From Streptomyces griseorubiginosus (GTDB lineage: Bacteria; Actinomycetota; Actinomycetes; Streptomycetales; Streptomycetaceae), in the NCBI RefSeq assembly GCF_001514195.1, contig NZ_KQ948737.1, positions 310,001 through 374,000 of the forward strand: 64,000 nt of DNA, given 5' to 3'. Positions 1-64,000 of the stretch are shown here, piece by piece. Position 1 is the stretch's first letter. Each line of letters begins with the position of its first letter. A program made the translations under genes and the position numbers. The notes beneath the pieces are model-generated. The model was given only the letters and a program-made list of their open reading frames with translations, searched no databases and was not told the origin of the DNA.

Positions 1-100
1 CACCATCGAGCGTCTCCTCGACCGTGACCTCGAATCGGGCGACCAGCGCACCGAGCTCCACGTGGCACTCACCGCGCTCGACGTGCTGCGAGCCGGCTGA
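1..100 (+). CDS. C-terminal end of a PucR/CdaR-type transcriptional regulator (partial)
   Basis: An open frame from base 2 to the TGA at 98-100 encodes the last 32 residues of a protein that begins left of the window. The sequence (a leucine-rich helix, then RDLESGDQRTELHVALTAL) resembles the end of the PucR C-terminal helix-turn-helix domain, where a segment like GRDLxDPxDRLELxLALRAL follows the recognition helix. Family membership is inferred from this short tail only. The gene faces the convergent TPR-protein gene, about 43 bp away. Confidence 0.55.
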   Translation, partial: TIERLLDRDLESGDQRTELHVALTALDVLRAG

Positions 101-143
101 CACGGGCTCCCTTGGCAGCCGCCCACGTCGGTCCGCACGGGGT

Positions 144-1502
144 TCATCCCGCCGTCAAGCGCGACAGCTCCGCGGCCGCCGCAACAGGGTGACCCTCCCT
201 GCCCATGTCCTCCAAGTGCCCGGCCAGCGCTGCCAGCGGGCGGCAGAGGTCGTGGTGGGCCGCTTGATCGCCCTGCGCGAGGGCCAGATGCAGGACGGTG
301 ATCGCGGTCTGTGCCCACCCCTCGCCGTGCTCACGCAGCCAGTCCTGCGGATCTTTCAGGAGATGGCGGAAGACGGCGTAGTACAGCAGGTGGCTCTCCA
401 GTGCGAGGCGCCAGGCCACCTCCTGGTCGCCCTCCGCGTGCCGCAGTCCTGTTGCCAGGTGGCCCAGGCGCCGGGCGTACGGCGCGGCCGTGGCCAGGTG
501 CGGCACCCGGCCCGTCACCGACGCGGACTCTCCGGCGGTGAGGGCTCGGTGGAGGGCCTCGACGGGCTCGCCCAGGGCCGCTCCCGCTTGGAGGATCGCC
601 TCGCCGAGAGTCACCGGCACACCGTGGGCCAGGATGCGTTCCTGGCCCGGTACGGCGTCCGGATCGAGCTGGGCGGCCTGGACGAGCAGTGGCGCCGCCT
701 CGTCCGGGCGGCCCGCGGCACGCAGGTGCACGCCGGTGCGAGCCAGCGCGCCCGCGAGGTCGCCCCAGCCCTGCTCGGCGACGCTCAGCGCGAAGCCGTC
801 CACGGCCAGGGCATGGTCCCAGTTGCCCTGGGCCGCTTCGATGCGGGAGGCGACCTCGGCTGCCATGCCGGTGGCGTAGCCGAGGTGCGCACCGGGGTCG
901 CTGCCCACGGTGTCGATCGCGTCCTGGTACCGGCTCAGGGCCTGTCCGGCACAGTAGAGGGCCTGGTCCGGGTCACCGTGCTGTGCCTGGACCACCGCGA
1001 CCATGCTCAGCACGCGGGAGAAGTCCAGCGAGAGGGGCGGCTCCGCGGCCTGCAACCCGGCTCCCGCGTACGCCTCCACGGCCAGGTCGGCGTCGGTGAG
1101 CGCGGAAGCGGCGTGCCCGGCCAGGGAGTGTGCCGTGGCGCGGCGTGCGCGCACATCGCCGATGCGTGCCGCCAGTTGAGGTGACGTGGGTCCGGACCGC
1201 TTGTAGCGGAGTTCGCTCTCGTCCAGCGAGGCCACTGCCTCCTCGATCAGCTCCACGCCGATCTGCGAGGACCCCACGGAGTAGAGCAGCGAGGCGAGTT
1301 GCTCGTTCAGCCGCTCGTCGTCGGGGTGGGAGGCCAGCTCCGCGCGCAGGACCTCTGCCGCCTGGCCGTGCTGGTCCAGCGACTGCAGAAAGAGCCGACG
1401 ACGTTCAGCGCCCTCGGCCTGCTGAGCCTGCGAACGGGTCTGCACGCCTTGCCAGTACAGCTCGTACACCCGCGACTGCCAGCCGTCGGCCGACGCAGCC
1501 AT
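144..1502 (-). CDS. Tetratricopeptide-repeat protein, function unknown
   Basis: This 452-residue protein is alpha-helical and rich in Ala, Leu and Glu. Several segments look like TPR helices, for example the stretch around residues 50-70 (DQHGQAAEVLRAELASHPDD) and later copies such as ALAVDGFALSVAEQGWGDLA. There is no signal peptide, membrane segment or catalytic motif, so a cytoplasmic protein-protein interaction role is likely. I chose the ATG at 1502 because GAGGGGG lies just upstream; an in-frame start at 1535 would add 11 residues of low quality. It is divergent from the small gene at 1728, with about 225 bp between that holds no recognised site. No specific partner can be named. Confidence 0.7.
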   Translation of the reverse strand: MAASADGWQSRVYELYWQGVQTRSQAQQAEGAERRRLFLQSLDQHGQAAEVLRAELASHPDDERLNEQLASLLYSVGSSQIGVELIEEAVASLDESELRYKRSGPTSPQLAARIGDVRARRATAHSLAGHAASALTDADLAVEAYAGAGLQAAEPPLSLDFSRVLSMVAVVQAQHGDPDQALYCAGQALSRYQDAIDTVGSDPGAHLGYATGMAAEVASRIEAAQGNWDHALAVDGFALSVAEQGWGDLAGALARTGVHLRAAGRPDEAAPLLVQAAQLDPDAVPGQERILAHGVPVTLGEAILQAGAALGEPVEALHRALTAGESASVTGRVPHLATAAPYARRLGHLATGLRHAEGDQEVAWRLALESHLLYYAVFRHLLKDPQDWLREHGEGWAQTAITVLHLALAQGDQAAHHDLCRPLAALAGHLEDMGREGHPVAAAAELSRLTAG

Positions 1503-1727
1503 GCGCACCCCCTCGCCACCTGTGAAGGCGCCCACCCTACTCGAACACCCGCACGTTTAAGGCGCCTTCGGGGCCACGGGACGTCGACCGGATACCGTGT
1601 GCCACGAGGCAGGTGGCTTCGTAAGTGAGTTGACGCTGGATGCGGGGCGTCCGCCGTCCGGCAACAACAGCCACCACACGAGCCCGGCCTGCGCAGCCGG
1701 ACTGGACACGGAAGGGGCGGGCATCCC

Positions 1728-2129
1728 TTGAGCTGGTCGATGTTCAGCTTCCGCGGGCACTGGGCGCACGCACACAACGTCCAGCAGGAGACGTTCATGG
1801 CGCTGGCAGCCATGTACGTCGAAGCCGACCCCACCTACCGCGCGGTGCCGTGGCTGCGCGAATGGCAGGCCTTCTGGCTGCAATCGCTCGGACGGCAGGC
1901 CAACGGCCTCAGCCACATCGGCGCCGACGAGTACCTCACCGACGACGGGCGCGTCACCCACTTCCGGGAGTTCCTGCGCGACTACGAGTCGTGGCTCGTC
2001 GCCTCGGAAGGCCCGTTGCACACGGCCGCCGGGCTCAGCGCCGAGAAACTCCTCGACTTCACCCGGACCATCGACGCCGTCCTCGCGGGCGACGAGACCC
2101 ACCCCGACGTCCAGCCCGTCCAGCACTGA
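1728..2129 (+). CDS. Hypothetical small protein
   Basis: I do not recognise this 133-residue protein. It is rich in aromatics in the middle (VPWLREWQAFWLQSLGRQ) and acidic at the end, with no signal peptide or membrane helix. GC at third codon positions is high throughout, which supports coding. The start is uncertain. TTG at 1728 has GAAGGGG 10 nt upstream. ATG at 1740 has no clear ribosome binding site. ATG at 1797 has the best-spaced GGAG (1787-1790) and would give 110 residues. It stands alone between the divergent TPR gene and the secreted beta-helix gene. Confidence 0.5.
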   Translation: MSWSMFSFRGHWAHAHNVQQETFMALAAMYVEADPTYRAVPWLREWQAFWLQSLGRQANGLSHIGADEYLTDDGRVTHFREFLRDYESWLVASEGPLHTAAGLSAEKLLDFTRTIDAVLAGDETHPDVQPVQH

Positions 2130-2253
2130 GGAACCAGACTCCCTCCAAAGAGCCGGCGATGTCGACTTTCGTCGACGACACCGATACCTCGGACCGACTG
2201 TGCTCCCCCTCGCGCTGCCCCAGGGTGGAACCTCCGTCCATCCAGGAGGCAGC

Positions 2254-4248
2254 ATGGCGATCTTCCGAACGCGGGCAAGGACAGGTCTCATCACGCGTAC
2301 GGCGGGGGTGATCGGGCTCGCGATGGCGGCCGCGGCCTCTCCGGTGGCGGCCTTACCGGCCCCGACGGCGGCTCCCACGCAGCTGTATGTCGCGACCTGG
2401 GGCAAGGACTCCTGGCCCGGCACCCTGGAACGGCCCTTCGCCACACCGGCCCGCGCCCAGCAGGCCGTACGTGCTCGGGCTCCGCGGATGACGTCGGACC
2501 TGGTCGTGAACCTGCGCGGCGGGACGTACCGCCTGAAGGCACCGTTGCGCCTGTCGGAGGCCGCGGGGGACTCCGGCCGGAACGGCCACCGGGTGATCTA
2601 CCAGGCGTACGACTACGGGACACCGCGGCAGGAGCGGGTGACGATCAGCGGCGGCCGTCGGATCTCCGGTTGGCGGCCGGACCAGCGGCTCAGGGGCTTC
2701 TGGCGCACGGAGGTGGGCAGCCTCGAGACCCGCCAGCTGTACGTCGGAGACCGGCGCGCCACGCGGCTCGCGGGCAAGGGTGCGGGCTTCCCGGGCACGC
2801 TGAAGGCGACCAGCACCGGTTACGTCACCACCAGTGCCGTCCCGCGGACCTGGCGGAACCCTGGCGACGTCGAGTTCGTGTACCGAGCCGGCTATCTCGA
2901 GGGCCGCTGCGGCGTCGCAGAGGTCTCCGCGAGCGCCCGTCGGACCACCATCAGGATGGACCAGCCCTGCTGGAGCCTGGCCCAACAGCTCTACGGCGGA
3001 ACGGAGTTGCTCGAAGCGCCGACCAGCGTGGAGAACTCCCCCAGCTTCGCGCACAAGCCCGGAAGCTGGTATCTCGACCGCTCCCGGCCCGGACACCACC
3101 AGCTGCTCTACCTCCCGCGGCCCGGGGAGGACATGCACCGGGCCAAGGTGGTCGCCCCGGTCCTGGAGTCCCTGGTCACCGGCACCGGCCGTCCCGGGCA
3201 CCCCCTCCATGACATCGGCCTCCGCGGCCTGACCTTCGCGTACGCCACCTGGCGTGCCCCCAGCGAGCCCGCCGGGTTCCCCTCGGCGTGGAGCATGTAC
3301 CTGCGGCCCGGACGGGGCGGGGACGCGAGGACGCTCACGGTGCCCGGCACGGTCGCCTTCCGCACCGCCGAGCGGATCGCCGTCGAGGGCAACCGCTTCA
3401 CCCACCTCGGCGCCCAGGCACTGGAGCTCTCCGAGAACAGCTCGTACAACGTCGTCGACGGCAACGTCATCACCGACGTCTCCGACGGCGGCATCCTCAT
3501 GGGAGTGGTTCCGCCCGACGAGAAGGGGACCAACCGCGGCAACAGGATCAGCAACAACTGGATCCACCACATCGGCGTGGAGTACCGCGCGGCCTCCGGC
3601 ATCTGGGACTCCGCGACCCGGGAGACCACCCTCGCGCACAACCAGGTCAACGACGTGCCCTACTCCGGCATCCTCTCCGGGCCCGCCGACGACCTGCGGG
3701 GCATCATGCGCGGCAACCGCATCCTCGACAACCGCGTCTTCGCCACGAACCGGATCCTGGTGGACGGAGGCGGCATCTACCTGCGCGGCGAACAGGGCAC
3801 CTCCTTCGCCGACGGCGCCGTCATCAGCGGCAACGCGGTCACCGACAGCAGGTACGGCGAGTGGAACGTCGGGATCTACACCGACGACAGCACCAACTGG
3901 GTCACGGTGGATCGCAACACGGTGTACGACTACGTCGCGTCCATCGGCGGATGCAGCGAGGAGTGGGGCGACCGCCCGGTGCGGAACGTGCGCTACCGCG
4001 GCAACTTCTGGGACGACGCCGTGCCCGAATGGGTCGCCCGACGGGATTTCCCCGGCGCCTGGCCCCCGGCCAACGCTCAGCACCCGGAGGAGGGGTGCGG
4101 AGAGCCCCACCACCTCGCCTTCAGCGGCAACACCCTGCTGCCCCCGGGCCACCCCGGCCGGGCCTGTGCCGCGAACGCCGCCTGCGCCGCCGTACTGGAG
4201 AACTCCGGACCGCTCCCGTCGTACCGCCAAGGCCTGGGCCTGCACTGA
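2254..4248 (+). CDS. Secreted right-handed parallel beta-helix protein
   Basis: This 664-residue protein has an N-terminal signal sequence with a basic start (MAIFRTRARTG), a hydrophobic core and an AAALPAPTAAP-type end. A segment starting YVATWGKDSWPGT, typical of pectate-lyase-like enzymes, follows. The body has many short beta-helix coils (GNRFTHLGAQALELSENSS, NNWIHHIGVEY, GNRILDNRVFA, GNAVTDSRYG, DRNTVYDYVAS), so it probably acts outside the cell on a polysaccharide or as a wall-associated helix. No lyase catalytic set could be assigned. ATG at 2254 is chosen because a perfect AGGAGG lies at 2244-2249. Codon 34 (2353-2355) is TTA, so translation may depend on the bldA tRNA. Confidence 0.85.
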   Translation: MAIFRTRARTGLITRTAGVIGLAMAAAASPVAALPAPTAAPTQLYVATWGKDSWPGTLERPFATPARAQQAVRARAPRMTSDLVVNLRGGTYRLKAPLRLSEAAGDSGRNGHRVIYQAYDYGTPRQERVTISGGRRISGWRPDQRLRGFWRTEVGSLETRQLYVGDRRATRLAGKGAGFPGTLKATSTGYVTTSAVPRTWRNPGDVEFVYRAGYLEGRCGVAEVSASARRTTIRMDQPCWSLAQQLYGGTELLEAPTSVENSPSFAHKPGSWYLDRSRPGHHQLLYLPRPGEDMHRAKVVAPVLESLVTGTGRPGHPLHDIGLRGLTFAYATWRAPSEPAGFPSAWSMYLRPGRGGDARTLTVPGTVAFRTAERIAVEGNRFTHLGAQALELSENSSYNVVDGNVITDVSDGGILMGVVPPDEKGTNRGNRISNNWIHHIGVEYRAASGIWDSATRETTLAHNQVNDVPYSGILSGPADDLRGIMRGNRILDNRVFATNRILVDGGGIYLRGEQGTSFADGAVISGNAVTDSRYGEWNVGIYTDDSTNWVTVDRNTVYDYVASIGGCSEEWGDRPVRNVRYRGNFWDDAVPEWVARRDFPGAWPPANAQHPEEGCGEPHHLAFSGNTLLPPGHPGRACAANAACAAVLENSGPLPSYRQGLGLH

Positions 4249-4427
4249 CAGGACAGCCGAGTCGTCTGCGCCTCTCGGTCGCGCTTCACCCGTTTCAGGG
4301 GAGGCGGGGCTCACTCGGCAGATCCGAAAATGGCAGACGGTAACCGCTCGCCGACGTAAGCGTCCGCCATCGAGGGGCGCGGTGTGGAGGTCGTGGTGCA
4401 CGCATCGCGCGACGTTTCACAACGGCC

Positions 4428-4790
4428 ATGACGGTCGACGAAGGCATCTCCCGTGTCGCGGTGCCGTCCCCCGAGACCCGGGACCGCGTGCCGACGGACC
4501 TGCCGGAACGCGGGGAGCCGCACCGGCAGCCCCGGCCCGGCTCACCCCAGGACGACGACCTGGCCGTTCGCGACATCGTGGCCCGGCTCGCGGCCGCCTG
4601 GCCCGCCGTGGCCGAGACGACCGTCGAGGCGCTGGTGGCGTCCACGTTCGAGTCGTTCCGTGAGGCGAAGGTCAGGGCCTACGTGCCCATCCTGGTCGAG
4701 CGCCGGGTGCGCGGGGTGCTCGGCGCGCTCTGCCGCGACACGCCGTCCGGCCCCGGGAACGGCCGGTACGAGGGCGAGGAGAGGAAGTGA
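4428..4790 (+). CDS. Small three-helix-bundle domain protein
   Basis: This 120-residue protein has a disordered, Pro/Arg-rich N-terminus (about residues 1-45), then a helical domain: VRDIVARLAAAWPAVAETT followed by VEALVASTFESFREAKVRA and VPILVERRVRGVL. This matches a family common in actinomycetes annotated as a three-helix-bundle dimerisation domain. Its biochemical function is not established. The stop is 6 bp before the PPK2 gene, so the two are probably co-transcribed. ATG at 4428 has no strong Shine-Dalgarno sequence. Confidence 0.65.
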   Translation: MTVDEGISRVAVPSPETRDRVPTDLPERGEPHRQPRPGSPQDDDLAVRDIVARLAAAWPAVAETTVEALVASTFESFREAKVRAYVPILVERRVRGVLGALCRDTPSGPGNGRYEGEERK

Positions 4791-4796
4791 CGGGGC

Positions 4797-5768
4797 ATGT
4801 CGGACAAGAGGGCCGCGCGCATCGCGGACTTCATCGAGCCGCTGCGGGTGGAACCGGGGTCGAAGGTCCGGCTGCCCCGTGACTTCGATCCCGGCTACAA
4901 GGCCGGTCTGAAGAAGGGGGACGCCGCCGCGCTGCTGCGGTCCGGGGTGGAGCTGCTGGCCGAGTACCAGCAGCGGCTGGCCGCCCAGAACACCTACGGG
5001 GTGCTGCTGTGTCTCCAGGCGCTCGACGCCGGCGGCAAGGACGGCACGATCCGCCATGTGATGAGCGGCGTCAACCCGCAGGGCGTGCGCGTCAGCAGCT
5101 TCAAGGTGCCCTCCAGCGAGGAGCTGGACCACGACTACCTGTGGCGTTACGCCCAGCGGCTGCCCGCGCGCGGCGAGATCGCCATCTTCAACCGCTCCCA
5201 CTACGAGGAGGTGCTCGTCGTACGGGTGCATCCCGAGCTCCTCGTCAGGCAGAAACTGCCCGATGCCGCGCGCGGACCGGGCAGGTGGAAGCGGCGGTAC
5301 CAGGAGATCAACGACTGGGAACGCCATCTCACGGACAGCGGGTTCAAGGTGGTGAAGATCTTCCTGAACCTGTCGAAGGAGGAGCAGCGCGTCCGTTTCC
5401 TGAAGCGGATCGATCTGCCGGAGAAGAACTGGAAGTTCTCCGCGGCGGACGTAAGGGAGCGCGGGTACTGGGACGACTACCAGAAGGCGTTCTCCAAGAT
5501 GCTGTCGGCCACGAGCACGCCGTGGGCGCCGTGGTACGTGGTCCCCGCGGACCGCAAGTGGTTCGGGCGCCTGAGCACGGCGGCGATCCTGGCGCACACC
5601 CTGATGGAGATCGACCCCCAGTACCCGCGGCTGCCGGAGGCGGACCGCAAGGAACTGCTCGTCGTCAAAAGGGACTTGGAGCGTGAGGCGCCGGAGGGTC
5701 TGCCGGCGGACCCGTACGCGGCCCGGCACCCTGAGGCCCGTCGGGCGAAGACCCGCGGCCGGGGATGA
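4797..5768 (+). CDS. Polyphosphate kinase 2 family (polyphosphate:nucleotide phosphotransferase)
   Basis: This 323-residue protein has the PPK2 fold markers: a Walker-A-like LDAGGKDGT at about residues 76-84, the downstream RHVMSGVNPQGVRVSSFKVPS segment, the lid region FNRSHYEEVLVVRVHPE and the conserved WKRRYQEINDWE and FLNLSKEEQRVRFLKR blocks. Family members move phosphate between inorganic polyphosphate and nucleotides in the cytoplasm, usually to regenerate NTPs or NDPs from polyphosphate; direction and subclass cannot be read from sequence alone. GAGGAAG about 9 nt upstream supports ATG 4797. It follows the helical-bundle gene by 6 bp and precedes a P-type ATPase by 108 bp, suggesting an energy or ion-stress neighbourhood. 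Confidence 0.9.
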   Translation: MSDKRAARIADFIEPLRVEPGSKVRLPRDFDPGYKAGLKKGDAAALLRSGVELLAEYQQRLAAQNTYGVLLCLQALDAGGKDGTIRHVMSGVNPQGVRVSSFKVPSSEELDHDYLWRYAQRLPARGEIAIFNRSHYEEVLVVRVHPELLVRQKLPDAARGPGRWKRRYQEINDWERHLTDSGFKVVKIFLNLSKEEQRVRFLKRIDLPEKNWKFSAADVRERGYWDDYQKAFSKMLSATSTPWAPWYVVPADRKWFGRLSTAAILAHTLMEIDPQYPRLPEADRKELLVVKRDLEREAPEGLPADPYAARHPEARRAKTRGRG

Positions 5769-5876
5769 GGTCGGCGCACGCACTCAGAGGTCGGCCCGCG
5801 CACTCACCGGTACAGGCACATACGAGTGCAGGCAGGTGCGAGTACAGGCACGGCCGGCCAGGATCGGAGGCAGTCG

Positions 5877-8639
5877 ATGACGGTACAGCCGCAGTCCAGA
5901 ACCGCACCGTCGCGGCCCGCACAGGACGACTGGTACGCACGCTCCCCCGCGGAGCTCCTGGCGGCCTTCGACGTCGATCCGGGGGTCGGGCTCAGCGCGG
6001 CACGGGCCGCCGACCTGCGGGCGAGGAACGGCCCCAACGCCTTGCCCGAGGAGAGCCGTACGCCGGCCTGGATCCGGTTCCTCGGGCAGTACCGCAGCTA
6101 TATGCAGATCGTCCTGGTGGCCGCGGCGGCCGTCTCCCTGATCATCCAGGAATGGACGACCGGGATTCTCCTCATCGTCCTGACCTTGGTGAACGCGGTC
6201 GTGGGGCTGCGCCAGGAGGGCAAGGCGGAGAGCGCGATGAACGCGCTGAAGTCGATGATGAAGACCACGGCACGGGTGCGCAGGGACGGCACGGAGGCCG
6301 AGGTCCCCGCGGAGGATCTCGTCGTCGGCGACGTCGTACTGATCGCGGCCGGGGACCAGGTGCCGGCCGACGGACGGATCATCGAGGCCAGCGCGCTCCA
6401 GATCGACGAGTCGGCGCTCACCGGCGAGAGTGTCCCGGCGGCGAAGGACTCGGGCACCCTGCCGGGTGGGCGGCGGCCGCCACCCGGTGACCGCACCAAC
6501 ATGGCCTTCATGAACACGCCGGTCACCCATGGCAGCGGCCTGGTCGTCGTCACCGGCACCGGCGCGGACACAGAGCTGGGCAGGATCTCCGGCATGCTCT
6601 CGGTGACCGAGAAGGAGGTACCGCCCCTGACCCGGGAGCTGGACCGGCTCACCCTGTGGATCACGGGGGCGGCAGGGCTCACCATGATCGTGATGTTCGC
6701 CCTGGGGCGCAGCCGTGACCAGGCCTGGGACGTCCTGTTCGTCAGTGCCGTCTCCCTGGCCATCGCCGCCATCCCGGAGGCCCTGCCGACCGTCACCCAG
6801 GCGATCCTCTCCGTCGGAAGCCTCAACCTGGCGCAGCGGAACGCCATCGTGAAGGAGCTGCCGTCGGTCGAGACCCTCGCGTTCACCTCGGCGATCAACT
6901 CGGACAAGACCGGCACCCTGACGATGAACCAGATGACGGCCGTCGAAGTGCTCACTCCCACCGACCGGTACACGGTCTCCGGCACGGGCTACACGCTGGA
7001 GGGCCGTATCCATCACGCCGCCGGCGCCGCCACCGACATGGAGGACGCGATCCTGCCGTACGTCGTGGCGAGCGACGCCCGGCTGGTCGGTGGCGAGGTG
7101 GTCGGCGACCCCACCGAGGGCGCGTTGCTGGTGCTGGCCCACAAGGCGGGGCTGGACACCGACGCCACCGCACAGCAGTTCCCGCGTCTGGCGGTCCTGC
7201 CGTTCGCCCCGGACTACAAGCTGATGGCGACCTTCAACTCGGCCGTCGACACCGCGGGCCGTCCGGTCGTCCGGTGTTTCGTCAAAGGCGCGGCACCCGC
7301 GGTGATGGCACGGACCACAGGCGCGCTGGCGGACGGTCGGACCGTCCCGTGGGACGCCGAGTTGCAGGAGCGTGCCCGGGCGGCGACCGAGCGGATGGGC
7401 GGCGAGGGCAACCGGGTGATGGCCGCGGCCACCCGCGATCTCGCCCCGGCCGACTTCGACCCCGAAGGCGACCTGCTGGGGTACGTCACCGGGCTGCAAC
7501 TGACCAGTCTCGTGGCGATGGTCGACCCACCGCGCCCGGAGTCCACGGCCGCCGTGGCCGACGCGCAGGCGGCGCACATCCGGGTGCGCCTGATCACCGG
7601 CGACGACGTCACCACAGGCGCGGCCATCGCACGCCAGATCGGCATCCCCGGCGAGGCCGTCCTGGGCGCCGACTTCGCCGCGTTCACCGAAGAAGAACAG
7701 TTGGACCGCATCGACCGCATCGGAGTGGTGGGACGGGTCGCTCCGGAGCACAAGGTGCTGCTCGCCAACACCCTCAAGAAGAAGGGCGAGGTCGTGGCGA
7801 TGACCGGGGACGGCGTCAACGACGCACCCGCCATCAAGGCCGCCGACATCGGCATCGCGATGGGCAGTGGCACCGACGTGGCGAAGAACGCCGGACGCAT
7901 GATCCTCTCCGACGACAACTTCTCCACCCTGGTCTACGCCGTCGAACAGGGCCGTGCGATCTACGACAACCTCACCAAGTACATCCGCTTCGTCCTGCTC
8001 CTGCTGGTCACGTTCGTGCTGACGTTCCTCGGGGCGACCATCTTCAACATCGCGGCCGGCGAACCCTTCACACCGCCGCAGGTGCTGTGGATCCACTTCG
8101 TGGTGAACGCCTCCTTCGGCTTCGCGCTCGGTTTCGACCAGGAGAGTCCCGGGCTCATGAGCCGCAGGCCACGCCCGCGCGGGGAGTCGGTGCTCACCCG
8201 CCCCGTCCTGGTCACGGTCGGGCTCGCCGGACTGGCGATCACCCTCGCCCTGCTGGGGCTGATCAAGCTCGGTCAGGCACACTACGACAGCGCCGCGACC
8301 GGCCAGTCGATCGCCTTCACCGCTTTCTCCCTCTGTCTGGTCGTGGCGGCCTTCGAGTGCCGCAGCGAGACGGGGTCCGTGCTGACGGCCGCCACCTTCG
8401 ACAGCAAGCAGATGAACTGGGTGGCGCTGACCCAGCTGGTGCTGTCCGTTCTGGTCACGCAGATGGACGGCTTCCGGCGCCTGCTGGGAACGACCGAGAT
8501 CGACGCACGGCAGTTCGGCTGGGCCCTCCTGGCGGCCCTCGCCCTGCTGGTGGCATGGGAACTCGGCAAACTACTGGCCCGCCGCTCACGCGCACGACTC
8601 CGCTCCCCCGCACCGGCAGGGAATGAACCCCGACCTTGA
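5877..8639 (+). CDS. Cation-transporting P-type ATPase, P2 (calcium-type)
   Basis: This 920-residue protein has a complete P2-type layout. A cation-ATPase N-terminal domain (about residues 18-80) is followed by membrane pairs and the actuator loop with LTGES. The phosphorylation motif SDKTGTLT has Asp343. The N-domain contains KGAAPAVM and the hinge is GDGVNDAPAIKAADIGIAMG. Four to six C-terminal membrane helices follow. The M4 ion-site sequence AAIPEALP is the PEGLP/PEALP type of calcium-pump relatives, so Ca2+ or a similar divalent cation is the likely cargo; heavy-metal CPx motifs are absent. ATG 5877 is preceded by GGAGG at 5866-5870. The phosphorylation motif reads INSDKTGT rather than the usual ICSDKTGT. 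Confidence 0.9.
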   Translation: MTVQPQSRTAPSRPAQDDWYARSPAELLAAFDVDPGVGLSAARAADLRARNGPNALPEESRTPAWIRFLGQYRSYMQIVLVAAAAVSLIIQEWTTGILLIVLTLVNAVVGLRQEGKAESAMNALKSMMKTTARVRRDGTEAEVPAEDLVVGDVVLIAAGDQVPADGRIIEASALQIDESALTGESVPAAKDSGTLPGGRRPPPGDRTNMAFMNTPVTHGSGLVVVTGTGADTELGRISGMLSVTEKEVPPLTRELDRLTLWITGAAGLTMIVMFALGRSRDQAWDVLFVSAVSLAIAAIPEALPTVTQAILSVGSLNLAQRNAIVKELPSVETLAFTSAINSDKTGTLTMNQMTAVEVLTPTDRYTVSGTGYTLEGRIHHAAGAATDMEDAILPYVVASDARLVGGEVVGDPTEGALLVLAHKAGLDTDATAQQFPRLAVLPFAPDYKLMATFNSAVDTAGRPVVRCFVKGAAPAVMARTTGALADGRTVPWDAELQERARAATERMGGEGNRVMAAATRDLAPADFDPEGDLLGYVTGLQLTSLVAMVDPPRPESTAAVADAQAAHIRVRLITGDDVTTGAAIARQIGIPGEAVLGADFAAFTEEEQLDRIDRIGVVGRVAPEHKVLLANTLKKKGEVVAMTGDGVNDAPAIKAADIGIAMGSGTDVAKNAGRMILSDDNFSTLVYAVEQGRAIYDNLTKYIRFVLLLLVTFVLTFLGATIFNIAAGEPFTPPQVLWIHFVVNASFGFALGFDQESPGLMSRRPRPRGESVLTRPVLVTVGLAGLAITLALLGLIKLGQAHYDSAATGQSIAFTAFSLCLVVAAFECRSETGSVLTAATFDSKQMNWVALTQLVLSVLVTQMDGFRRLLGTTEIDARQFGWALLAALALLVAWELGKLLARRSRARLRSPAPAGNEPRP

Positions 8640-8653
8640 TTGTTGAAAGCGCT

Positions 8654-9676
8654 ATGAAGAAGATCGGGTTCCTGTCCTTCGGTCACTGGACGCCGTCGCC
8701 GCACTCGCAGACGCGCTCGGCAGCGGATTCCCTGCTCCAGGCGATCGACCTCGCGGTCGCCGCGGAGGAGCTGGGCGCCGACGGCGCGTACTTCCGCGTC
8801 CATCACTTCGCGCGGCAGCACGCCTCGCCGTTCCCGCTGCTCGCCGCGATCGGCGCACGGACCAGCCGGATCGAGATCGGCACCGGCGTGATCGACATGC
8901 GCTACGAGAACCCGCTGTACATGGCCGAGGACGCCGGTGCGGCGGACCTGATCTCCGGTGGCCGACTTCAGCTCGGCATCAGCAGGGGATCCCCGGAGCA
9001 GGTCATCGACGGCTGGCGCCACTTCGGGCATGTGCCGGCCGAAGGCACCACCGACGCCGACATGGCACGCGCCCACACCGAGCGGCTCCTCGACGTGCTC
9101 ACGGGCGAGGGCTTCGCGGAGCCCAACCCCAACCCGATGTTCTCCAACCCGCCGGGGCTGCTGCGCGTCGAACCGTACTCCGAAGGCCTCAGGGACCGTA
9201 TCTGGTGGGGATCGAGCTCGAACGCGACCGCGGTGTGGGCGGCCACGCTCGGGATGAACCTCCAGAGCTCCACCCTCAAGGACGACGAGAGCGGCGAACC
9301 GCTGCACGTCCAGCAGCGCAAGCAGATCGAGGCCTACCGTGAGGCCTGGCGGGAGGCGGGGCACACGCGTGAGCCGCGGGTGTCGGTGAGCCGCAGCATC
9401 TTCGCGCTGGTCGACGACCGTGACCGCGCGTACTTCGGCCGCGAGGCCAACTCCAAGGACCAGATCGGCTACATCGACGCCAACACCCGCGCGATCTTCG
9501 GCCGTTCCTACGCAGCGGAGCCCGACGTCCTGGTCAAGCAGCTCGCCGAGGACGAGGCGGTCGCCGCCGCCGACACGCTCCTGCTGACGGTGCCGAACCA
9601 GCTCGGAGTCGGCTACAACGCCCACGTGATCGAGAGCATTCTGACGCATGTGGCTCCGGCGTTGGGGTGGCGGTGA
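8654..9676 (+). CDS. LLM-class flavin-dependent oxidoreductase
   Basis: This 340-residue luciferase-like monooxygenase family protein starts MKKIGFLSFGHW. It has the characteristic segments AEELGADGAYFRVHHF, SRIEIGTGVIDMRYENPLYMAEDAGAADLISGGRLQLGISRGSP and a C-terminal NQLGVGYNAHVIESI. Family members use FMN or F420 to oxidise small organic substrates; the substrate here is unknown. ATG 8654 has GAAAG 4 nt upstream. The gene begins 14 bp after the ATPase stop and may be co-transcribed with it. Confidence 0.85.
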   Translation: MKKIGFLSFGHWTPSPHSQTRSAADSLLQAIDLAVAAEELGADGAYFRVHHFARQHASPFPLLAAIGARTSRIEIGTGVIDMRYENPLYMAEDAGAADLISGGRLQLGISRGSPEQVIDGWRHFGHVPAEGTTDADMARAHTERLLDVLTGEGFAEPNPNPMFSNPPGLLRVEPYSEGLRDRIWWGSSSNATAVWAATLGMNLQSSTLKDDESGEPLHVQQRKQIEAYREAWREAGHTREPRVSVSRSIFALVDDRDRAYFGREANSKDQIGYIDANTRAIFGRSYAAEPDVLVKQLAEDEAVAAADTLLLTVPNQLGVGYNAHVIESILTHVAPALGWR

Positions 9677-10004
9677 GTGCGGTGGGGTTTGTGCGGGGGG
9701 TGGGGTGAGCGGGGGGTGGGGTGAGCGGGGGGTGAGGTGAGCCAGTCCCGGGCGGAGGGCCTGATCCCGTCGAGCCGGTGGGGCCGACGGCTCGTGATGT
9801 CGGCGGTATGCCGCCTGTATGAGGTACGCGCAGGGTGGTGGGCTCACGGAGCGGGGACGGGAACGTGATCATCGCCCTGTTCTGTTCGTCGGTGAAGCAG
9901 GGTTGGGGTGATCTCAGGGGCGTGCTGGGGACATCCCCGATGCGGCGAGCCGCGAGATCGGGTGGACTGGCACTCGTCCACGCCTCTCGACCGGAAAGCA
10001 CAGC
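9677..10004. other. Intergenic region with G-rich tandem repeat
   Basis: These 328 bp have no credible gene. The first part holds three G-rich 16-bp tandem repeats (annotated separately). The rest has no hairpin, operator or RNA signature that I can recognise. Confidence 0.5.
9693..9740 (+). repeat. Three tandem copies of a G-rich 16-bp unit
   Basis: The units at 9693-9708, 9709-9724 and 9725-9740 read GCGGGGGGTGGGGTGA, with one G-to-A change in the third copy. The plus strand has runs of four to six G, so G-quadruplex formation just downstream of the flavin oxidoreductase is possible. The expansion looks recent because the copies are nearly identical. Confidence 0.85.
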
Positions 10005-10376
10005 ATGAAGACGACAGTCGAATGGATCCGAGCCGACGAGCGACTCCCCTACGACGGTGCCGGCATCCTCGCAGCGGTGACGGGTCGCTATCCGGGCGAG
10101 CAGGAGGACGACCCCGACTCGCTCTCCGGTCAGGAGTTCTGGCTGGTACTCCCCATGTACTTCCGTCGCATCCATCCGGTGGAGGAAACCGGAGAGATCA
10201 TCGAGAACTGCTTCTACGACTCCGACGGCGTGGTCCGCTTCCCCATCGGCGGGCCGACCTGCGAGGAAATAGTCACGCACTGGGCCGAAATGCCGAGCCT
10301 TCCCGGCATGGACGTACAGCGCATCTACGGCAAGGACGTGGGCCCCGCGCTGCGTGCCCTGCCCCACCATCACTGA
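10005..10376 (+). CDS. Hypothetical protein with DUF551-like features
   Basis: This 123-residue protein begins TVEWIRADERLPYDGAGILA, like the WI-x-ExLPxxG start of the phage-associated DUF551 family, and has a matching later segment, VTHWAEMPSLPG. The centre is acidic (GEQEDDPDSLSGQEFW) and the protein is soluble with no signal peptide. GGAAAG about 8 nt upstream of ATG 10005 supports the start. The family has no known enzymatic role. It sits alone, next to the decayed transposase, so phage or mobile-element origin is possible but not shown. Confidence 0.6.
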   Translation: MKTTVEWIRADERLPYDGAGILAAVTGRYPGEQEDDPDSLSGQEFWLVLPMYFRRIHPVEETGEIIENCFYDSDGVVRFPIGGPTCEEIVTHWAEMPSLPGMDVQRIYGKDVGPALRALPHHH

Positions 10377-11363
10377 CCATGAGTGCGTGACATCGTCATG
10401 GTGGTTTGCGTGCGTAGTCCGGTGCCGGTGAGGCAGCCGTCGAAGGCGTCGTGTCGGTACTGGAGTTGGTGAAGGCCACGCCGGCTGGCGGTGATCAGGT
10501 CGTCGGGGTCGGCGAAGGCCCCGTTCGCCTGGCTGGCGCGCCGCAAGCACGGACCACAGGCATTCCACCGGGTTGAGGTGGGGTGCGCAGGGCGGCAGTT
10601 GAACGACGGTGAGCCACTCACGGTCGGCGGTGCAGTGGCGCATTCCGGCGGTGAGGTGGGTGTTCAAATGGTCCCACCAGCACGATGGGGCCGCCGAGCT
10701 GATGATGAGCGGTCTGGATGAGGTCGCGATAGTCGGTCCAGGGGAAGCTCTTGCGCCCGTCCGGTCGGGCATCGGAGCAGGGGCGGTAGATCAGCCAGGA
10801 GGGCTGTCCGGACTTGTAGCAGGGCAGGGCGGCCACCAAGATACGGCGGCGGGAGCACCCCCTGACCCGGACGCCGGGAGCATGGCCGCGGCGCTGACCA
10901 GGTGCGGGTAGTGGGCGGCCTCATCGAGAATCCGGCTTGCCTTCGCGGACGAGCCAGGCGTCGAGCGCCGCCACGGTCCTTCCACGTCAGGCCAGGTCTC
11001 CTTCACCCAGCCGGCCACCGCCGCCTCGTCCCGCTCGATGGCCCGGCGGGCGGAGACCTGGTAGCTCCAGCCGAGCCGCTTCAGCAAAGCCGCGACGCCC
11101 TGGACGGTATAGCTCTTGTGGAGACGACGCCCGATCAACGTCTTGATCCGCTATAGGGTCCGCGTCTGGCCCAGCCAGCCGTGCGCCACGGGGCCCTTGA
11201 GCAGCTCACGCTCAAGTACGACGAAGAGATCGTCGCTCAGCACGGGCAAGGACGCCGACCCTGTCGTAGCCAGGGCTCTCGGCCCGCCCTGGGACCAGGC
11301 GCTATGCCGCCGTTGCACCGAGCGGACACCAGAGCTGTTCAGAACCGTCCTTCGATCAAGCAC
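10370..11363 (-). pseudogene. Decayed IS630-family transposase
   Basis: Pieces of one IS630-type transposase lie in order on the minus strand but in different frames. An N-terminal HTH part (GVRSVQRRHSAW, then VLSDDLFVVLERELLKGPVAHGW) comes first, followed by RRLHKSYTVQGVAALLKRLGW and the linker RRAIERDEAAVAGWVKETW. The DDE domain follows (LPCYKSGQPSWLIY, DYRDLIQTAHHQLGGPIVLV). The end is LTVVQLPPCAPHLNPVECLW in another frame and LITASRRGLHQLQYRHDAFDG in a third. A TAG interrupts the frame at about 11151-11153 and frameshifts occur near 10790 and 10600. The first 40-60 residues expected for the family are missing. No intact ends or target-site duplication were identified. It cannot encode a working transposase. 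Confidence 0.85.
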
Positions 11364-11473
11364 CCAGGAACGTTGAGCATCCGCGCGGTTGCCTTTGAGT
11401 ACGGGTACTCAGGAGGCGGTGGCTGTCCGGCGACGAGAGTGGAGGCACACCGGACAACGAGAGGGAGCACGCC

Positions 11474-11815
11474 GTGACCACGCCTCGCAGCGAAAGCCTG
11501 ACCAACTCCAGCCTGCGGCCTCAAATGGCCCGCATCGGCACCGCGTTGGCAGGCGCGGCAGCATTGCTCTCGCTCACGGGCTGCGCGGGCTGGGAGTACA
11601 AGGAGAACATCTGCAGCAGCGGCGAGTACCCCGTGCTGTCCGTGGGCGGGACCGGCTCCGCGTGCGTGCCGGACGGGGAGAAGCCCGACGCCGGGTACGC
11701 GAGATACCCCGAGGGCAAGGTGCCGCAGGAAGTGGGCGACAAGTGGGACGTGTACTGGGAGACCCACACACTCGACGAGAAGGGCAAGATCATCGACGTC
11801 TCGCCTCCGCGCTGA
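11474..11815 (+). CDS. Small lipoprotein of the SCO0607-like family
   Basis: This 113-residue protein has a signal sequence ending in the lipobox LTGC (Cys about residue 36), so the mature chain would be lipid-anchored on the outer face of the membrane. The mature part carries the conserved block CSSGEYPVLSVGGTGSACVP followed by YARYPEGKVPQEVGDKWD, which I recognise from a Streptomyces lipoprotein family of unknown function. The start is GTG at 11474 with GGAG about 8 nt upstream. The gene is monocistronic as far as can be seen, lying between the transposase remnant and the TatA-like gene. Confidence 0.8.
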   Translation: MTTPRSESLTNSSLRPQMARIGTALAGAAALLSLTGCAGWEYKENICSSGEYPVLSVGGTGSACVPDGEKPDAGYARYPEGKVPQEVGDKWDVYWETHTLDEKGKIIDVSPPR

Positions 11816-11948
11816 CCCCGGCCACCAGCGGCTCCGACCGCGGAGCGCTCAGCGGCGAGTCGACAGCACTCAACGACAACGTGGACGACATCCGGCCAAC
11901 TCGGCCCGAAGACGGGCTTGTTGGGTGATCGCCCTCCAGGGGATGCTT

Positions 11949-11962
11949 CTACAGCACTGTAG
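11949..11962. promoter_or_regulatory. Palindromic operator, copy 1 (before the tatA-like gene)
   Basis: CTACAGCACTGTAG has perfect 6-bp arms (CTACAG/CTGTAG). It ends 60 bp before the ATG of the TatA-like gene at 12022. Three further copies of the same CTACA-N4-TGTAG form occur in the next 4 kb at the same distance from start codons. TACA/TGTA half-sites are typical of BlaI/MecI repressors, and such a gene lies nearby. Confidence 0.7.
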
Positions 11963-12021
11963 TTGCCGTGCGCCGCCGGTTCGCCGTATCGGCCGATGGC
12001 CCCACCGGAAGGGCGGACCTG

Positions 12022-12174
12022 ATGTTCGGTTTGAGTGAACTGGCCTTGATCCTGCTCGTCGTCGTTGTGGTCGTAGGGATCAAGAAACTGCCCGAGCTGA
12101 CACGGTCGGCGGGCAAGGCCGCACGGATCTTCAAGAGCGAGGCGAAGGCACTCAAGGAGCAGGACCGCCCCTGA
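12022..12174 (+). CDS. TatA/TatE-like small membrane protein
   Basis: This 50-residue peptide begins MFGLSELALILLVVVVVVGIKKLPEL, the TatA pattern: a short N-terminus, one membrane helix, then a hinge and amphipathic helix (KKLPELTRSAGKAARIFKSEAKALKEQ). It could form or modulate the pore of the twin-arginine export system. The usual Phe of the FGxKKLPEL hinge is Val here, and the charged tail is very short, so it is a paralogue rather than the main TatA. ATG 12022 follows GGAAGGGCGG at 12008-12017; an upstream GTG at 11968 would place the operator next to the start codon and is less likely. Confidence 0.75.
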   Translation: MFGLSELALILLVVVVVVGIKKLPELTRSAGKAARIFKSEAKALKEQDRP

Positions 12175-12510
12175 GGTCCCGGCCGGACGCCCGCCCGCCC
12201 GCGCGTCAGCCCGCTCCGGCCGGAGAGGGTACGCGAGGCTGGGTGCGGCCACCGGAGGTCAGCGCCCGGCGGAGCGTGCGGATGCGCTGCGAGATAAAGG
12301 TAGGAAGGGAGTTCGGCGCCGCTCAGCCCCTGCCATGAAGAGGTCGACAACCCTCCAGCCAGACCCAGAAGCCATTTTCGGCCGTTCCCGCCCCACCCCC
12401 GCGGACCTCACCCCTCCGCGCTTACTGGACGCCTAAACTTCTACGCACCTGTAGAAGGTCCGCACAGGAAGGGCCTCATAGGAACACACGCATAAGGAGT
12501 GGACGCCACG
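12175..12510. other. Intergenic region upstream of the spo0M-like gene
   Basis: These 336 bp contain no open frame that I would support. The only recognisable element is operator copy 2 at 12438-12457, which presumably marks the promoter of the downstream gene. Confidence 0.5.
12438..12457. promoter_or_regulatory. Palindromic operator, copy 2 (before the spo0M-like gene)
   Basis: Arms CTTCTAC and GTAGAAG flank six bases (GCACCT). The CTAC-N6-GTAG core is at 12441-12454 and ends 57 bp before ATG 12511. Relative to the other copies, the left half-site has CTACG in place of CTACA, but the outer palindrome is longer. Confidence 0.7.
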
Positions 12511-13542
12511 ATGGTGTTCAAAAGGCTGCTCGGGTCGCTCGGAGTGGGCGGGCCCACGGTGGACACGGTTCTCGATCTGGGTGCCGGTCGACCCGGCTCG
12601 GCACTGACCGGGCAGGTCCATCTCAGGGGCGGTGACGCCGACTTCGACATCGAGCACATCGGCCTGGAGCTGGTGGCGCGGGTCGAGGCGGAGCACGAGG
12701 ACGGCGAGAGCGAGGGCGTCGTCGTCTTCGACCGGTTCATCGTCGGCGGCGGCTTTCGGCTGGCGGCGGGTGAACCGCACAGCGTTCCGTTCGCCGTGGC
12801 GCTCCCCTGGGAGTCGCCGATCACCGAGCTGTACGGGCAGGGTCTGGGCATCGTGCTCGGCGTGCGGACCGAACTGGCCGTGGCCGGCGCGAAGGACAAG
12901 GGCGACCTGGACCCGCTGAACATCGCTCCGCTGCCGGCCCAGGAGGCGATCCTGGAGGCGCTCGGGCAGCTCGGCCTCGGGTTCAGGTCGACCGACCTCG
13001 AGTACGGGCAAATCGGCGGCACCGGCCAGCGTCTGCCCTTCTACCAGGAGATCGAGCTCACTCCGGCGCCGCAGTACGCCCACCTGGTCAACGAGATCGA
13101 GGTGACGTTCCTGGCGGGTCCGGGCGGGATGGAGGTCGTTTTGGAGGGGGACAAGCGCGGCGGCCCGTTCTCCTCCGGCCACGACGCGGTGACCAGGTTC
13201 AGCGTCTCCCACGAGGGTGTCGACCACCAGGACTGGAACACGGTCGTCGACGGCTGGATCCGCCAACTGGTGGAGCACCGGGCCGCGTACGGCTCACAGG
13301 CCGTCCACGGCCACGACCCGTACGCCCACGGCCATGGACACGGCGGTCACTACGGCGGCGGCGAGCACAACGACGACGGCCGCCGTTCCGGACCCGGCGT
13401 GGGCACCGCGATCGCCGCGGGCGCGGCGGGCTTGGCCGTGGGGGTGGTCGGCGGGATGGTCGCGGCCGAAGTGGTCGACGAGATCGGGGACTTCTTCGAG
13501 GGCGAGGAGGAAGAGGGGGAAGAGGGGGGCGACGAGGACTGA
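12511..13542 (+). CDS. Spo0M-like sporulation-control protein
   Basis: This 343-residue protein starts MVFKRLLGSLGVGGPTVDTVL, the classic start of the SpoOM/Spo0M family, which has an arrestin-like fold. The family domain spans about residues 1-245. After it comes a His/Gly-rich stretch (GHDPYAHGHGHGGHYGGGE), a Gly/Ala hydrophobic segment (VGTAIAAGAAGLAVGVVGGM) that may enter the membrane, and a very acidic end with long Glu runs. Spo0M influences sporulation timing in Bacillus; the role in actinomycetes is not defined. ATG 12511 is preceded by AGGAG at 12494-12498; GTG 12499 is too close to it. Operator copy 2 lies upstream. The His-rich segment could bind metal (inference). Confidence 0.8.
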   Translation: MVFKRLLGSLGVGGPTVDTVLDLGAGRPGSALTGQVHLRGGDADFDIEHIGLELVARVEAEHEDGESEGVVVFDRFIVGGGFRLAAGEPHSVPFAVALPWESPITELYGQGLGIVLGVRTELAVAGAKDKGDLDPLNIAPLPAQEAILEALGQLGLGFRSTDLEYGQIGGTGQRLPFYQEIELTPAPQYAHLVNEIEVTFLAGPGGMEVVLEGDKRGGPFSSGHDAVTRFSVSHEGVDHQDWNTVVDGWIRQLVEHRAAYGSQAVHGHDPYAHGHGHGGHYGGGEHNDDGRRSGPGVGTAIAAGAAGLAVGVVGGMVAAEVVDEIGDFFEGEEEEGEEGGDED

Positions 13543-13629
13543 CCGGTCGCCGGCACGCCCCACAGGGCCATCCGCACCCGAGCGAACTCCATGGACACAG
13601 CGGGAACTTGTCGGACCCACCGCGATTTT

Positions 13630-13643
13630 CTACATTGCTGTAG
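13630..13643. promoter_or_regulatory. Palindromic operator, copy 3 (before terB)
   Basis: CTACATTGCTGTAG, flanked by TTTT on the left and ATATT on the right, matches CTACA-N4-TGTAG exactly. It ends 58 bp before the terB ATG at 13701. The overlapping TAGATA on the right could serve as a -10 element. Confidence 0.75.
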
Positions 13644-13700
13644 ATATTCATGTGGTTCACCGACCGGTGGACCGGCTCCCGACCGAACTATGGAGTTCTC

Positions 13701-14156
13701 ATGGCCCTGTGGGACCGCCTCAAGGAATCCGCCTCCACGATGCAGACCCAGCTGATGGCGAAGAAGAACGACCTCAAGAGCGGCGCCTTCCGCGACGCCA
13801 GCATGGCCATGTGCGCCCTGGTCGCCGCCGCCGACGGCACCGTCGACCCGTCCGAGCGGCAGCGGGTGGCCCAGCTGATCTCCACCAACGAGGTGCTTCA
13901 GAACTTCCCCGCCGATGACCTGCGGCGCCGCTTCGAGGACAATCTGACCAAGCTGACGACCGACTTCGACTTCGGCAAGGTCAGCGTGCTCCAGGAGATC
14001 GCCAAGGCCAAGAAGAAGCCCGCCGAGGCACGCGCGGTCATCCAGATCGGCGTCATCATCGGCGGCGCCGACGGGGACTTCGACAAGGACGAGCAGGCCG
14101 TGGTCCGCGAGGCGTGCTTCGCACTCGATCTGCCGCCGCACGAGTTCGACCTCTGA
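13701..14156 (+). CDS. TerB-family tellurite-resistance/stress protein
   Basis: This 151-residue all-helical protein matches TerB along its whole length: MALWDRLKESASTMQTQL, FRDASMAMCALVAAADGTVDPSERQRV, then FGKVSVLQEIAKAK and IQIGVIIGGADGDFDKDEQ. The two acidic ADGxxDxxE loops resemble divalent-cation sites known in the family. TerB is cytoplasmic, can associate with the membrane, and partners TerC/TerD-type proteins in metal and envelope stress. The start is set by GGAG at 13692-13695. It ends at a strong hairpin shared with the convergent M56 gene. Confidence 0.88.
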   Translation: MALWDRLKESASTMQTQLMAKKNDLKSGAFRDASMAMCALVAAADGTVDPSERQRVAQLISTNEVLQNFPADDLRRRFEDNLTKLTTDFDFGKVSVLQEIAKAKKKPAEARAVIQIGVIIGGADGDFDKDEQAVVREACFALDLPPHEFDL

Positions 14157-14168
14157 CCGACACACGGC

Positions 14169-14216
14169 GCGCGGGGTGCCGGGCGGGCCGTCAGCAAGCC
14201 GCCCGGCACCCCGCGC
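14169..14216. terminator. Bidirectional hairpin between terB and the M56 gene
   Basis: A perfect inverted repeat with 18-bp arms (14169-14186 and 14199-14216) and a 12-nt loop lies between two converging stop codons. There is no T tract, as usual for high-GC terminators. It would serve both strands. Confidence 0.85.
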
Positions 14217-14236
14217 TCATCGGCAGACCGTCTCGT

Positions 14237-15169
14237 TCACAGCGGCGTCGCGGCGTGCAGGATGAAGAGCATGGTCACCGCGGAGTTCGCGGACGACATG
14301 GCGGAGACCGCCGTGCCCGCGGCCGCGCTCCAGGCCGCCGGCCCCATCTCCGTGAACACCGACGGCCAGCTGCGCACGACGGGTGCGGGGGCGAGCAGGG
14401 CCGCCACCCGGCGTGGCACCGGCCCCGGCGCGGCGAACCCGGCGAGCGTGAGCGACGGAGCACCACGGGAGACCAGGGCCGCCTTGCCGATCGCTCGCGC
14501 CACCGTACGGCGGCTGCCGACCGCCTGCGCCGCTTCCTCGTCCGCCCACCGCTCCGCCGTGTACGACACCGCCGTCCGCAGGGGACGCAGCAACGGGTTG
14601 GCGAGCGAGGCGAGTTGGACCGCGAGGAGGAAGCGGTGATGACGTGCGGCGAGGTGGGCACGCTCGTGCGCGAACAGGGCCCGGCGCTCGGCCGGTTCCA
14701 GACACTCCAGCAGGGCGGTGGTCACCACCACCCGGTCCCGGCGGCCACCGGGCAGCGCATACGCGTACGGGACACCATCGGGCAGGACGGCCACCCCGGT
14801 GTCCGGGAGCCCTGCCAGCGCCCGGTGCGCCCGGCGCCGTACCCGGCCGTGTCGCCACAGCGCCCGCCCGCAGGCGGCCAATACGGCGAGCAGCGCCGGG
14901 ATGGCGACCTTGCCCGCCACCTCGTCGAACGGCACGGCCGCGCGGACCTCGGGGTCGGACCAGCCGTCGGGGAGCGGATTGCCGGGCAGTTGGGCGGTGC
15001 CGACCACCATCACCAGCCCGAGACACAGCGTGCTGCACAGCGCCATCGCAGCCGACAGGGCGGTCAGCAGCCTGGTCGCGATGCGTGGATGCAGATGCTG
15101 CTCGGCCAGGCGGGCCACCGGCCACGCGGTGAGCGGCAGGACCAGCGGCAGAAAGACGAACACCCCCAT
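14237..15169 (-). CDS. M56-family membrane metallopeptidase (BlaR1-like)
   Basis: This 310-residue protein has N-terminal membrane helices (about residues 1-20, 33-58 and 85-105). A zinc-protease HExxH motif, AHERAHLAARHH (His168, Glu169, His172), follows, with a downstream helix ERWADEEAA that can supply the third ligand, and further hydrophobic segments at the end. M56 proteases such as BlaR1 cleave, or trigger loss of, a partner BlaI/MecI repressor after an envelope signal. The gene is 6 bp downstream of just such a repressor gene, so the pair is likely one operon and one signalling unit. There is no penicillin-binding sensor domain, so beta-lactams need not be the inducer. Confidence 0.85.
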   Translation of the reverse strand: MGVFVFLPLVLPLTAWPVARLAEQHLHPRIATRLLTALSAAMALCSTLCLGLVMVVGTAQLPGNPLPDGWSDPEVRAAVPFDEVAGKVAIPALLAVLAACGRALWRHGRVRRRAHRALAGLPDTGVAVLPDGVPYAYALPGGRRDRVVVTTALLECLEPAERRALFAHERAHLAARHHRFLLAVQLASLANPLLRPLRTAVSYTAERWADEEAAQAVGSRRTVARAIGKAALVSRGAPSLTLAGFAAPGPVPRRVAALLAPAPVVRSWPSVFTEMGPAAWSAAAGTAVSAMSSANSAVTMLFILHAATPL

Positions 15170-15175
15170 GAGGCC

Positions 15176-15565
15176 TCAGTCTTCCCCTTCGGCCCGCGCC
15201 TGACCCAGCAGTTCCCGCAGCAGACGCTCGTCGTCCGGGCCGAGGCTGGTGACGAAGCTGGCCAGCACCGCCTCCCGGTCGCTCTCGGCGTCCAGCACCC
15301 GGCGCATCCGGTGCGCCGCGAGGCCGGCCTCGTCGGAGGAGGGCGTCCAGGCGAAGGAGCGGCCCGCCCGCTCCCGGGTCACCACACCCTTGGCCAGCAG
15401 CCGGGTCAGGATCGTGATGACCGTCGTATAGGCGAGGTCGGCGCCAAGGCGCTCCTGCACCCAGCCGGCGGTCGCCGGTCCGTCCGCCTCCCGCAGGGCC
15501 GACAGGACCTGCACCTCCAGCTCCCCCTGCCCCCGGCGCCGGGGACCGCTCCGGTGTTCCGTCAC
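15176..15565 (-). CDS. BlaI/MecI-family transcriptional repressor
   Basis: This 129-residue winged-helix protein has the family pattern: GELEVQVLSALREADGPATAGWVQERL, then the recognition region LAYTTVITILTRLLAKGVVTRERAG and the wing FAWTP. A C-terminal dimer helix, FVTSLGPDDERLLRELL, follows. BlaI/MecI dimers bind TACA/TGTA half-sites. GTG 15565 is chosen because GGAGG lies at 15572-15576; the longer frame to 15616 has no such site. The gene diverges from terD, and the operator at 15706-15719 lies between them, so autoregulation is plausible. Its protease partner is the next gene. Confidence 0.88.
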   Translation of the reverse strand: MTEHRSGPRRRGQGELEVQVLSALREADGPATAGWVQERLGADLAYTTVITILTRLLAKGVVTRERAGRSFAWTPSSDEAGLAAHRMRRVLDAESDREAVLASFVTSLGPDDERLLRELLGQARAEGED

Positions 15566-15705
15566 GCCCTGCCTCCTCTCCGCATCCCTAGCGCCAGCCC
15601 TCTCGCCATCCCTCACGCTGTCCGACCAGACATCTTATCGACGCCCCACCGGCCCTCTCGCGCACGACAGTTGCGGGTCGGCCGGAACCCCACCCGCCCA
15701 AATTT

Positions 15706-15719
15706 CTACAGTGTTGTAG
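15706..15719. promoter_or_regulatory. Palindromic operator, copy 4 (between the blaI-like gene and terD)
   Basis: CTACAGTGTTGTAG matches CTACA-N4-TGTAG. It ends 59 bp before the terD ATG at 15778 and lies 140 bp upstream of the divergent blaI-like start. It could control both genes. Confidence 0.78.
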
Positions 15720-15777
15720 ATTCAAACTCGGGGTCCGTGACGCGGACTCGTACCGACCATGCGTGGAGGAATGAACC

Positions 15778-16353
15778 ATGGGTGTTTCCCTGTCCAAGGG
15801 TGGCAACGTCTCGCTGAGCAAGGAGGCCCCGGGCCTCAGCGCCGTTCTGGTCGGCCTGGGCTGGGACGTGCGCAGCACCACCGGCGCCGACTTCGACCTC
15901 GACGCCTCCGCGCTGCTGCTGAACGCCTCCGGCAAGGTCGTCTCCGATCAGCACTTCGTCTTCTACAACAACCTGACCAGCCCGGACGGTTCGGTCGAGC
16001 ACACCGGTGACAACCTCACGGGTGAGGGCGAGGGCGACGACGAGAGCATCAAGGTGAACCTGTCCGCCGTACCCGCCGAGATCGAGCGGATCGTCTTCCC
16101 GGTGTCGATCCACGACGCCGAGGCCCGGGCGCAGAGCTTCGGACAGATCCGCAACGCCTTCATCCGCGTCGTCAACCAGGCCGGCGGCTCCGAACTCGCC
16201 CGCTACGACCTGTCCGAGGACGCCTCCACCGAGACCGCGATGGTCTTCGGCGAGCTCTACCGCAACGGCACCGAGTGGAAGTTCCGGGCGGTCGGGCAGG
16301 GGTACGCCTCCGGGCTCGCCGGTATCGCCGCCGACTTCGGCGTGAACGTCTGA
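15778..16353 (+). CDS. TerD-family stress protein
   Basis: This is a canonical 191-residue Ter[84 protein letters not shown] and the end [21 protein letters not shown]. The conserved acidic residues (DLDAS, GDDES) form calcium sites in characterised TerD proteins. In Streptomyces, TerD paralogues (tdd genes) affect development and calcium handling rather than only tellurite resistance. AGGA about 7 nt upstream supports the start. Operator copy 4 is in its promoter region, and the TerD-fusion gene follows by 89 bp. Confidence 0.93.
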
Positions 16354-16442
16354 GGCGGGTCCGCCCCGGCGCCGGGTTCCTGCCTGCGGATGCGGACCCG
16401 GCGCCGCGCGCGACACGCCGTCCCCCTCGCCAGGAGGCCCCG

Positions 16443-17699
16443 GTGACCGTGCCGTTCCGTCTGCGCCACCAGGACCGGCCCGACTTCGAGGCCGTCCTGC
16501 ACCTGGCGCTCAACACCCCTGACATCCGCTCCGCCCTCGGCGCCGATCCCACCGGCCGGACGTCCGCCCGGCTGCGTTTGCGCGCGCTCACGGACGCCGA
16601 CGAGATAGCGGCGGCGTCACAGGACGAGTACGCGACCTATCTCGCCCTGCACGCCCCGGCCCACGAGAGCGGCGACGACCGCCCGGCGAGCAGCAGTGTG
16701 CTGTCGGCCCTGGCCGTCCTGACCCCGGCCGTCGCGGCGACGGCCGCCGCCGCGCTGCTCGTGCTCGGCTACGCGCTCCGACTGGCCGACGCACGACGCT
16801 CCTTGGCCGCGTCGCTGGTCACCGCGGGCTGGATCCTGGCGCTGATCGGGGCCGTGAGCGCACTCATCGCCCTCGTCGCCGTGCTGACCCAGGCGGTACG
16901 GCGACAGGGCGGACCCGCACGACCCGCCCGCGTGGAACAAGCGCGGCTGGAGTGGCAACGGGCGCTCCTGGCGCAGGGAATGCTGCCTCGCCTGCGTCAC
17001 TACCTGAGTGAGACCAATTTGGGCCCGGCAGCACCCGGCCCGGCGCCACCGACCGAAGACGACCTCCCCCACGCCCGCCGACAATCCCCGCCCCACCACG
17101 CGAGAGGCTCCCGCATGTCGATCAACCTGAACAAGGGCCAGCAGATCAGTCTCCAGAAGGCCGACGGCAACGCCCTCACCACCGTCCGCATGGGCCTGGG
17201 CTGGCAGGCCGCGCCCCGCAAGGGGTTCCTCGCCAAGCTCACCGGCGGAGGTGAGATCGACCTGGACGCCTCCGCGATCCTCTTCGCCGGCGGCAAGCCC
17301 GTGGACGTCGTCTTCTTCCAGCACCTGACCAGCGACGACGGCTCCGTCCGGCACACCGGCGACAACCTCACCGGCGGCGCCGGCACCGGTGGGGACGACG
17401 AGTCGATCCTCGTCGACCTGACCCGCGTACCCACCCATGTCGACCAGATCGTCTTCACCGTGAACTCGTTCACCGGCCAGACCTTCGCCGAGGTCCAGAA
17501 CGCCTTCTGCCGCCTCGTCGACGAGACGAACGGCACCGAACTCGCCCGTTACACCCTCACCGGCGGCGGGCGGCACACCGCGCAGATCATGGCGAAGGTC
17601 CGGCGCGGTCCGGGTGGCTGGCAGATGCAGGCGATCGGCGAACCGTCCACCGGCCGTACCTTCCAGGACCTGCTGCCCACCATCACGCCGTACCTCTAG
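16443..17699 (+). CDS. Two-helix membrane protein fused to a TerD domain
   Basis: One open frame of 418 residues joins an unrecognised N-terminal part to a complete TerD domain. Residues 1-80 are soluble, followed by two membrane helices (about 83-103 and 112-140; VAATAAAALLVLGYAL, ILALIGAVSALIALVAVL). Next are a basic stretch and a Pro-rich linker. TerD starts at MSINLNKGQQISLQKADG and runs to the C-terminus with FLAKLTGGGEIDLDASAIL and GGDDESILVDL. GTG 16443 has a perfect AGGAGG at 16432-16437. A second start, ATG 17115, has GAGAGG at 17102-17107 and would make a free 194-residue TerD. Both products may be made. The fusion would tether TerD to the membrane. Confidence 0.8.
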   Translation: MTVPFRLRHQDRPDFEAVLHLALNTPDIRSALGADPTGRTSARLRLRALTDADEIAAASQDEYATYLALHAPAHESGDDRPASSSVLSALAVLTPAVAATAAAALLVLGYALRLADARRSLAASLVTAGWILALIGAVSALIALVAVLTQAVRRQGGPARPARVEQARLEWQRALLAQGMLPRLRHYLSETNLGPAAPGPAPPTEDDLPHARRQSPPHHARGSRMSINLNKGQQISLQKADGNALTTVRMGLGWQAAPRKGFLAKLTGGGEIDLDASAILFAGGKPVDVVFFQHLTSDDGSVRHTGDNLTGGAGTGGDDESILVDLTRVPTHVDQIVFTVNSFTGQTFAEVQNAFCRLVDETNGTELARYTLTGGGRHTAQIMAKVRRGPGGWQMQAIGEPSTGRTFQDLLPTITPYL

Positions 17700-17721
17700 A
17701 GCACGGGCCCTTCTGACTTCC

Positions 17722-18501
17722 TCACGGCCTGCCGGCGGCGTCTCCACGACGGACAGCAATGGAGAGCAGCACCTTCGTGATCTCCTCGGTCAGTCGCTCC
17801 TGGTGCGCGGTGAGGAAGAAGTGGCCGCCGGGCAGGGTGTGCAGGCCGAAGGTGTCCGACGTGTGCTCGCCCCAGGCGGCGGCTTCGGCGGCGGAGACCT
17901 TCGGGTCGTCGGTGCCGGTGAACACCGTCAGCGGGCAGTCCAGGGGCGGGCCGGGCTCGTAACGGTAGTTCTCGACGATCCGGTAGTCGGCGCGGATAGC
18001 GGGCAGCACCATGCGGACGAGTTCCTCGTCGGCGAAGACCCGGTCGTCGGTGCCGCTGAGCCGGCGGATCTCCCGGAGCAGGCCGTCGTCGTCCAACTGG
18101 TGTGCGTATCCAGGCCGTTGCCGGGAGGGCGCCCTCCTTCCGGAGACGAACAGGGCGGCCGGGACGTGCCCGGCCGCCGTCAGGCCACGGGCGACCTCGA
18201 AGGCGAGCACGGCTCCCAGGCTGTGGCCGAACAGGGCGAGCGGCCGGTCGGTCCAGGGCAGCAGCTCGTCGACGACCGCGCCCGTGAGCTCGGCCAGACT
18301 GTCCACGAACGGTTCGTTACGACGGTCCTGGCGCCCGGGGTACTGCACGGCCAGCACCTCCACCCCGGCGCCCAGCAGGCTCGGCAGCCCCGCGAAGAAC
18401 GTTGCCGAGCCGCCGGCGTGGGGCAGGCAGACCAGCCGGACCGGTGCGGCGGGGCGCGGCTGGAATCGCCGTATCCACAGGGTGCTCTGGGGCTCGGTCA
18501 T
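17722..18501 (-). CDS. Type II thioesterase of the polyketide cluster
   Basis: This 259-residue alpha/beta hydrolase has the TEII hallmarks: LVCLPHAGGSATFFAGLP, the nucleophile GHSLGA (Ser94), an acidic residue in FTGTDDPK (about 198-199) and LPGGHFFL with His227. Such free-standing enzymes remove wrong or decarboxylated acyl groups from PKS carrier proteins. It is the last gene of the leftward operon, 16 bp after the dehydrogenase gene. It converges on the TerD-fusion gene with only 22 bp between the stops, which marks the left border of the cluster. Confidence 0.93.
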   Translation of the reverse strand: MTEPQSTLWIRRFQPRPAAPVRLVCLPHAGGSATFFAGLPSLLGAGVEVLAVQYPGRQDRRNEPFVDSLAELTGAVVDELLPWTDRPLALFGHSLGAVLAFEVARGLTAAGHVPAALFVSGRRAPSRQRPGYAHQLDDDGLLREIRRLSGTDDRVFADEELVRMVLPAIRADYRIVENYRYEPGPPLDCPLTVFTGTDDPKVSAAEAAAWGEHTSDTFGLHTLPGGHFFLTAHQERLTEEITKVLLSIAVRRGDAAGRP

Positions 18502-18517
18502 GAGGCTCCGTAGAGGG

Positions 18518-19390
18518 TCATCGCGCGGCCTGGGTGTCGTAGCGGTGGAAGCCCCGTCCCGACTTGCGGCCGAGCCGGCCCTCCTCGATCAGACGGTCCA
18601 GCAGGGGCGGGACGGCGTGGTGGGGGTCGCCGGTGCGGCGCTCCATCGTGCGCGCGACATCGGCGATGGTGTCGAGGCCGATGAGGTCGAGCACGGCGAG
18701 CGGGCCCATGGGGTGGCCGCAGCCGAGGGCCATGCCGCGGTCGATGTCCTCGGGGGTGGCCACGCCCGACTCGTACATGCGCACGGCGGAAAGCAGATAC
18801 GGGATGAGGAGCGCGTTGACGACGAAGCCGCAGCGGTCCTCGGCGCGGACGGTCTCCTTGCCCAGTACGTCGGTCACGAAGGTCTCGGCGTCCTGGGCGG
18901 TGCGGTCGCTGGTGTGCAGGGAGCGGATGACCTCGACCAGGGGCATGGCGGGCACCGGGTTGAAGAAGTGCAGGCCGATCACGTTGCCTGGCCTGCTGGT
19001 GGCGTTGCCGAGGTCTGTGATGGACAGACTGGAGGTCGTCGAGGCGAGCACGGCGTGGGGCTCCTCGACGGTCTTGGCGAGGGTGGTGAACAGGCGCAGC
19101 TTCGCCTCGCGGTCCTCGGGGACGGCCTCGATGACGAACTGACGATCTGCCAGCTCGTCGGTGTCGTGGCCGAATCGGGCGCGGGTCTCGGCGGCCGCCC
19201 GTTGCCGTTCGTCGAGGTGTCCCTTGGCGAGGGCGCGGTCGAGGAGCCGCAGGACCCGGGTGCGGGCGCGCTCGGCGGAGGCGGGCCCGGTGCCCAGGAC
19301 GTGGACGTCGAGTCCGCTGCGCAGGCACTCGGCGGCGATACCGGCGCCCATGGTGCCGCCCCCGACGACGCCGACCCGACGGGCGCTCAT
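18518..19390 (-). CDS. 3-hydroxyacyl-CoA (3-hydroxybutyryl-CoA) dehydrogenase
   Basis: This 290-residue protein has an N-terminal Rossmann fold, VGVVGGGTMGAGIAAECLRSG, and the catalytic HFFNPVPAMPLVEV (His141). The C-terminal dimer domain has DRCGFVVNALLIPYLLSAVRMYE and HPMGPLAVLDLIGLD. It interconverts 3-ketoacyl-CoA and 3-hydroxyacyl-CoA. Its start overlaps the KAS III stop by 4 bp (ATGA), so the two are translationally coupled. With KAS III and crotonyl-CoA carboxylase/reductase it gives most of a dedicated route to ethylmalonyl- or longer alkylmalonyl-CoA; the dehydratase step would come from elsewhere. Confidence 0.9.
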   Translation of the reverse strand: MSARRVGVVGGGTMGAGIAAECLRSGLDVHVLGTGPASAERARTRVLRLLDRALAKGHLDERQRAAAETRARFGHDTDELADRQFVIEAVPEDREAKLRLFTTLAKTVEEPHAVLASTTSSLSITDLGNATSRPGNVIGLHFFNPVPAMPLVEVIRSLHTSDRTAQDAETFVTDVLGKETVRAEDRCGFVVNALLIPYLLSAVRMYESGVATPEDIDRGMALGCGHPMGPLAVLDLIGLDTIADVARTMERRTGDPHHAVPPLLDRLIEEGRLGRKSGRGFHRYDTQAAR

Positions 19391-20493
19391 ACGGCGGCTC
19401 GCGCGGTGGCCGAGGCCAGGGCCGGTGCCGGTGCCGGTGCCGGTGCCGGTGCCGGTGCCGGTGCCGGTGCCGGTGCCGACCAGCGCAGCAGGCCCGCGGC
19501 GACGGCCATGCCGGCGCCGAATCCGGCGAGCAGCACGAGGTCGCCCGCGGCGATCAGGCCGGAGCGGTTGGCCTCGTCGAGGGCGATGGCCACGGAGGCG
19601 CTGCCGGTGTTGCCGGTGTGGTCGAGCGGAAGGTGGGTGGCGGCGGCGGTGAGACCGCAGGCGTCGACGAGTTCGGCCACCATCGTGCCGTTGGCCTGGT
19701 GCGGCATGAAGTGGTCCACGTCCGCGGCCTTGCAGTCGCACCGGTCCAGCAGGTCGGCGATGATGCCGGGGACGTTGTCGAGGACGTAGTCGCGGACCTG
19801 GCGGCCCTGCATGTGCAGGAGGTGCGCGCGGTCGGCGAGGGTCTCGGCGGAGGCGGGGCGGCGGCTGCCGCCGCCGGGCAGCCAGATCAGTTCGTGGGCG
19901 TCGCCGCCGCCCACCATGTCGAGGTCGAGGAACCCGCTCTCCTCGTCGACGGCGGCGACCACGGCGGCTCCGGCGCCGTCGCCGAACAGGACGCTGGTGG
20001 CGCGGTCCTCGAAGTCGACGAACCGCGAGTACACGTCGGTACCGATCACCAGGGCCTTGGCGGCGGGGCGCAGCGTGATCAGGGCGCGGGCCAGGGCGAG
20101 GGCGGTGACGAAGCCGGAGCAGGCGATGTTCACGTCGAAGCAGCCGGCCCGGTGTGCGCCGAGGGCGTGCTGCACCAGGGCGGCGGTGGCGGGGATGGGC
20201 GCGTCGCCGGTGGTGGTGGAGACGATGAGGTAGTCGATCTCGCCCGCGTCGAGGCCCGCCGCCTCGAGTGCGGCGCGCGAGGCGTGGACGGCGAGATCGG
20301 AGGCGGCCTCGTCGGGGGCGACGAAGCGACGGGAGACGATCTTGGTCTTGCGGGTGATCCACTCCGCGTCGGTGCGGGGGACGATCCGGGCGATGTCCTC
20401 GTTGGTGACCACGCGTTCGGGCAGGTAGGAGCCGGTCGCGAGGATGCCTATGCCACAGGGCCCGGTGCTCGCCCCAGCCGTGTCCGGATTCAT
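19387..20493 (-). CDS. KAS III (FabH-like) ketosynthase for extender-unit synthesis
   Basis: This 368-residue protein has a full KAS III set: Cys125 in NIACSGF, His265 in MPHQANG and Asn295 in HTGNTGSAS. The start GIGILATGSYLPERVVTNEDI is typical. It probably condenses a short acyl-CoA with malonyl units to give a 3-ketoacyl thioester for the next enzyme. The last 30 residues are unusual: a run of about ten Ala-Pro pairs encoded by a 6-bp repeat (19421-19478), then an Ala-rich end. ATG 20493 has GAAGGGA about 8 nt upstream; the longer frame to 20622 lacks such support. It lies between the carboxylase/reductase gene (43-bp gap) and the dehydrogenase gene (4-bp overlap). Confidence 0.9.
   Translation of the reverse strand: MNPDTAGASTGPCGIGILATGSYLPERVVTNEDIARIVPRTDAEWITRKTKIVSRRFVAPDEAASDLAVHASRAALEAAGLDAGEIDYLIVSTTTGDAPIPATAALVQHALGAHRAGCFDVNIACSGFVTALALARALITLRPAAKALVIGTDVYSRFVDFEDRATSVLFGDGAGAAVVAAVDEESGFLDLDMVGGGDAHELIWLPGGGSRRPASAETLADRAHLLHMQGRQVRDYVLDNVPGIIADLLDRCDCKAADVDHFMPHQANGTMVAELVDACGLTAAATHLPLDHTGNTGSASVAIALDEANRSGLIAAGDLVLLAGFGAGMAVAAGLLRWSAPAPAPAPAPAPAPAPAPALASATARAAV
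19421..19478. repeat. Hexanucleotide repeat (GCCGGT)n encoding an Ala-Pro tail
   Basis: Nine full copies of GCCGGT and part of a tenth lie inside the 3' end of the KAS III gene. In frame on the minus strand they encode alternating Ala and Pro. Such perfect short repeats change length by slippage, always in whole codon pairs here. Confidence 0.9.
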
Positions 20494-20536
20494 GTGCGGT
20501 TCCCTTCGGGTGTCGCGCCGCTCGCAGCCCTGTACG

Positions 20537-21892
20537 TCATCGGACGGCTGCCGGGGTGAACGGGCGCAGCGGATTGAGGGTGTCCTCGCCGATACGGGCG
20601 CGCAGTTCGGGTGCGGTGACACCGAGGCCGGGCTCGGGGGCCAGGCACAGGACGCCGACCTTGCCGATGTGCTGGTTGAGCTGGACGCGCCGGGTGGCCT
20701 CGGCGACCTCGGCCAGCGGGTGCACCTCGGAGACGACCGGGGCGATCTGGCCGCGCTCGAACAGGCGGGCGCACTCGACCATTTCCTGGAGGTTGGCGAT
20801 ATGGCTGCCGATGATCCGCTTCAGCTTCATCCACAGGTAGCGGTTGTCGAACTCGTGGTGGTATCCGGTGCTGGACCCGCAGGTGACCACGGCGCCGCCG
20901 CGTCGGACCACGAACACGGAGATGCCGAAGGTGGCGCGTCCCACGTGCTCGAAGGCGATGTGCGGGTCCGCCCCCAGCTCGCTCCGGATGATCGCGCCGA
21001 GCCGTTTGCCGGCCCTGATGGCGAGTTCGGGATCGTTGCCGGTGTCGTCCGTGATGCCGATCTCCTCGCGGTTGATCACCACATCGCAGCCGAGTCTGCG
21101 GGCGATCTCCACCTTCGACTCGGAGCCGACGACGCCCACGGCGATCCCGCCGCCGTTCTTCACCAACTGGGCGGCATACGCGCCCAGTCCGCCGGACGCG
21201 CCCCAGATCAGCACGATGTCGCCCTGCTTCATCCGGGCGCCCCGGTCGCTGACGAGCATCCGGTAGGCCGTGCCGCCGCAGACGGGGATGCTCGCACCCT
21301 CCTCCCAGGTCAAGTGGGGCGGTTTGGAGACGAGTTGGCTGGCCCGGGCGACGGCGTAGTGGGCGAGACCGCCGTAGTTGGTCTCGAAGCCCCACGCGAG
21401 CTGGTGCTCGCTGAGCATCCCGTCGGACTGGGTGGCAGGTTCCTGGTCGTCGACGTGGGCCGGGCTGACGATCACGTGGTCGCCGACGCGCCAGCGGCGC
21501 ACTCCGGTGCCCACGCGCACGATGACGCCGGAGCCGTCCGAGCCGAGGACGTGGAAGGGCTGGTCGTGCCGGGCCGCCCAACCGCCCTGACGGCCGTAGT
21601 GGCGCAGGAAGCGGAAGGTGGACAGGGGCTCGAACTTGGCGGACCAGACGGTGTTGTAGTTGACGGAGCTGGCCATGACCGCGATGAGCACCTCGTCGGG
21701 TGCCAGCTCGGGCATCGGGACCTCACCCACCCGCAGGGTGCGCCGGACGTCCTTGTCGGCGCCCTCGGGGCAGTCACGGAAGACGTCCTCGTCCTCGACC
21801 CGCAGGTGAGCAGCGGTGAAGTGGCGGGGCAGCGGGGCGCGTTGGAGTTCTTCGGGGGAGGCCCCGGACAGCACGGCATCGGACAGCGACAT
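20537..21892 (-). CDS. ccr: Crotonyl-CoA carboxylase/reductase (alkylmalonyl-CoA synthesis)
   Basis: This 451-residue medium-chain reductase is close to the Ccr family throughout: APDEVLIAVMASSVNYNTVWSAKFEPLSTFRFL, FHVLGSDGSGVIVRVG, NYGGLAHYAVARASQLVSKP and the NADPH loop IWGASGGLGAYAAQL. It then has AFEHVGRATFGISVFVVRRGGAVVTCGSSTGY and NLQEMVECARLF. Ccr enzymes reductively carboxylate 2-enoyl-CoA, giving ethylmalonyl-CoA from crotonyl-CoA or longer alkylmalonyl-CoAs. I chose ATG 21892 (GAGG about 7 nt upstream; N-terminus MSLSDAVLSG fits the family) over GTG 21910. Neighbouring KAS III and dehydrogenase genes and the unusual AT motifs of modules 3 and 5 support a precursor role. Chain-length preference cannot be read safely. 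Confidence 0.93.
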   Translation of the reverse strand: MSLSDAVLSGASPEELQRAPLPRHFTAAHLRVEDEDVFRDCPEGADKDVRRTLRVGEVPMPELAPDEVLIAVMASSVNYNTVWSAKFEPLSTFRFLRHYGRQGGWAARHDQPFHVLGSDGSGVIVRVGTGVRRWRVGDHVIVSPAHVDDQEPATQSDGMLSEHQLAWGFETNYGGLAHYAVARASQLVSKPPHLTWEEGASIPVCGGTAYRMLVSDRGARMKQGDIVLIWGASGGLGAYAAQLVKNGGGIAVGVVGSESKVEIARRLGCDVVINREEIGITDDTGNDPELAIRAGKRLGAIIRSELGADPHIAFEHVGRATFGISVFVVRRGGAVVTCGSSTGYHHEFDNRYLWMKLKRIIGSHIANLQEMVECARLFERGQIAPVVSEVHPLAEVAEATRRVQLNQHIGKVGVLCLAPEPGLGVTAPELRARIGEDTLNPLRPFTPAAVR

Positions 21893-21902
21893 CTCGGGCA
21901 CC

Positions 21903-23573
21903 TCATTCACCTTCGGGCGGTTCGATGGACAGCGCGTGCCGGAACACGTTGCGCGGGTCGTACGCAGCCTTGGCGCGCTGGAGCCGGGGGTAGTTGTCCT
22001 TGTAGTAGAAGGTCGACCACGGCACCCCCGACGTGTTCTGGGCGGGATCGGCCATGTCGGCGTCGACGTAGTTGATGTAGCAGCCGTCCCAGGTGCCGTC
22101 GGGCACAGGCACTCCCCCGGTGTCGGCGTAGACCTCGCGGTACATGCTCCGGACCCAGGAGATGTGCTGGTCGTCGGTGGCCGGGTCGACCCACCAGGCC
22201 TGGTACTGCATCTTGACGAACGAGTCGCGTTGCGGGATCGCGGTGGCGTCGGAGGCGACCGTGCCGATCTCTCCGCCGTAGGGGAAGAGGATCAGTGAGG
22301 CGCCCGGGTTGCTGTAGTCGGACGAGGTCAGATGGCGGTGGATGACCGCGGCCTGCTCGGTGGTGAAGTTGCCCTTGAGGTAGGCGGACCGGGCTTTGAC
22401 CCGGACGGCGGGGGCCGCGTAATTCGAGGTGGAGATGAAGCGGGTGGCCTGGCCCCAGGTGACCTTGGTGGGTGCGGCGGCCAGGCTGTCGCGGACGGCC
22501 TGGGCGGTGCCGGCGCCGATCGCGGTCAGGTGGTCGGCCAGGATCGCCTCGGCGTCGGGGGCGTCGGCGTCCACCTGGGTGATGAGGGTCAGGACGCCTG
22601 CCGCGATGTGGTTCAGGCCGAACAGGCTGGACAGTGCGTTCTCCGGCGCCCCGGGCGCGCTGTGGGCCTGCTGCCAGGCGCAGAAGTTGCGCAGCAGCCG
22701 CCCGAAGTCGGCCTCGTCGACGGAACTCCATGGGATGGCGACGATGTTGAGCAGGACGTGGGACGGCGGGGCGGGCAGCAGGGTGTCCGGATCGGTGCCG
22801 GTCGCGTCGGGACTGCGGAACCAATAGCGCGTCACCACACCGAAGTTGCCGCCGCCGCCTCCGGTGTGCGCCCACCACAGGTCGTGGTGCGGGTCGTTCG
22901 GATCGTTGGTCGCGACGACAGCCCTGGCCCGGCCGGCCGCGTCGACGACCACGACCTCCACGGCGTGCAGGTGGTCGACGACGAGGCCGAACTGGCGTGA
23001 CAGCAGCCCGTATCCGCCGCCGCAGGCGTGGCCGCCCATCCCCACCGAGTAGCACAGGCCACCGGGGAGGGTGACACCCCAGCCGCGGTAGAGGGTGTCG
23101 TACACGTTGAGGAGGATGGCGCCCGGCTCCACGCAGAAGGCGCGGCGGGACTCGTCGTAGAAGACCTTGTCCAGGGTCGACAGGTCGAGGACGGTCTCGA
23201 TCTCGGGGTTGTAGACGAAGTCCTCGAAGCAGCCGCCGCCGCTGCGCACCGAGAGCCGCTTGCCGTCGGTGACCGCCTCCTGGACGGCGGCGACGGCGTC
23301 CGCGGTGCTGCGGATCACCCGGATCTGCTCGGGCCGGCCGACCCAGCGTTTGTTGTAGCCGGTGGTCATGTCGTCGTAACGGCCGTCCTGCGGGGTGACG
23401 ACGATCGGGGCGCGTGTGCTGTGACCAGCGCTCGTGGTGCCCTTGCTGCTCGTGGTGTCCTCGGCGGTCGCGGCGTGTGCGGTGCCGCTCCCGCCGGCCG
23501 CCGCTGTCGTTCCTGTCACGGTCACCCCCGCGATCGCGTATTCGAGCAGTCTTCTGCGGTCCAGCTCCGGCAT
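21903..23573 (-). CDS. Exported FAD-linked oxidase (BBE/AknOx/TrdL type)
   Basis: This 556-residue protein has a twin-arginine signal (DRRRLLEYAIAG, hydrophobic core, AHA cleavage region), an FAD-binding domain (about residues 75-270) and a C-terminal berberine-bridge segment ending NYPRLQRAKAAYDPRNVFRHALSI. Relatives such as AknOx and TrdL oxidise sugar or polyketide alcohols and bind FAD through a His and a Cys. Here the Cys is present (Cys174 in GGLCYSVGMGGH), but the His position of RSGGHC is Gly114 (codon GGC). The 60-residue spacing to Cys174 equals that between the AknOx pair, so the alignment is secure. It may therefore hold FAD through Cys only. It probably acts as a late, possibly extracellular, oxidase. 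AGAGAGG supports ATG 23573. Confidence 0.88.
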   Translation of the reverse strand: MPELDRRRLLEYAIAGVTVTGTTAAAGGSGTAHAATAEDTTSSKGTTSAGHSTRAPIVVTPQDGRYDDMTTGYNKRWVGRPEQIRVIRSTADAVAAVQEAVTDGKRLSVRSGGGCFEDFVYNPEIETVLDLSTLDKVFYDESRRAFCVEPGAILLNVYDTLYRGWGVTLPGGLCYSVGMGGHACGGGYGLLSRQFGLVVDHLHAVEVVVVDAAGRARAVVATNDPNDPHHDLWWAHTGGGGGNFGVVTRYWFRSPDATGTDPDTLLPAPPSHVLLNIVAIPWSSVDEADFGRLLRNFCAWQQAHSAPGAPENALSSLFGLNHIAAGVLTLITQVDADAPDAEAILADHLTAIGAGTAQAVRDSLAAAPTKVTWGQATRFISTSNYAAPAVRVKARSAYLKGNFTTEQAAVIHRHLTSSDYSNPGASLILFPYGGEIGTVASDATAIPQRDSFVKMQYQAWWVDPATDDQHISWVRSMYREVYADTGGVPVPDGTWDGCYINYVDADMADPAQNTSGVPWSTFYYKDNYPRLQRAKAAYDPRNVFRHALSIEPPEGE

Positions 23574-23602
23574 GCGGCCTCTCTCTTCCTGGATGGTTGC
23601 GG

Positions 23603-24865
23603 TCAGCGACGCGGGCCGGCCACGGCGGGCATGCTGGTGATCGCGCTGACGAAGTTGCTGGTCACCCGGACCGGCTCACCGATCTCGAAGTCCGGTACAC
23701 GGCGCAGGAGTTCGCCGAGCAGCATGCGCAGTTCCATCCGGGCCAGGACGCTGCCGAGGCAGTGGTGCGGCCCGCCGCCGCCGAAGCTGATGTGCCGGTT
23801 GGGGGTGCGGGCGAGGTCGAGGGTGTTCGGGTCGGTGAAGACGCGTTCGTCGCGGTTGCCCGACGGGTAGAACAGGGCGACCTTGTCACCGGCGCTGATC
23901 TTCTGGCCGTTCAGCTCGGTGTCGCGGCTTGCGGTGCGGCGCAGAGTGAGGACGGGGGTCGCCCAGCGCAGCAGTTCCTCCACGGCCTTGCCGGAGCGGG
24001 CGTCGAAGTCGGCGGCGAGCAGGGCGCGTTGGGCGGGAAAGTCGGAGAGCGCCTTGCCGGCGTGGCTGATGGTCTGCCGGGGGGTGTCGAAGCCCGCGCC
24101 GATGAGCAGCAGGAAGAAGGCGCTGATCTCGGCGTCGGTCAGGCCCTCGCCGTCGACCCTGGCCTGCACGAGGTCGGTCATCACGTCGTCCTGCGGATCG
24201 GCGCGGCGGGCCTTGGCCATCTCCACGGCGGTGCCGGACACCAGGCCGACGACCTCGTTGACCAACTCGGCGCGGTCCTTGCCGAGTTTCTCCGCCTCGT
24301 CGCGGCTGGAGAGCATGATGCTGATCGCCTCGGTGAAGCGGTCGATCTCGGCCGTCTCCAGACCCAGCATGTAGGTCATCGTCCAGCGGGCCATGGGCAT
24401 CGACACCTTCGCGACGAAGTCGCATTCGCCGGCCGTCGCGAAGTCCTCGACGATGCGCTCGACTTCGGCAGCCATCGACGCGCGCATCTGCTCCATGCGG
24501 GCCGGGCTGAACGCGGACGAGACGAGACTGCGCAGCTTCAGATGGCGCGGTGCGTCCAGGGCGACGATCGACTGGGTCGCCTGGAGGATGTCGTCGGGCA
24601 GTTCCTCGAACTGCACGCCCTTGCTGGAGATGTAAAGGTCGGGTTGGCTGCTGACGGCGACGATGTCGGCGTGCCGGACCACGGCCCAGAATCCGTCGTC
24701 GGGCGGGGTGGGCAGCAGGCTTCCCTCGGGTGCCTTGTGCCAGGAGACCGGGCGGGTGTCGCGCAGGGTCCGGAAGGTGTCGTCCCAGGCGGCGGGGGGC
24801 TGCGACCAGAACTGGATGGACGATATGTCGGCGGTGTCGAACTGCCGGGACGCGGCGGTTGCCAA
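23603..24865 (-). CDS. Cytochrome P450 (first gene of the leftward operon)
   Basis: This 420-residue P450 has an I-helix LLLIGAGFDTPRQT, an ExxR motif in VEELLR, and a haem loop FGGGGPHHCLG with Cys369. It probably hydroxylates the polyketide or an intermediate. I start it at TTG 24865 because AGGAGG (24876-24871) sits 5 nt upstream and the protein then begins like related P450s (ATAASRQFDTADISS). The GTG at 24904 adds 13 residues but has no ribosome site and would leave only about 15 nt after the predicted transcription start. The heptamer-repeat promoter at 24926-24981 lies just upstream. Confidence 0.92.
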   Translation of the reverse strand: MATAASRQFDTADISSIQFWSQPPAAWDDTFRTLRDTRPVSWHKAPEGSLLPTPPDDGFWAVVRHADIVAVSSQPDLYISSKGVQFEELPDDILQATQSIVALDAPRHLKLRSLVSSAFSPARMEQMRASMAAEVERIVEDFATAGECDFVAKVSMPMARWTMTYMLGLETAEIDRFTEAISIMLSSRDEAEKLGKDRAELVNEVVGLVSGTAVEMAKARRADPQDDVMTDLVQARVDGEGLTDAEISAFFLLLIGAGFDTPRQTISHAGKALSDFPAQRALLAADFDARSGKAVEELLRWATPVLTLRRTASRDTELNGQKISAGDKVALFYPSGNRDERVFTDPNTLDLARTPNRHISFGGGGPHHCLGSVLARMELRMLLGELLRRVPDFEIGEPVRVTSNFVSAITSMPAVAGPRR

Positions 24866-24925
24866 GGTCTCCTCCTGGGCGGGAAGCGGCACGTGTGGGG
24901 CCACGACGTGCGGACATCGCCGCCG

Positions 24926-24981
24926 AGCATGCGACGGGCCCCCTGCCGGGGCCTTGTCGGATCGCTTGCCGCTTCCTTGCG
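24926..24981 (-). promoter_or_regulatory. SARP-type promoter of the leftward P450-to-thioesterase operon
   Basis: On the minus strand four heptamers follow each other: CGCAAGG (24981-24975), GGCAAGC (24970-24964), GACAAGG (24958-24952) and GGCAGGG (24947-24941). Their starts are 11, 12 and 11 bp apart. Nine bases after the last comes CATGCT (24931-24926), a fair -10 hexamer. The same order, spacing and hexamer occur before the rightward PKS operon. SARP activators bind direct heptamer repeats at one-turn spacing just upstream of -10, so this is a strong candidate target of the adjacent regulator. Confidence 0.82.
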
Positions 24982-25132
24982 GCGGGGCGTTCGCCTGCTC
25001 GGGGGGCGCGGGCGCGCAGGCTGGTGCGGGCGCGCGGGCCGGTGCGGGCGCCTCCCTCGGGCGAGGTGCCCGGCGGTGCGGGCCCCTCCCCCGGGCGAAT
25101 GCGGCTTCGCGGCCGCCTCCTCAGGCAGCTGC

Positions 25133-27469
25133 TCAGGCAGAATGCGGCGGCGCGGGTGCCGGGACGCGGGCGCTGTTCGGCGTGCCTGGCGCGGCGAGGA
25201 GCCGGGTCGTCCGGCGGACGCGGTCCCGGCGCTGCTCCTGCTCACCGTGCGGCGCCGCGCGCCGTTGTCCCAGCGCCCGCGCCACGCTCTCGCGCAGCCG
25301 GGCGCGGTCGCAGCCGCTCAGTTCGCCGAGCAGGACCTCCTGGACGAGTTCGTCGTGGAAGGAGAGCAGAAAGGGGGGCTGCGCCGCACGACGGAGCAGC
25401 CCGCACCGGGTCGCCGTCCCGATGGCCGACTCCACGTCGGTGCGGGCGCCCATCACGTCGTCGACCAGGTCGAATGCAAAGGCGGAGCCGAGCGTGGAGC
25501 AGCAGCGCAGGACGTCGAGCACCGGCCCCGGCAGCCCCGCAAGGCGCCGTCCGAGTGCCTGCCGGACGCCGAGCGGCACGTCGGCGAGGGCGTTCTGGAC
25601 GGCCGTACGGTCCCCCAGCAGACCGGGGTCGCCGACGGCCGCGATGAACTGGTGCAGGAAGTACGGGTTGCCGCGGCTGCGGCCGTGCAGCAGCCCGAGC
25701 ACGTCGTCGGGCACGTCTGCGGCGGTGTGCCCCGCCACGAGTTCGCGGGTGTCCCAGGGGGACAGTCCCCCGAGCCGCACACTGCGAGTCCGTGAGTCCC
25801 CGAGTGCTTCCGCGACCGCGTTCCCGCCCATGAAGTCAGCGGCGACCGCGGTGTCGTCGGCGGTGACGACGATGCTCAGCGGTTCGCAGTGCAGCCGGGT
25901 GCGCAGCAGTCCGAGCAGTTCCAGGGAGGACTCGTCGGCCTGGTCGAGATCTTCGAGCACGACGACCAGGGGGTCGTCGGCGGCGAGCGAGAGCAGGGTC
26001 TCGCACATGGCGTCCTGGGTGAGGAAACGGGCGCGCGCCGAGGGAGCGTCGCTGTTCACCGTCCGCAGGCCCGACTCGGGGGTGAGGATCAGCGGGGCCA
26101 GCAGGCTGCCGAAGCGGGCCTCGGCCTTGCGGAACGCCTCAGGGCGTGAGACCGCGAGCTGCCGGAAGATCTGCGCCCACACCCAGTACGCGGGAACACC
26201 CTCACCTGCGGTACAGCGGCCCCAGACCACCTCCTGGAGCAACTCCTGCAACCCGCGGGCCAGTTCCTGCACCAACTCGGTCTTGCCGACCCCTAACTCC
26301 CCCAGCACGGCGGTCAGATGGCTGCCGCCTTCCAGGGCGTCGAGCACATGGCCACCGAGGACGGCTAGTTCACGGTCCCGGCCCACGAGGGCTCCCCGGC
26401 TCCGGGCGCCCCGGGGCGGGCGAAGTGTTCGGGAGCCGCTCCTGTCGACCGTGCCACCGCCGAACACAGGTCGGCGGGGCCTGCGGAGACGTCGTTCGGG
26501 CAGGGGCGTGGGAACGTCGGCCGAGGGGGCCGGTGCGGGTTCCGGGGGGTTCGCAGGCGTCTCGGCGGGTGGCGGTGAGGCCGGGGCCGCGCTGCGATCG
26601 GTTGTCACGCAGGATCCGGCCGACAGCGGCGGCTCGCTGACGGGGAGGCGCTGGTTCAGTATGTCGGAGTGCACGCGCTGGAGTTCGGCGCCCGGGTCGA
26701 CACCGAGTTCCTCGGCAAGGTGGCGGCGGGTCTGCTCGTAGAGGCGTAAGGACTCCGCTTGGCGCCCCAGGAGGTATAAGCCACTCATCAGGTGGCCCAC
26801 ACAGCGCTCGCGGGTCGGGTTGCGCTGCACTTCCGGGTACAGCGTGGTGACGACGGAGTCCGCCTCGCCGATGGCCAGGCAGGCACCGGCCCTTGTCTCG
26901 ACCGCGGTCAGCCGCAGTTGCTCCAGCCGTTCGTTCTCGTCGGCGATCGGCCCGTACGAGGTGAGCTCGAGATAGGGGTCGCCGCGCCACAGGGCGAGCG
27001 CCCGGGTGAGTTCGTCGCGGGCGCTGCGGAAGCGCTGGTGGGTCAGGTCGCGCCGGCCCCGGTCGACCAGGGTCTCGAAGCGGTGGACGTCCACGAGTTC
27101 GGGGTCGATCTCCAGGACGTAGCCCGGCGAGCGGTGGCGGACCCGGGCCTCGGCACGGCCCTGTTCACCGCCCGACGCCAGCGCGCGGCGCAGATGCGAC
27201 ACATAGGTCTGGAGTGTGGCGATGGGACGGCGGGGCGGCCGACCGGCCCACAGTTCGTCGACCAGCTGCCCGGTCGCGACGACGTTGCCGAGGCGCACCA
27301 GCAACAGGCCCAGCAGGGCGCGGTGACGCAGCGGCCCCAGCGGAAGGGAGCGTCCGGCGTGCAGTGCGGTCAGCGATCCGAAGACGCGCAACTCCCACGG
27401 CGGGATGCTCCCGGTCTCCTTCTCGCCGCTTGTCCGCTCCGGAGTCATACCCGTGAACACATCCGACAT
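25133..27469 (-). CDS. SARP-family pathway activator with AAA ATPase domain
   Basis: This 778-residue protein has an OmpR-like DNA-binding domain (about residues 25-110; LRVFGSLTALHAGRSLPLGPLRHRALLGLLL) and a BTAD domain (about 115-270; VDVHRFETLVDRGRRDL, LYLLGRQAESLRLYEQTRRHLAEELGVDPG). A Pro-rich linker is followed by an AAA domain with Walker A GELGVGKT and Walker B VVVLEDLDQADE. There is no LuxR-type C-terminus. SARPs activate antibiotic clusters through heptamer repeats. At least three TTA codons occur (residues 231, 241 and 392, the last inside Walker A), predicting dependence on the bldA tRNA. ATG 27469 follows AAAGGAAG. It lies between the two divergent operons it probably controls. 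Confidence 0.92.
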   Translation of the reverse strand: MSDVFTGMTPERTSGEKETGSIPPWELRVFGSLTALHAGRSLPLGPLRHRALLGLLLVRLGNVVATGQLVDELWAGRPPRRPIATLQTYVSHLRRALASGGEQGRAEARVRHRSPGYVLEIDPELVDVHRFETLVDRGRRDLTHQRFRSARDELTRALALWRGDPYLELTSYGPIADENERLEQLRLTAVETRAGACLAIGEADSVVTTLYPEVQRNPTRERCVGHLMSGLYLLGRQAESLRLYEQTRRHLAEELGVDPGAELQRVHSDILNQRLPVSEPPLSAGSCVTTDRSAAPASPPPAETPANPPEPAPAPSADVPTPLPERRLRRPRRPVFGGGTVDRSGSRTLRPPRGARSRGALVGRDRELAVLGGHVLDALEGGSHLTAVLGELGVGKTELVQELARGLQELLQEVVWGRCTAGEGVPAYWVWAQIFRQLAVSRPEAFRKAEARFGSLLAPLILTPESGLRTVNSDAPSARARFLTQDAMCETLLSLAADDPLVVVLEDLDQADESSLELLGLLRTRLHCEPLSIVVTADDTAVAADFMGGNAVAEALGDSRTRSVRLGGLSPWDTRELVAGHTAADVPDDVLGLLHGRSRGNPYFLHQFIAAVGDPGLLGDRTAVQNALADVPLGVRQALGRRLAGLPGPVLDVLRCCSTLGSAFAFDLVDDVMGARTDVESAIGTATRCGLLRRAAQPPFLLSFHDELVQEVLLGELSGCDRARLRESVARALGQRRAAPHGEQEQRRDRVRRTTRLLAAPGTPNSARVPAPAPPHSA

Positions 27470-27887
27470 GCGCTTCCTTTGGTCGCAGGAGGAGGCTGTT
27501 GAACAGAGCGGTTTCACACATCAGAAGGGATTACGAAGGATAGCTTTCGGCCACTCGCCCAAGAAGTGGTTGTCCGGCCCTCTACCGGTTCTTTCCCCGA
27601 TGTTTGCGCGGGAGTTTGCAAGTAACGAATCAACCGTCCGAACTCCTATTTTCATTCTCGGACTCAAGCCTCCGATCCCCCCGCCGACCACCTGGATACC
27701 GTGCTGCCGCGAGATCGTAGAACAGGCACTGTGCCGAAAATGTGACGCACCTCGAGACCGATTGCATTCAGCCACCACGTGTCTCGTTGCCGCCCTGGCA
27801 CTCCGTTCCGCGGACCGCCCCCTCCGACCAGTGGCGAAAAGAGAAGCCGGACAAGCCGACGTTCGGACTTCGACTATTCTCGGATTC
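27470..27887. promoter_or_regulatory. Divergent control region between the two regulators
   Basis: These 418 bp are visibly richer in A and T than the flanks and have no credible gene; the open frame through them lacks coding character. An imperfect repeat, ATTCTCGGAnTC, occurs at 27654-27665 and 27876-27887. No SGCAAGS heptamer array like those of the structural operons was found, so the regulators may not be autoregulated in that way. The hexamer TATTCT at 27875-27880 is annotated separately. Confidence 0.55.
27875..27880 (+). promoter_or_regulatory. Candidate -10 element of the AfsR-like gene (leaderless start)
   Basis: TATTCT fits the TAnnnT -10 consensus and ends 8 bp before GTG 27888, which has no ribosome binding site. 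A transcript starting 7-8 nt after the hexamer would begin at the GTG, so leaderless translation is suggested. No good -35 is visible, so an activator may be needed. Confidence 0.5.
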
Positions 27888-30812
27888 GTGTGGTTGACCG
27901 TAATGGGGCCCCTGCGGGCTTGGCATGACGACGAAGAACTCGACCTGGGGCCGGCCAAGCGGCAAGCCCTGCTCGCCCTGCTCCTGGTCCGGTCGGGTCA
28001 GCCGACGAGCCTGAGCACGATCATCGACGTCCTGTGGGGCGACGCACCACCGAGCAGCGCCGCGAACGTCGTCTACCGCCACGCCGCCGCCATCCGCAGA
28101 CTGCTGGAGAGCCAGTTCGGCACCCGCTCGGGCGCGGGCGCCGACAGGTCGTCCGCGACCCGACTGGTACGCGTCTCGGGCGGTTACCGACTGGACGCCT
28201 TCCCCACCACCCTCGACCTGCTGAGGTTCCGCGAACTGCGCGAGGCGGCCGAGGAGACGGCCGGCCCCGGCGCGACGACCGAGCGCCTCCGGCTGCTCAG
28301 CCGCGCGTTAGGCCTGTCCCGGGGCCCTACGGCTGCCGGGATCCCGCCGCACATCGCGCAGCACCCGTACTTCGTGGCGGTCGACAGCGAGTACCTGGCC
28401 GCGGTGAAGGATGCCGCGGCCCTCGCCACCACCCTCGGCGAACAGGCGTCCATTCTCGACATCCTCCAGCCCGCCGCCGCACAGCATCCGCTCGACGAGG
28501 TGCTCCAGGCACACCTCGTGCAGAGCCTCGCCTCGACCGGCCGCCAGGCCGAGGCACTCCAGGCCTACCACCAGGTCCGCACCCGCCTGGACGAACAGCT
28601 CGGCATCGCCCCCGGACCCGAACTCCAGTCCGTCTACCAGGAGATACTGCGCCGGGACACGCCAGGAGCACTCCATCCCGCCGCCGCCCCGCCCAAGCCA
28701 CCGCATCAGCACGCGGACCAACGGCCGCACCCCGTGCGACCCGCCCAACTCCCCCCGGATCTCACGGTTTTCGCGGGACGCACAGCCGAACTGGCCCGGC
28801 TGGACGAACTGTTCCCCGCCGACCTGGCCACCGAGACAGACACCGCACCCGACCGGGCACACCCCCGCCCTACCGTGGCGATCGGCGCCATCGTCGGCAT
28901 GGCAGGGGTCGGCAAGACCACGCTCGCCGTGCACTGGGCCCACCGCGTGGCCCACCGGTTTCCCGACGGGCAGCTGTATCTCAACATGCGCGGCTTCGAC
29001 CCAGGTGGCGCCCAGGTCACCCCCAGCGAGGCCCGACGGACCTTCCTCACCGCGCTCGGCGTCCCGGCCCGGGACATCCCGCCGGGCCAGGACGCCCAGC
29101 TCGGCCTGTACCGCAGCACCGCGGCCGGCCTCCGGCTGCTGATCGTGCTCGACAACGTTGCCGACTCCGACCACGTACGCCCGCTGCTGGCCGGCGCCCC
29201 AGGCACCCTCGTCCTCGTCACCAGCCGCGACCGGCTCAGCGGCCTCGTCGCCACCGACGGCGCCCACCCGCTGATGCTGACCGAGCTGAACCCGGACGAG
29301 GCCCGGCAGGCCCTCGTACGCCGCCTCGGCACCCGCAGGACCGACGCTGAACCCGCGGCCGTCGACGAGATCGCCGCGCACTGCGCCCGGCTGCCCCTCG
29401 CGCTGGCCATCGCCGGCGCCCAGGCCGCACTGTTCCCGGATCGCCGACTCACCTCCATAGCAAGCGAGTTCCGCGGGCGGCCCGCCGCCCTCGACGCGTT
29501 CACCGACACCGACCCCAACGCCGACATCCGCAGCGTCTTCTCCTGGTCCTACCGCAAGCTCGCCCCCGCCACGGCCAGGATGTTCCGGCTGCTGGCCCTC
29601 CACCCCGGGCCCGTCATCGCCGCGAGCACCGCCGCCAGCCTGGCCGGGACAGCCCTGGAACCGACCCGCGAGCTCCTCTCCGAGCTCGTCCGCGCCCATC
29701 TGCTGACCGAGCAGGCCCCGGACCTGTACGTACTGCACGACCTGCTCGGCGCGTACGCCCGGGAACTCCTGCGCACCACCGACCCCGACGACCGACGCGA
29801 GCTGTCCGTGCAGCGCATGCTGGACCACTACGTCCACACCGCTCTCGCGGCGGCGACACGGCTGGCCCCGCACCGGACCGAAGCATGGCCGCTGCCGCCC
29901 CTCCAGCCAGGCACGACCGTGCAGACGCCACCCGACCACGAGAGGGCCGCCGACTGGCTGGACCAGCAGCTGCTGCCCGTCCTGCTCCAGGTCGTAGACC
30001 AGGCCGCGACACACGGACTGCACGCCCACGTCTGCCAGTTGGGGCTGGCCCTGGAACGCCACCTGGACCGGCTCGCCCATTGGGAGCAGCAACTGGCACT
30101 CCAGCGGATCTGTCTGCTGAGCGCCGAGACACAGGGCGACCCGTCCGCCGCCGCACACGCCCACCGGGCACTGGGCTTCGCCCACGGGAGGCTCGGGCAG
30201 CACGACGAGGCACGCACCCATCTCCTGCGCGCGCTCGGCCTGTTCACCGCGGCGGACGACCCACGCGGCCAGGCCGCAACCCATCGCTCCCTCGCCTTCC
30301 GCGCCAACGCCGCCGGGCGACACGACCAGGCCCTCGACCACTACGACCGCGCACTCCCGCTGTACCGGCGCGCCGGGGACACCGTCGGCCAGGGCAGTGT
30401 GTTCAACGAGATCGGCTGGACCCTGATCCTCAAGAGCGACCACCGCGCGGCACTCGACCACTGCGCCCGCGCCATCGAACTGTGCAACAGCGCGGGCGAC
30501 TTGAGCGGCGAGGCAGCCGCGCTGGACAGTCTCGGCTACGCCCACCACCACCTGGGCGAGTACGACCACGCGCTGAAGCACTACCAGCGGGCGCTGACCG
30601 TCTACCGCGAGCTGAAGGACCGCTACCTGGAGGCGGACGTCCTCGTCCACATCGGGCAGGCCCACTCCGCCCGCGGCGAGAGCGACCTGGCTGCAAGGTC
30701 GTGGGAACGCGCACTGCGCATCCTCGACACCCTGCGGCATCCCGACGCGAGCCTGGTGCGCCGCCAGCTCGACGAGGTGCGAGCGATCGCGTCGCGTCCC
30801 GCGCCGCACTGA
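27888..30812 (+). CDS. AfsR-type regulator (BTAD, NB-ARC, TPR)
   Basis: This 974-residue protein has an N-terminal winged helix (LTVMGPLRAWHDDEELDLGPAKRQALLALLL), BTAD (about residues 95-250), an NB-ARC ATPase with P-loop GMAGVGKTTL (about residue 340), LLIVLDNVAD and LPLALAIAG, and a C-terminal TPR array (GDPSAAAHAHRALGFAHGRL and repeats to about 960). AfsR-like proteins integrate signals into secondary-metabolism activation. GTG 27888 gives the normal family N-terminus; ATG 27903 is the alternative. Codon 141 (28308-28310) is TTA. It is divergent from the SARP gene and directly upstream of the rightward operon. Confidence 0.9.
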   Translation: MWLTVMGPLRAWHDDEELDLGPAKRQALLALLLVRSGQPTSLSTIIDVLWGDAPPSSAANVVYRHAAAIRRLLESQFGTRSGAGADRSSATRLVRVSGGYRLDAFPTTLDLLRFRELREAAEETAGPGATTERLRLLSRALGLSRGPTAAGIPPHIAQHPYFVAVDSEYLAAVKDAAALATTLGEQASILDILQPAAAQHPLDEVLQAHLVQSLASTGRQAEALQAYHQVRTRLDEQLGIAPGPELQSVYQEILRRDTPGALHPAAAPPKPPHQHADQRPHPVRPAQLPPDLTVFAGRTAELARLDELFPADLATETDTAPDRAHPRPTVAIGAIVGMAGVGKTTLAVHWAHRVAHRFPDGQLYLNMRGFDPGGAQVTPSEARRTFLTALGVPARDIPPGQDAQLGLYRSTAAGLRLLIVLDNVADSDHVRPLLAGAPGTLVLVTSRDRLSGLVATDGAHPLMLTELNPDEARQALVRRLGTRRTDAEPAAVDEIAAHCARLPLALAIAGAQAALFPDRRLTSIASEFRGRPAALDAFTDTDPNADIRSVFSWSYRKLAPATARMFRLLALHPGPVIAASTAASLAGTALEPTRELLSELVRAHLLTEQAPDLYVLHDLLGAYARELLRTTDPDDRRELSVQRMLDHYVHTALAAATRLAPHRTEAWPLPPLQPGTTVQTPPDHERAADWLDQQLLPVLLQVVDQAATHGLHAHVCQLGLALERHLDRLAHWEQQLALQRICLLSAETQGDPSAAAHAHRALGFAHGRLGQHDEARTHLLRALGLFTAADDPRGQAATHRSLAFRANAAGRHDQALDHYDRALPLYRRAGDTVGQGSVFNEIGWTLILKSDHRAALDHCARAIELCNSAGDLSGEAAALDSLGYAHHHLGEYDHALKHYQRALTVYRELKDRYLEADVLVHIGQAHSARGESDLAARSWERALRILDTLRHPDASLVRRQLDEVRAIASRPAPH

Positions 30813-30819
30813 CCCACCG

Positions 30820-30898
30820 CGCAAGCCGTCCGCAAGGTCTTGCGCCAGCGGACCGCAAGCCGCCCCGCGAGCCCCCGGCAAGGACTGAAGCCCATGCT
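30820..30898 (+). promoter_or_regulatory. SARP-type promoter of the rightward P450-PKS operon
   Basis: Six heptamers run along the plus strand: CGCAAGC (30820), CGCAAGG (30831), CGCCAGC (30843), CGCAAGC (30854), CGCGAGC (30866) and GGCAAGG (30877). Their starts are 11, 12, 11, 12 and 11 bp apart. Nine bases later lies CATGCT (30893-30898). The last four repeats, the 9-bp gap and the hexamer match the leftward operon promoter exactly in layout. It begins 7 bp after the AfsR-like stop codon and ends 39 bp before the P450 start. It is the most likely activator site for the PKS genes. Confidence 0.85.
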
Positions 30899-30937
30899 CA
30901 CCGGAGCAGGGAACCCCGTGGCCAGGAGGGCGCAGTC

Positions 30938-32158
30938 GTGCAGGAAATCCAGGTGACCGAGGAGCTGGACCTCAGCTTCGTCCAGACGCCCCACGAAGTG
31001 CTGAAGCGGCTCCGCGAAGCCGGGCCCGCCGTGAAGGTGATGCTGCCGAACGGCTCACTGGTCTGGATCGTGACCCGCTACGAGGAGGTCAGGCAGGCGC
31101 TCAGCGAGACCCGGCTCAGCAAGTCCTTCAAGGGCCTCAACGAGCTGATGGCCCGGCACACCAAGGAGGGCATGGCGCCCAAGCAGTACGACGAGGCCCT
31201 CGTCGGCCACATGCTGGCCAGCGACCCGCCGGACCACACCCGGATGCGCAGGCTGGTCAACAAGGCCTTCACCCCGCGGCGGGTCGAGGGCATGCGCCCC
31301 ATGCTGGAAGAGCTGACCAGCAGTCTGCTCGACGAGATGGACAAGCACGACGAGATCGACCTCCTGGAGGCGCTCGCCTTCCCCGTGCCGATGGAGCTGC
31401 TGTGCACCCTCCTCGGCGTCCCGCAGGCCGAGCGGCTCGCCTTCGGCCGGTACGCCAGCGTCGTCCTCGCCGACCTCGCCCCCGAGGGATACGAGGAGGC
31501 CACCACGGCGATGCGCGAGTACCTGGTGAAACTCATCCAGGTCAAGCGCGACAACCCCGGCGACGACTTGCTCAGCGCGCTGATCGCGGCCCGCGACGAG
31601 GACGACAAGCTCAGCGAGGGCGAACTGCTCGCCACCATCTACCTGATGTTCTCGGCGGGCACCGAGACCGCCGTCAACCTGATCGGCAACGGCGTGCTGG
31701 CCCTGCTGACACACCCCGAGCAGCTCGCCGCGCTGCGCGCGGACAAGTCGCTGCTGCCGCAGGCCGTCGAGGAGTTCCTGCGCTTCGACGGACCGGTCAA
31801 CCTCGCCACCTTCCGGTTCACGGTGGAACCGGTGACGCTCGGCGATGTGACCATCCCGGTCGGCGAGGTGGTCATGGTGTCGCTGATGGCGGCGAACCGT
31901 GACCCGGAGCGGTTCGACAACCCCGAACTGCTCGACATCACACGGCCGATCGGCGGCCAGATGACCTTCGGGCACGGCATCCACTACTGCATGGGCGCAC
32001 CGCTTGCCCGGCTGGAGGCCGAGATCGCCCTCGGTCAGCTCCTCGACCGCTTCCCCGACCTGACGCTCGCGGTCGACCCCGCCGAGTTGAAGTGGCGGCT
32101 GAGCACCGTCACCCACGGCCTGGACCGGCTGCCTGTGAGGCCGCACGGCGCCGCCTGA
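30938..32158 (+). CDS. Cytochrome P450 (first gene of the rightward operon)
   Basis: This 406-residue P450 of the bacterial macrolide type has a C-helix [18 protein letters not shown], an I-helix [14 protein letters not shown] (Glu-Thr in place of Asp-Thr), VEEFLR and a haem loop [15 protein letters not shown] with Cys351. It probably oxidises the polyketide product; position and order relative to the other P450 are unknown. GTG 30938 has AGGAGGG at 30924-30930. It is separated from pksA by 106 bp containing a strong hairpin. Confidence 0.93.
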
Positions 32159-32170
32159 CCGCGCACCAGT

Positions 32171-32216
32171 GCACGGCCCGGAGCGAGCTCCGACGAGGAC
32201 CTCGCTCCGGCCGTGC
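32171..32216 (+). terminator. Hairpin between the P450 gene and pksA
   Basis: Arms 32171-32187 and 32201-32216 pair over 16 bp with one bulged base; the loop is 13 nt. There is no T tract. As the genes look like one operon, it may act as a partial terminator, processing site or mRNA stabiliser, lowering PKS expression relative to the P450. Confidence 0.6.
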
Positions 32217-32264
32217 GGTGCGGTGGCCCACAAACGCGATCCGCGAAGGGGAGGAGTGTCCGCT

Positions 32265-35200
32265 ATGGCAGAGGTGACGGTGACGGACTCGACGACGGGC
32301 GCGTGCGGAGACGAGCCCATCGCGGTGACGGGCTCCATGACGGACACGGACGGCCCTGAGCCGATCGCGGTGACGGGCTCCATGACGGACACGGACGACC
32401 CTGAGCCGATCGCGGTGATCGGGATCGCCTGCCGGCTTCCTGGCGCCCCGGATCCGTCCGCCTTCTGGCAGCTCCTGCGCGAAGGCACGGACGCCATCGG
32501 CGTACCCGCCGCGGACCGCCACCCTGCGCAGGACGGAAACGAGCGCCCCGGCGGCTGGCTCGACCGTGTCGACGGCTTCGACGCGGCCTTCTTCGGTGTC
32601 TCCCCGCGCGAGGCACTGGCCATGGACCCCCAGCAGCGACTCGCCCTCGAACTGGGCTGGGAAGCACTGGAGGACGCCGGAATCGCCCCCGACTCGGTCG
32701 GAGGCACCCCCGCAGGCGTCTATGTCGGCGCGATCTCCGACGACTACGCGACCCTGCTGCGCCGTGGCGGCCCACAAGGCATCACCCGGCACATGTTCAC
32801 CGGCACCCAGCGAGGCGTGATCGCCAACCGGCTCTCCTACTCGCTGGGGCTGCGGGGGCCGAGCATGACGGTGGACTGCGGCCAGTCCTCTTCACTGGTC
32901 GCAGTCCATCTGGCCGCCGAGAGCCTGCGCCGGGGCGAGTCGAACCTCGTGCTCGCAGGTGGCGTCCACCTCAATCTCGTCCCCGAGAGCACGGTCGCCG
33001 TCGAACGCTTCGGTGGCCTGTCCCCCGACGCCCGCTGCTTCACCTTCGACGCCCGCGCCAACGGTTTCGTCCGCGGTGAGGGCGGCGCCCTCGTCGTCCT
33101 CAAGCCCCTCACCCGGGCCCTTGCCGACGGCGACCGTGTGTACTGCGTCATCCACGGTTCTGCCGTCAACCACGACGGCGCGGGCGAAAGCCTTGCGGTC
33201 CCCAACGCCGAAGCGCAGCACGAGGTCATCGACGCGGCGCTCGCCGCCGCGGGCGTCCGCCCCGACGCCGTGCAGTACGTCGAACTGCACGGCACCGGCA
33301 CACCGGTCGGCGACCCGATCGAGGCGGCGGCACTGGGCGCTGCGTTCGGCACCGGGCCCAACAGGCCGGTCCCCCTCGCGGTCGGCTCGGCCAAGACGAA
33401 CGTGGGACATCTGGAGGGCGCTGCCGGCGTGGTCGGCCTCGTCAAGACCGCCCTGTCCCTGCACCACCGCGAACTCCCCGCGAGCCTCAACTTCGAGACC
33501 CCCAACCCGGCCATCCCTCTCGACGACCTCAACCTGCGGGTACAGACCGCGAGCGGGCCCTGGCCCCAGGACGACCGCCCGCTGCTCGCCGGCGTATCGG
33601 CGTTCGGCGTCGGCGGCACCAACGCCCACCTCGTCCTGGGCGAAGCCCCCACCCCCACCCTGACGACCGACATCGCGACCGCCCAGACGTCCGGGCCGGT
33701 GCCGCTGGTGGTGTCGGCGGGCAGTACGGCCGCGCTGGCCGCCTACGGAGCGCGGCTCGCCGAGCGTCTGGAAGCCGATGCCGAGCTCCACCTGACCGAC
33801 ATGGCCCATGCGCTGGTCACGACGCGGGCCTTGCTGCCCCACCGGGCAGTGGTGGTCGCCGAGGACCGGGACAGCGCGATCGACGGGCTGCAAGCGCTGG
33901 CCAAGGGGACCCCGCATCCGCAGGTGATCGCCGGAGCGGGGCCAGCGCCGGCGACCGGGCGTGGTCCGGTGTTCGTCTTCCCAGGTCAGGGCTCGCAGTG
34001 GGCCGGCATGGGCGCCGACCTCTACGCAGACAGTCCGGTCTTCCGCGACGCGCTGGACGCCTGCGCCGCCGCCCTCGACCCCCTCACCGGCTGGTCACTG
34101 ATCGACACCCTCACCAGAGACGACGACACCTGGCTGAACCACGTCGAGATGGTCCAGCCCGCCCTCTTCGCCGTCATGACCAGCCTCGCCCGCCTCTGGA
34201 TCTCCCACGACATCCAACCCGCCGCCGTCATCGGCCACTCCCAGGGTGAGATCGCCGCCGCGCACATCGCGGGCATCCTCACCCTCCAGGACGCCGCCCG
34301 CATCGTCACCGTCCGCTCCGCCGCCATGCGCCAACTGGCCGGACACGGCGTCATGGCCACCGTCAGCAAAGACGCCCCCTGGGTCCTCCAACACGCCGAC
34401 GACCGGGTCACCATCGCCGCCCACAACTCCCCCACCACCACCGTCATCAGCACCACCCCCGACACCCTCGACCACCTCACCACCCAGTGGGCTTCCCAGG
34501 GCGTCCGAGTACGCCGGATCAACGTCGACTACGCCAGCCACTCCCCCCAAGTCGACGCCCACCAACACCACATCACCACCGCCCTCGCCGACATCCAGCC
34601 ACACCAAGCGATCATCCCGATGGTCTCCACCGTGACCGGACAGCCGGTTGAGGGCACGGAACTGACCGCCGACTACTGGTACACCAACCTCCGCCACCCC
34701 GTCCGCTTCCACCAAGCACTCACCCACCTGATCAACGAGGGCCACCACACCACCATCGAAACCAGCCCCCACCCCGTCCTCACCCCCGCCATCGACGAAA
34801 CAGCAGAAGCGACCGGGACAGCCGTCAACGCGCTGCACACGCTCCGCCGCAACACCTCGACGCCTTTCGCCACTGTGCTGGCCCACGCCCACACCACCGG
34901 CACCACCCCCAACTGGACGGCACTGTTCCCCACCCCCCAGCACCACACCCCACTCCCCACCTACCCCTTCCAACGCCGCAGCTACTGGCCGGAGTTCATC
35001 GAATCCGCGAGTCCCACCGCGCTGATCACCGAGAGCGAGGAGCAGGAGGAGGACGGCACGAGTTTTGCCCCGACCCCGCAGCTCTCGGAACTACTGAACG
35101 TCGTGCTGAATGAATGCGCCCGGGTGTTGGGACACTCATCCGCTTCCGAAGTCCCGGAACATCTGCCGTTCAAGGAGCTGGGCTTCGACTCCTTCGCGGG

Positions 35201-38200
35201 TGTGGAGCTGTGCAAGCGGCTCTCCGCTCTGCTCGGCCACCGGGTGCCGGTCAACGCCACCTACAACCACCCGAGTCCGGCCGACCTGGCCGCGTTCCTG
35301 CGGGACGAGTTGGCCGGGGTCTCGGGCGAAGGGGCACCGGTCACCGGTGCGGACCAGACCCCGGTGGACGACGATCCGATCGTCATCGTCGGCATGGCGT
35401 GCCGGTTCCCGGGCGGGGTCCGGACTCCGGACGACCTGTGGCACCTGCTGCTGGAGGAACGGGACGCGATCACGGAGTTCCCCGAGGACCGCGGCTGGAA
35501 CATCGAGGAGTTGTACGACCCCGATCCGACCCACCCGGGCACCTCCTACGTACGCCGGGGCGGCTTCCTCGACGACATCGCCGGCTTCGACGCGTCGCTC
35601 TTCGGCATAGCGCCCCGCGAGGCGCTGGCGATGGACCCGCATCAGCGCCTTCTTCTGGAGACGTCCTGGGAGGCCTTCGAGCGGGCCGGCATCGACCCCG
35701 GCTCACTGCGCGGCAGCCGTACGGGGGTGTTCGTCGGGACCAACGAGCAGGACTACGCCACTTACACCGCGCCCCAACAGGCGCAGGGCAGCGAAGGGTT
35801 CCTGTTGACCGGGCACGCGGCGAGCGTGGCTTCCGGGCGGATCGCCTACGTGCTGGGTCTGGAGGGTCCGGCGCTGACGGTCGACACCGCCTGCTCGTCG
35901 TCCCTCGTCGCTCTGCACCTGGCGACGCAGTCCCTGCGCAACGGTGAATGCGATCTGGCCGTCGCCGGTGGCGCGAGCGTCATGTCGACGCCGGGGATGT
36001 TCCTCGAGTTCTCCCGTCAGGGCGGGCTGTCGCCCGACGGGCGCTGCAAGGCGTTCGACGAGAGCGCGGACGGCACCGGCTGGTCCGAGGGCGTCGGAAC
36101 CCTGCTGATCGAGCGTCTCTCCGACGCGCGGCGCAACGGACACCCCGTGCTCGCCGTCGTCCGAGGTTCCGCGATCAACCAGGACGGTGCCTCCAACGGC
36201 CTCACCGCCCCCAACGGGCGTTCCCAGGCACGCCTCATCCGAACTGCCCTGGCCAACGCCGGTCTCACCCCCACCGACGTCGACAGCGTCGAGGCCCACG
36301 GCACCGGAACCCGGCTCGGCGACCCCATCGAAGCCCAGGCCCTCCTCACCACCTACGGTCAGCAGCGCGCGACCGAGGCCCCTTTGTGGCTCGGCTCCAT
36401 CAAGTCGAACATCGGCCACACCCAGGCCGCCGCCGGCATCGCCGGGGTCATCAAGACGGTCCTCGCCCTGCAACATGGCGTGCTCCCGCGCACCTTGCAC
36501 CTGACTGAAGCGACTTCCCACGTCGATTGGTCCTCGGGCGCGGTCCGGCTCCTCGCGGAGGCACGCAATTGGCCCGACACCGACCGGGTCCGACGGGCCG
36601 CCGTCTCGGCGTTCGGCATCAGCGGTACGAACGCTCACGTGATCCTTGAGCAGGCCCATGTGCCTGTACAGGCCGAGGAGTCCGTCCCGTCGGGTCGGCC
36701 GGTGCCGCTGGTCATTTCGGCGGGGAGCCCGGACGCGCTGGCGGCGGCGGGGGGCCGGCTGGCCCAGTGGCTGGATGACCGAACGGAGTTGCACCTCCCG
36801 CATGTTGCCCACGCGCTGGTCACTTCTCGGGCCTTGCTGCCGCACCGGGCAGTGGTGGTCGCCGAGGACCGGGACAGCGCGATCGACGGACTGCAAGCGC
36901 TGGCCAAGGACCGGCCCGCGCCGCACGTCATCCCCAGCACAGGACCTGTCACACCAGCCCGCCGTGGTCCGGTGTTCGTGTTCCCAGGTCAGGGCTCGCA
37001 GTGGGCCGGCATGGGCGCCGACCTCTACGCCACCAGCCCGGTCTTCCGTGACGCGCTGGACGCCTGCGCCGCCGCTCTCGACCCGCTCACAGGCTGGTCA
37101 CTGATCGACACCCTCACCAGAGACGACGACACCTGGCTGAACCACGTCGAGATGGTCCAGCCCGCCCTCTTCGCCGTCATGACCAGCCTCGCCCGCCTCT
37201 GGATCGCCCACGACATCCAACCCACCGCCGTCATCGGCCACTCCCAAGGCGAAATAGCCGCCGCGCACATCGCCGGCATCCTCACCCTCCACGACGCCGC
37301 CCGCATCGTCACCGTCCGCTCCACCGCCATGCGCCAACTGGCCGGACACGGCGTCATGGCCACCGTCAGCCAAAGTGCTCAATGGGTGAGCGACCACATC
37401 GACGACCGGGTCACCATCGCCGCCCACAACTCCCCCACCACCACCGTCATCAGCACCACACCCGACACCCTCGACGAGCTCACCACCCAGTGGGCTTCCC
37501 AGGGCGTCCGAGTACGCCGGATCAACGTCGACTACGCCAGCCACTCCCCCCAAGTCGACGCCCACCAACACCACATCACCACCGCCCTCGCCGACATCCA
37601 GCCACACCCCGCCACCATCCCCATGATCTCCACCGTCACAGGACAGCCAGTCGAAGGCCCCGAACTCGACGCCGACTACTGGTACACCAACCTCCGCCAC
37701 CCCGTCCGCTTCCACCAAGCACTCACCCACCTGATCAACGAAGGCCACCACACCACCATCGAGACCAGCCCCCACCCCGTCCTCACCCCCGCCATCGAAG
37801 AAACCTCCGAAGCCACAGGCACACCCCTCACCGCCCTCCACACCCTCCGCCGCAACACCACCGCCTCCTTCACCACCGCCCTCGCCCACGCCCACACCAC
37901 CGGCACCACCCCCAACTGGACGGCACTGCTCCCCACCCCCCACCACCACACCCCACTCCCCACCTACCCCTTCCAACACGAGCACTACTGGCTGGACCGC
38001 CCCCAACTGGCCGCCGCCGTGCAACCCGGTGTCGATGTCGCTGGGCACCCTTTGCTCAGCGCGGCTGTCCGGCTCGCGGACGGCGGGGTCGTCCTCACCG
38101 GCGGGTTGGGGCCCGCTGCGCCCGAATGGGTCGCGGACCACGCCGTCATGGGGTCGGTCCTGTTGCCGGGTACGGCTTTCGTCGAGCTGGCGGTGCGCGC

Positions 38201-41200
38201 CGGTGACGAGGTCGGGTGCGGCACTCTTGAGGAACTCACACTGCGGGCGCCCCTCGCGCTGCTCGCTCCGGTGGCCGTCCAGGTGGTGGTGGAGGAGCCG
38301 GACGACTCGGGCCGCAGGCGGGTCACGGTTCATTCCCGCCCCGCGTCCGCCTCAGGCCCGGGCGACGACTCCTGGACTCTGCACGCCGAAGGTCTGCTGG
38401 CGATCGGCGACGGCCAACCGAGCACAGATGACGCCGACTTCGCCGTCTGGCCCCCCGTAGGGGCTCAACCAGTCTCCGTTGCCGGGCTCTACGACGGACT
38501 CGCCGCCCAGGGCTACGACTACGGCCCCGCCTTCCGCGGAGTACGCACCCTCTGGCGCCGGAGCGACGACGAGGTGTTCGCCGAAGTCCGACTCCCCGAT
38601 GAGCTGGGCGCGGATGCGCAGGAGTTCGTCCTCCACCCCGCCCTGCTCGACGCAACGCTGCACGCGGTCGCGGGGGCCGGGCTGCTGCCGGCGTCCGACG
38701 GCATCCGCCTGCCGTTCGCCTGGTCCGGCGTGCGCGTCCACGCGGCCGGCGCGAGCACGCTGCGGGTCCGACTGCGTCGTGCGGGTGCGGATGCCGTGTC
38801 GTTGACGGCCGCTGACGAGTCCGGCGCGACGGTCGTGTCCCTTGATGCGCTCACGCTGCTGCCCATCGCCCCCGAACAGCTGCGCGCCGCCTCCCGGGAC
38901 GCACGCCCTGACGCCCTGCTGGCTCTGCACTGGGAGGAGGTGGCCGCACCGGGCGGACCCTCGGGTGTGTCCGTGCCGGAACACTGGGCCGCCGTCATGT
39001 CCCGGTCCGAAGAGATCGACGAGGTGTGCGGTGCCGTACCGCCCGAGGAACCGTCCGCCGTGCTCTTCGACACCTCCGCACGTCCCGGCTCCCCGTACGA
39101 GCCCAAGGACGCCGTGCAGGGCGCCCTTCACGTCGTACAGCGTTTCGTGACCGACCCCGCGCTGCGGAACTGTGTTCTTGTCGTGCGCACACGCGGGGCA
39201 GTCGTGGCGCTGGCGGAGGACCGGATCACGGCTCCCGCGGACGCGGCGGTGTGGGGGGTGGTGCGTTCGGCGCAGAGTGAGCATCCGGGGCGGTTCGTTC
39301 TGGTCGACGGGGTCGCCGGCGCGGAGGCGCCGAAATCACCCGGACTCGTGCTGGCGACCGGCGAGTCGCAACTCGCCTTGCGGAACGGGTCGTTCTTCGC
39401 TCCGCGGCTCGACCGTCATCGGCCGGAGGACGGGTCCCCCACTGTCTTCGACGCCGATCGCACGGTGTTGATCACCGGTGGGACGGGGGCCCTGGGCGGT
39501 CTCGTGGCACGGCACCTGGTCGCCTCGCACGGTGTACGGCGGCTGCTGTTGCTCAGCCGGTCGGGGCCGGGGGCAGCCGAAGTGGCTGAGCTGGTGGCGG
39601 ACTTGACCGGCGCGGGTGCCGTGGTGGACGTACGCGCCTGTGATGTCGGTGATCGTGCAGCGCTGGCCAGGGTGATCGCCGAGGTGCAGGAGTCGGGACA
39701 TCCGCTCGGTGCCGTGGTGCACGCGGCCGGTGTGCTCGCGGACGGCACGGTCGCGGGGTTGACCGAGCAGGCCGTGGACGCGGTGTTGCGTCCGAAGGCC
39801 GAAGCAGCCCTGCATTTGCATGAGTTGACGGCCGATCTCGACCTGTCGGCGTTCGTGTTGTTCTCGTCGGTCGCGGGGGTGCTGGGGAACGCGGGGCAGG
39901 CCAATTACGCGGCGGCCAACGCCTACCTGGACGCGCTGGCCGAGGTGCGCGCCGGACTCGGGCTGCCCGCGCTGTCGCTCGCGTGGGGGCTGTGGGAGCA
40001 GCCGAGCGGGATGACGGCCGAACTGAGCGGGCAGGATCTGGCGCGGATGCGGCGGAGCGGGCTGTTGCCCCTGTCGGCCGAGGAGGGGCTGGCGCTGCTC
40101 GACGCGGCACTGGCCGGCTCGCCCGGTGCGGCGGTGCTGGTGCCGGCACGGGTCGATGCCGCGACCCTGGTCCGGGCCGGGCGGGCGGTTCCGGCGCTGC
40201 TGTCGCGGCTGGCGCCGCGGGTCGGCCGCAGGACGGTCGCGCGGGCGGTCGAGGCGGGCTCCGGTGCGCTGTCGGCGTTCGAGGAGCGGTTGGCGGGGCT
40301 GTCCCGGGACGAGCGTGAGCGGCTTCTGCTGTCCGTGGTCCGGGACGAGACCGCCCTGGTGCTGGGGCATGCGCAGGGTGCGGTGCTCGATGTGGCGGGC
40401 GAGTTCCGGGAGTTGGGTGTCGACTCCCTCATGGCGGTGGAGGTGCGCAACCGGCTGGCTGCGGTCACCGGGCTCACGCTGCCGTCCACGGTCGTGTTCG
40501 ACCACCCGACGCCGCAGGCGCTGGCCCGACTGCTGCACGAACGGCTCACCGGCGCGCTGCCCGAGGCCGGGCAGGTCGTCGTGGAGCGGCCTGCGGATGA
40601 CGATCCCGTCGCCGTGGTCGGTATGGCCTGCCGCTATCCCGGCGGGGTCGAAGGTCCCCTCGATCTGTGGCAGTTGGTGCTCGACGAGCGAGACGCGGTC
40701 GGGGAGTTCCCGGCCGACCGCGGGTGGGATGTGGACGCACTGTTCGCTGCCGGCAGCGGTGCTGGAGGCACCAGCGCGACCCGGCACGGGGGTTTCCTGG
40801 ACGATGCCGCAGGATTCGATCCCTCCCTGTTCGGGATCTCACCGCGCGAGGCGCTCGCCATGGACCCGCAGCAGCGGCTGCTGCTCGAAGTGTCGTGGGA
40901 GGCCCTGGAGAACGCGGGCATCCCGGCGGACGCGGTGCGGGGCTCCCGTACCGGGGTGTTCGCCGGGTTGATGTACCACGACTACGGCACAGGGCTCACG
41001 CAGGTGCCAGAGGGTGTCGAGGGGTATCTGCTGACGGGGGGTGCGGGCAGTGTGGCCTCGGGGCGGATCGCCTACGCCCTGGGGCTGGAGGGTCCAGCGC
41101 TGACGGTCGACACCGCCTGCTCGTCCTCGCTCGTGGCGCTCCATCTGGCCGTCCAGTCGCTGCGGCAGGGCGAGTCGGATCTCGCGCTCGCGGGCGGGGT

Positions 41201-44200
41201 GACGGTGATGGTGACACCGGACACCTTCACGGAGTTCTCCCGGCAAGGCGGACTGTCGGGAGACGGGCGCTGCAAGTCGTTCGCCGAAGGTGCCGACGGG
41301 ACCGGTTGGTCCGAGGGCGTGGGCATGCTGCTGGTGGAGCGGCTGTCCGACGCGCGGCGCAACGGACATCGGGTCCTCGCCGTCGTGCGCGGTACGGCCG
41401 TCAACCAGGACGGTGCCTCGAACGGGCTGACCGCGCCCAACGGCCAGGCCCAGCAGCGGGTGATCCGCCAGGCCCTCGCCGACGCGGGGCTGTCACCGGA
41501 CGACGTGGACGCGGTCGAGGGGCATGGGACCGGCACCGTGCTGGGCGATCCCATCGAAGCGCAGGCGCTCCTGGCCACGTACGGTCAGGGACGTCCGGCG
41601 GACAGGCCGCTGTGGCTCGGGTCCGTCAAGTCGAACATCGGGCACACGCAGGCCGCCGCCGGCGTCGCCGGCATCATCAAGATGATCATGGCGATGCGGT
41701 CGGGAGTCCTTCCGCGCAGCCTGCACAGCGCCACCCCCTCGTCCCATGTCGACTGGGCGTCCGGGGGCGTCGAGTTGCTGTCCGGGGCGCGCGAGTGGCC
41801 GGACGGGGACCGGGTGCGGCGGGTCGGCGTGTCGTCGTTCGGGATCAGCGGGACGAACGCCCACATCGTCCTGGAGCAGGCCCCGGCCGGCGACGAGCCG
41901 TCCGAGCGGGGTCCCGCACCGGCGGTCGTACCCCTGCTGCTGTCCGCCGCCGGCGACGAGGCGCTGCGCGCCCAGGCGACGCGACTCGCGGGCGTCCTGG
42001 AGGAGGCGGGCGATTCCGCCGCCGCGTTGGTGGATGTGGGATGGTCGCTGGCCGAGGGACGGGCCGCGCTGCCCCGGCGGGCGGCCGTGATCGCCCCCGG
42101 GCCCGAGGAGGCGATCGAGCGGCTGCGGGCGCTGGCCGAGGGACGCGCGTCCGCCGGAGTGCTGACCGGGCGGGCCGAGCCGGACGGGCGGCTCGCCGTG
42201 GTCTTCAGTGGACAGGGCAGTCAACGGCTCGACATGGGACGTGAACTGCACGCCGCACAACCGGTGTTCGCGGCAGCCTTCGATGAAATCTGCGCCCACT
42301 TCGCACCGCACCTGCCCCTTCCCTTGCGGGAGGTCGTGTTCGGCGAATCCGCCGAGTTGCTGAACCGGACCGGATACGCGCAGGCCGCCCTGTTCGCGGT
42401 CGAGGTGGCCCTGTACCGGCTCGTGGAGCACTGGGGTCTCCGGCCCGGTCTGCTGATCGGGCATTCGATCGGGGAGTTCGCCGCCGCCTACGTGGCCGGC
42501 GTGTGGACGCTGCCCGATGCCTGCGCCCTCGTCGCCGCGCGGGGCACGCTGATGCAGGGCGTGACGGCGGACGGCGCCATGGCCGCCCTCGCCGTCACTC
42601 CCGAGGAGGTCGGGCCCGTGCTCGCCCCGTACGGCGACCGGGTCGGTGTCGCGGCCGTCAACGGGCCCGCCTCGGTGGTCGTCTCGGGCGACCGGGACGC
42701 CGTGGAGGAGGTGACCGCGCGGTTCGAGGCGGCCGGGCGGCGGGTGCAGCGGCTCCGCGTCAGTCATGCCTTCCACTCCGCACACATGGACACGATGCTG
42801 GACGCCTTCGCCGAGGTCCTGGCCGGTGTGCCCTTCCGGCCACCGACGCTGCCCGTGGTGTCCAACGTGACCGGCTCGCTGGCCGACCCGGAGGAACTGT
42901 GCTCCCCGGCGTACTGGGTGCGCCACGCGCGGGACGCGGTGCGGTTCGCCGACGGTGTCACCACCCTGCACGGCGAGTCCGTCACCGCGTATCTCGAACT
43001 CGGGCCCGCGGGTGTGCTCACCGGAGCGGTCCGCGACAGCCTGCCGGAGGAAGCGCAGCCGGTGATCGTCTCCGCCCTGTGGCGCGACCGGTCGGAGGTG
43101 GCGACCTTCGCGGAGGCGATGGCGGGCCTGCACCTGTCCGGTCTGTCCGTCGACTGGTCGGCCGCGTTCGCGCGCACCGGTGCCCGCATGGTCGACCTGC
43201 CCAACTATCCCTTCCAGCACAGCCGCTTCTGGCTCCAGGCAGCCGAGCGGAGCACCCGACCCGCCCTGGAGCGCCTTGCCGGGCTTCAGCCCGACGAGCT
43301 GGCACGGACGTTGAACGTCGACGAGATTCACGCGCGGGCGCTCGTCCCGGCGCTCACGGACTGGTTGCGGGCCCAGGAGCAGCCGCAGCGCCGGGAGTTG
43401 TCCGACCGTCAGGTGACCTGGGTGCCGGCGAAAACCCTCAGCGGCAGCCGGCGGCTCGACGGACGCTGGCAGGTCGTCGTTCCTGCGGGTGCCGACCCCC
43501 TCGACACGCGGGTGATGGCGCTGGCCAGGGCGCTGGAGCGGGCCGGTGCCGAGGTCGTCATGGGTGATGTCACGCTGGTCGAAGCGGAGTTGACGGGGTT
43601 GGTGGCCGTGACCGCGCTCGCCGACGACCCGGGCCTGTTCGCCGTGGAGGTCGTCCGGCAGGCGCCGGGCGGCGCCGGGCTGTGGTTCGTGACCCACGGC
43701 GCCGTCGCCACCGGCAGCGGTGACCCCGTGCTGGACCCCAGGCAGGCGGCGGTGTGGGGGTTCGGTCAGGCGATGTCGCTCGAACTACCCGAACTGTGGG
43801 GCGGGTTGATGGATCTGGGCGGCTTCGACGGCGACATGGACGTGCTGGGTGCGGTGCTGAGTGGTGCAAGCGGCGAGGACCAGGTCGCTGTGCGCAACGG
43901 GCGGGTGCTCGGGCGGCGCGTGGTGGCGCTGCCCACCAGCCGCGGAGGCGATCGGCCGTGGCGGCCCTCCGGGACCGTCCTCGTCACCGGCGGGACCGGA
44001 GCGCTGGGCGCGCGGGTCGCCGACTGGCTCGTCGACGGCGGTGCCGAGCACGTCGTCCTCACGAGCCGGCGCGGTGAACAGGCGCCGGGCGCGCACGAGT
44101 TGGCCGACCGGCTGCGTGAGCGCGGGGCGTGGGTGTCCGTCGAGGCGTGCGACGCGGGTGACCGGAGCGCTCTGTCCGACGTGCTCGGGCGTCATCGGCC

Positions 44201-47200
44201 CCGGGCCGTGTTCCATGCGGCCGGGGTGTTCGAGGCCGGCGGGATAGCGGACCTGTCGGCCGACTCCTGGGCGGCGGTGCTGTCCGCCAAGGCGGACGGG
44301 GCGCTGCATCTGGACGAGCTGAGCAGGGAGCTGGACCTGGACCTGGACGCGTTCGTGCTGTTCTCGTCCATCGCCGGCGTGTGGGGCGGCATCGGGCAGG
44401 GTGCCTACGCCGCCGCGAACGCCGTGCTCGACGCGCTCGCCCAGCGGCGGCGTGCGGACGGCCTGGCCGGGACCTCCGTCGCCTGGGGGCCGTGGGCGGG
44501 CGAGGGAATGGCCGCGGACGGCGAGATCGGCGCGGGACTGCGGCGCAGCGGTCTCGTCCCGATGCAGCCGCGGGACGCTCTCGCCGCGCTGCAAGACGTC
44601 CTGGACCAGGACGAGACGTGCCGCGTCGTCGTCGACGCGGACTGGGACCGGCTGCTCGCGGCGTTCGAGGCCGCGCGGCCGGGACCGCTGTTCGCCCTGC
44701 TGCCCCACGGCACCCGACCGGAAGTCGGTACGGAGGCGGAGGAGGCGGGCGCCGCCTATGCCCGGCACATCCGCGCACTGCCGCCCTCCGAGCAGGACCG
44801 GACGGTGTCCACGCTGGTACGGGACGTGGTCGCGGCGGCGCTCGGGCACGCCTCCTCCGACGCACTCGACATGACGCAGACGTTCAAAACCCTGGGCCTG
44901 GACTCGATGACCGCCGTGGAGGTCCGCAACCGGCTCACGGCGGCGACCGGGCTGACGCTGCCCACCACCGTGGTGTTCGACCGTCCCACGCCCCGGGACC
45001 TGGCCAAGGAGGTACGCGACCGGCTCGTCGGCACCGCTTCGAGCACCGCGCCCGTGCCGACGGACCGCCCGACGGTGGACGAACCGGTGGCGATCATCGG
45101 CATGGCCTGCCGCTACCCCGGCGGTGCGAACACCCCGGAGGACCTGTGGCGCCTGGTCGCCGAGGAGCGGGACGCGGTCTGCGACTTCCCCGAGGACCGC
45201 GGCTGGGACCTCGCCACGCTCTACGACCCCGACCCGGCCGCCACCGGGACGTCGTACTCCCGCGAGGGCGGCTTCCTCGACGACATCGCGGGCTTCGACG
45301 CGGGGCTGTTCGGGATCTCGCCGCGCGAGGCCCTCGCCATGGACCCGCACCAGCGGTTGCTGCTGGAGACCTCGTGGGAGGCGTTCGAACGGGCCGGTAT
45401 CCCGCCGACCTCGCTGCGCGGCAGCAGCACCGGAGTGTTCATCGGCGCGGGTGAGCAGGACTACGCGGGCGGTGTGACCGACGCGCCGGACGGGGTCGCC
45501 CACCATCTCCTGCTCGGGCACACGGCGAGCGTCCTCTCCGGTCGCCTCGCCTATGTGTTCGGGCTCGAAGGGCCCACCCTGACGCTGGACACGGCGTGCT
45601 CGGCCGGGCTGGTGGCCCTGCACCTGGCGGTGCGGGCGCTGCGCTCGGGCGAGTGCGATCTCGCCGTGGCGGGCGGGGCGACGGTGATGTCGACGCCCGG
45701 CGGCTTCGTCGAGTTCAGCCGGCAACAGGTGCTCGGCCGGACCGGGCGGTGCCGTTCGTACTCGGACGACGCGGACGGCTCGGCGTTCTCCGAGGGCATC
45801 GGCACCCTGGTGGTGGAGCGGCTGTCCGACGCGCGGCGCAACGGGCACCGCGTGCTGGCCGTGATCCGGGGTTCCGCGATCAACCAGGACGGCGCCTCGA
45901 ACGGGCTCAGCGCCCCGAACGGGCAGTCCCAGCAACGGGTGATCCGGCAGGCCCTCGCCGACGCGGGACTGGCCCCCGGGGACGTGGACGCCGTGGAGGG
46001 ACACGGGACCGGGACCCCGCTGGGTGACCCCATCGAGGCCGAGGCTCTGCTGGCCACCTACGGTCAGGACCGGCCCGGCGAACGGCCGTTGTGGCTCGGG
46101 TCCGTCAAGTCGAACATCGGGCACACCCAGGCCGCCGCGGGCATCGCCGGGGTCATCAAGATGGCCCAGGCTCTACGGCACGGTGTGCTTCCGCGCACCC
46201 TCCATCTCGACTCCCCGTCCTCGCACGTGAACTGGGCCTCCGGCGGGGTGGAGCTGCTGGACCGGGCGCGTGAGTGGCCGTCCGTGGAACGGGCGCGCCG
46301 TGCGGCCGTCTCGGCCTTCGGGATCAGCGGTACGAACGCGCACGTCATCCTCGAACAGCCCGAACCGGAGACCTCCGAGCCGTCCACCGCGGAGGTGGTC
46401 GGACCGGTGGTCCTGCCGCTGTCCGCGCACAGCGGGGCCGGCCTGCGCGGCCAGGCGCAGCGCCTGCGGGAGCTGCTGGACGCCGCACCGGATCTCGAAC
46501 TCGCTGTCCTCGGGCGGGCTTTGGCCGAGCACCGGGTGACAGACCTGGAGCACCGGGCGGCCGTGGTCGCCGAGGACCGGGAGACGGTCCTCGCCGCGCT
46601 CGGCGCCCTGGCCGAGGACGGGACGCATCCCCAGCTGACCACGGGTTCCGGCGCTCCGGGCGCCGACCCCGTGCTGGTCTTCCCGGGGCAGGGATCGCAG
46701 TGGCCCGGCATGGCACTCCAACTGCTCGACTCCTCACCGCGGTTCCGGGACGCGCTCGCCGAATGCGACGCGGCGCTGGGCGAATTCGTCGACTGGTCCG
46801 TGCTCGACGTGCTGCACGAACGGCCGGGCGCCCCGTCGATGGGGCAGCTGGACGTGGTGCAGCCGCTGCTGTTCGCGGTGATGGTGGCGCTGGCCAGGAC
46901 CTGGCAGGCGGCCGGGATCACCCCGGCAGCCGTGGTGGGGCACTCGCAGGGCGAGGTGGCCGCGGCCTGCGTGGCGGGCGCGCTGTCGCTGTCGGACGCG
47001 GCCCGGATCATCTGCCTGCGCAGCCGGGCCATGCAGGAGAAGCTGTCCGGACTCGGCGCCATGGCCTCGGTGGCACAACCCCAGGCGTGGGTCGCCGAAC
47101 GGCTGGAGCGCTGGGGCGGCCGCCTCAGTGTGGCCGCGGTCAACGGCCCCACCTCGGTGGTGGTGTCGGGCGAGGCGGCGGCGGTGGACGAGTTCCTCGC

Positions 47201-50162
47201 GGACGCCGAAGAGGCGGGCGTACGGGCACGGCGGGTGAAGGGGGCCATCGCCGCCGGTCACTCCGCGCAGGTGGAGCTGGTGGAGGACCGGGTCCGGGCC
47301 GAACTGGCGCCCGTGTCGCCCCGGACGGGCGAGGTGCCGATCGTCTCCACCGTCACGGGCGAGGCGTGCGACGGGTCCGGGATGGACGCGGACTACTGGT
47401 ACCGCAACATGCGGGAGCCGGTGCGGTTCGACGCCGCTGTACGGGAGTTGCTGACGCGCGGACATCGGGTGTTCATCGAGGTCAGTCCGCATCCGGTACT
47501 GCTGACCGGGCTCCAGGAGACCGTGGAGGACGCGGGCACCTCGGCGTCCGTGCTGGGCACGCTGCGCCGGGACGAGGGTGGCGCCGACCGGTTCAACGCC
47601 TCGCTGGCAGCGGCCTACGTCGCCGGTGTGGACGTGCCCTGGCGGGAGAACCTGTACGCGCGGACGCCGGACACCTTCGTCGACCTGCCCACGTATGCCT
47701 TCCAGCACCGGCGTTACTGGCTTGACGCGCCACGCCAGTCGGCGTACTTCGCCACCCCGGCGGGCGGCACCATGCAGCCGGAGGCCCCGGCCGACGAGGC
47801 GCAGCGACGCTTCTGGGCGGCCGTCGAGAGCGGGGATCTCGACACCCTTGCAGGGGAACTACCGCTGGTCAACGGACAGTTGGCGTCACTGCGCGAGGTA
47901 CTGCCGGCGCTCGCCGACTGGCGGACGCGCTCGCGGGAGGACGCGGCCGTCGACCGCTGGCGGCACCGGGTGGTCTGGGAGCGGATCGGGACACCTGCCC
48001 GTCCCGCGCTCTCCGGGCGCTGGCTGGTGCTGGTGCCCGATGACGCGGGGGCACGGGCGGTGGCGGATCCGGTGGAGAGCGCGCTGCGGGCGCACGGGGC
48101 CGAGGTCACCCGGGTCGGTTTCGCGGCCGACGCCGAACGGGGTGAACTCGCCGAGACGCTGCTCGCCCTGCGCGCGGGCGACGCCGAGCGGGAGCCTGTC
48201 GCCCTCGGCACAGGCAGCGGTGAGCCGGAGCCTGTCGGCCTGCGCGTGGGCAACGCCGAGCCGGAGCCGGTCGGCGTGCTGGCACTGACCGGGCTGCTGA
48301 GCGGTGCGCACGCCGAGCACGAGGCCGTACCGCGCGGACTCGCGGCGACCCTGTCAGTGGTGCAGGCGCTCATGGACACGGACTTCGCCGGTGACGCCCC
48401 GCTGTGGGTGCTCACCCGCGGTGCGGTCGCCGCGGATCCGGGCGACCTCGTGCAGGCACCCGAGCACGCCATGGTGTGGGGCCTCGGTGCGACGATGCGG
48501 CAGGAGCACCCCGAGCGCTGGGGCGGCGTCGTCGACCTGCCCGACGGCGCCGACGACCCACTCGACCCCCGGGTGTTGACACGGCTGGTCGGAATCGTCT
48601 CCGGGGCCACGGACGAGGACGAGGTCGCGGTGCGCACGTCGGGGGCCCTGACCCGGCGGCTCGTGCCGGCGCCCGGGGACACCGCGGCGACCGGACTCGA
48701 CCTCGCCGCACAGCAGTCGGACGAAGGCACCGAGGCCGGGGAGTGGAAGCCCACCGGCACCGTACTCATCACCGGCGGAACCGGCGCCCTCGGCGGACAG
48801 GTGGCCCGGCATCTCGCGGAACTCGGCGCGCCGCATCTCCTCCTCGTCGGACGGCGGGGCCCCGATGCCCCGGGGGCCGCCGAACTGGCCGCCCACATAA
48901 GCGAGTCGGGGACGAAGGTCACGGTCGTGGCCTGCGACCTGGGCGACCGCCATGCGCTCGCACAGCTGCTGGCCGAAATCCCGCCGGAATACCCGCTCAC
49001 AGCCGTCGTGCACACGGCGGCCGCGGTCGACGACGCGTTGCTGGACTCCCTCACCGTCCCCCAGCTGGACCGTGCACTGCGGGTCAAGGCACTCGCCGCG
49101 CGCAACCTGGACGAACTCACGCGGGACCTCCCACTGGAACTGTTCGTCCTGTTCTCCTCGTTCGCCGGCGTCACAGCGGACGCGGGGCAGGGCGGCTACG
49201 CGCCGGGCAACGCGTTCCTCGACGCGCTCGCCCTGAACCGCCGGGCTCTGGGTCTGCCCGCCCTGTCCGTCGGATGGGGGCACTGGGCGGGCGGCAGCGG
49301 CCTGGAGGGCGGCGAGGTCATCGCCAACCGGCTGCATCGGTTCGCGATGGAGTCCATGGCGCCGGAGAGGGCGGTGCGCGCACTGGACCGGGCACTGCGC
49401 CTCGACGGCGGACACGGGCACGTCGTCGTCGCCGACATCGACTTCGCGCGTCTGGCACCCGGGTCGATCGGGGCACGGCCGACCCGGCTGTTCCTCGAAC
49501 AGCCCGGCTACCGGGATGCGTTGGAGACCGCTGCCGCAAGGGATGCGTCCGACGGTGCCGGCCCGGCCGGTGGCGACGACACGGTGGCGCGCTGGCGTAC
49601 GGAGGCGGTCGCGGCCACCGGTGCCGAACGGGTCGCTCTCGTACGGGACTTGGTGCTCCGCCACCTCGCGTCCGTCCTGGGCCACGCGAACCCGGAGGAC
49701 CTCTCCGCGACCCGGCTCTTCCGGGACCTGGGGATCGACTCGCTCACCGCGGTCGAGTTCCGCAACCGGCTGGGCGCGGCCACCGGGCTGCGGCTGCCGG
49801 TCGGGGTGGTGTTCGACCATCCGACACCGGAAGCCCTGGCCGCCTTTGTCGGCGCGGAGCTCGCGACGGAGGCACCCGACCCGACCGGCCCCGCCCCATC
49901 ACATGCCGACGAAGCGGGCTCCGTCGAGGAGGCGCTCGACCGTCTCGAAGCCGCACTCGACCGTGTCGACCGTGTCGACCGTGTCGACCGGGGCGGCCTT
50001 CCCACCTCCGCGACAGTCGCGAACCGGCTGCGGGACCTGCTCGCCCGGTTGCCGCAGGAGTCTCCGGCCGGTCCCGCTCCTTCGACGGATGCGGGCGGAC
50101 TGGAAGCCGCGACGACGGCGGAGGAGGTCCTGGACTTCATCCAGGAACGCTTCGGCACCTGA
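32265..50162 (+). CDS. Modular type I polyketide synthase: loading module and modules 1-3
   Basis: This 5965-residue protein has this order: KSQ-AT-ACP; KS-AT-DH-KR-ACP; KS-AT-KR-ACP; KS-AT-KR-ACP; C-terminal docking segment (about residues 5885-5965, with an Asp-Arg-Val repeat from a 9-bp repeat at 49959-49985). It starts the chain from decarboxylated methylmalonate and performs three extensions. ATG 32265 follows GGGGAGGAG at 32248-32255. The N-terminus carries an odd 45-bp duplication of the KS start. The three AT types (methylmalonyl, malonyl, ethyl/alkylmalonyl) and a C-rich, G-poor coding strand in the loading and module 1 ATs show a mosaic origin. It passes the chain to PksB through matching docking ends; the next start is 57 bp downstream. 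Confidence 0.97.
32313..32423 (+). repeat. 45-bp tandem duplication at the pksA 5' end
   Basis: Two 45-bp copies (32313-32357 and 32358-32402) and the start of a third encode EPIAVTG-type segments, the normal first strand of a KS domain. Only the third copy continues into the KS. The first two appear to be extra, non-folding copies separated by SMTDTD linkers. Confidence 0.9.
32403..35310 (+). other. PksA loading module: KSQ-AT(methylmalonyl)-ACP
   Basis: The KS active-site Cys is replaced by Gln207 (VDCGQSSS, codon 32883-32885), so this KS decarboxylates rather than condenses. His residues in ELHGTGT and NVGHLEG are kept. The AT has GHSQGE (Ser659) and YASH (residues 756-759), the methylmalonyl signature, predicting a propionyl starter. 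The ACP attachment site is Ser976 in LGFDSF. Confidence 0.93.
33693..34974 (+). repeat. Methylmalonyl AT cassette, copy 1 (loading module)
   Basis: This stretch is nearly identical in DNA to 60322-61603 (module 6) and, from the middle on, to 36820-37977 (module 1). Identity stops at the TTCCAAC that ends the YPFQ motif (34968-34974). The coding strand becomes C-rich and G-poor inside, unlike the flanking KS. Confidence 0.88.
35373..40560 (+). other. PksA module 1: KS-AT(methylmalonyl)-DH-KR-ACP
   Basis: KS Cys1210 lies in DTACSSS. The AT has GHSQGE (Ser1660) and YASH (1757-1760). The DH has HxxxGxxxxP with His1959 and Asp2129 in [10 protein letters not shown], so it looks active. The KR has GGTGALG, Tyr2548 and an LAD motif (B-type). 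The ACP has Ser2721 in LGVDSL. Expected result: a 2-methyl-2-enoyl chain. Confidence 0.93.
36820..37977 (+). repeat. Methylmalonyl AT cassette, copy 2 (module 1)
   Basis: This is the second copy of the cassette. From about 37366 to 37500 it is base-for-base like the module 6 copy, while around 37612-37680 it differs from both other copies. The patchwork suggests gene conversion between domains. Confidence 0.85.
40602..45030 (+). other. PksA module 2: KS-AT(malonyl)-KR-ACP
   Basis: KS Cys2952. The AT has GHSIGE (Ser3401) and HAFH (3501-3504), the malonyl signature. The KR has GGTGALG, the Trp-containing AGVWGG and no LDD, so A-type, with Tyr4048. The ACP has Ser4214 in LGLDSM. Expected result: one hydroxyl and an unbranched alpha carbon. 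Confidence 0.92.
45081..49870 (+). other. PksA module 3: KS-AT(ethyl/alkylmalonyl)-KR-ACP
   Basis: KS Cys4445 lies in DTACSAG, where the usual second Ser is Ala. The AT has GHSQGE (Ser4894) and AAGH (4996-4999) in place of YASH/HAFH; xAGH forms are typical of ethylmalonyl ATs. The KR has GGTGALG, VDD (B-type) and Tyr5645 in GGYAPGN. The ACP has Ser5826. Expected result: hydroxyl plus ethyl or longer branch. Confidence 0.88.
48186..48278 (+). repeat. 36-bp tandem repeat in the module 3 AT-KR linker
   Basis: Two full 36-bp units (48186-48221, 48222-48257) and part of a third encode EREPV/EPEPV-type 12-residue repeats in the structural part of the KR region. It is probably a harmless surface-loop expansion. 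Confidence 0.75.
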
Positions 50163-50219
50163 GTCACCCGGCCGCCCTGCCCCAGCCCCAGCCCCACCGC
50201 ACCTCAGGAGATGTTTGCA

Positions 50220-53200
50220 GTGACGAGCGACAGCAGCGCCGGCGCTCCGGCCGGCCGGGACAAGGTCGTCGAGACGCTCAAGTGGATGGCGCGCGAACTC
50301 GACGAGACCAAGCGGGACCTTGCCGACCTGCGGGCGCGTCGCTCCGAGCCGGTCGCCGTCGTCGGCATGGGCTGCCGGTTCCCCGGAGACGTCGGCTCCC
50401 CGGAGGATCTGTGGCGGCTGCTGTCCTCCGGCACGGACGCGATCGGACCGCTTCCCTCCGACCGGGGCTGGGACCTGGACGCCCTCTACGACCCCGACCC
50501 GGCCGCAGCCGGCACCGCGTACGTCCGCGAGGGCGGGTTCTTGGCCTCGGCCGGGGACTTCGACGCCGGGTTCTTCGGGATCTCGCCGCGTGAGGCGCTG
50601 GCGATGGACCCGCAACAGCGGCTGCTGCTCGAAGTCGCCTGGGAGACGCTGGAGGACGCGGCGATCGATCCGACGTCGTTGCGCGGCAGCGACACCGGGG
50701 TGTTCGTCGGCACCAACGGCCAGGACTACATCGCGCCGATGATGGACGGGGTCGCCGATCTCGGCGGCTACCTGGGCACCGGCTCCACACAGAGCGTGCT
50801 GTCCGGGCGGCTCGCCTTCACGCTGGGCCTGGAGGGTCCCGCGGTGACCGTGGACACCGCGTGCTCGGCGTCTCTGGTGGCGCTGCACCAGGCGGTGCGG
50901 GCGCTGCGCGGCGGCGAGTGCGACCTGGCGCTCGTCGGCGGCGCGACCGTCATGTCCAGCCCCTGGACGCTGGTGGAGTTCTCCCGTCAGCGCGGCCTGG
51001 CCGCCGACGGCCGGTGCAAGACCTTCTCCGACGGTGCCGACGGGACCGCGGTCTCCGAGGGCGTCGGCATGCTCCTGCTGGAGCGGCTCTCCGACGCCCG
51101 CCGCCACGGTCATCGCGTCCTGGCCGTGGTCCGCGGCACCGCCGTCAACCAGGACGGCGCCTCGAACGGCCTTACCGCTCCCAGCGGTCCGGCCCAGCAG
51201 CGTGTCATCCGTCAGGCCCTCACCGACGCGGGTCTCGCACCGGACGACGTCGACGTCGTGGAGGCGCACGGGACCGGCACCCGACTCGGGGACCCCATCG
51301 AGGTCGACGCCCTGCTGGCGACGTACGGGAAGGACAGGCCGGCCGGTCGGCCGTTGTGGCTGGGGTCCGTGAAGTCGAACCTCGGGCACACGCAGGCCGC
51401 GGCGGGCGTCGCCGGTGTCATCAAGACGGTGCTGGCCCTGCGGCACGGGAGGCTGCCGCGGACCCTGCACGCCGAGCCGCCGACGCCGCACGTCGACTGG
51501 ACCACGGCCGGCATCCGTCTGCTCCACGCCGAACAGCCGTGGCCCGACACGCACCGGCCGCGCCGTGCGGCGGTGTCGTCCTTCGGCATCAGCGGAACGA
51601 ACGCGCACGTCGTCCTGGAGGAAGCCGAGCCCACGCCGGTGGGTGAAGCACCGTCTACCGCAGCCTCAGCATCCCCCTCCACTCTGCCCTGGCTCCTGTC
51701 CGCACGAAGTCCGGCGGCCCTGCGAGGTCAGGCCGCGCGGCTGGCCGCACACGTCACCGAGCGGCCGGGTGCCCGCCCGGCCGACCTCGCCTGGTCCACG
51801 GCGGCCACGCGAGCCCGGATGCCGCACCGCGCGGTGGTCGTCGCGGCCGGCCGTGAGGATCTTCTCGCCGGGCTGCGCGCCGTCGCCGCCGGCGCCCCGG
51901 GCAGCGGAGTCGTCCGCGGCGAAGCCACCGAACACCCCTCTCCTACCTTCCTGTTCACCGGGCAGGGCGCCCAGCACGTCGGTATGGCACGGGAGTTGTA
52001 CAACGATTTTCCGGCGTTCGCCGCAGCGCTCGACGCGGTGTGCGGACACATGGACGTGCTGCTTGAACGGCCCCTCAAGGAGGTCGTGTTCGCCGAGGCC
52101 GGTTCCACCACGGCGGCGCTCCTGGACCAGACCGCCTACACACAGCCCGCGCTGTTCGCCGTGGAGACGGCCCTGTTCCGGCTGGCCGAGTCCTGGGGGC
52201 TCGTGCCGGGCCGTCTGATCGGCCACTCCATCGGCGAGTTGACGGCCGCCCACGTTGCCGGGGTCCTCACCCTCCCGGACGCCTGTGCCCTGGTCGCCGC
52301 CCGCGGCCGAGTGATGCAGGCGCTCCCGCAGGACGGGGTGATGATCTCCGTGCGGGCTGCCGAGGAGGACGTCCTCCCGCTGCTCGCCGAGACGCACGGC
52401 CAGGTCGATGTGGCAGCGGTCAACGGGCCCGTGTCGGTGGTGCTGTCGGGTACGGCGTCCGCGACGGCCGAGGTGGCGCGGTTGCTCGCGGACCGCGGGC
52501 ACAAGACCAAGGAACTCCAGGTCAGCCACGCGTTTCATTCGGTCCTGATGGAGCCTGCGATGGCGGAGTTCCGTCGTATCGCCGCCGGGGTGACCTTCCA
52601 CGAGCCGCGCATCCCGCTGGTCTCCGCGCTGACCGGCGCGCTCGTCGGCCCCGGCGCGGTGACGGACCCGGAGTACTGGGTGCGGCATCTGCGGGAGCCG
52701 GTCCGGTTCCTGGACGCGATCCGTACGGCCGAGGCCCAAGGTTCGCGTGTCTTCCTGGAGTTGGGGCCGGACGGGGTGCTCGCCTCGATGGCCGCGGACT
52801 GCCTGCTGGACCGGGAGGCGGCGGTGCTCGCGCCGACGCTGCGCAAGGACCGCCCCGACACCCGGTCCTTCCTCACCGGAGTCGGCCAGGCGTACGCCGC
52901 GGGCGTGGACGTCGACTGGGTGCGGGTCTTCGCCGGGACGGGGGCCGTGCGCGCGGAGCTGCCGACGTACGCCTTCGAGCATCGTCGGTACTGGATCGCC
53001 GAGGGCCGCACCTTCGACCGCTCTGCCACCCCGCACGAGGACCCGGCGCCGGCACCGGAAACCCGTCCGGAAGCCGGCCCTACCCCCAACGAGTGGGGGA
53101 TGCTCGAACTGGTCCGAGCGGCAGCCGCAGCCGTGCTCGGGTACGCCACGAAGGACGCCGTGGCACCGAGCCGGCCCTTCTCCGAACTGGGGGTGACCTC

Positions 53201-56200
53201 GGTCGGCGCGGTCGAGCTGTGTGCCGAACTGCGCGCGGTGACGGGCCTGTCCGTGCCCGCGTCCGCCGTCTTCGACCACCCGACACCCCAGGCGCTCGCC
53301 ACGCACCTCGGTCGGCAGCGGCGCGGCGAGACCGACGAAGCGGCCGCCGCGCCCACCCGCCACCGGGTGGACGAACCGGTCGCCATCATCGGCATGGGCT
53401 GCCGCTTCCCGGGCGGCGTGACCAGCCCCGAGGAGCTGTGGCAGCTCGTGGCCGAGGAGCGTGACGTCCTGGGCGCCTTCCCGGACAACCGTGGCTGGAA
53501 CCTGGAGGAGCTGTTCAGCCCCGACGGTGCGCCGGGCACCTCGACGGAGGCCCGGGAGAGCGGATTCCTTTACGACGCGGCCGACTTCGACCCGGCGTTC
53601 TTCGGCATCTCGCCCCGCGAGGCGCTGGCGATGGACCCCCAGCACAGGCTCCTGTTGGAAACCGGCTGGGAGGCGATGGAGCAGGCCGGACTGGACCCGG
53701 GCACCCTCCGGGGCAGTCGCACCGGCGTGTTCGCGGGGCTGGTGGGGCACGACTACCTGCTCGGTCCGGAACGGATGCCCGACGACCTCGTGCCGTACTT
53801 CGCGACCGGCATCGGCGGTTCGATCGCCACCGGGCGCATCGCGTACACCTTCGGCTTCGAGGGGCCCGCGGTCACCGTCGACACGGCGTGCTCCTCGGCG
53901 TTGGTCGCGCTGCACCAGGCGGTGCACGCGCTGCGCTCCGGGGAGTGCGACCTGGCGCTCGCGGGAGCCGCGACGGTGATGTCGACGCCGGGGGCCTTCG
54001 TGGGCTTCTCCGGGCAGGGACTGATGGCACCGGACGCACGCAGCAAGTCGTTCGCCGACGGGGCCGACGGCACCATGTGGTCCGAGGGCGTGGGCATGCT
54101 CCTCGTGGAGCGGCTCTCCGACGCCGAGCGGCATGGGCACCGTGTCCTGGCGGTGGTGCGCGGCACCGCCGTCAACCAGGACGGCGCCTCCAACGGGCTG
54201 ACCGCGCCGAACGGCACCGCCCAACAGCGCGTCATCCGGGCCGCGTTGGACAACGCCGGCCTGGCATCCGCCGACGTCGACGCCGTCGAGGCGCACGGCA
54301 CCGGCACCCGGCTCGGCGACCCCATCGAGGCGCACGCGATCATGGCGACCTACGGCAGTGACCGGCCCGAGGAGCGGCCGCTGTGGCTGGGGTCCATCAA
54401 GTCGAACATCGGCCACGCTCAGGGCGCGGCGGGTGTCGCCGGCGTCATCAAGACCGTGATGGCCCTGCGCCACGGGGTGCTGCCGCGGACGCTGCACGTG
54501 GACCGGCCCTCGACCCGGATCGACTGGTCGCTCGGAGCGGTGCGGCTGCTGACCGGGAGCCAGGCGTGGCCCGACACCGACCGGCCTCGCCGGGCGGGCG
54601 TGTCGGCGTTCGGCGCGAGCGGGACCAACGCGCATGTGATCCTCGAACAGGCCCCGGCCGCGCCCGTGTCGACCGAGCCGCGTATCCCGCTGCCGGTGAC
54701 ACCGCTGACGCTCTCCGCGCACAGCCCGCAGGCCCTGCGCGGACAGGCCGCCCGACTGGCCGCACGGCTCCGGCAGTCCTCCGCAGCGCCCACGGAGCCG
54801 CTGGAGCCGACGGAGCTGACCGACGTCGCCTGGTCGCTCGCGAACCACCGCGCCCAACTCCCCCACCGTGCCGTCGTCCTAGCAGCCTGCGCACAGGACG
54901 CACTGGCCGGACTCGACGCCCTGGCCGAGAGCGACGAGACCCCGAACGTGGTCACCGGCCGGCCGACCGGAGAGGCCGCGGTGTTCGTCTTCCCCGGCCA
55001 GGGCTCCCAGTGGATCGGCATGGCCTCGGAGCTGCTGCGGGGATCGGAGGTGTTCCGGGACACGTTCGCCGACTGCGAGCGGGTCTTCACCGAGCTGGTC
55101 GGCTGGTCGATCACGGACGCGATGGCCGGCACCCCCGGGGCTCCCTCCCTGGATCAACTGGACGTCGTACAGCCGGTGTTGTTCTCCGTGATGGTGTCCC
55201 TGGCCCGCACCTGGCAGGCCGCGGGAGTGCAACCGGCCGCTGTGGTGGGCCACTCACAGGGCGAGATCGCCGCCGCGTACATCGCGGGCGCGCTCTCTTT
55301 GGAGGACGCGGCCCGGGTCGTGGCTCTGCGCAGCCGGCTGATCGTGGACGTGGTGGGTCTGGGCGCCATGGCCGGAGTGTCCAAGTCCCAGGCCTGGGTG
55401 GCCGAACGACTCGCGCCCTGGGCGCAGGAGTTGAGCGTCGGGGTGATCAACGGACCCGAGTCGGTCGTCGTCACCGGCGACGTCACGGCCCTGGAGGAGT
55501 TCCTCACGGTCGCCGAGGCGGAGGGCGCGCAGGTGCGGCGGGTGCGCGGCGCCGTGGCACCGGGGCACGCCCCGCAGATGGAGCGGCTGCGCGAGCAGTT
55601 GCTCGGCGCCCTGGAGCAGGTGACACCGCGCCCCGGCACAGTGCCGCTGTGCTCGACGGTCACCGGCGAGATCCTGGACAACACGTCGATGCACGCCGAC
55701 TACTGGTACCGCAACGCCCGTGAGCCGGTGCAGTTCGAGGCCGCGGTACGGCACCTGCTGGACCGCGGGCACCGGGTGTTCCTGGAGATGAGCCCGCACC
55801 CGCTGCTGCTCAGCGGTATCGCGGACATCGCCGAGAGCCAGGACACCCAGGTGGCCGCGCTGGGCACGCTGCGCCGCGACGACGGCGGCCCCGGACGCAC
55901 CGCCCGGGCTCTCGCCGAGGCATGGGTGAACGGCATCGGCGTCGACTGGCCGGCCGCCGTCTTCGACGGGGTCGGAGCGCGCCGGGTGGACCTGCCGACG
56001 TACGCCTTCCAGCGGGAGCGCTACTGGCTCGAGCCCGTCACCGGGCCGGTGGGCGCCGGGGTGCAGGGCACCGGGCACCCGGTCACCGACACCCAGGTCG
56101 ACCTCGCCGACGGGGGCGCCCTGCTGACCGGCCGACTGAGCCGTCGGTCACTGGGCTGGCTGGATGATCACGCGGTGTCCGGGGTGGCGATCCTGCCGGG

Positions 56201-58817
56201 CGCGGCCTTCGTGGAGCTGGCCGTGCGCGCGGGCGACGCGGTGCGCTGCGCGGCGCTGGAGGATCTCACCTTGCAGGCGCCGCTGGTGGTGCCCGGCACG
56301 GGCGGCGTGGTCGTGCAGGTCGCGGTCGACGCCCCGGACGGCACGGGCCGACGCGCGCTGCGCATCCACGCGCGCCCGGAGAGCGAGGGCGAGGACGGCT
56401 CCTGGGTCCAGCACGCGGAGGGCGTCCTGGCCCCCGTCACCGCAGACCCCGAGGCGCTCGCCGTGTGGCCTCCTCGTGACGCCGAGATCCTGCCGACCGA
56501 GGACGCCTACGAGCGGATCGCGACGGCCGGCATCGCGTACGGACCGGCGTTCCAGGGCCTCGGCACCGCCTGGCGGCACGGCGACGAACTCTTCGCGGAG
56601 GTCCAACTCCCCGACTCCGAACACAAGAACGCCGCCTCGTACGGCCTGCACCCGGCCCTCCTCGACGCCGCCCTGCACGTGGTGGTCCTCGACGGACTGG
56701 AGAACAGCGGCCAACTCGCCTTCTCCTGGAGCGGTGTCACCCTGCACGCCCAGGGCGCCACGGCCCTGCGGGTACGGGTGCGACGGCTCTCGGACGGCGC
56801 GTTCTCCTTCCACCTCTACGACGGCACCGGGCTGCCGGTGCTCACGGCCGAGTCCGTCGCCGTACGGCCGCTGTCGACGGCCGGTCTGACGGCCGCGCGC
56901 ACCGGGACGGACCACTCCCTGTTCAGGGTCGACTGGACGCCCCTGCCCTCGGCCGGGGTGTCCACCACGGACCGCTGGGTGGTGCTCGGCGCACAGTCGG
57001 AGGAGGTGTGGCCGGCCGAGGTCGAGGCCCGTCGCCGGTACCCCGATCTCGCAGCGCTGGCGGACGCGGTGGACGCGGGTGCGCCGGTGCCGGACGCGGT
57101 CGTGGTGGCCGGAGGCGGTGGCGCACCCGGCGACCGGCACCTGCTCGGAGGGGCCCTGGAGCTGTGCCAGGCCTGGCTGGCCGACGAACGCTGGTCGGAG
57201 GCACGCCTGGTGTTCCTCACGCGGGACGCGGTCCAGGCGGCACCGGACGACGTGCTCGGCGACCTCGCGCACGCGCCGCTGTGGGGGCTTCTCCGTTCGG
57301 CGCAGCAGGAGCAGCCCGACCGTTTCCTGCTGCTCGACAGCGACACCGCCGAGGTGCCGTCCGTTCTGATCGGCGCGGCACTCGTATCCGGCGAGCCCCA
57401 GCTTGCCGTGCGCGACGGTGTGCTGCGCGCCCCACGCCTGGCCAGGGCAGCCGTCGACGAGCAGCGCGAACGCCCCTTCAACCCCGAAGGCACGGTACTG
57501 ATCACCGGTGGCACCGGAACCCTCGGCGCCATCCTGGCCCGCCATCTGGTGTCCCGACACAGTGTCCGGCACCTCCTGCTGACCAGCCGCCGGGGAGCCG
57601 AGGCACCGGGTGCGTCGGCGCTGTGCACGGAACTCACCGAGGCCGGCGCGACCGTCACCCTCGCCGCCTGCGACGTGGCCGACCCCGCGGCGCTCACCCG
57701 CCTCCTCGCGGACATTCCCGCAGAGCGGCCACTGACCGGTGTGTTCCATCTCGCGGGCGTCCTCGCCGACGGCGCGATCGGCTCGCTCACGCCCGGACAC
57801 CTCGACACCGTCCTGGGCCCGAAGACAGACGCCGCCTGGGAGTTGCACCGGCTCACCCAGGATCTCGACCTGGCGGCCTTCGTCCTGTACTCCTCGATGG
57901 CAGGCACCTTCGGCGGCGCGGGACAGGGCGCCTACGGCGCCGCCAACGCCTTCCTGGACGCGCTCGCCGCGCACCGCCGGGCGGCGGGGCTGCCGGCACT
58001 GTCCATGTCCTGGGGGCTGTGGCAGGACCGGTCCGAGATGGGTGCCGGTCTCAGCGAGCAGGACCTGGCCCGCCGCATGGCCCGCTCCGGCACATGGAGT
58101 CTGTCCGGCGAGCAGGGAATGGCCCTGCTGGACGCGGCCCTGGCCGGCCCCGACGCCCATCTCGTCGCGGCCCGCTTCGACTTCCCCACGCTGCGCGCCC
58201 AGGCGGCCGACGGCACCCTGCCCCCGCTGCTGCGCGGGCTGGTGCGGGCCGTACGCCGCAGGGCGGGCGCGGCCGAACAGTCCGGCCTCCGCGAGCGGCT
58301 GGCCGCACTCGGGACGGCCGAGCGTACCGCCGCCCTCCTCGACACGGTGCGCGCGACCGTCGCCCTCGTCCTGGGACACGGTTCGGCGGACGCGGTGGAC
58401 GACGGCCGTGCCTTCAAGGAGCTGGGGCTCGACTCCCTGACGGCCGTGGACCTGCGCAACAGGCTGACGGCGCTCAGCGGCGTGAAACTCCCCGCCACGC
58501 TGGCCTTCGACCATCCCACGCCCCGCGCCATCGCCGACCTCCTCGAAGCGAAGCTGTTCGCGACACCCGTCGAGGTCACCCCGCCCATCCTCACCGACCT
58601 CGACCGGCTCGAACTCGCCCTGCTGGGCGCCGACGACGCCGATCCGGCCCTGCGCGCCAGAGTCACGATGCGGCTGCACTCCCTCGTCGCCAAATGGCGC
58701 GCGGCCGCCGAGGAACCGGCCGCCACGACCCCCGGCGAGGCGGAGGACGGACTCGGCCTTGAGGGTGCCTCCGTCGACCAACTCCTCGACTTCATCGACG
58801 ACATGGGCAGCTTCTGA
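50220..58817 (+). CDS. Modular type I polyketide synthase: modules 4 and 5
   Basis: This 2865-residue protein has an N-terminal coiled-coil docking helix ([24 protein letters not shown]), then KS-AT-ACP and KS-AT-DH-KR-ACP, and a C-terminal helical docking segment ending [15 protein letters not shown] 50220 is preferred because AGGAG (50206-50210) is 9 nt upstream; ATG 50211 directly abuts it. Module 4 leaves its keto group unreduced. Module 5 dehydrates and appears to use a bulky alkylmalonyl unit. It is cytoplasmic, and works between PksA and PksC. Confidence 0.96.
50346..53328 (+). other. PksB module 4: KS-AT(malonyl)-ACP, no reduction
   Basis: KS Cys215 lies in DTACSAS. The AT has GHSIGE (Ser670) and HAFH (770-773), predicting malonyl. 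No KR, DH or ER lies between AT and ACP. The ACP motif is LGVTSV, with Thr in place of the usual Asp before the attachment Ser994. Expected result: an unreduced keto group. Confidence 0.92.
53373..58560 (+). other. PksB module 5: KS-AT(alkylmalonyl)-DH-KR-ACP
   Basis: KS Cys1224. The AT has GHSQGE (Ser1679) and APGH (1780-1783), neither the methylmalonyl nor the malonyl motif; PGH variants are reported for unusual alkylmalonyl ATs. The DH has His1984 in [10 protein letters not shown] and Asp2149. The KR has GGTGTLG, LAD and Tyr2572. The ACP has Ser2739. Expected result: an alkene carrying the extender's alkyl branch. Confidence 0.87.
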
Positions 58818-58826
58818 CACCGACGA

Positions 58827-58856
58827 CGGCGGCCGGTCCCGCAGGACCGGCCGCCG
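58827..58856 (+). terminator. Perfect hairpin between pksB and pksC
   Basis: Arms of 13 bp (58827-58839 and 58844-58856) close a 4-nt CGCA loop, starting 10 bp after the pksB stop. There is no T tract. Since pksC and pksD continue the same assembly line, it is more likely a partial terminator or processing/stability element than a full stop. Confidence 0.6.
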
Positions 58857-58902
58857 AACCGGACGACAGCAGGCGCACCAGCGAGCGGAAAGGAAGCGTT
58901 CC

Positions 58903-61900
58903 GTGGAAGACACGCGGGTCATCGAGTACTTGAAGCGGGTGACGGCCGATCTGCATCGCGCCCGCGCCCGACTCCTGGAGCTGGAGTCCGGCCGCCAGGA
59001 GCCCATCGCCGTCGTGTCGGCGGCGTGCCGGTTCCCCGGCGGCATCGACTCCCCCGAGGACCTGTGGCGCGCGGTCACCGAGGAACGCGACCTGATCTCT
59101 GCGATGCCCGCCGACCGCGGCTGGGACATCGACGAGCTGTACGACCCCGACCCCGACAGCGTCGGGAAGATGTACGTCAAGGAGGGCGGCTTCCTCCAGG
59201 ACGCGGGCGGCTTCGACGCGGCCCTTTTCGGTATCCCGCCGCGCGAGGCACTCTCCATGGACCCCCAGCAGCGGCTCCTCCTGGAGGTGACCTGGGAGAC
59301 GTTCGAACGGGCAGGCCTCGACCCGCACGGCCTCGGCGGCAGCAGGACGGGCGTCTTCGTCGGCGTCCTCTCCCACGACCACGGCACCCGGCTCACCCCG
59401 GCCCCCGAAGGCTTCGAGGGCATGATCGGCGCCGGCAGCGCGGGCAGCATCGTCTCCGGACGGCTGGCGTACGTCTTCGGTCTCGAAGGGCCGGCTCTCA
59501 CGATCGACACCGCCTGTTCGTCCTCCCTCGTCGCCCTGCACCTGGCCATGCAGTCGCTGCGCAACAAGGAGTGCGACCTCGCCGTGGCCGGCGGCTCCAC
59601 GGTCATGTCGACGGTCGAGTCGTTCATCGAGTTCTCCCGGCAGCGCGGACTGGCACCGGACGCCAGGATCAAGGCCTTCGACGACGCCGCCGACGGCTCG
59701 TCATGGAGCGAGGGCGTGGGAACCCTCCTCGTCGAGCGCCTCTCCGACGCCCGACGCCACGGACACCCCGTGCTCGCCGTCATCCGCGGTTCCGCCGTCA
59801 ACCAGGACGGTGCCTCCAACGGCCTCACCGCCCCCAACGGCCGTTCCCAGGCCCGTCTGCTGCGCGCCGCGCTGGACAACGCCCACCTCGCCGCCGCCGA
59901 TGTCGACGCGGTGGAGGCCCACGGCACCGGGACCCGGCTCGGCGACCCCATCGAAGCCCAGGCGCTCCTCGCCACGTACGGCCAGGACCGCCCGTCCGAA
60001 CGCCCCCTGTGGCTCGGCTCGGTGAAGACCAACATCGGCCACACCCAGGCCGCCGCCGGTATCGCGGGCATCATCAAGATGATCTGGGCCATGCGCGAGG
60101 GCACCCTCCCCCGCAGTCTCCACCTCACACGGCCCACCAGCCAGGTCGACTGGAGCGAGGGCAACATCCGCCTTCTCGACACGGCACAGCCCTGGCCGGA
60201 CACCGACCGCCCCCGACGCGCCGGCGTCTCCTCCTTCGGCATCAGCGGGACGAACGCCCACGTGATCCTTGAACAGGCCCAAGTATCTGTTGAGGCGGAG
60301 GAGTTCGTCCCGTCGACGGGTGGGCCGGTGCCGCTGGTGGTGTCGGCGGGCAGTACGGCCGCGCTGGCCGCCTACGGCAAGCGGCTCGCCGAGCGTCTGG
60401 AAGCCGATGCCGAGCTCCACCTGACCGACATGGCCCATGCGCTGGTCACGACGCGGGCCTTGCTGCCACACCGGGCAGTGGTGGTCGCGGGAGACCGGGA
60501 CAGCGCGATCGACGGGCTGCAAGCGCTGGCCGAGGGTATCCCCCATCCGCAGGTGATCGCCGGTGCGGGGCCTGTGACGGCGACCGGGCGTGGTCCGGTG
60601 TTCGTGTTCCCAGGTCAGGGCTCGCAGTGGGCCGGCATGGGCGCCGACCTCTACGCCACCAGCCCGGTCTTCCGTGACGCGCTGGACGCCTGCGCTGAAG
60701 TCCTCGACCCGCTCACCGGCTGGTCACTGATCGACACCCTCACCGGAGACGACGAGACCTGGCTGAACCACGTCGAGATGGTCCAGCCCGCCCTGTTCGC
60801 CGTCATGACCAGCCTCGCCCGCCTCTGGATCGCCCACGACATCCAGCCCGCCGCCGTCATCGGCCACTCCCAGGGTGAGATCGCCGCCGCGCATATCGCC
60901 GGCATCCTCACCCTCAAGGATGCCGCCCGCATCGTCACCGTCCGCTCCGCCGCCATGCGCCAACTGGCCGGACACGGCGTCATGGCCACCGTCAGCCAAA
61001 GTGCTCAATGGGTGAGCGACCACATCGACGACCGGGTCACCATCGCCGCCCACAACTCCCCCACCACCACCGTCATCAGCACCACACCCGACACCCTCGA
61101 CGAGCTCACCGCCCAGTGGGCTTCCCAGGGCGTCCGGGTACGCCGGATCAACGTCGACTACGCCAGCCACTCCCCCCAAGTCGACGCCCACCAACACCAC
61201 ATCACCACCGCCCTCGCCGACATCCAGCCACGCCAAGCGATCATCCCGATGGTCTCCACGGTGACCGGACAGCCGGTTGAGGGCACGGAACTGACCGCCG
61301 ACTACTGGTACACCAACCTCCGCCACCCCGTCCTCTTCCACCAAGCACTCACCCACCTGATCAACGAAGGCCCCCACACCACCATCGAAACCAGCCCCCA
61401 CCCCGTCCTCACCCCCGCCATCGACGAAACAGCAGAAGCGACCGGAACGGCCGTCAACGCCCTCCACACCCTCCGCCGCAACACCACCGCCTCCTTCACC
61501 ACCGCCCTCGCCCACGCCCACACCACCGGCACCACCCCCAACTGGACAGCGCTACTCCCCACCCCCCACCACCACACCCCACTCCCCACCTACCCCTTCC
61601 AACACCACCACTACTGGCTGGAATCAAGCACCGCTCCCCTGCGCTCGACCGGCACCGCGGTTCCGACGGACGCGCCGCAGGACGACCCGGTCGCGGAGTT
61701 CCGTGAACGGTTGGCCGGGCTTTCACGCGACGAGGTGGCGGAGGAGATGCTGGACCTCGTCCGCACGCATGCCGCGGTCGCCCTCGGGCACGACTCCGTC
61801 GAGCCGATCCTTGCCGACCGCCCCTTCCAGGAGTTGGGGTTCGAGTCGTTGACGGCCGTCGCCCTGCGCAAGCGGCTGGTGGCGGCGCTGGATCTCGCCC

Positions 61901-62079
61901 TGCCCGTCAGTGTGGCGTTCGACTATCCGACCCCTCAGCTCCTCGCCGAGCACCTGGCCGACGTGCACCAGGACAAGTTCGGGGCCGCGCCGGACAGTGA
62001 CGAGGCAAGTCTCGCCGAAGCGAGCGACGACGAGTTGTTCGCCCTCATCGACAACGCCGGCTCCGAGGAGGCGTCATGA
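58903..62079 (+). CDS. Modular type I polyketide synthase: module 6
   Basis: This 1058-residue single-module protein has an N-terminal docking helix ([20 protein letters not shown]), KS-AT-ACP and a short acidic C-terminal docking tail ([15 protein letters not shown]). GTG 58903 follows GGAAAGGA at 58887-58894. The stop overlaps the pksD start by 4 bp (ATGA), so the two subunits are translationally coupled. It adds a methylmalonate without reduction, leaving a second keto group. Its AT is nearly the same DNA as the loading-module and module 1 ATs. Confidence 0.96.
58999..61965 (+). other. PksC module 6: KS-AT(methylmalonyl)-ACP, no reduction
   Basis: KS Cys205 in DTACSSS; the KS begins AVVSAACRF where others read AVVGMACRF. 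The AT has GHSQGE (Ser656) and YASH (753-756). There is no reductive domain. The ACP motif is LGFESL, with Glu in place of Asp before Ser982. Confidence 0.92.
60322..61603 (+). repeat. Methylmalonyl AT cassette, copy 3 (module 6)
   Basis: This is the third copy. It matches the loading copy almost perfectly at both ends (60322-60580 and 61230-61460) and the module 1 copy in the middle (about 60985-61110), a mosaic best explained by gene conversion. Confidence 0.87.
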
Positions 62080-64000
62080 CCGAGGCCGCGCAGAGCGAGG
62101 CCAAGCTCCGCGAGTATCTCCGCAGAGCGACCGTGGGTCTCCAGGAGGAGCGGCGCCGGGTGCGTGAACTCACCGACCGACTGGCCGAGTTCGAGAGCAG
62201 GCCTGCCGTCGGGCCGGACGCGGTGGCCGTGATCGGGATGGCGTGCCGGTGGCCAGGAGGTATCGACACGCCGGACGCCCTGTGGCGGGCCCTGGTGGAA
62301 GGTCGGGACTGTCTGTCACCGTTTCCCACCGACCGGGGCTGGGATGTCGACGGGCTCTACGACCCGGAACCCGGGGTGCCGGGCCGGTGCTGTGTGCGTG
62401 AGGGCGGCTTCCTCACGGACGCGAGCGCCTTCGACGCGGCCTTCTTCGGCTACACACCGGACGAATCCGCAGGTACGGACCCGCAGCAGCGGCTGCTCCT
62501 GCACACGGCGTGGGAGGCCGTCGAAAGCGCCGGCATCGACCCCTTGTCCCTCGGTGGTTCGGCGACGGGTGTGTTCGTGGGGCTGACACCGCAGGGGTAC
62601 GCCGGGAGCGACGGCGGCCGGGAACGTCCGGAGGAGGGCACCGACTATCTGGCCGTGGGGACGCTGCCCAGCGCCGCCTCCGGCCGCATCTCCTACTTCC
62701 TCGGTCTGCACGGCCCGGCGTTGACCGTGGACACCGCGTGCTCGTCGTCGCTGTCGGCACTGCATCTGGCCCGGCAGGCTCTCCTCACCGGGGAGTGCTC
62801 GCTGACCCTGGCGGCAGGCGTCACCGTGATCGCCGTGCCGGACGTGTTCCTGGAGCACAGCCGGCTCAGCGCACTGGCCCGGGACGGTCGTACGAAACCG
62901 TTCTCGGCGAAGGCCGACGGCGGCAACTGGGCGGAGGGGGTGGGGGTCCTCCTCCTGGAACGCCTGTCGGACGCCGAGCGTCTCGGGCATCCCGTGCTCG
63001 CGGTGCTGCGGGGGTCGGCGGTGGGCCAGAACGGCACCAGCAACGGGCTCGCCGTGCCCAACGGCCCGGGACAACAGCGGGTGATGGAGCGGGCGTTGGC
63101 CGACGCAGGGCTCAAGCCGGCGGACGTGGACTTCGTCGAGGCGCACGGCACCGGCACGCCGCTGGGGGACGTGATGGAAGCCGAGGCCATGCTGCGGGTC
63201 TACGGCCATGACCGGGACGCGGAGCGGCCGCTGCTGTTCGGCTCGGTCAAGTCCAACTTCGGGCACACGCAGTCGGCGTCGGGCATGGCCGGGGTCATGA
63301 AGACGGTTCTCGCTCTGACCCATGGCACGGTGCCCGCCACGCTCCACTGCGAGCCGCAGATCAACACCGTGGAGCGGTCGCACGGTACGTTGCGAGCGGT
63401 GCCCGAGAGTGTGCCGTGGCCCGAGACGGACGGGCCCCGGCGGGCCGCGGTGACGGCGCTCGGCGCGGGCGGCACGAACGGGCACGTCATCGTCGAGCAG
63501 CCCGAGCGGCCTGCCTGGAGTTGGTCGTCCGCTCCGTCGGACCGGGGTGCGCCCACCATGCCGTGGATCCTGTCGGCCAAGGATCCTGAGGCGCTGCGCG
63601 GCCAGGCCCGCAAGCTGCTGGCCCACCTGGATGGTCACCAGGAGCAGTCGTGCCTGGACATCGCGTACTCCCTGGCCGTCACCCGCAGCGCTTTCCCTCA
63701 CCGGGCGGCCGTCGTCGGCACCCGGACGCAACTCGTTGCCGGCTTGAGGGCGTTGGCGGACGGAGAGCCGTCGGGGCCCGCTCTCGTCACGGGACGGGCC
63801 CGCACGGCGAAGACCGTACTGGTCTGCTCCGCCCCTCCCGTGGCGCCGCTGGTCTTCGATCGACTGCCCTGGGAGTGGCCGGTGTTCACGACGGTGGTCG
63901 GGGGGATCGAGGAGGAGCTGCGGCCGTTCGTGTCCGTCCCAACGACGGGTGTGCTCCGCTCGGGGGGCGACGAGGTCCCCTCCGCCGTCGAGTCGTTCGC
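62076..64000 (+). CDS. Modular type I polyketide synthase: start of module 7 (partial)
   Basis: The gene runs off the window after 641 residues. It has an N-terminal docking coiled coil ([32 protein letters not shown]), a KS (about residues 48-470) with Cys222 in DTACSSS, EAHGTGT and SNFGHTQ. A KS-AT linker follows, then the beginning of an AT-like domain without the GQGSQ motif. The KS is divergent: [15 protein letters not shown] instead of [23 protein letters not shown] instead of NQDGASNG, and GTNGH instead of GTNAH. ATG 62076 overlaps the pksC stop. Whatever reductive domains, ACP or thioesterase it has lie outside the window. Confidence 0.93.
62221..64000 (+). other. PksD module 7: divergent KS followed by a degenerate AT
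   Basis: After the KS and a normal-looking linker (residues about 490-575, ending VTGRARTAK), the place where ATs read FPGQGSQ reads [14 protein letters not shown]. The following [19 protein letters not shown] still aligns with the AT helix SPVFxxxxxxCxxxL, so the frame is intact and only the motif is lost. The AT active-site Ser lies beyond the window, so full loss of activity cannot be confirmed. Confidence 0.8.

Follow-up and report, generated by a model that had tools for sequence, protein, structure and literature searches.

Two outward-facing operons of a polyketide cluster in Streptomyces griseorubiginosus are each preceded by an array of heptamers followed, 9 bp later, by the hexamer CATGCT. 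They add a well-conserved new case to a known kind of antibiotic-gene control, and one activator can probably turn on both operons through these arrays. Judging from sequence, we consider it likely that both arrays are operators of SARP-L, a regulator encoded between the operons, with its dimers tiled along the repeats so that a single activator would serve both halves of the cluster.

The arrays and the operons

The following features were located in the window, i.e., the whole 64,000-nucleotide stretch that was analysed; operon extents, right and left, are presumed.

17722-18501, minus strand: thioesterase, left operon
18518-20362, minus strand: open frame whose C-terminal half is a 3-hydroxybutyryl-CoA dehydrogenase (the true start probably lies more internally), left operon
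20537-21910, minus strand: crotonyl-CoA carboxylase/reductase (TIGR01751), left operon
21903-23573, minus strand: BBE-type FAD oxidase, left operon
23603-24865, minus strand: P450-L, which opens the left operon; its start is probably the TTG after AGGAGGAG
24926-24931, minus strand: CATGCT, putative -10 of the left operon, 9 bp past the last heptamer
24941-24981, minus strand: left array, four heptamers, steps 11-12-11, read in the sequence; four-repeat array in both related clusters too
25133-27469, minus strand: SARP-L, 778-aa regulator of the SARP-LAL type (Trans_reg_C, BTAD, AAA_16), predicted to read both arrays
27888-30812, plus strand: SARP-R, large AfsR-like SARP of 974 aa (BTAD, NB-ARC, TPR), probably starting with the GTG at 27888, predicted to act upstream as an activator
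30820-30883, plus strand: right array, six heptamers, steps 11-12-11-12-11, read in the sequence; six-repeat array in both related clusters too
30893-30898, plus strand: CATGCT, putative -10 of the right operon, 9 bp past the last heptamer, identical in three species
30938-32158, plus strand: P450-R, which opens the right operon; starts with GTG, ribosome site AGGAGG
32169-62079, plus strand: type I modular PKS reading frames (32169-50162, 50211-58817 and 58759-62079)

The right-array heptamers are, in order, CGCAAGC, CGCAAGG, CGCCAGC, CGCAAGC, CGCGAGC, and GGCAAGG (plus-strand starts 30820, 30831, 30843, 30854, 30866, and 30877). Those of the left array are CGCAAGG, GGCAAGC, GACAAGG, and GGCAGGG (minus-strand starts 24981, 24970, 24958, and 24947). 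At these coordinates, the sequence contains every one of the ten heptamers, together with the two hexamers and the two 9-bp gaps, that the initial annotation reported. Its picture of outward-facing operons with a common promoter design also held, except that the operons do not share a single intergenic gap: between them stand two SARP genes, SARP-L (minus strand) and SARP-R (plus strand), with the SARP-R stop codon ending 7 bp before the right array. The polyketide cluster is rare; a P450-R match at E 1e-150 was found in one of 392 sampled genomes of the genus, namely its own.

Conservation, spacing and uniqueness

The two promoters are retained in two other Streptomyces that carry this cluster, Streptomyces sp. 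P3 (L014) and S. shenzhenensis (L021). All six promoters of the three species have six repeats on the right or four on the left, then 9 bp and CATGCT. Heptamers were more conserved than spacers in 6/6 pairwise comparisons. Between the window and S. shenzhenensis, the right promoter had 34/42 identical heptamer positions and 14/30 identical spacer positions; the weakest case was the left promoter of the same pair (25/28 and 14/21, p 0.057). The three clusters are related, and conservation in part reflects shared descent.

The identical 11-12-11 spacing at both promoters that was noted earlier holds for the window and for Streptomyces sp. P3. It does not extend to S. shenzhenensis (left 11-11-11; right 11-11-11-12-11), which rules out exact 11-12-11 spacing as a conserved requirement. 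When repeats were paired counting from the hexamer, within-pair steps were 11 in 15/15 cases in the three species, and between-pair steps were 12 in 7/9 and otherwise 11 (Fisher p 1e-4, an overstatement for related sequences). This step pattern suggests tiled activator dimers.

Direct repeats of SARP promoters stand one (11 bp) or two helical turns apart, and the spacing here agrees with this. The available text of a review gives SARP heptamer spacers of 4-15 nt (PMC10972967), so the 12-bp steps fall within the reported range. In known SARP promoters, as excerpted, steps are 11 bp and the 3' repeat lies about 8 bp from the -10 (PMC10936776, PMC4393881); here, the distance to the putative -10 hexamer is 9 bp in 6/6 promoters, a value that moves by about one with repeat framing. 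This geometry and the three-species conservation support the earlier reading of these regions as SARP-box promoters in which a -10-like hexamer follows closely on the last repeat. A phrase search of the open-licence literature found no SARP paper on operators with four to six heptamers and no report of 11- and 12-bp steps at SARP operators.

Chance occurrence was assessed with a heptamer matrix built solely from the orthologous promoters of the two other species. Four repeats plus an NANNNT hexamer scored 31.4 (left) and 29.2 (right), and the top score among 100 dinucleotide shuffles of the window was 15.8, or 22.2 without the hexamer requirement. A matrix of left heptamers from the three species recovered the right array at 23.7, and one of right heptamers recovered the left array at 25.0.

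We also scanned the genome with R1, a 67-column profile whose training set includes both window promoters. Among the candidates scored (150 of 12430 first-look candidates) in 9.87 Mb, no close match besides both arrays was found: the window promoters reached 62.6 and 58.0 bits, and the runner-up 19.2 bits. Across the three genomes, runner-up sites scored 19.2, 20.5, and 18.2 bits versus 53.8-62.6 for the array promoters. In 199 genomes of the genus, R1 gave three other weak matches (22.3-24.2 bits). The possibility of many equally good arrays at other sites was rejected on these scans. One weak match (L066) looks coding-like by eye, and another (L071) precedes a glycosyltransferase gene and contains GGCAGGA-N9-CATGCT with irregular spacing. 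The third (L072) differs from the own-genome runner-up (L073) mainly at third codon positions, so we read the two as the same coding sequence, which we think belongs to an acyl-CoA dehydrogenase gene. No protein match to SARP-L or SARP-R was found within 16 kb at these four loci. That the arrays are functionless chance or leftover repeats is very improbable: many partial heptamers do arise in GC-rich sequence, and unrelated profile matches of 22-24 bits occur in other genomes, but the shuffles, the conservation in three species and the score gap to the next site all count against it.

The candidate reader of the arrays

The initial annotation tentatively assigned the arrays to the adjacent SARP, which is ambiguous with two SARPs present; the evidence favours the SARP-LAL. 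Regulators of this type have an N-terminal SARP domain, a C-terminal ATPase half like that of guanylate cyclases and LAL proteins, and no LuxR helix-turn-helix. SARP-L has Trans_reg_C, BTAD and AAA_16 domains and no GerE at E 0.001; its C half matches a kinase/cyclase fusion model with a score below that model's cut-off. It is PimR-like, with a SARP domain 50.5 and 54.7% identical to two PimR-type SARP domains and an ATPase part 42.7% identical. SARP-R has the SARP, NB-ARC and TPR domains of AfsR-type large SARPs; at 424 bits, it is far below the AfsR equivalog cut-off of 1430 bits and hence is not AfsR itself. The AfsR contact residues are T88 and R92 in the excerpted structural report (PMC10936776). 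The matching positions are Thr/His in SARP-L, Ser/His in PimR-type proteins and Arg/Ala in SARP-R, which has neither AfsR contact residue. On these sequence comparisons, SARP-L appears the better reader of the arrays.

A plasmid search for SARP-L relatives at 1e-30 yielded 20 records from five organisms (16 of the 20 from S. clavuligerus), and one record per organism was examined (L074-L078). L074, with Ser/His, has GGCAAGC-11-GGCAAGG-12-GACAAGG beside its SARP gene and a closing pair GGCCAGC-11-CGCAAGG-N9-CAGCAT; none of 200 random sequences was as good on either measure. Among the plasmid relatives it is moreover the closest one overall, which leaves residue and kinship unseparated. No array was found beside the gene in the other four, which have Arg, Lys, Gln, and Gln at the His position. 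For L075, L076, L077, and L078, respectively, 33, 72, 128, and 43 of 200 random sequences were as good for three repeats, and 109, 140, 9, and 114 for the closing pair. The 9/200 of L077 stems from a lone pair at 16920, which falls in an annotated gene distant from the SARP gene. L075 is of the SARP-LAL type, with Arg in place of His and no such array nearby; L076 is a small SARP. The His-bearing proteins compared number only four, two of which (L052 and L053) were found via the operator itself. The arrays offer a clean test of a simple rule linking the heptamer to one reading residue, His or another.

We infer that SARP-L binds the arrays, that its dimers tile them, that the hexamers serve as -10 elements, and that the relay discussed below operates. 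The SARP domains of SARP-L would sit on the DNA as dimers placed next to each other, each monomer on one heptamer, with two dimers on the left array and three on the right. The dimer beside CATGCT would replace the -35 element and hold sigma region 4 over a poor promoter, like AfsR at afsS, and SARP-L would thereby turn on both halves of the cluster together.

Two other assignments use the same genes. SARP-R might read both arrays, leaving SARP-L another role; SARP-R is a SARP and adjoins the right array, but its SARP domain is just 33-34% identical to PimR-type proteins, and its Arg/Ala differs from the Ser/His of proteins beside GGCAAG arrays, which makes this unlikely. Action of both SARPs, or of a mixed SARP-L/SARP-R complex, on both arrays would explain why there are more repeats, four and six, than the two or three reported at known operators, and the two SARP genes are kept together in all three clusters. 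Against it stand the very different reading residues of the two proteins and the distinct, conserved second type of box before SARP-L, and we regard it as decidedly unlikely.

SARP-L as reader of both arrays was set beside known SARP systems as excerpted in the cited sources. The PimR operator at pimM (S. natalensis) has the heptamer CGGCAAG, 4-bp spacers and a SARP-LAL regulator (PMC5930380, PMC3367932). In two PimR-type loci (22 kb), R1 gave four weak matches (6.5-11.6 bits), all in the regulator gap. There, a CGCAAGG heptamer is followed, after 9 bp, by the hexamer equivalent to the pimM -10, which was assigned by 5'-RACE. The start predicted from this hexamer lies about 152 bp before the pimM-like ATG; in S. 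natalensis, the start found by RACE is at 148 bp. In contrast to pimM, there are two promoters here rather than one, the arrays stand directly before biosynthetic operons, and four and six repeats lie beside the hexamer; PimR works via pimM, a gene of the PAS-LuxR type, whereas no PAS-LuxR gene was found among the scanned frames of the window. According to the excerpt, work on PimR deemed three repeats optimal, with no substantial rise in production from a fourth (PMC5930380), so six repeats may be more than such a mechanism needs.

The SARP-LAL regulators SanG (nikkomycin) and PolR (polyoxin) share the heptamer, which overlaps the -35 of directly controlled target genes (PMC5930380, PMC10972967), but their operators have two heptamers rather than four and six. 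OtcR likewise serves several promoters of one cluster, the five oxy promoters, through the same repeats with 11-bp steps and 8 bp to the -10 (PMC4393881), although there are two or three repeats there, with other letters. At afsS, the direct repeats extend over the -35 of a poor promoter, where cryo-EM shows a SARP dimer and sigma region 4 (PMC10936776); the heptamer is different, and only one dimer is bound.

The box before SARP-L and a possible relay

A third SARP-type box precedes the SARP-L gene.

27714-27746, minus strand: GTCACAT-N4-GGCACAG-N9-TACGAT (hexamer 27719-27714), conserved

It is one strong site in each of the three genomes, with the geometry of both arrays and other heptamer letters, of which CACA is kept in three species. 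It lies 245 bp from the start codon, implying a long leader. The repeat search in the gap between the SARP genes did not pick up this GNCACA pair. Its geometry and position suggest that it is perhaps read by SARP-R; besides the two orthologs, the readable reading helices of SARP-R relatives differ, so they are unusable for checking the box.

By analogy with PolY-PolR, these observations suggest a relay from SARP-R to SARP-L to both operons. We give slightly less than even chances to AfsR-like SARP-R acting on SARP-L through this two-repeat box. Alternatively, the box may be a PHO-box-like or other OmpR-family site, or serve SARP-L autoregulation, with no relay; this bears on the relay only, and we find it plausible, if somewhat short of even chances. 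At afsS, PhoP competes with AfsR for the direct repeats of AfsR, according to the available review text (PMC10972967). GGCACAG matches GGCAAGG at five of seven positions, but GTCACAT at just three, CACA is kept in three species, and the 9 bp to the hexamer is the geometry of both arrays. In the PolY-PolR cascade, as excerpted, a large NB-ARC-TPR SARP also activates a SARP-LAL gene (PMC10972967); the cascade here, by contrast, is only predicted, from the conserved box before SARP-L.

Tentatively, the 6-kb core could be a two-tier SARP relay with a common promoter geometry (heptamer pairs 11 bp apart, 9 bp, -10) and a heptamer code of its own for each tier, GNCACA for SARP-R and GGCAAG for SARP-L. 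The target promoters would then be built of 22-23 bp dimer modules whose copy number sets operon strength, with inter-module spacing free by 1 bp. We hold this wider reading to be possible but rather doubtful. If it is true, the same geometry would also explain pimM, which has been described as an exception with SARP repeats not overlapping the -35; the PimR-type loci suggest that this reported odd case among SARP targets may follow ordinary geometry.

The arrays give a clean test of SARP promoters as dimer-module constructs. They also point to what is probably the switch that turns this rare polyketide cluster on and, if this is right, more SARP-L expression should suffice to wake it.

Two divergent operons and their heptamer arrays

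Two SARP genes, oriented outward, lie between two operons that each open with a P450 gene. The features concerned are:

20537-21910, left operon, crotonyl-CoA carboxylase/reductase
23603-24865, leftward, P450 (P450-L); then, also leftward, an FAD oxidase, the crotonyl-CoA carboxylase/reductase, a 3-hydroxybutyryl-CoA dehydrogenase frame and a thioesterase
25133-27469, minus strand, SARP-L (SARP domain and AAA_16 ATPase, the SARP-LAL plan)
27888-30812, plus strand, SARP-R (SARP, NB-ARC and TPR, the AfsR plan)
30938-32158, rightward, P450 (P450-R), first gene, then type I PKS frames
41556-41630, 46035-46109, 51300-51374, 54327-54401 and 59953-60027, minus strand, Rfam ASpks matches antisense to PKS frames

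The five ASpks matches are probably conserved PKS coding sequence, not RNA genes. Outside the window, past the PKS frames, another zinc-dehydrogenase frame (L069:6437-7801) carries the Pfam domains of the crotonyl-CoA carboxylase/reductase. The genome contains 13 BTAD domain matches.

Re-reading the sequence confirmed the ten heptamers, two 9-bp gaps and two CATGCT hexamers of the initial annotation. A heptamer matrix drawn from two other species only scored the window sites at 31.4 and 29.2, whereas 100 dinucleotide-shuffled versions of the window reached 15.8 at most, and a matrix from one side's heptamers recovered the array on the other. R1, a 67-column promoter profile built with both window promoters included, gave 62.6 and 58.0 bits at these promoters in the 9.87-Mb genome. 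No further R1 match there exceeded 19.2 bits among the 150 of 12,430 first-look candidates scored. Across 199 genus genomes (stricter filters, 26 candidates scored per genome), no other R1 match exceeded 24.2 bits. One weak match (L071:8242-8299, minus strand) has GGCAGGA-N9-CATGCT and irregular GGCAAG-like repeats 5' of a glycosyltransferase gene, with no SARP-L or SARP-R relative within the 16 kb examined.

This cluster is rare: a search at E 1e-150 matched P450-R to one of 392 genus genomes and P450-L to one of 150 relatives, both times the genome itself. The closest clusters found were from Streptomyces; L014 (Streptomyces sp. P3) and L021 (S. shenzhenensis), two of the 24 loci from a SARP-R relative search, held the same cluster. 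Identity to these was 88-97% for the P450s and 47-80%, by segment, for the SARPs. The L014 P450 and SARP genes appeared in tblastn as overlapping pieces, probably through assembly errors. Both loci have six right and four left repeats, as in the window, and the 9-bp gap and CATGCT occur in 6/6 promoters. Heptamers were better kept than intervening bases in all six pairwise comparisons, marginally so in one (left, window versus L021). R1 gave 53.8-60.8 bits at the two promoters in the L014 and L021 genomes, where the next matches reached 20.5 and 18.2.

The claimed 11-12-11 spacing held in the window and L014 but not in L021 (left 11-11-11, right 11-11-11-12-11). With pairs counted from the hexamer, the within-pair step was 11 in 15/15 and the between-pair step 12 in 7/9, although a p-value for this pattern is not trustworthy because the sequences are related. 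Steps of this kind suggest modules of 22-23 bp, each for one dimer; AfsR places a side-by-side dimer of its SARP domain on a pair of 11-bp repeats (PMC10936776). The 12-bp step in itself is not new, since heptamer spacers of 4-15 nt are given in a review (PMC10972967).

SARP-L as predicted reader and the pimM promoter

The initial annotation assigned the arrays to the adjacent SARP. SARP genes do adjoin them, but there are two, SARP-L and SARP-R, and because both sit between the operons either would fit. The PimR, SanG and PolR operators share this heptamer (PMC5930380), and the exact published PimR operator occurred in 2/392 genomes (loci L052 and L053), each time beside a SARP-LAL gene. SARP-L shares 50.5 and 54.7% identity with these proteins in the SARP domain and 42.7% in the ATPase part; SARP-R shares only 33-34%. 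At the positions of T88 and R92, the two base-contacting AfsR residues named in PMC10936776, SARP-L has Thr/His, the PimR-type proteins have Ser/His and SARP-R has Arg/Ala.

SARP-L relatives were also taken from plasmid records, not picked by operator (20 records, five organisms, one examined each). One, with Ser/His, adjoins an array:

L074:8582-8670, minus strand, array beside a SARP gene without plasmid-table annotation (Streptomyces sp. NBC_01237)

The gap adjoining this gene contains GGCAAGC-11-GGCAAGG-12-GACAAGG, followed by GGCCAGC-11-CGCAAGG-N9-CAGCAT 5' of an acyltransferase domain encoded by a divergent frame; as called mechanically, with a provisional start, that frame overlaps the array. 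None of 200 random sequences equalled the array on either measure. No array was found near the SARP gene in L075 (Ser/Arg), L076 (Thr/Lys; a small SARP), L077 or L078 (both Val/Gln). An array thus accompanied 1/1 genes with His and 0/4 without, in a small sample in which no other relative is as close overall as L074; the two last-added loci agree with this reading.

R1 gave four weak matches across the 22 kb of the two PimR-type loci, all within the regulator gap:

L052:5569-5689 and L053:5637-5757, minus strand, PimR-type pimM promoters, GGCAAG-like heptamers adjoining the -10

L052 holds eight GGCAAG-like heptamers in two groups. In both loci a fourth repeat follows the main triplet by 12 bp, and CGCAAGG lies exactly 9 bp 5' of CACGAT (L052) or TACGGT (L053). 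The L052 promoter reads CCAGGA-N19-CACGAT; the published one has -35 CCAGGA, 19 nt and -10 CACAAT, the latter assigned by 5'-RACE, which put the start 148 bp 5' of the ATG (PMC3367932). The start predicted likewise in L052 and L053 is about 152 bp 5' of the PAS-LuxR gene ATG. Given the RACE-based -10 of this homologous promoter, the matching hexamer equals CATGCT in its distance from the last heptamer. The comparison with S. natalensis covered the letters of CCAGGACCC (primer ends, PMC5930380) and of CACAAT, on either side of an intervening stretch. Neither the fourth repeat nor the -10-adjoining heptamers are mentioned in the available text of the published pimM accounts. These promoters call into question published descriptions in which the pimM -35 is free of overlap with PimR repeats.

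A third box and a possible relay

Within the SARP-SARP gap, one block is kept even in the diverged L021 (26/40 identical versus 8-18 in most surrounding windows). Read along the SARP-L strand, the window copy is GTCACAT-N4-GGCACAG-N9-TACGAT; three species agree exactly in the first heptamer and the hexamer, have GRCACAR as second heptamer and differ in the 9 bp. A profile trained on these same sites found one strong site in each of the three genomes (49.0-54.2 bits), the sole other match scoring 13.3. On the SARP-R side of the gap, a TANTCT hexamer 7 nt 5' of the GTG at 27888 in three species (alignment, 27870-27890) possibly marks a leaderless SARP-R transcript.

With the geometry of the arrays and different letters, the third box is a candidate SARP-R site, though it may instead be a PhoP-like site or a site of SARP-L autoregulation. 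A SARP-R site before SARP-L would imply a relay from SARP-R to SARP-L to both operons, in which we infer the link between SARP-R and the box. This proposed relay has the form of PolY to PolR in polyoxin control (PMC10972967).

OtcR is a known case of a single SARP that serves several promoters in one cluster, five in all, through one repeat design (PMC4393881). Four and six repeats are unusual against the operators listed in PMC10972967, which have two or three heptamers, though L052 has its eight in two groups. The arrays are well supported as a case of known SARP-promoter control; what is fresh is the suggested pattern of dimer modules, the presence of two box types in a single cluster and an ordinary reading of the pimM promoter.
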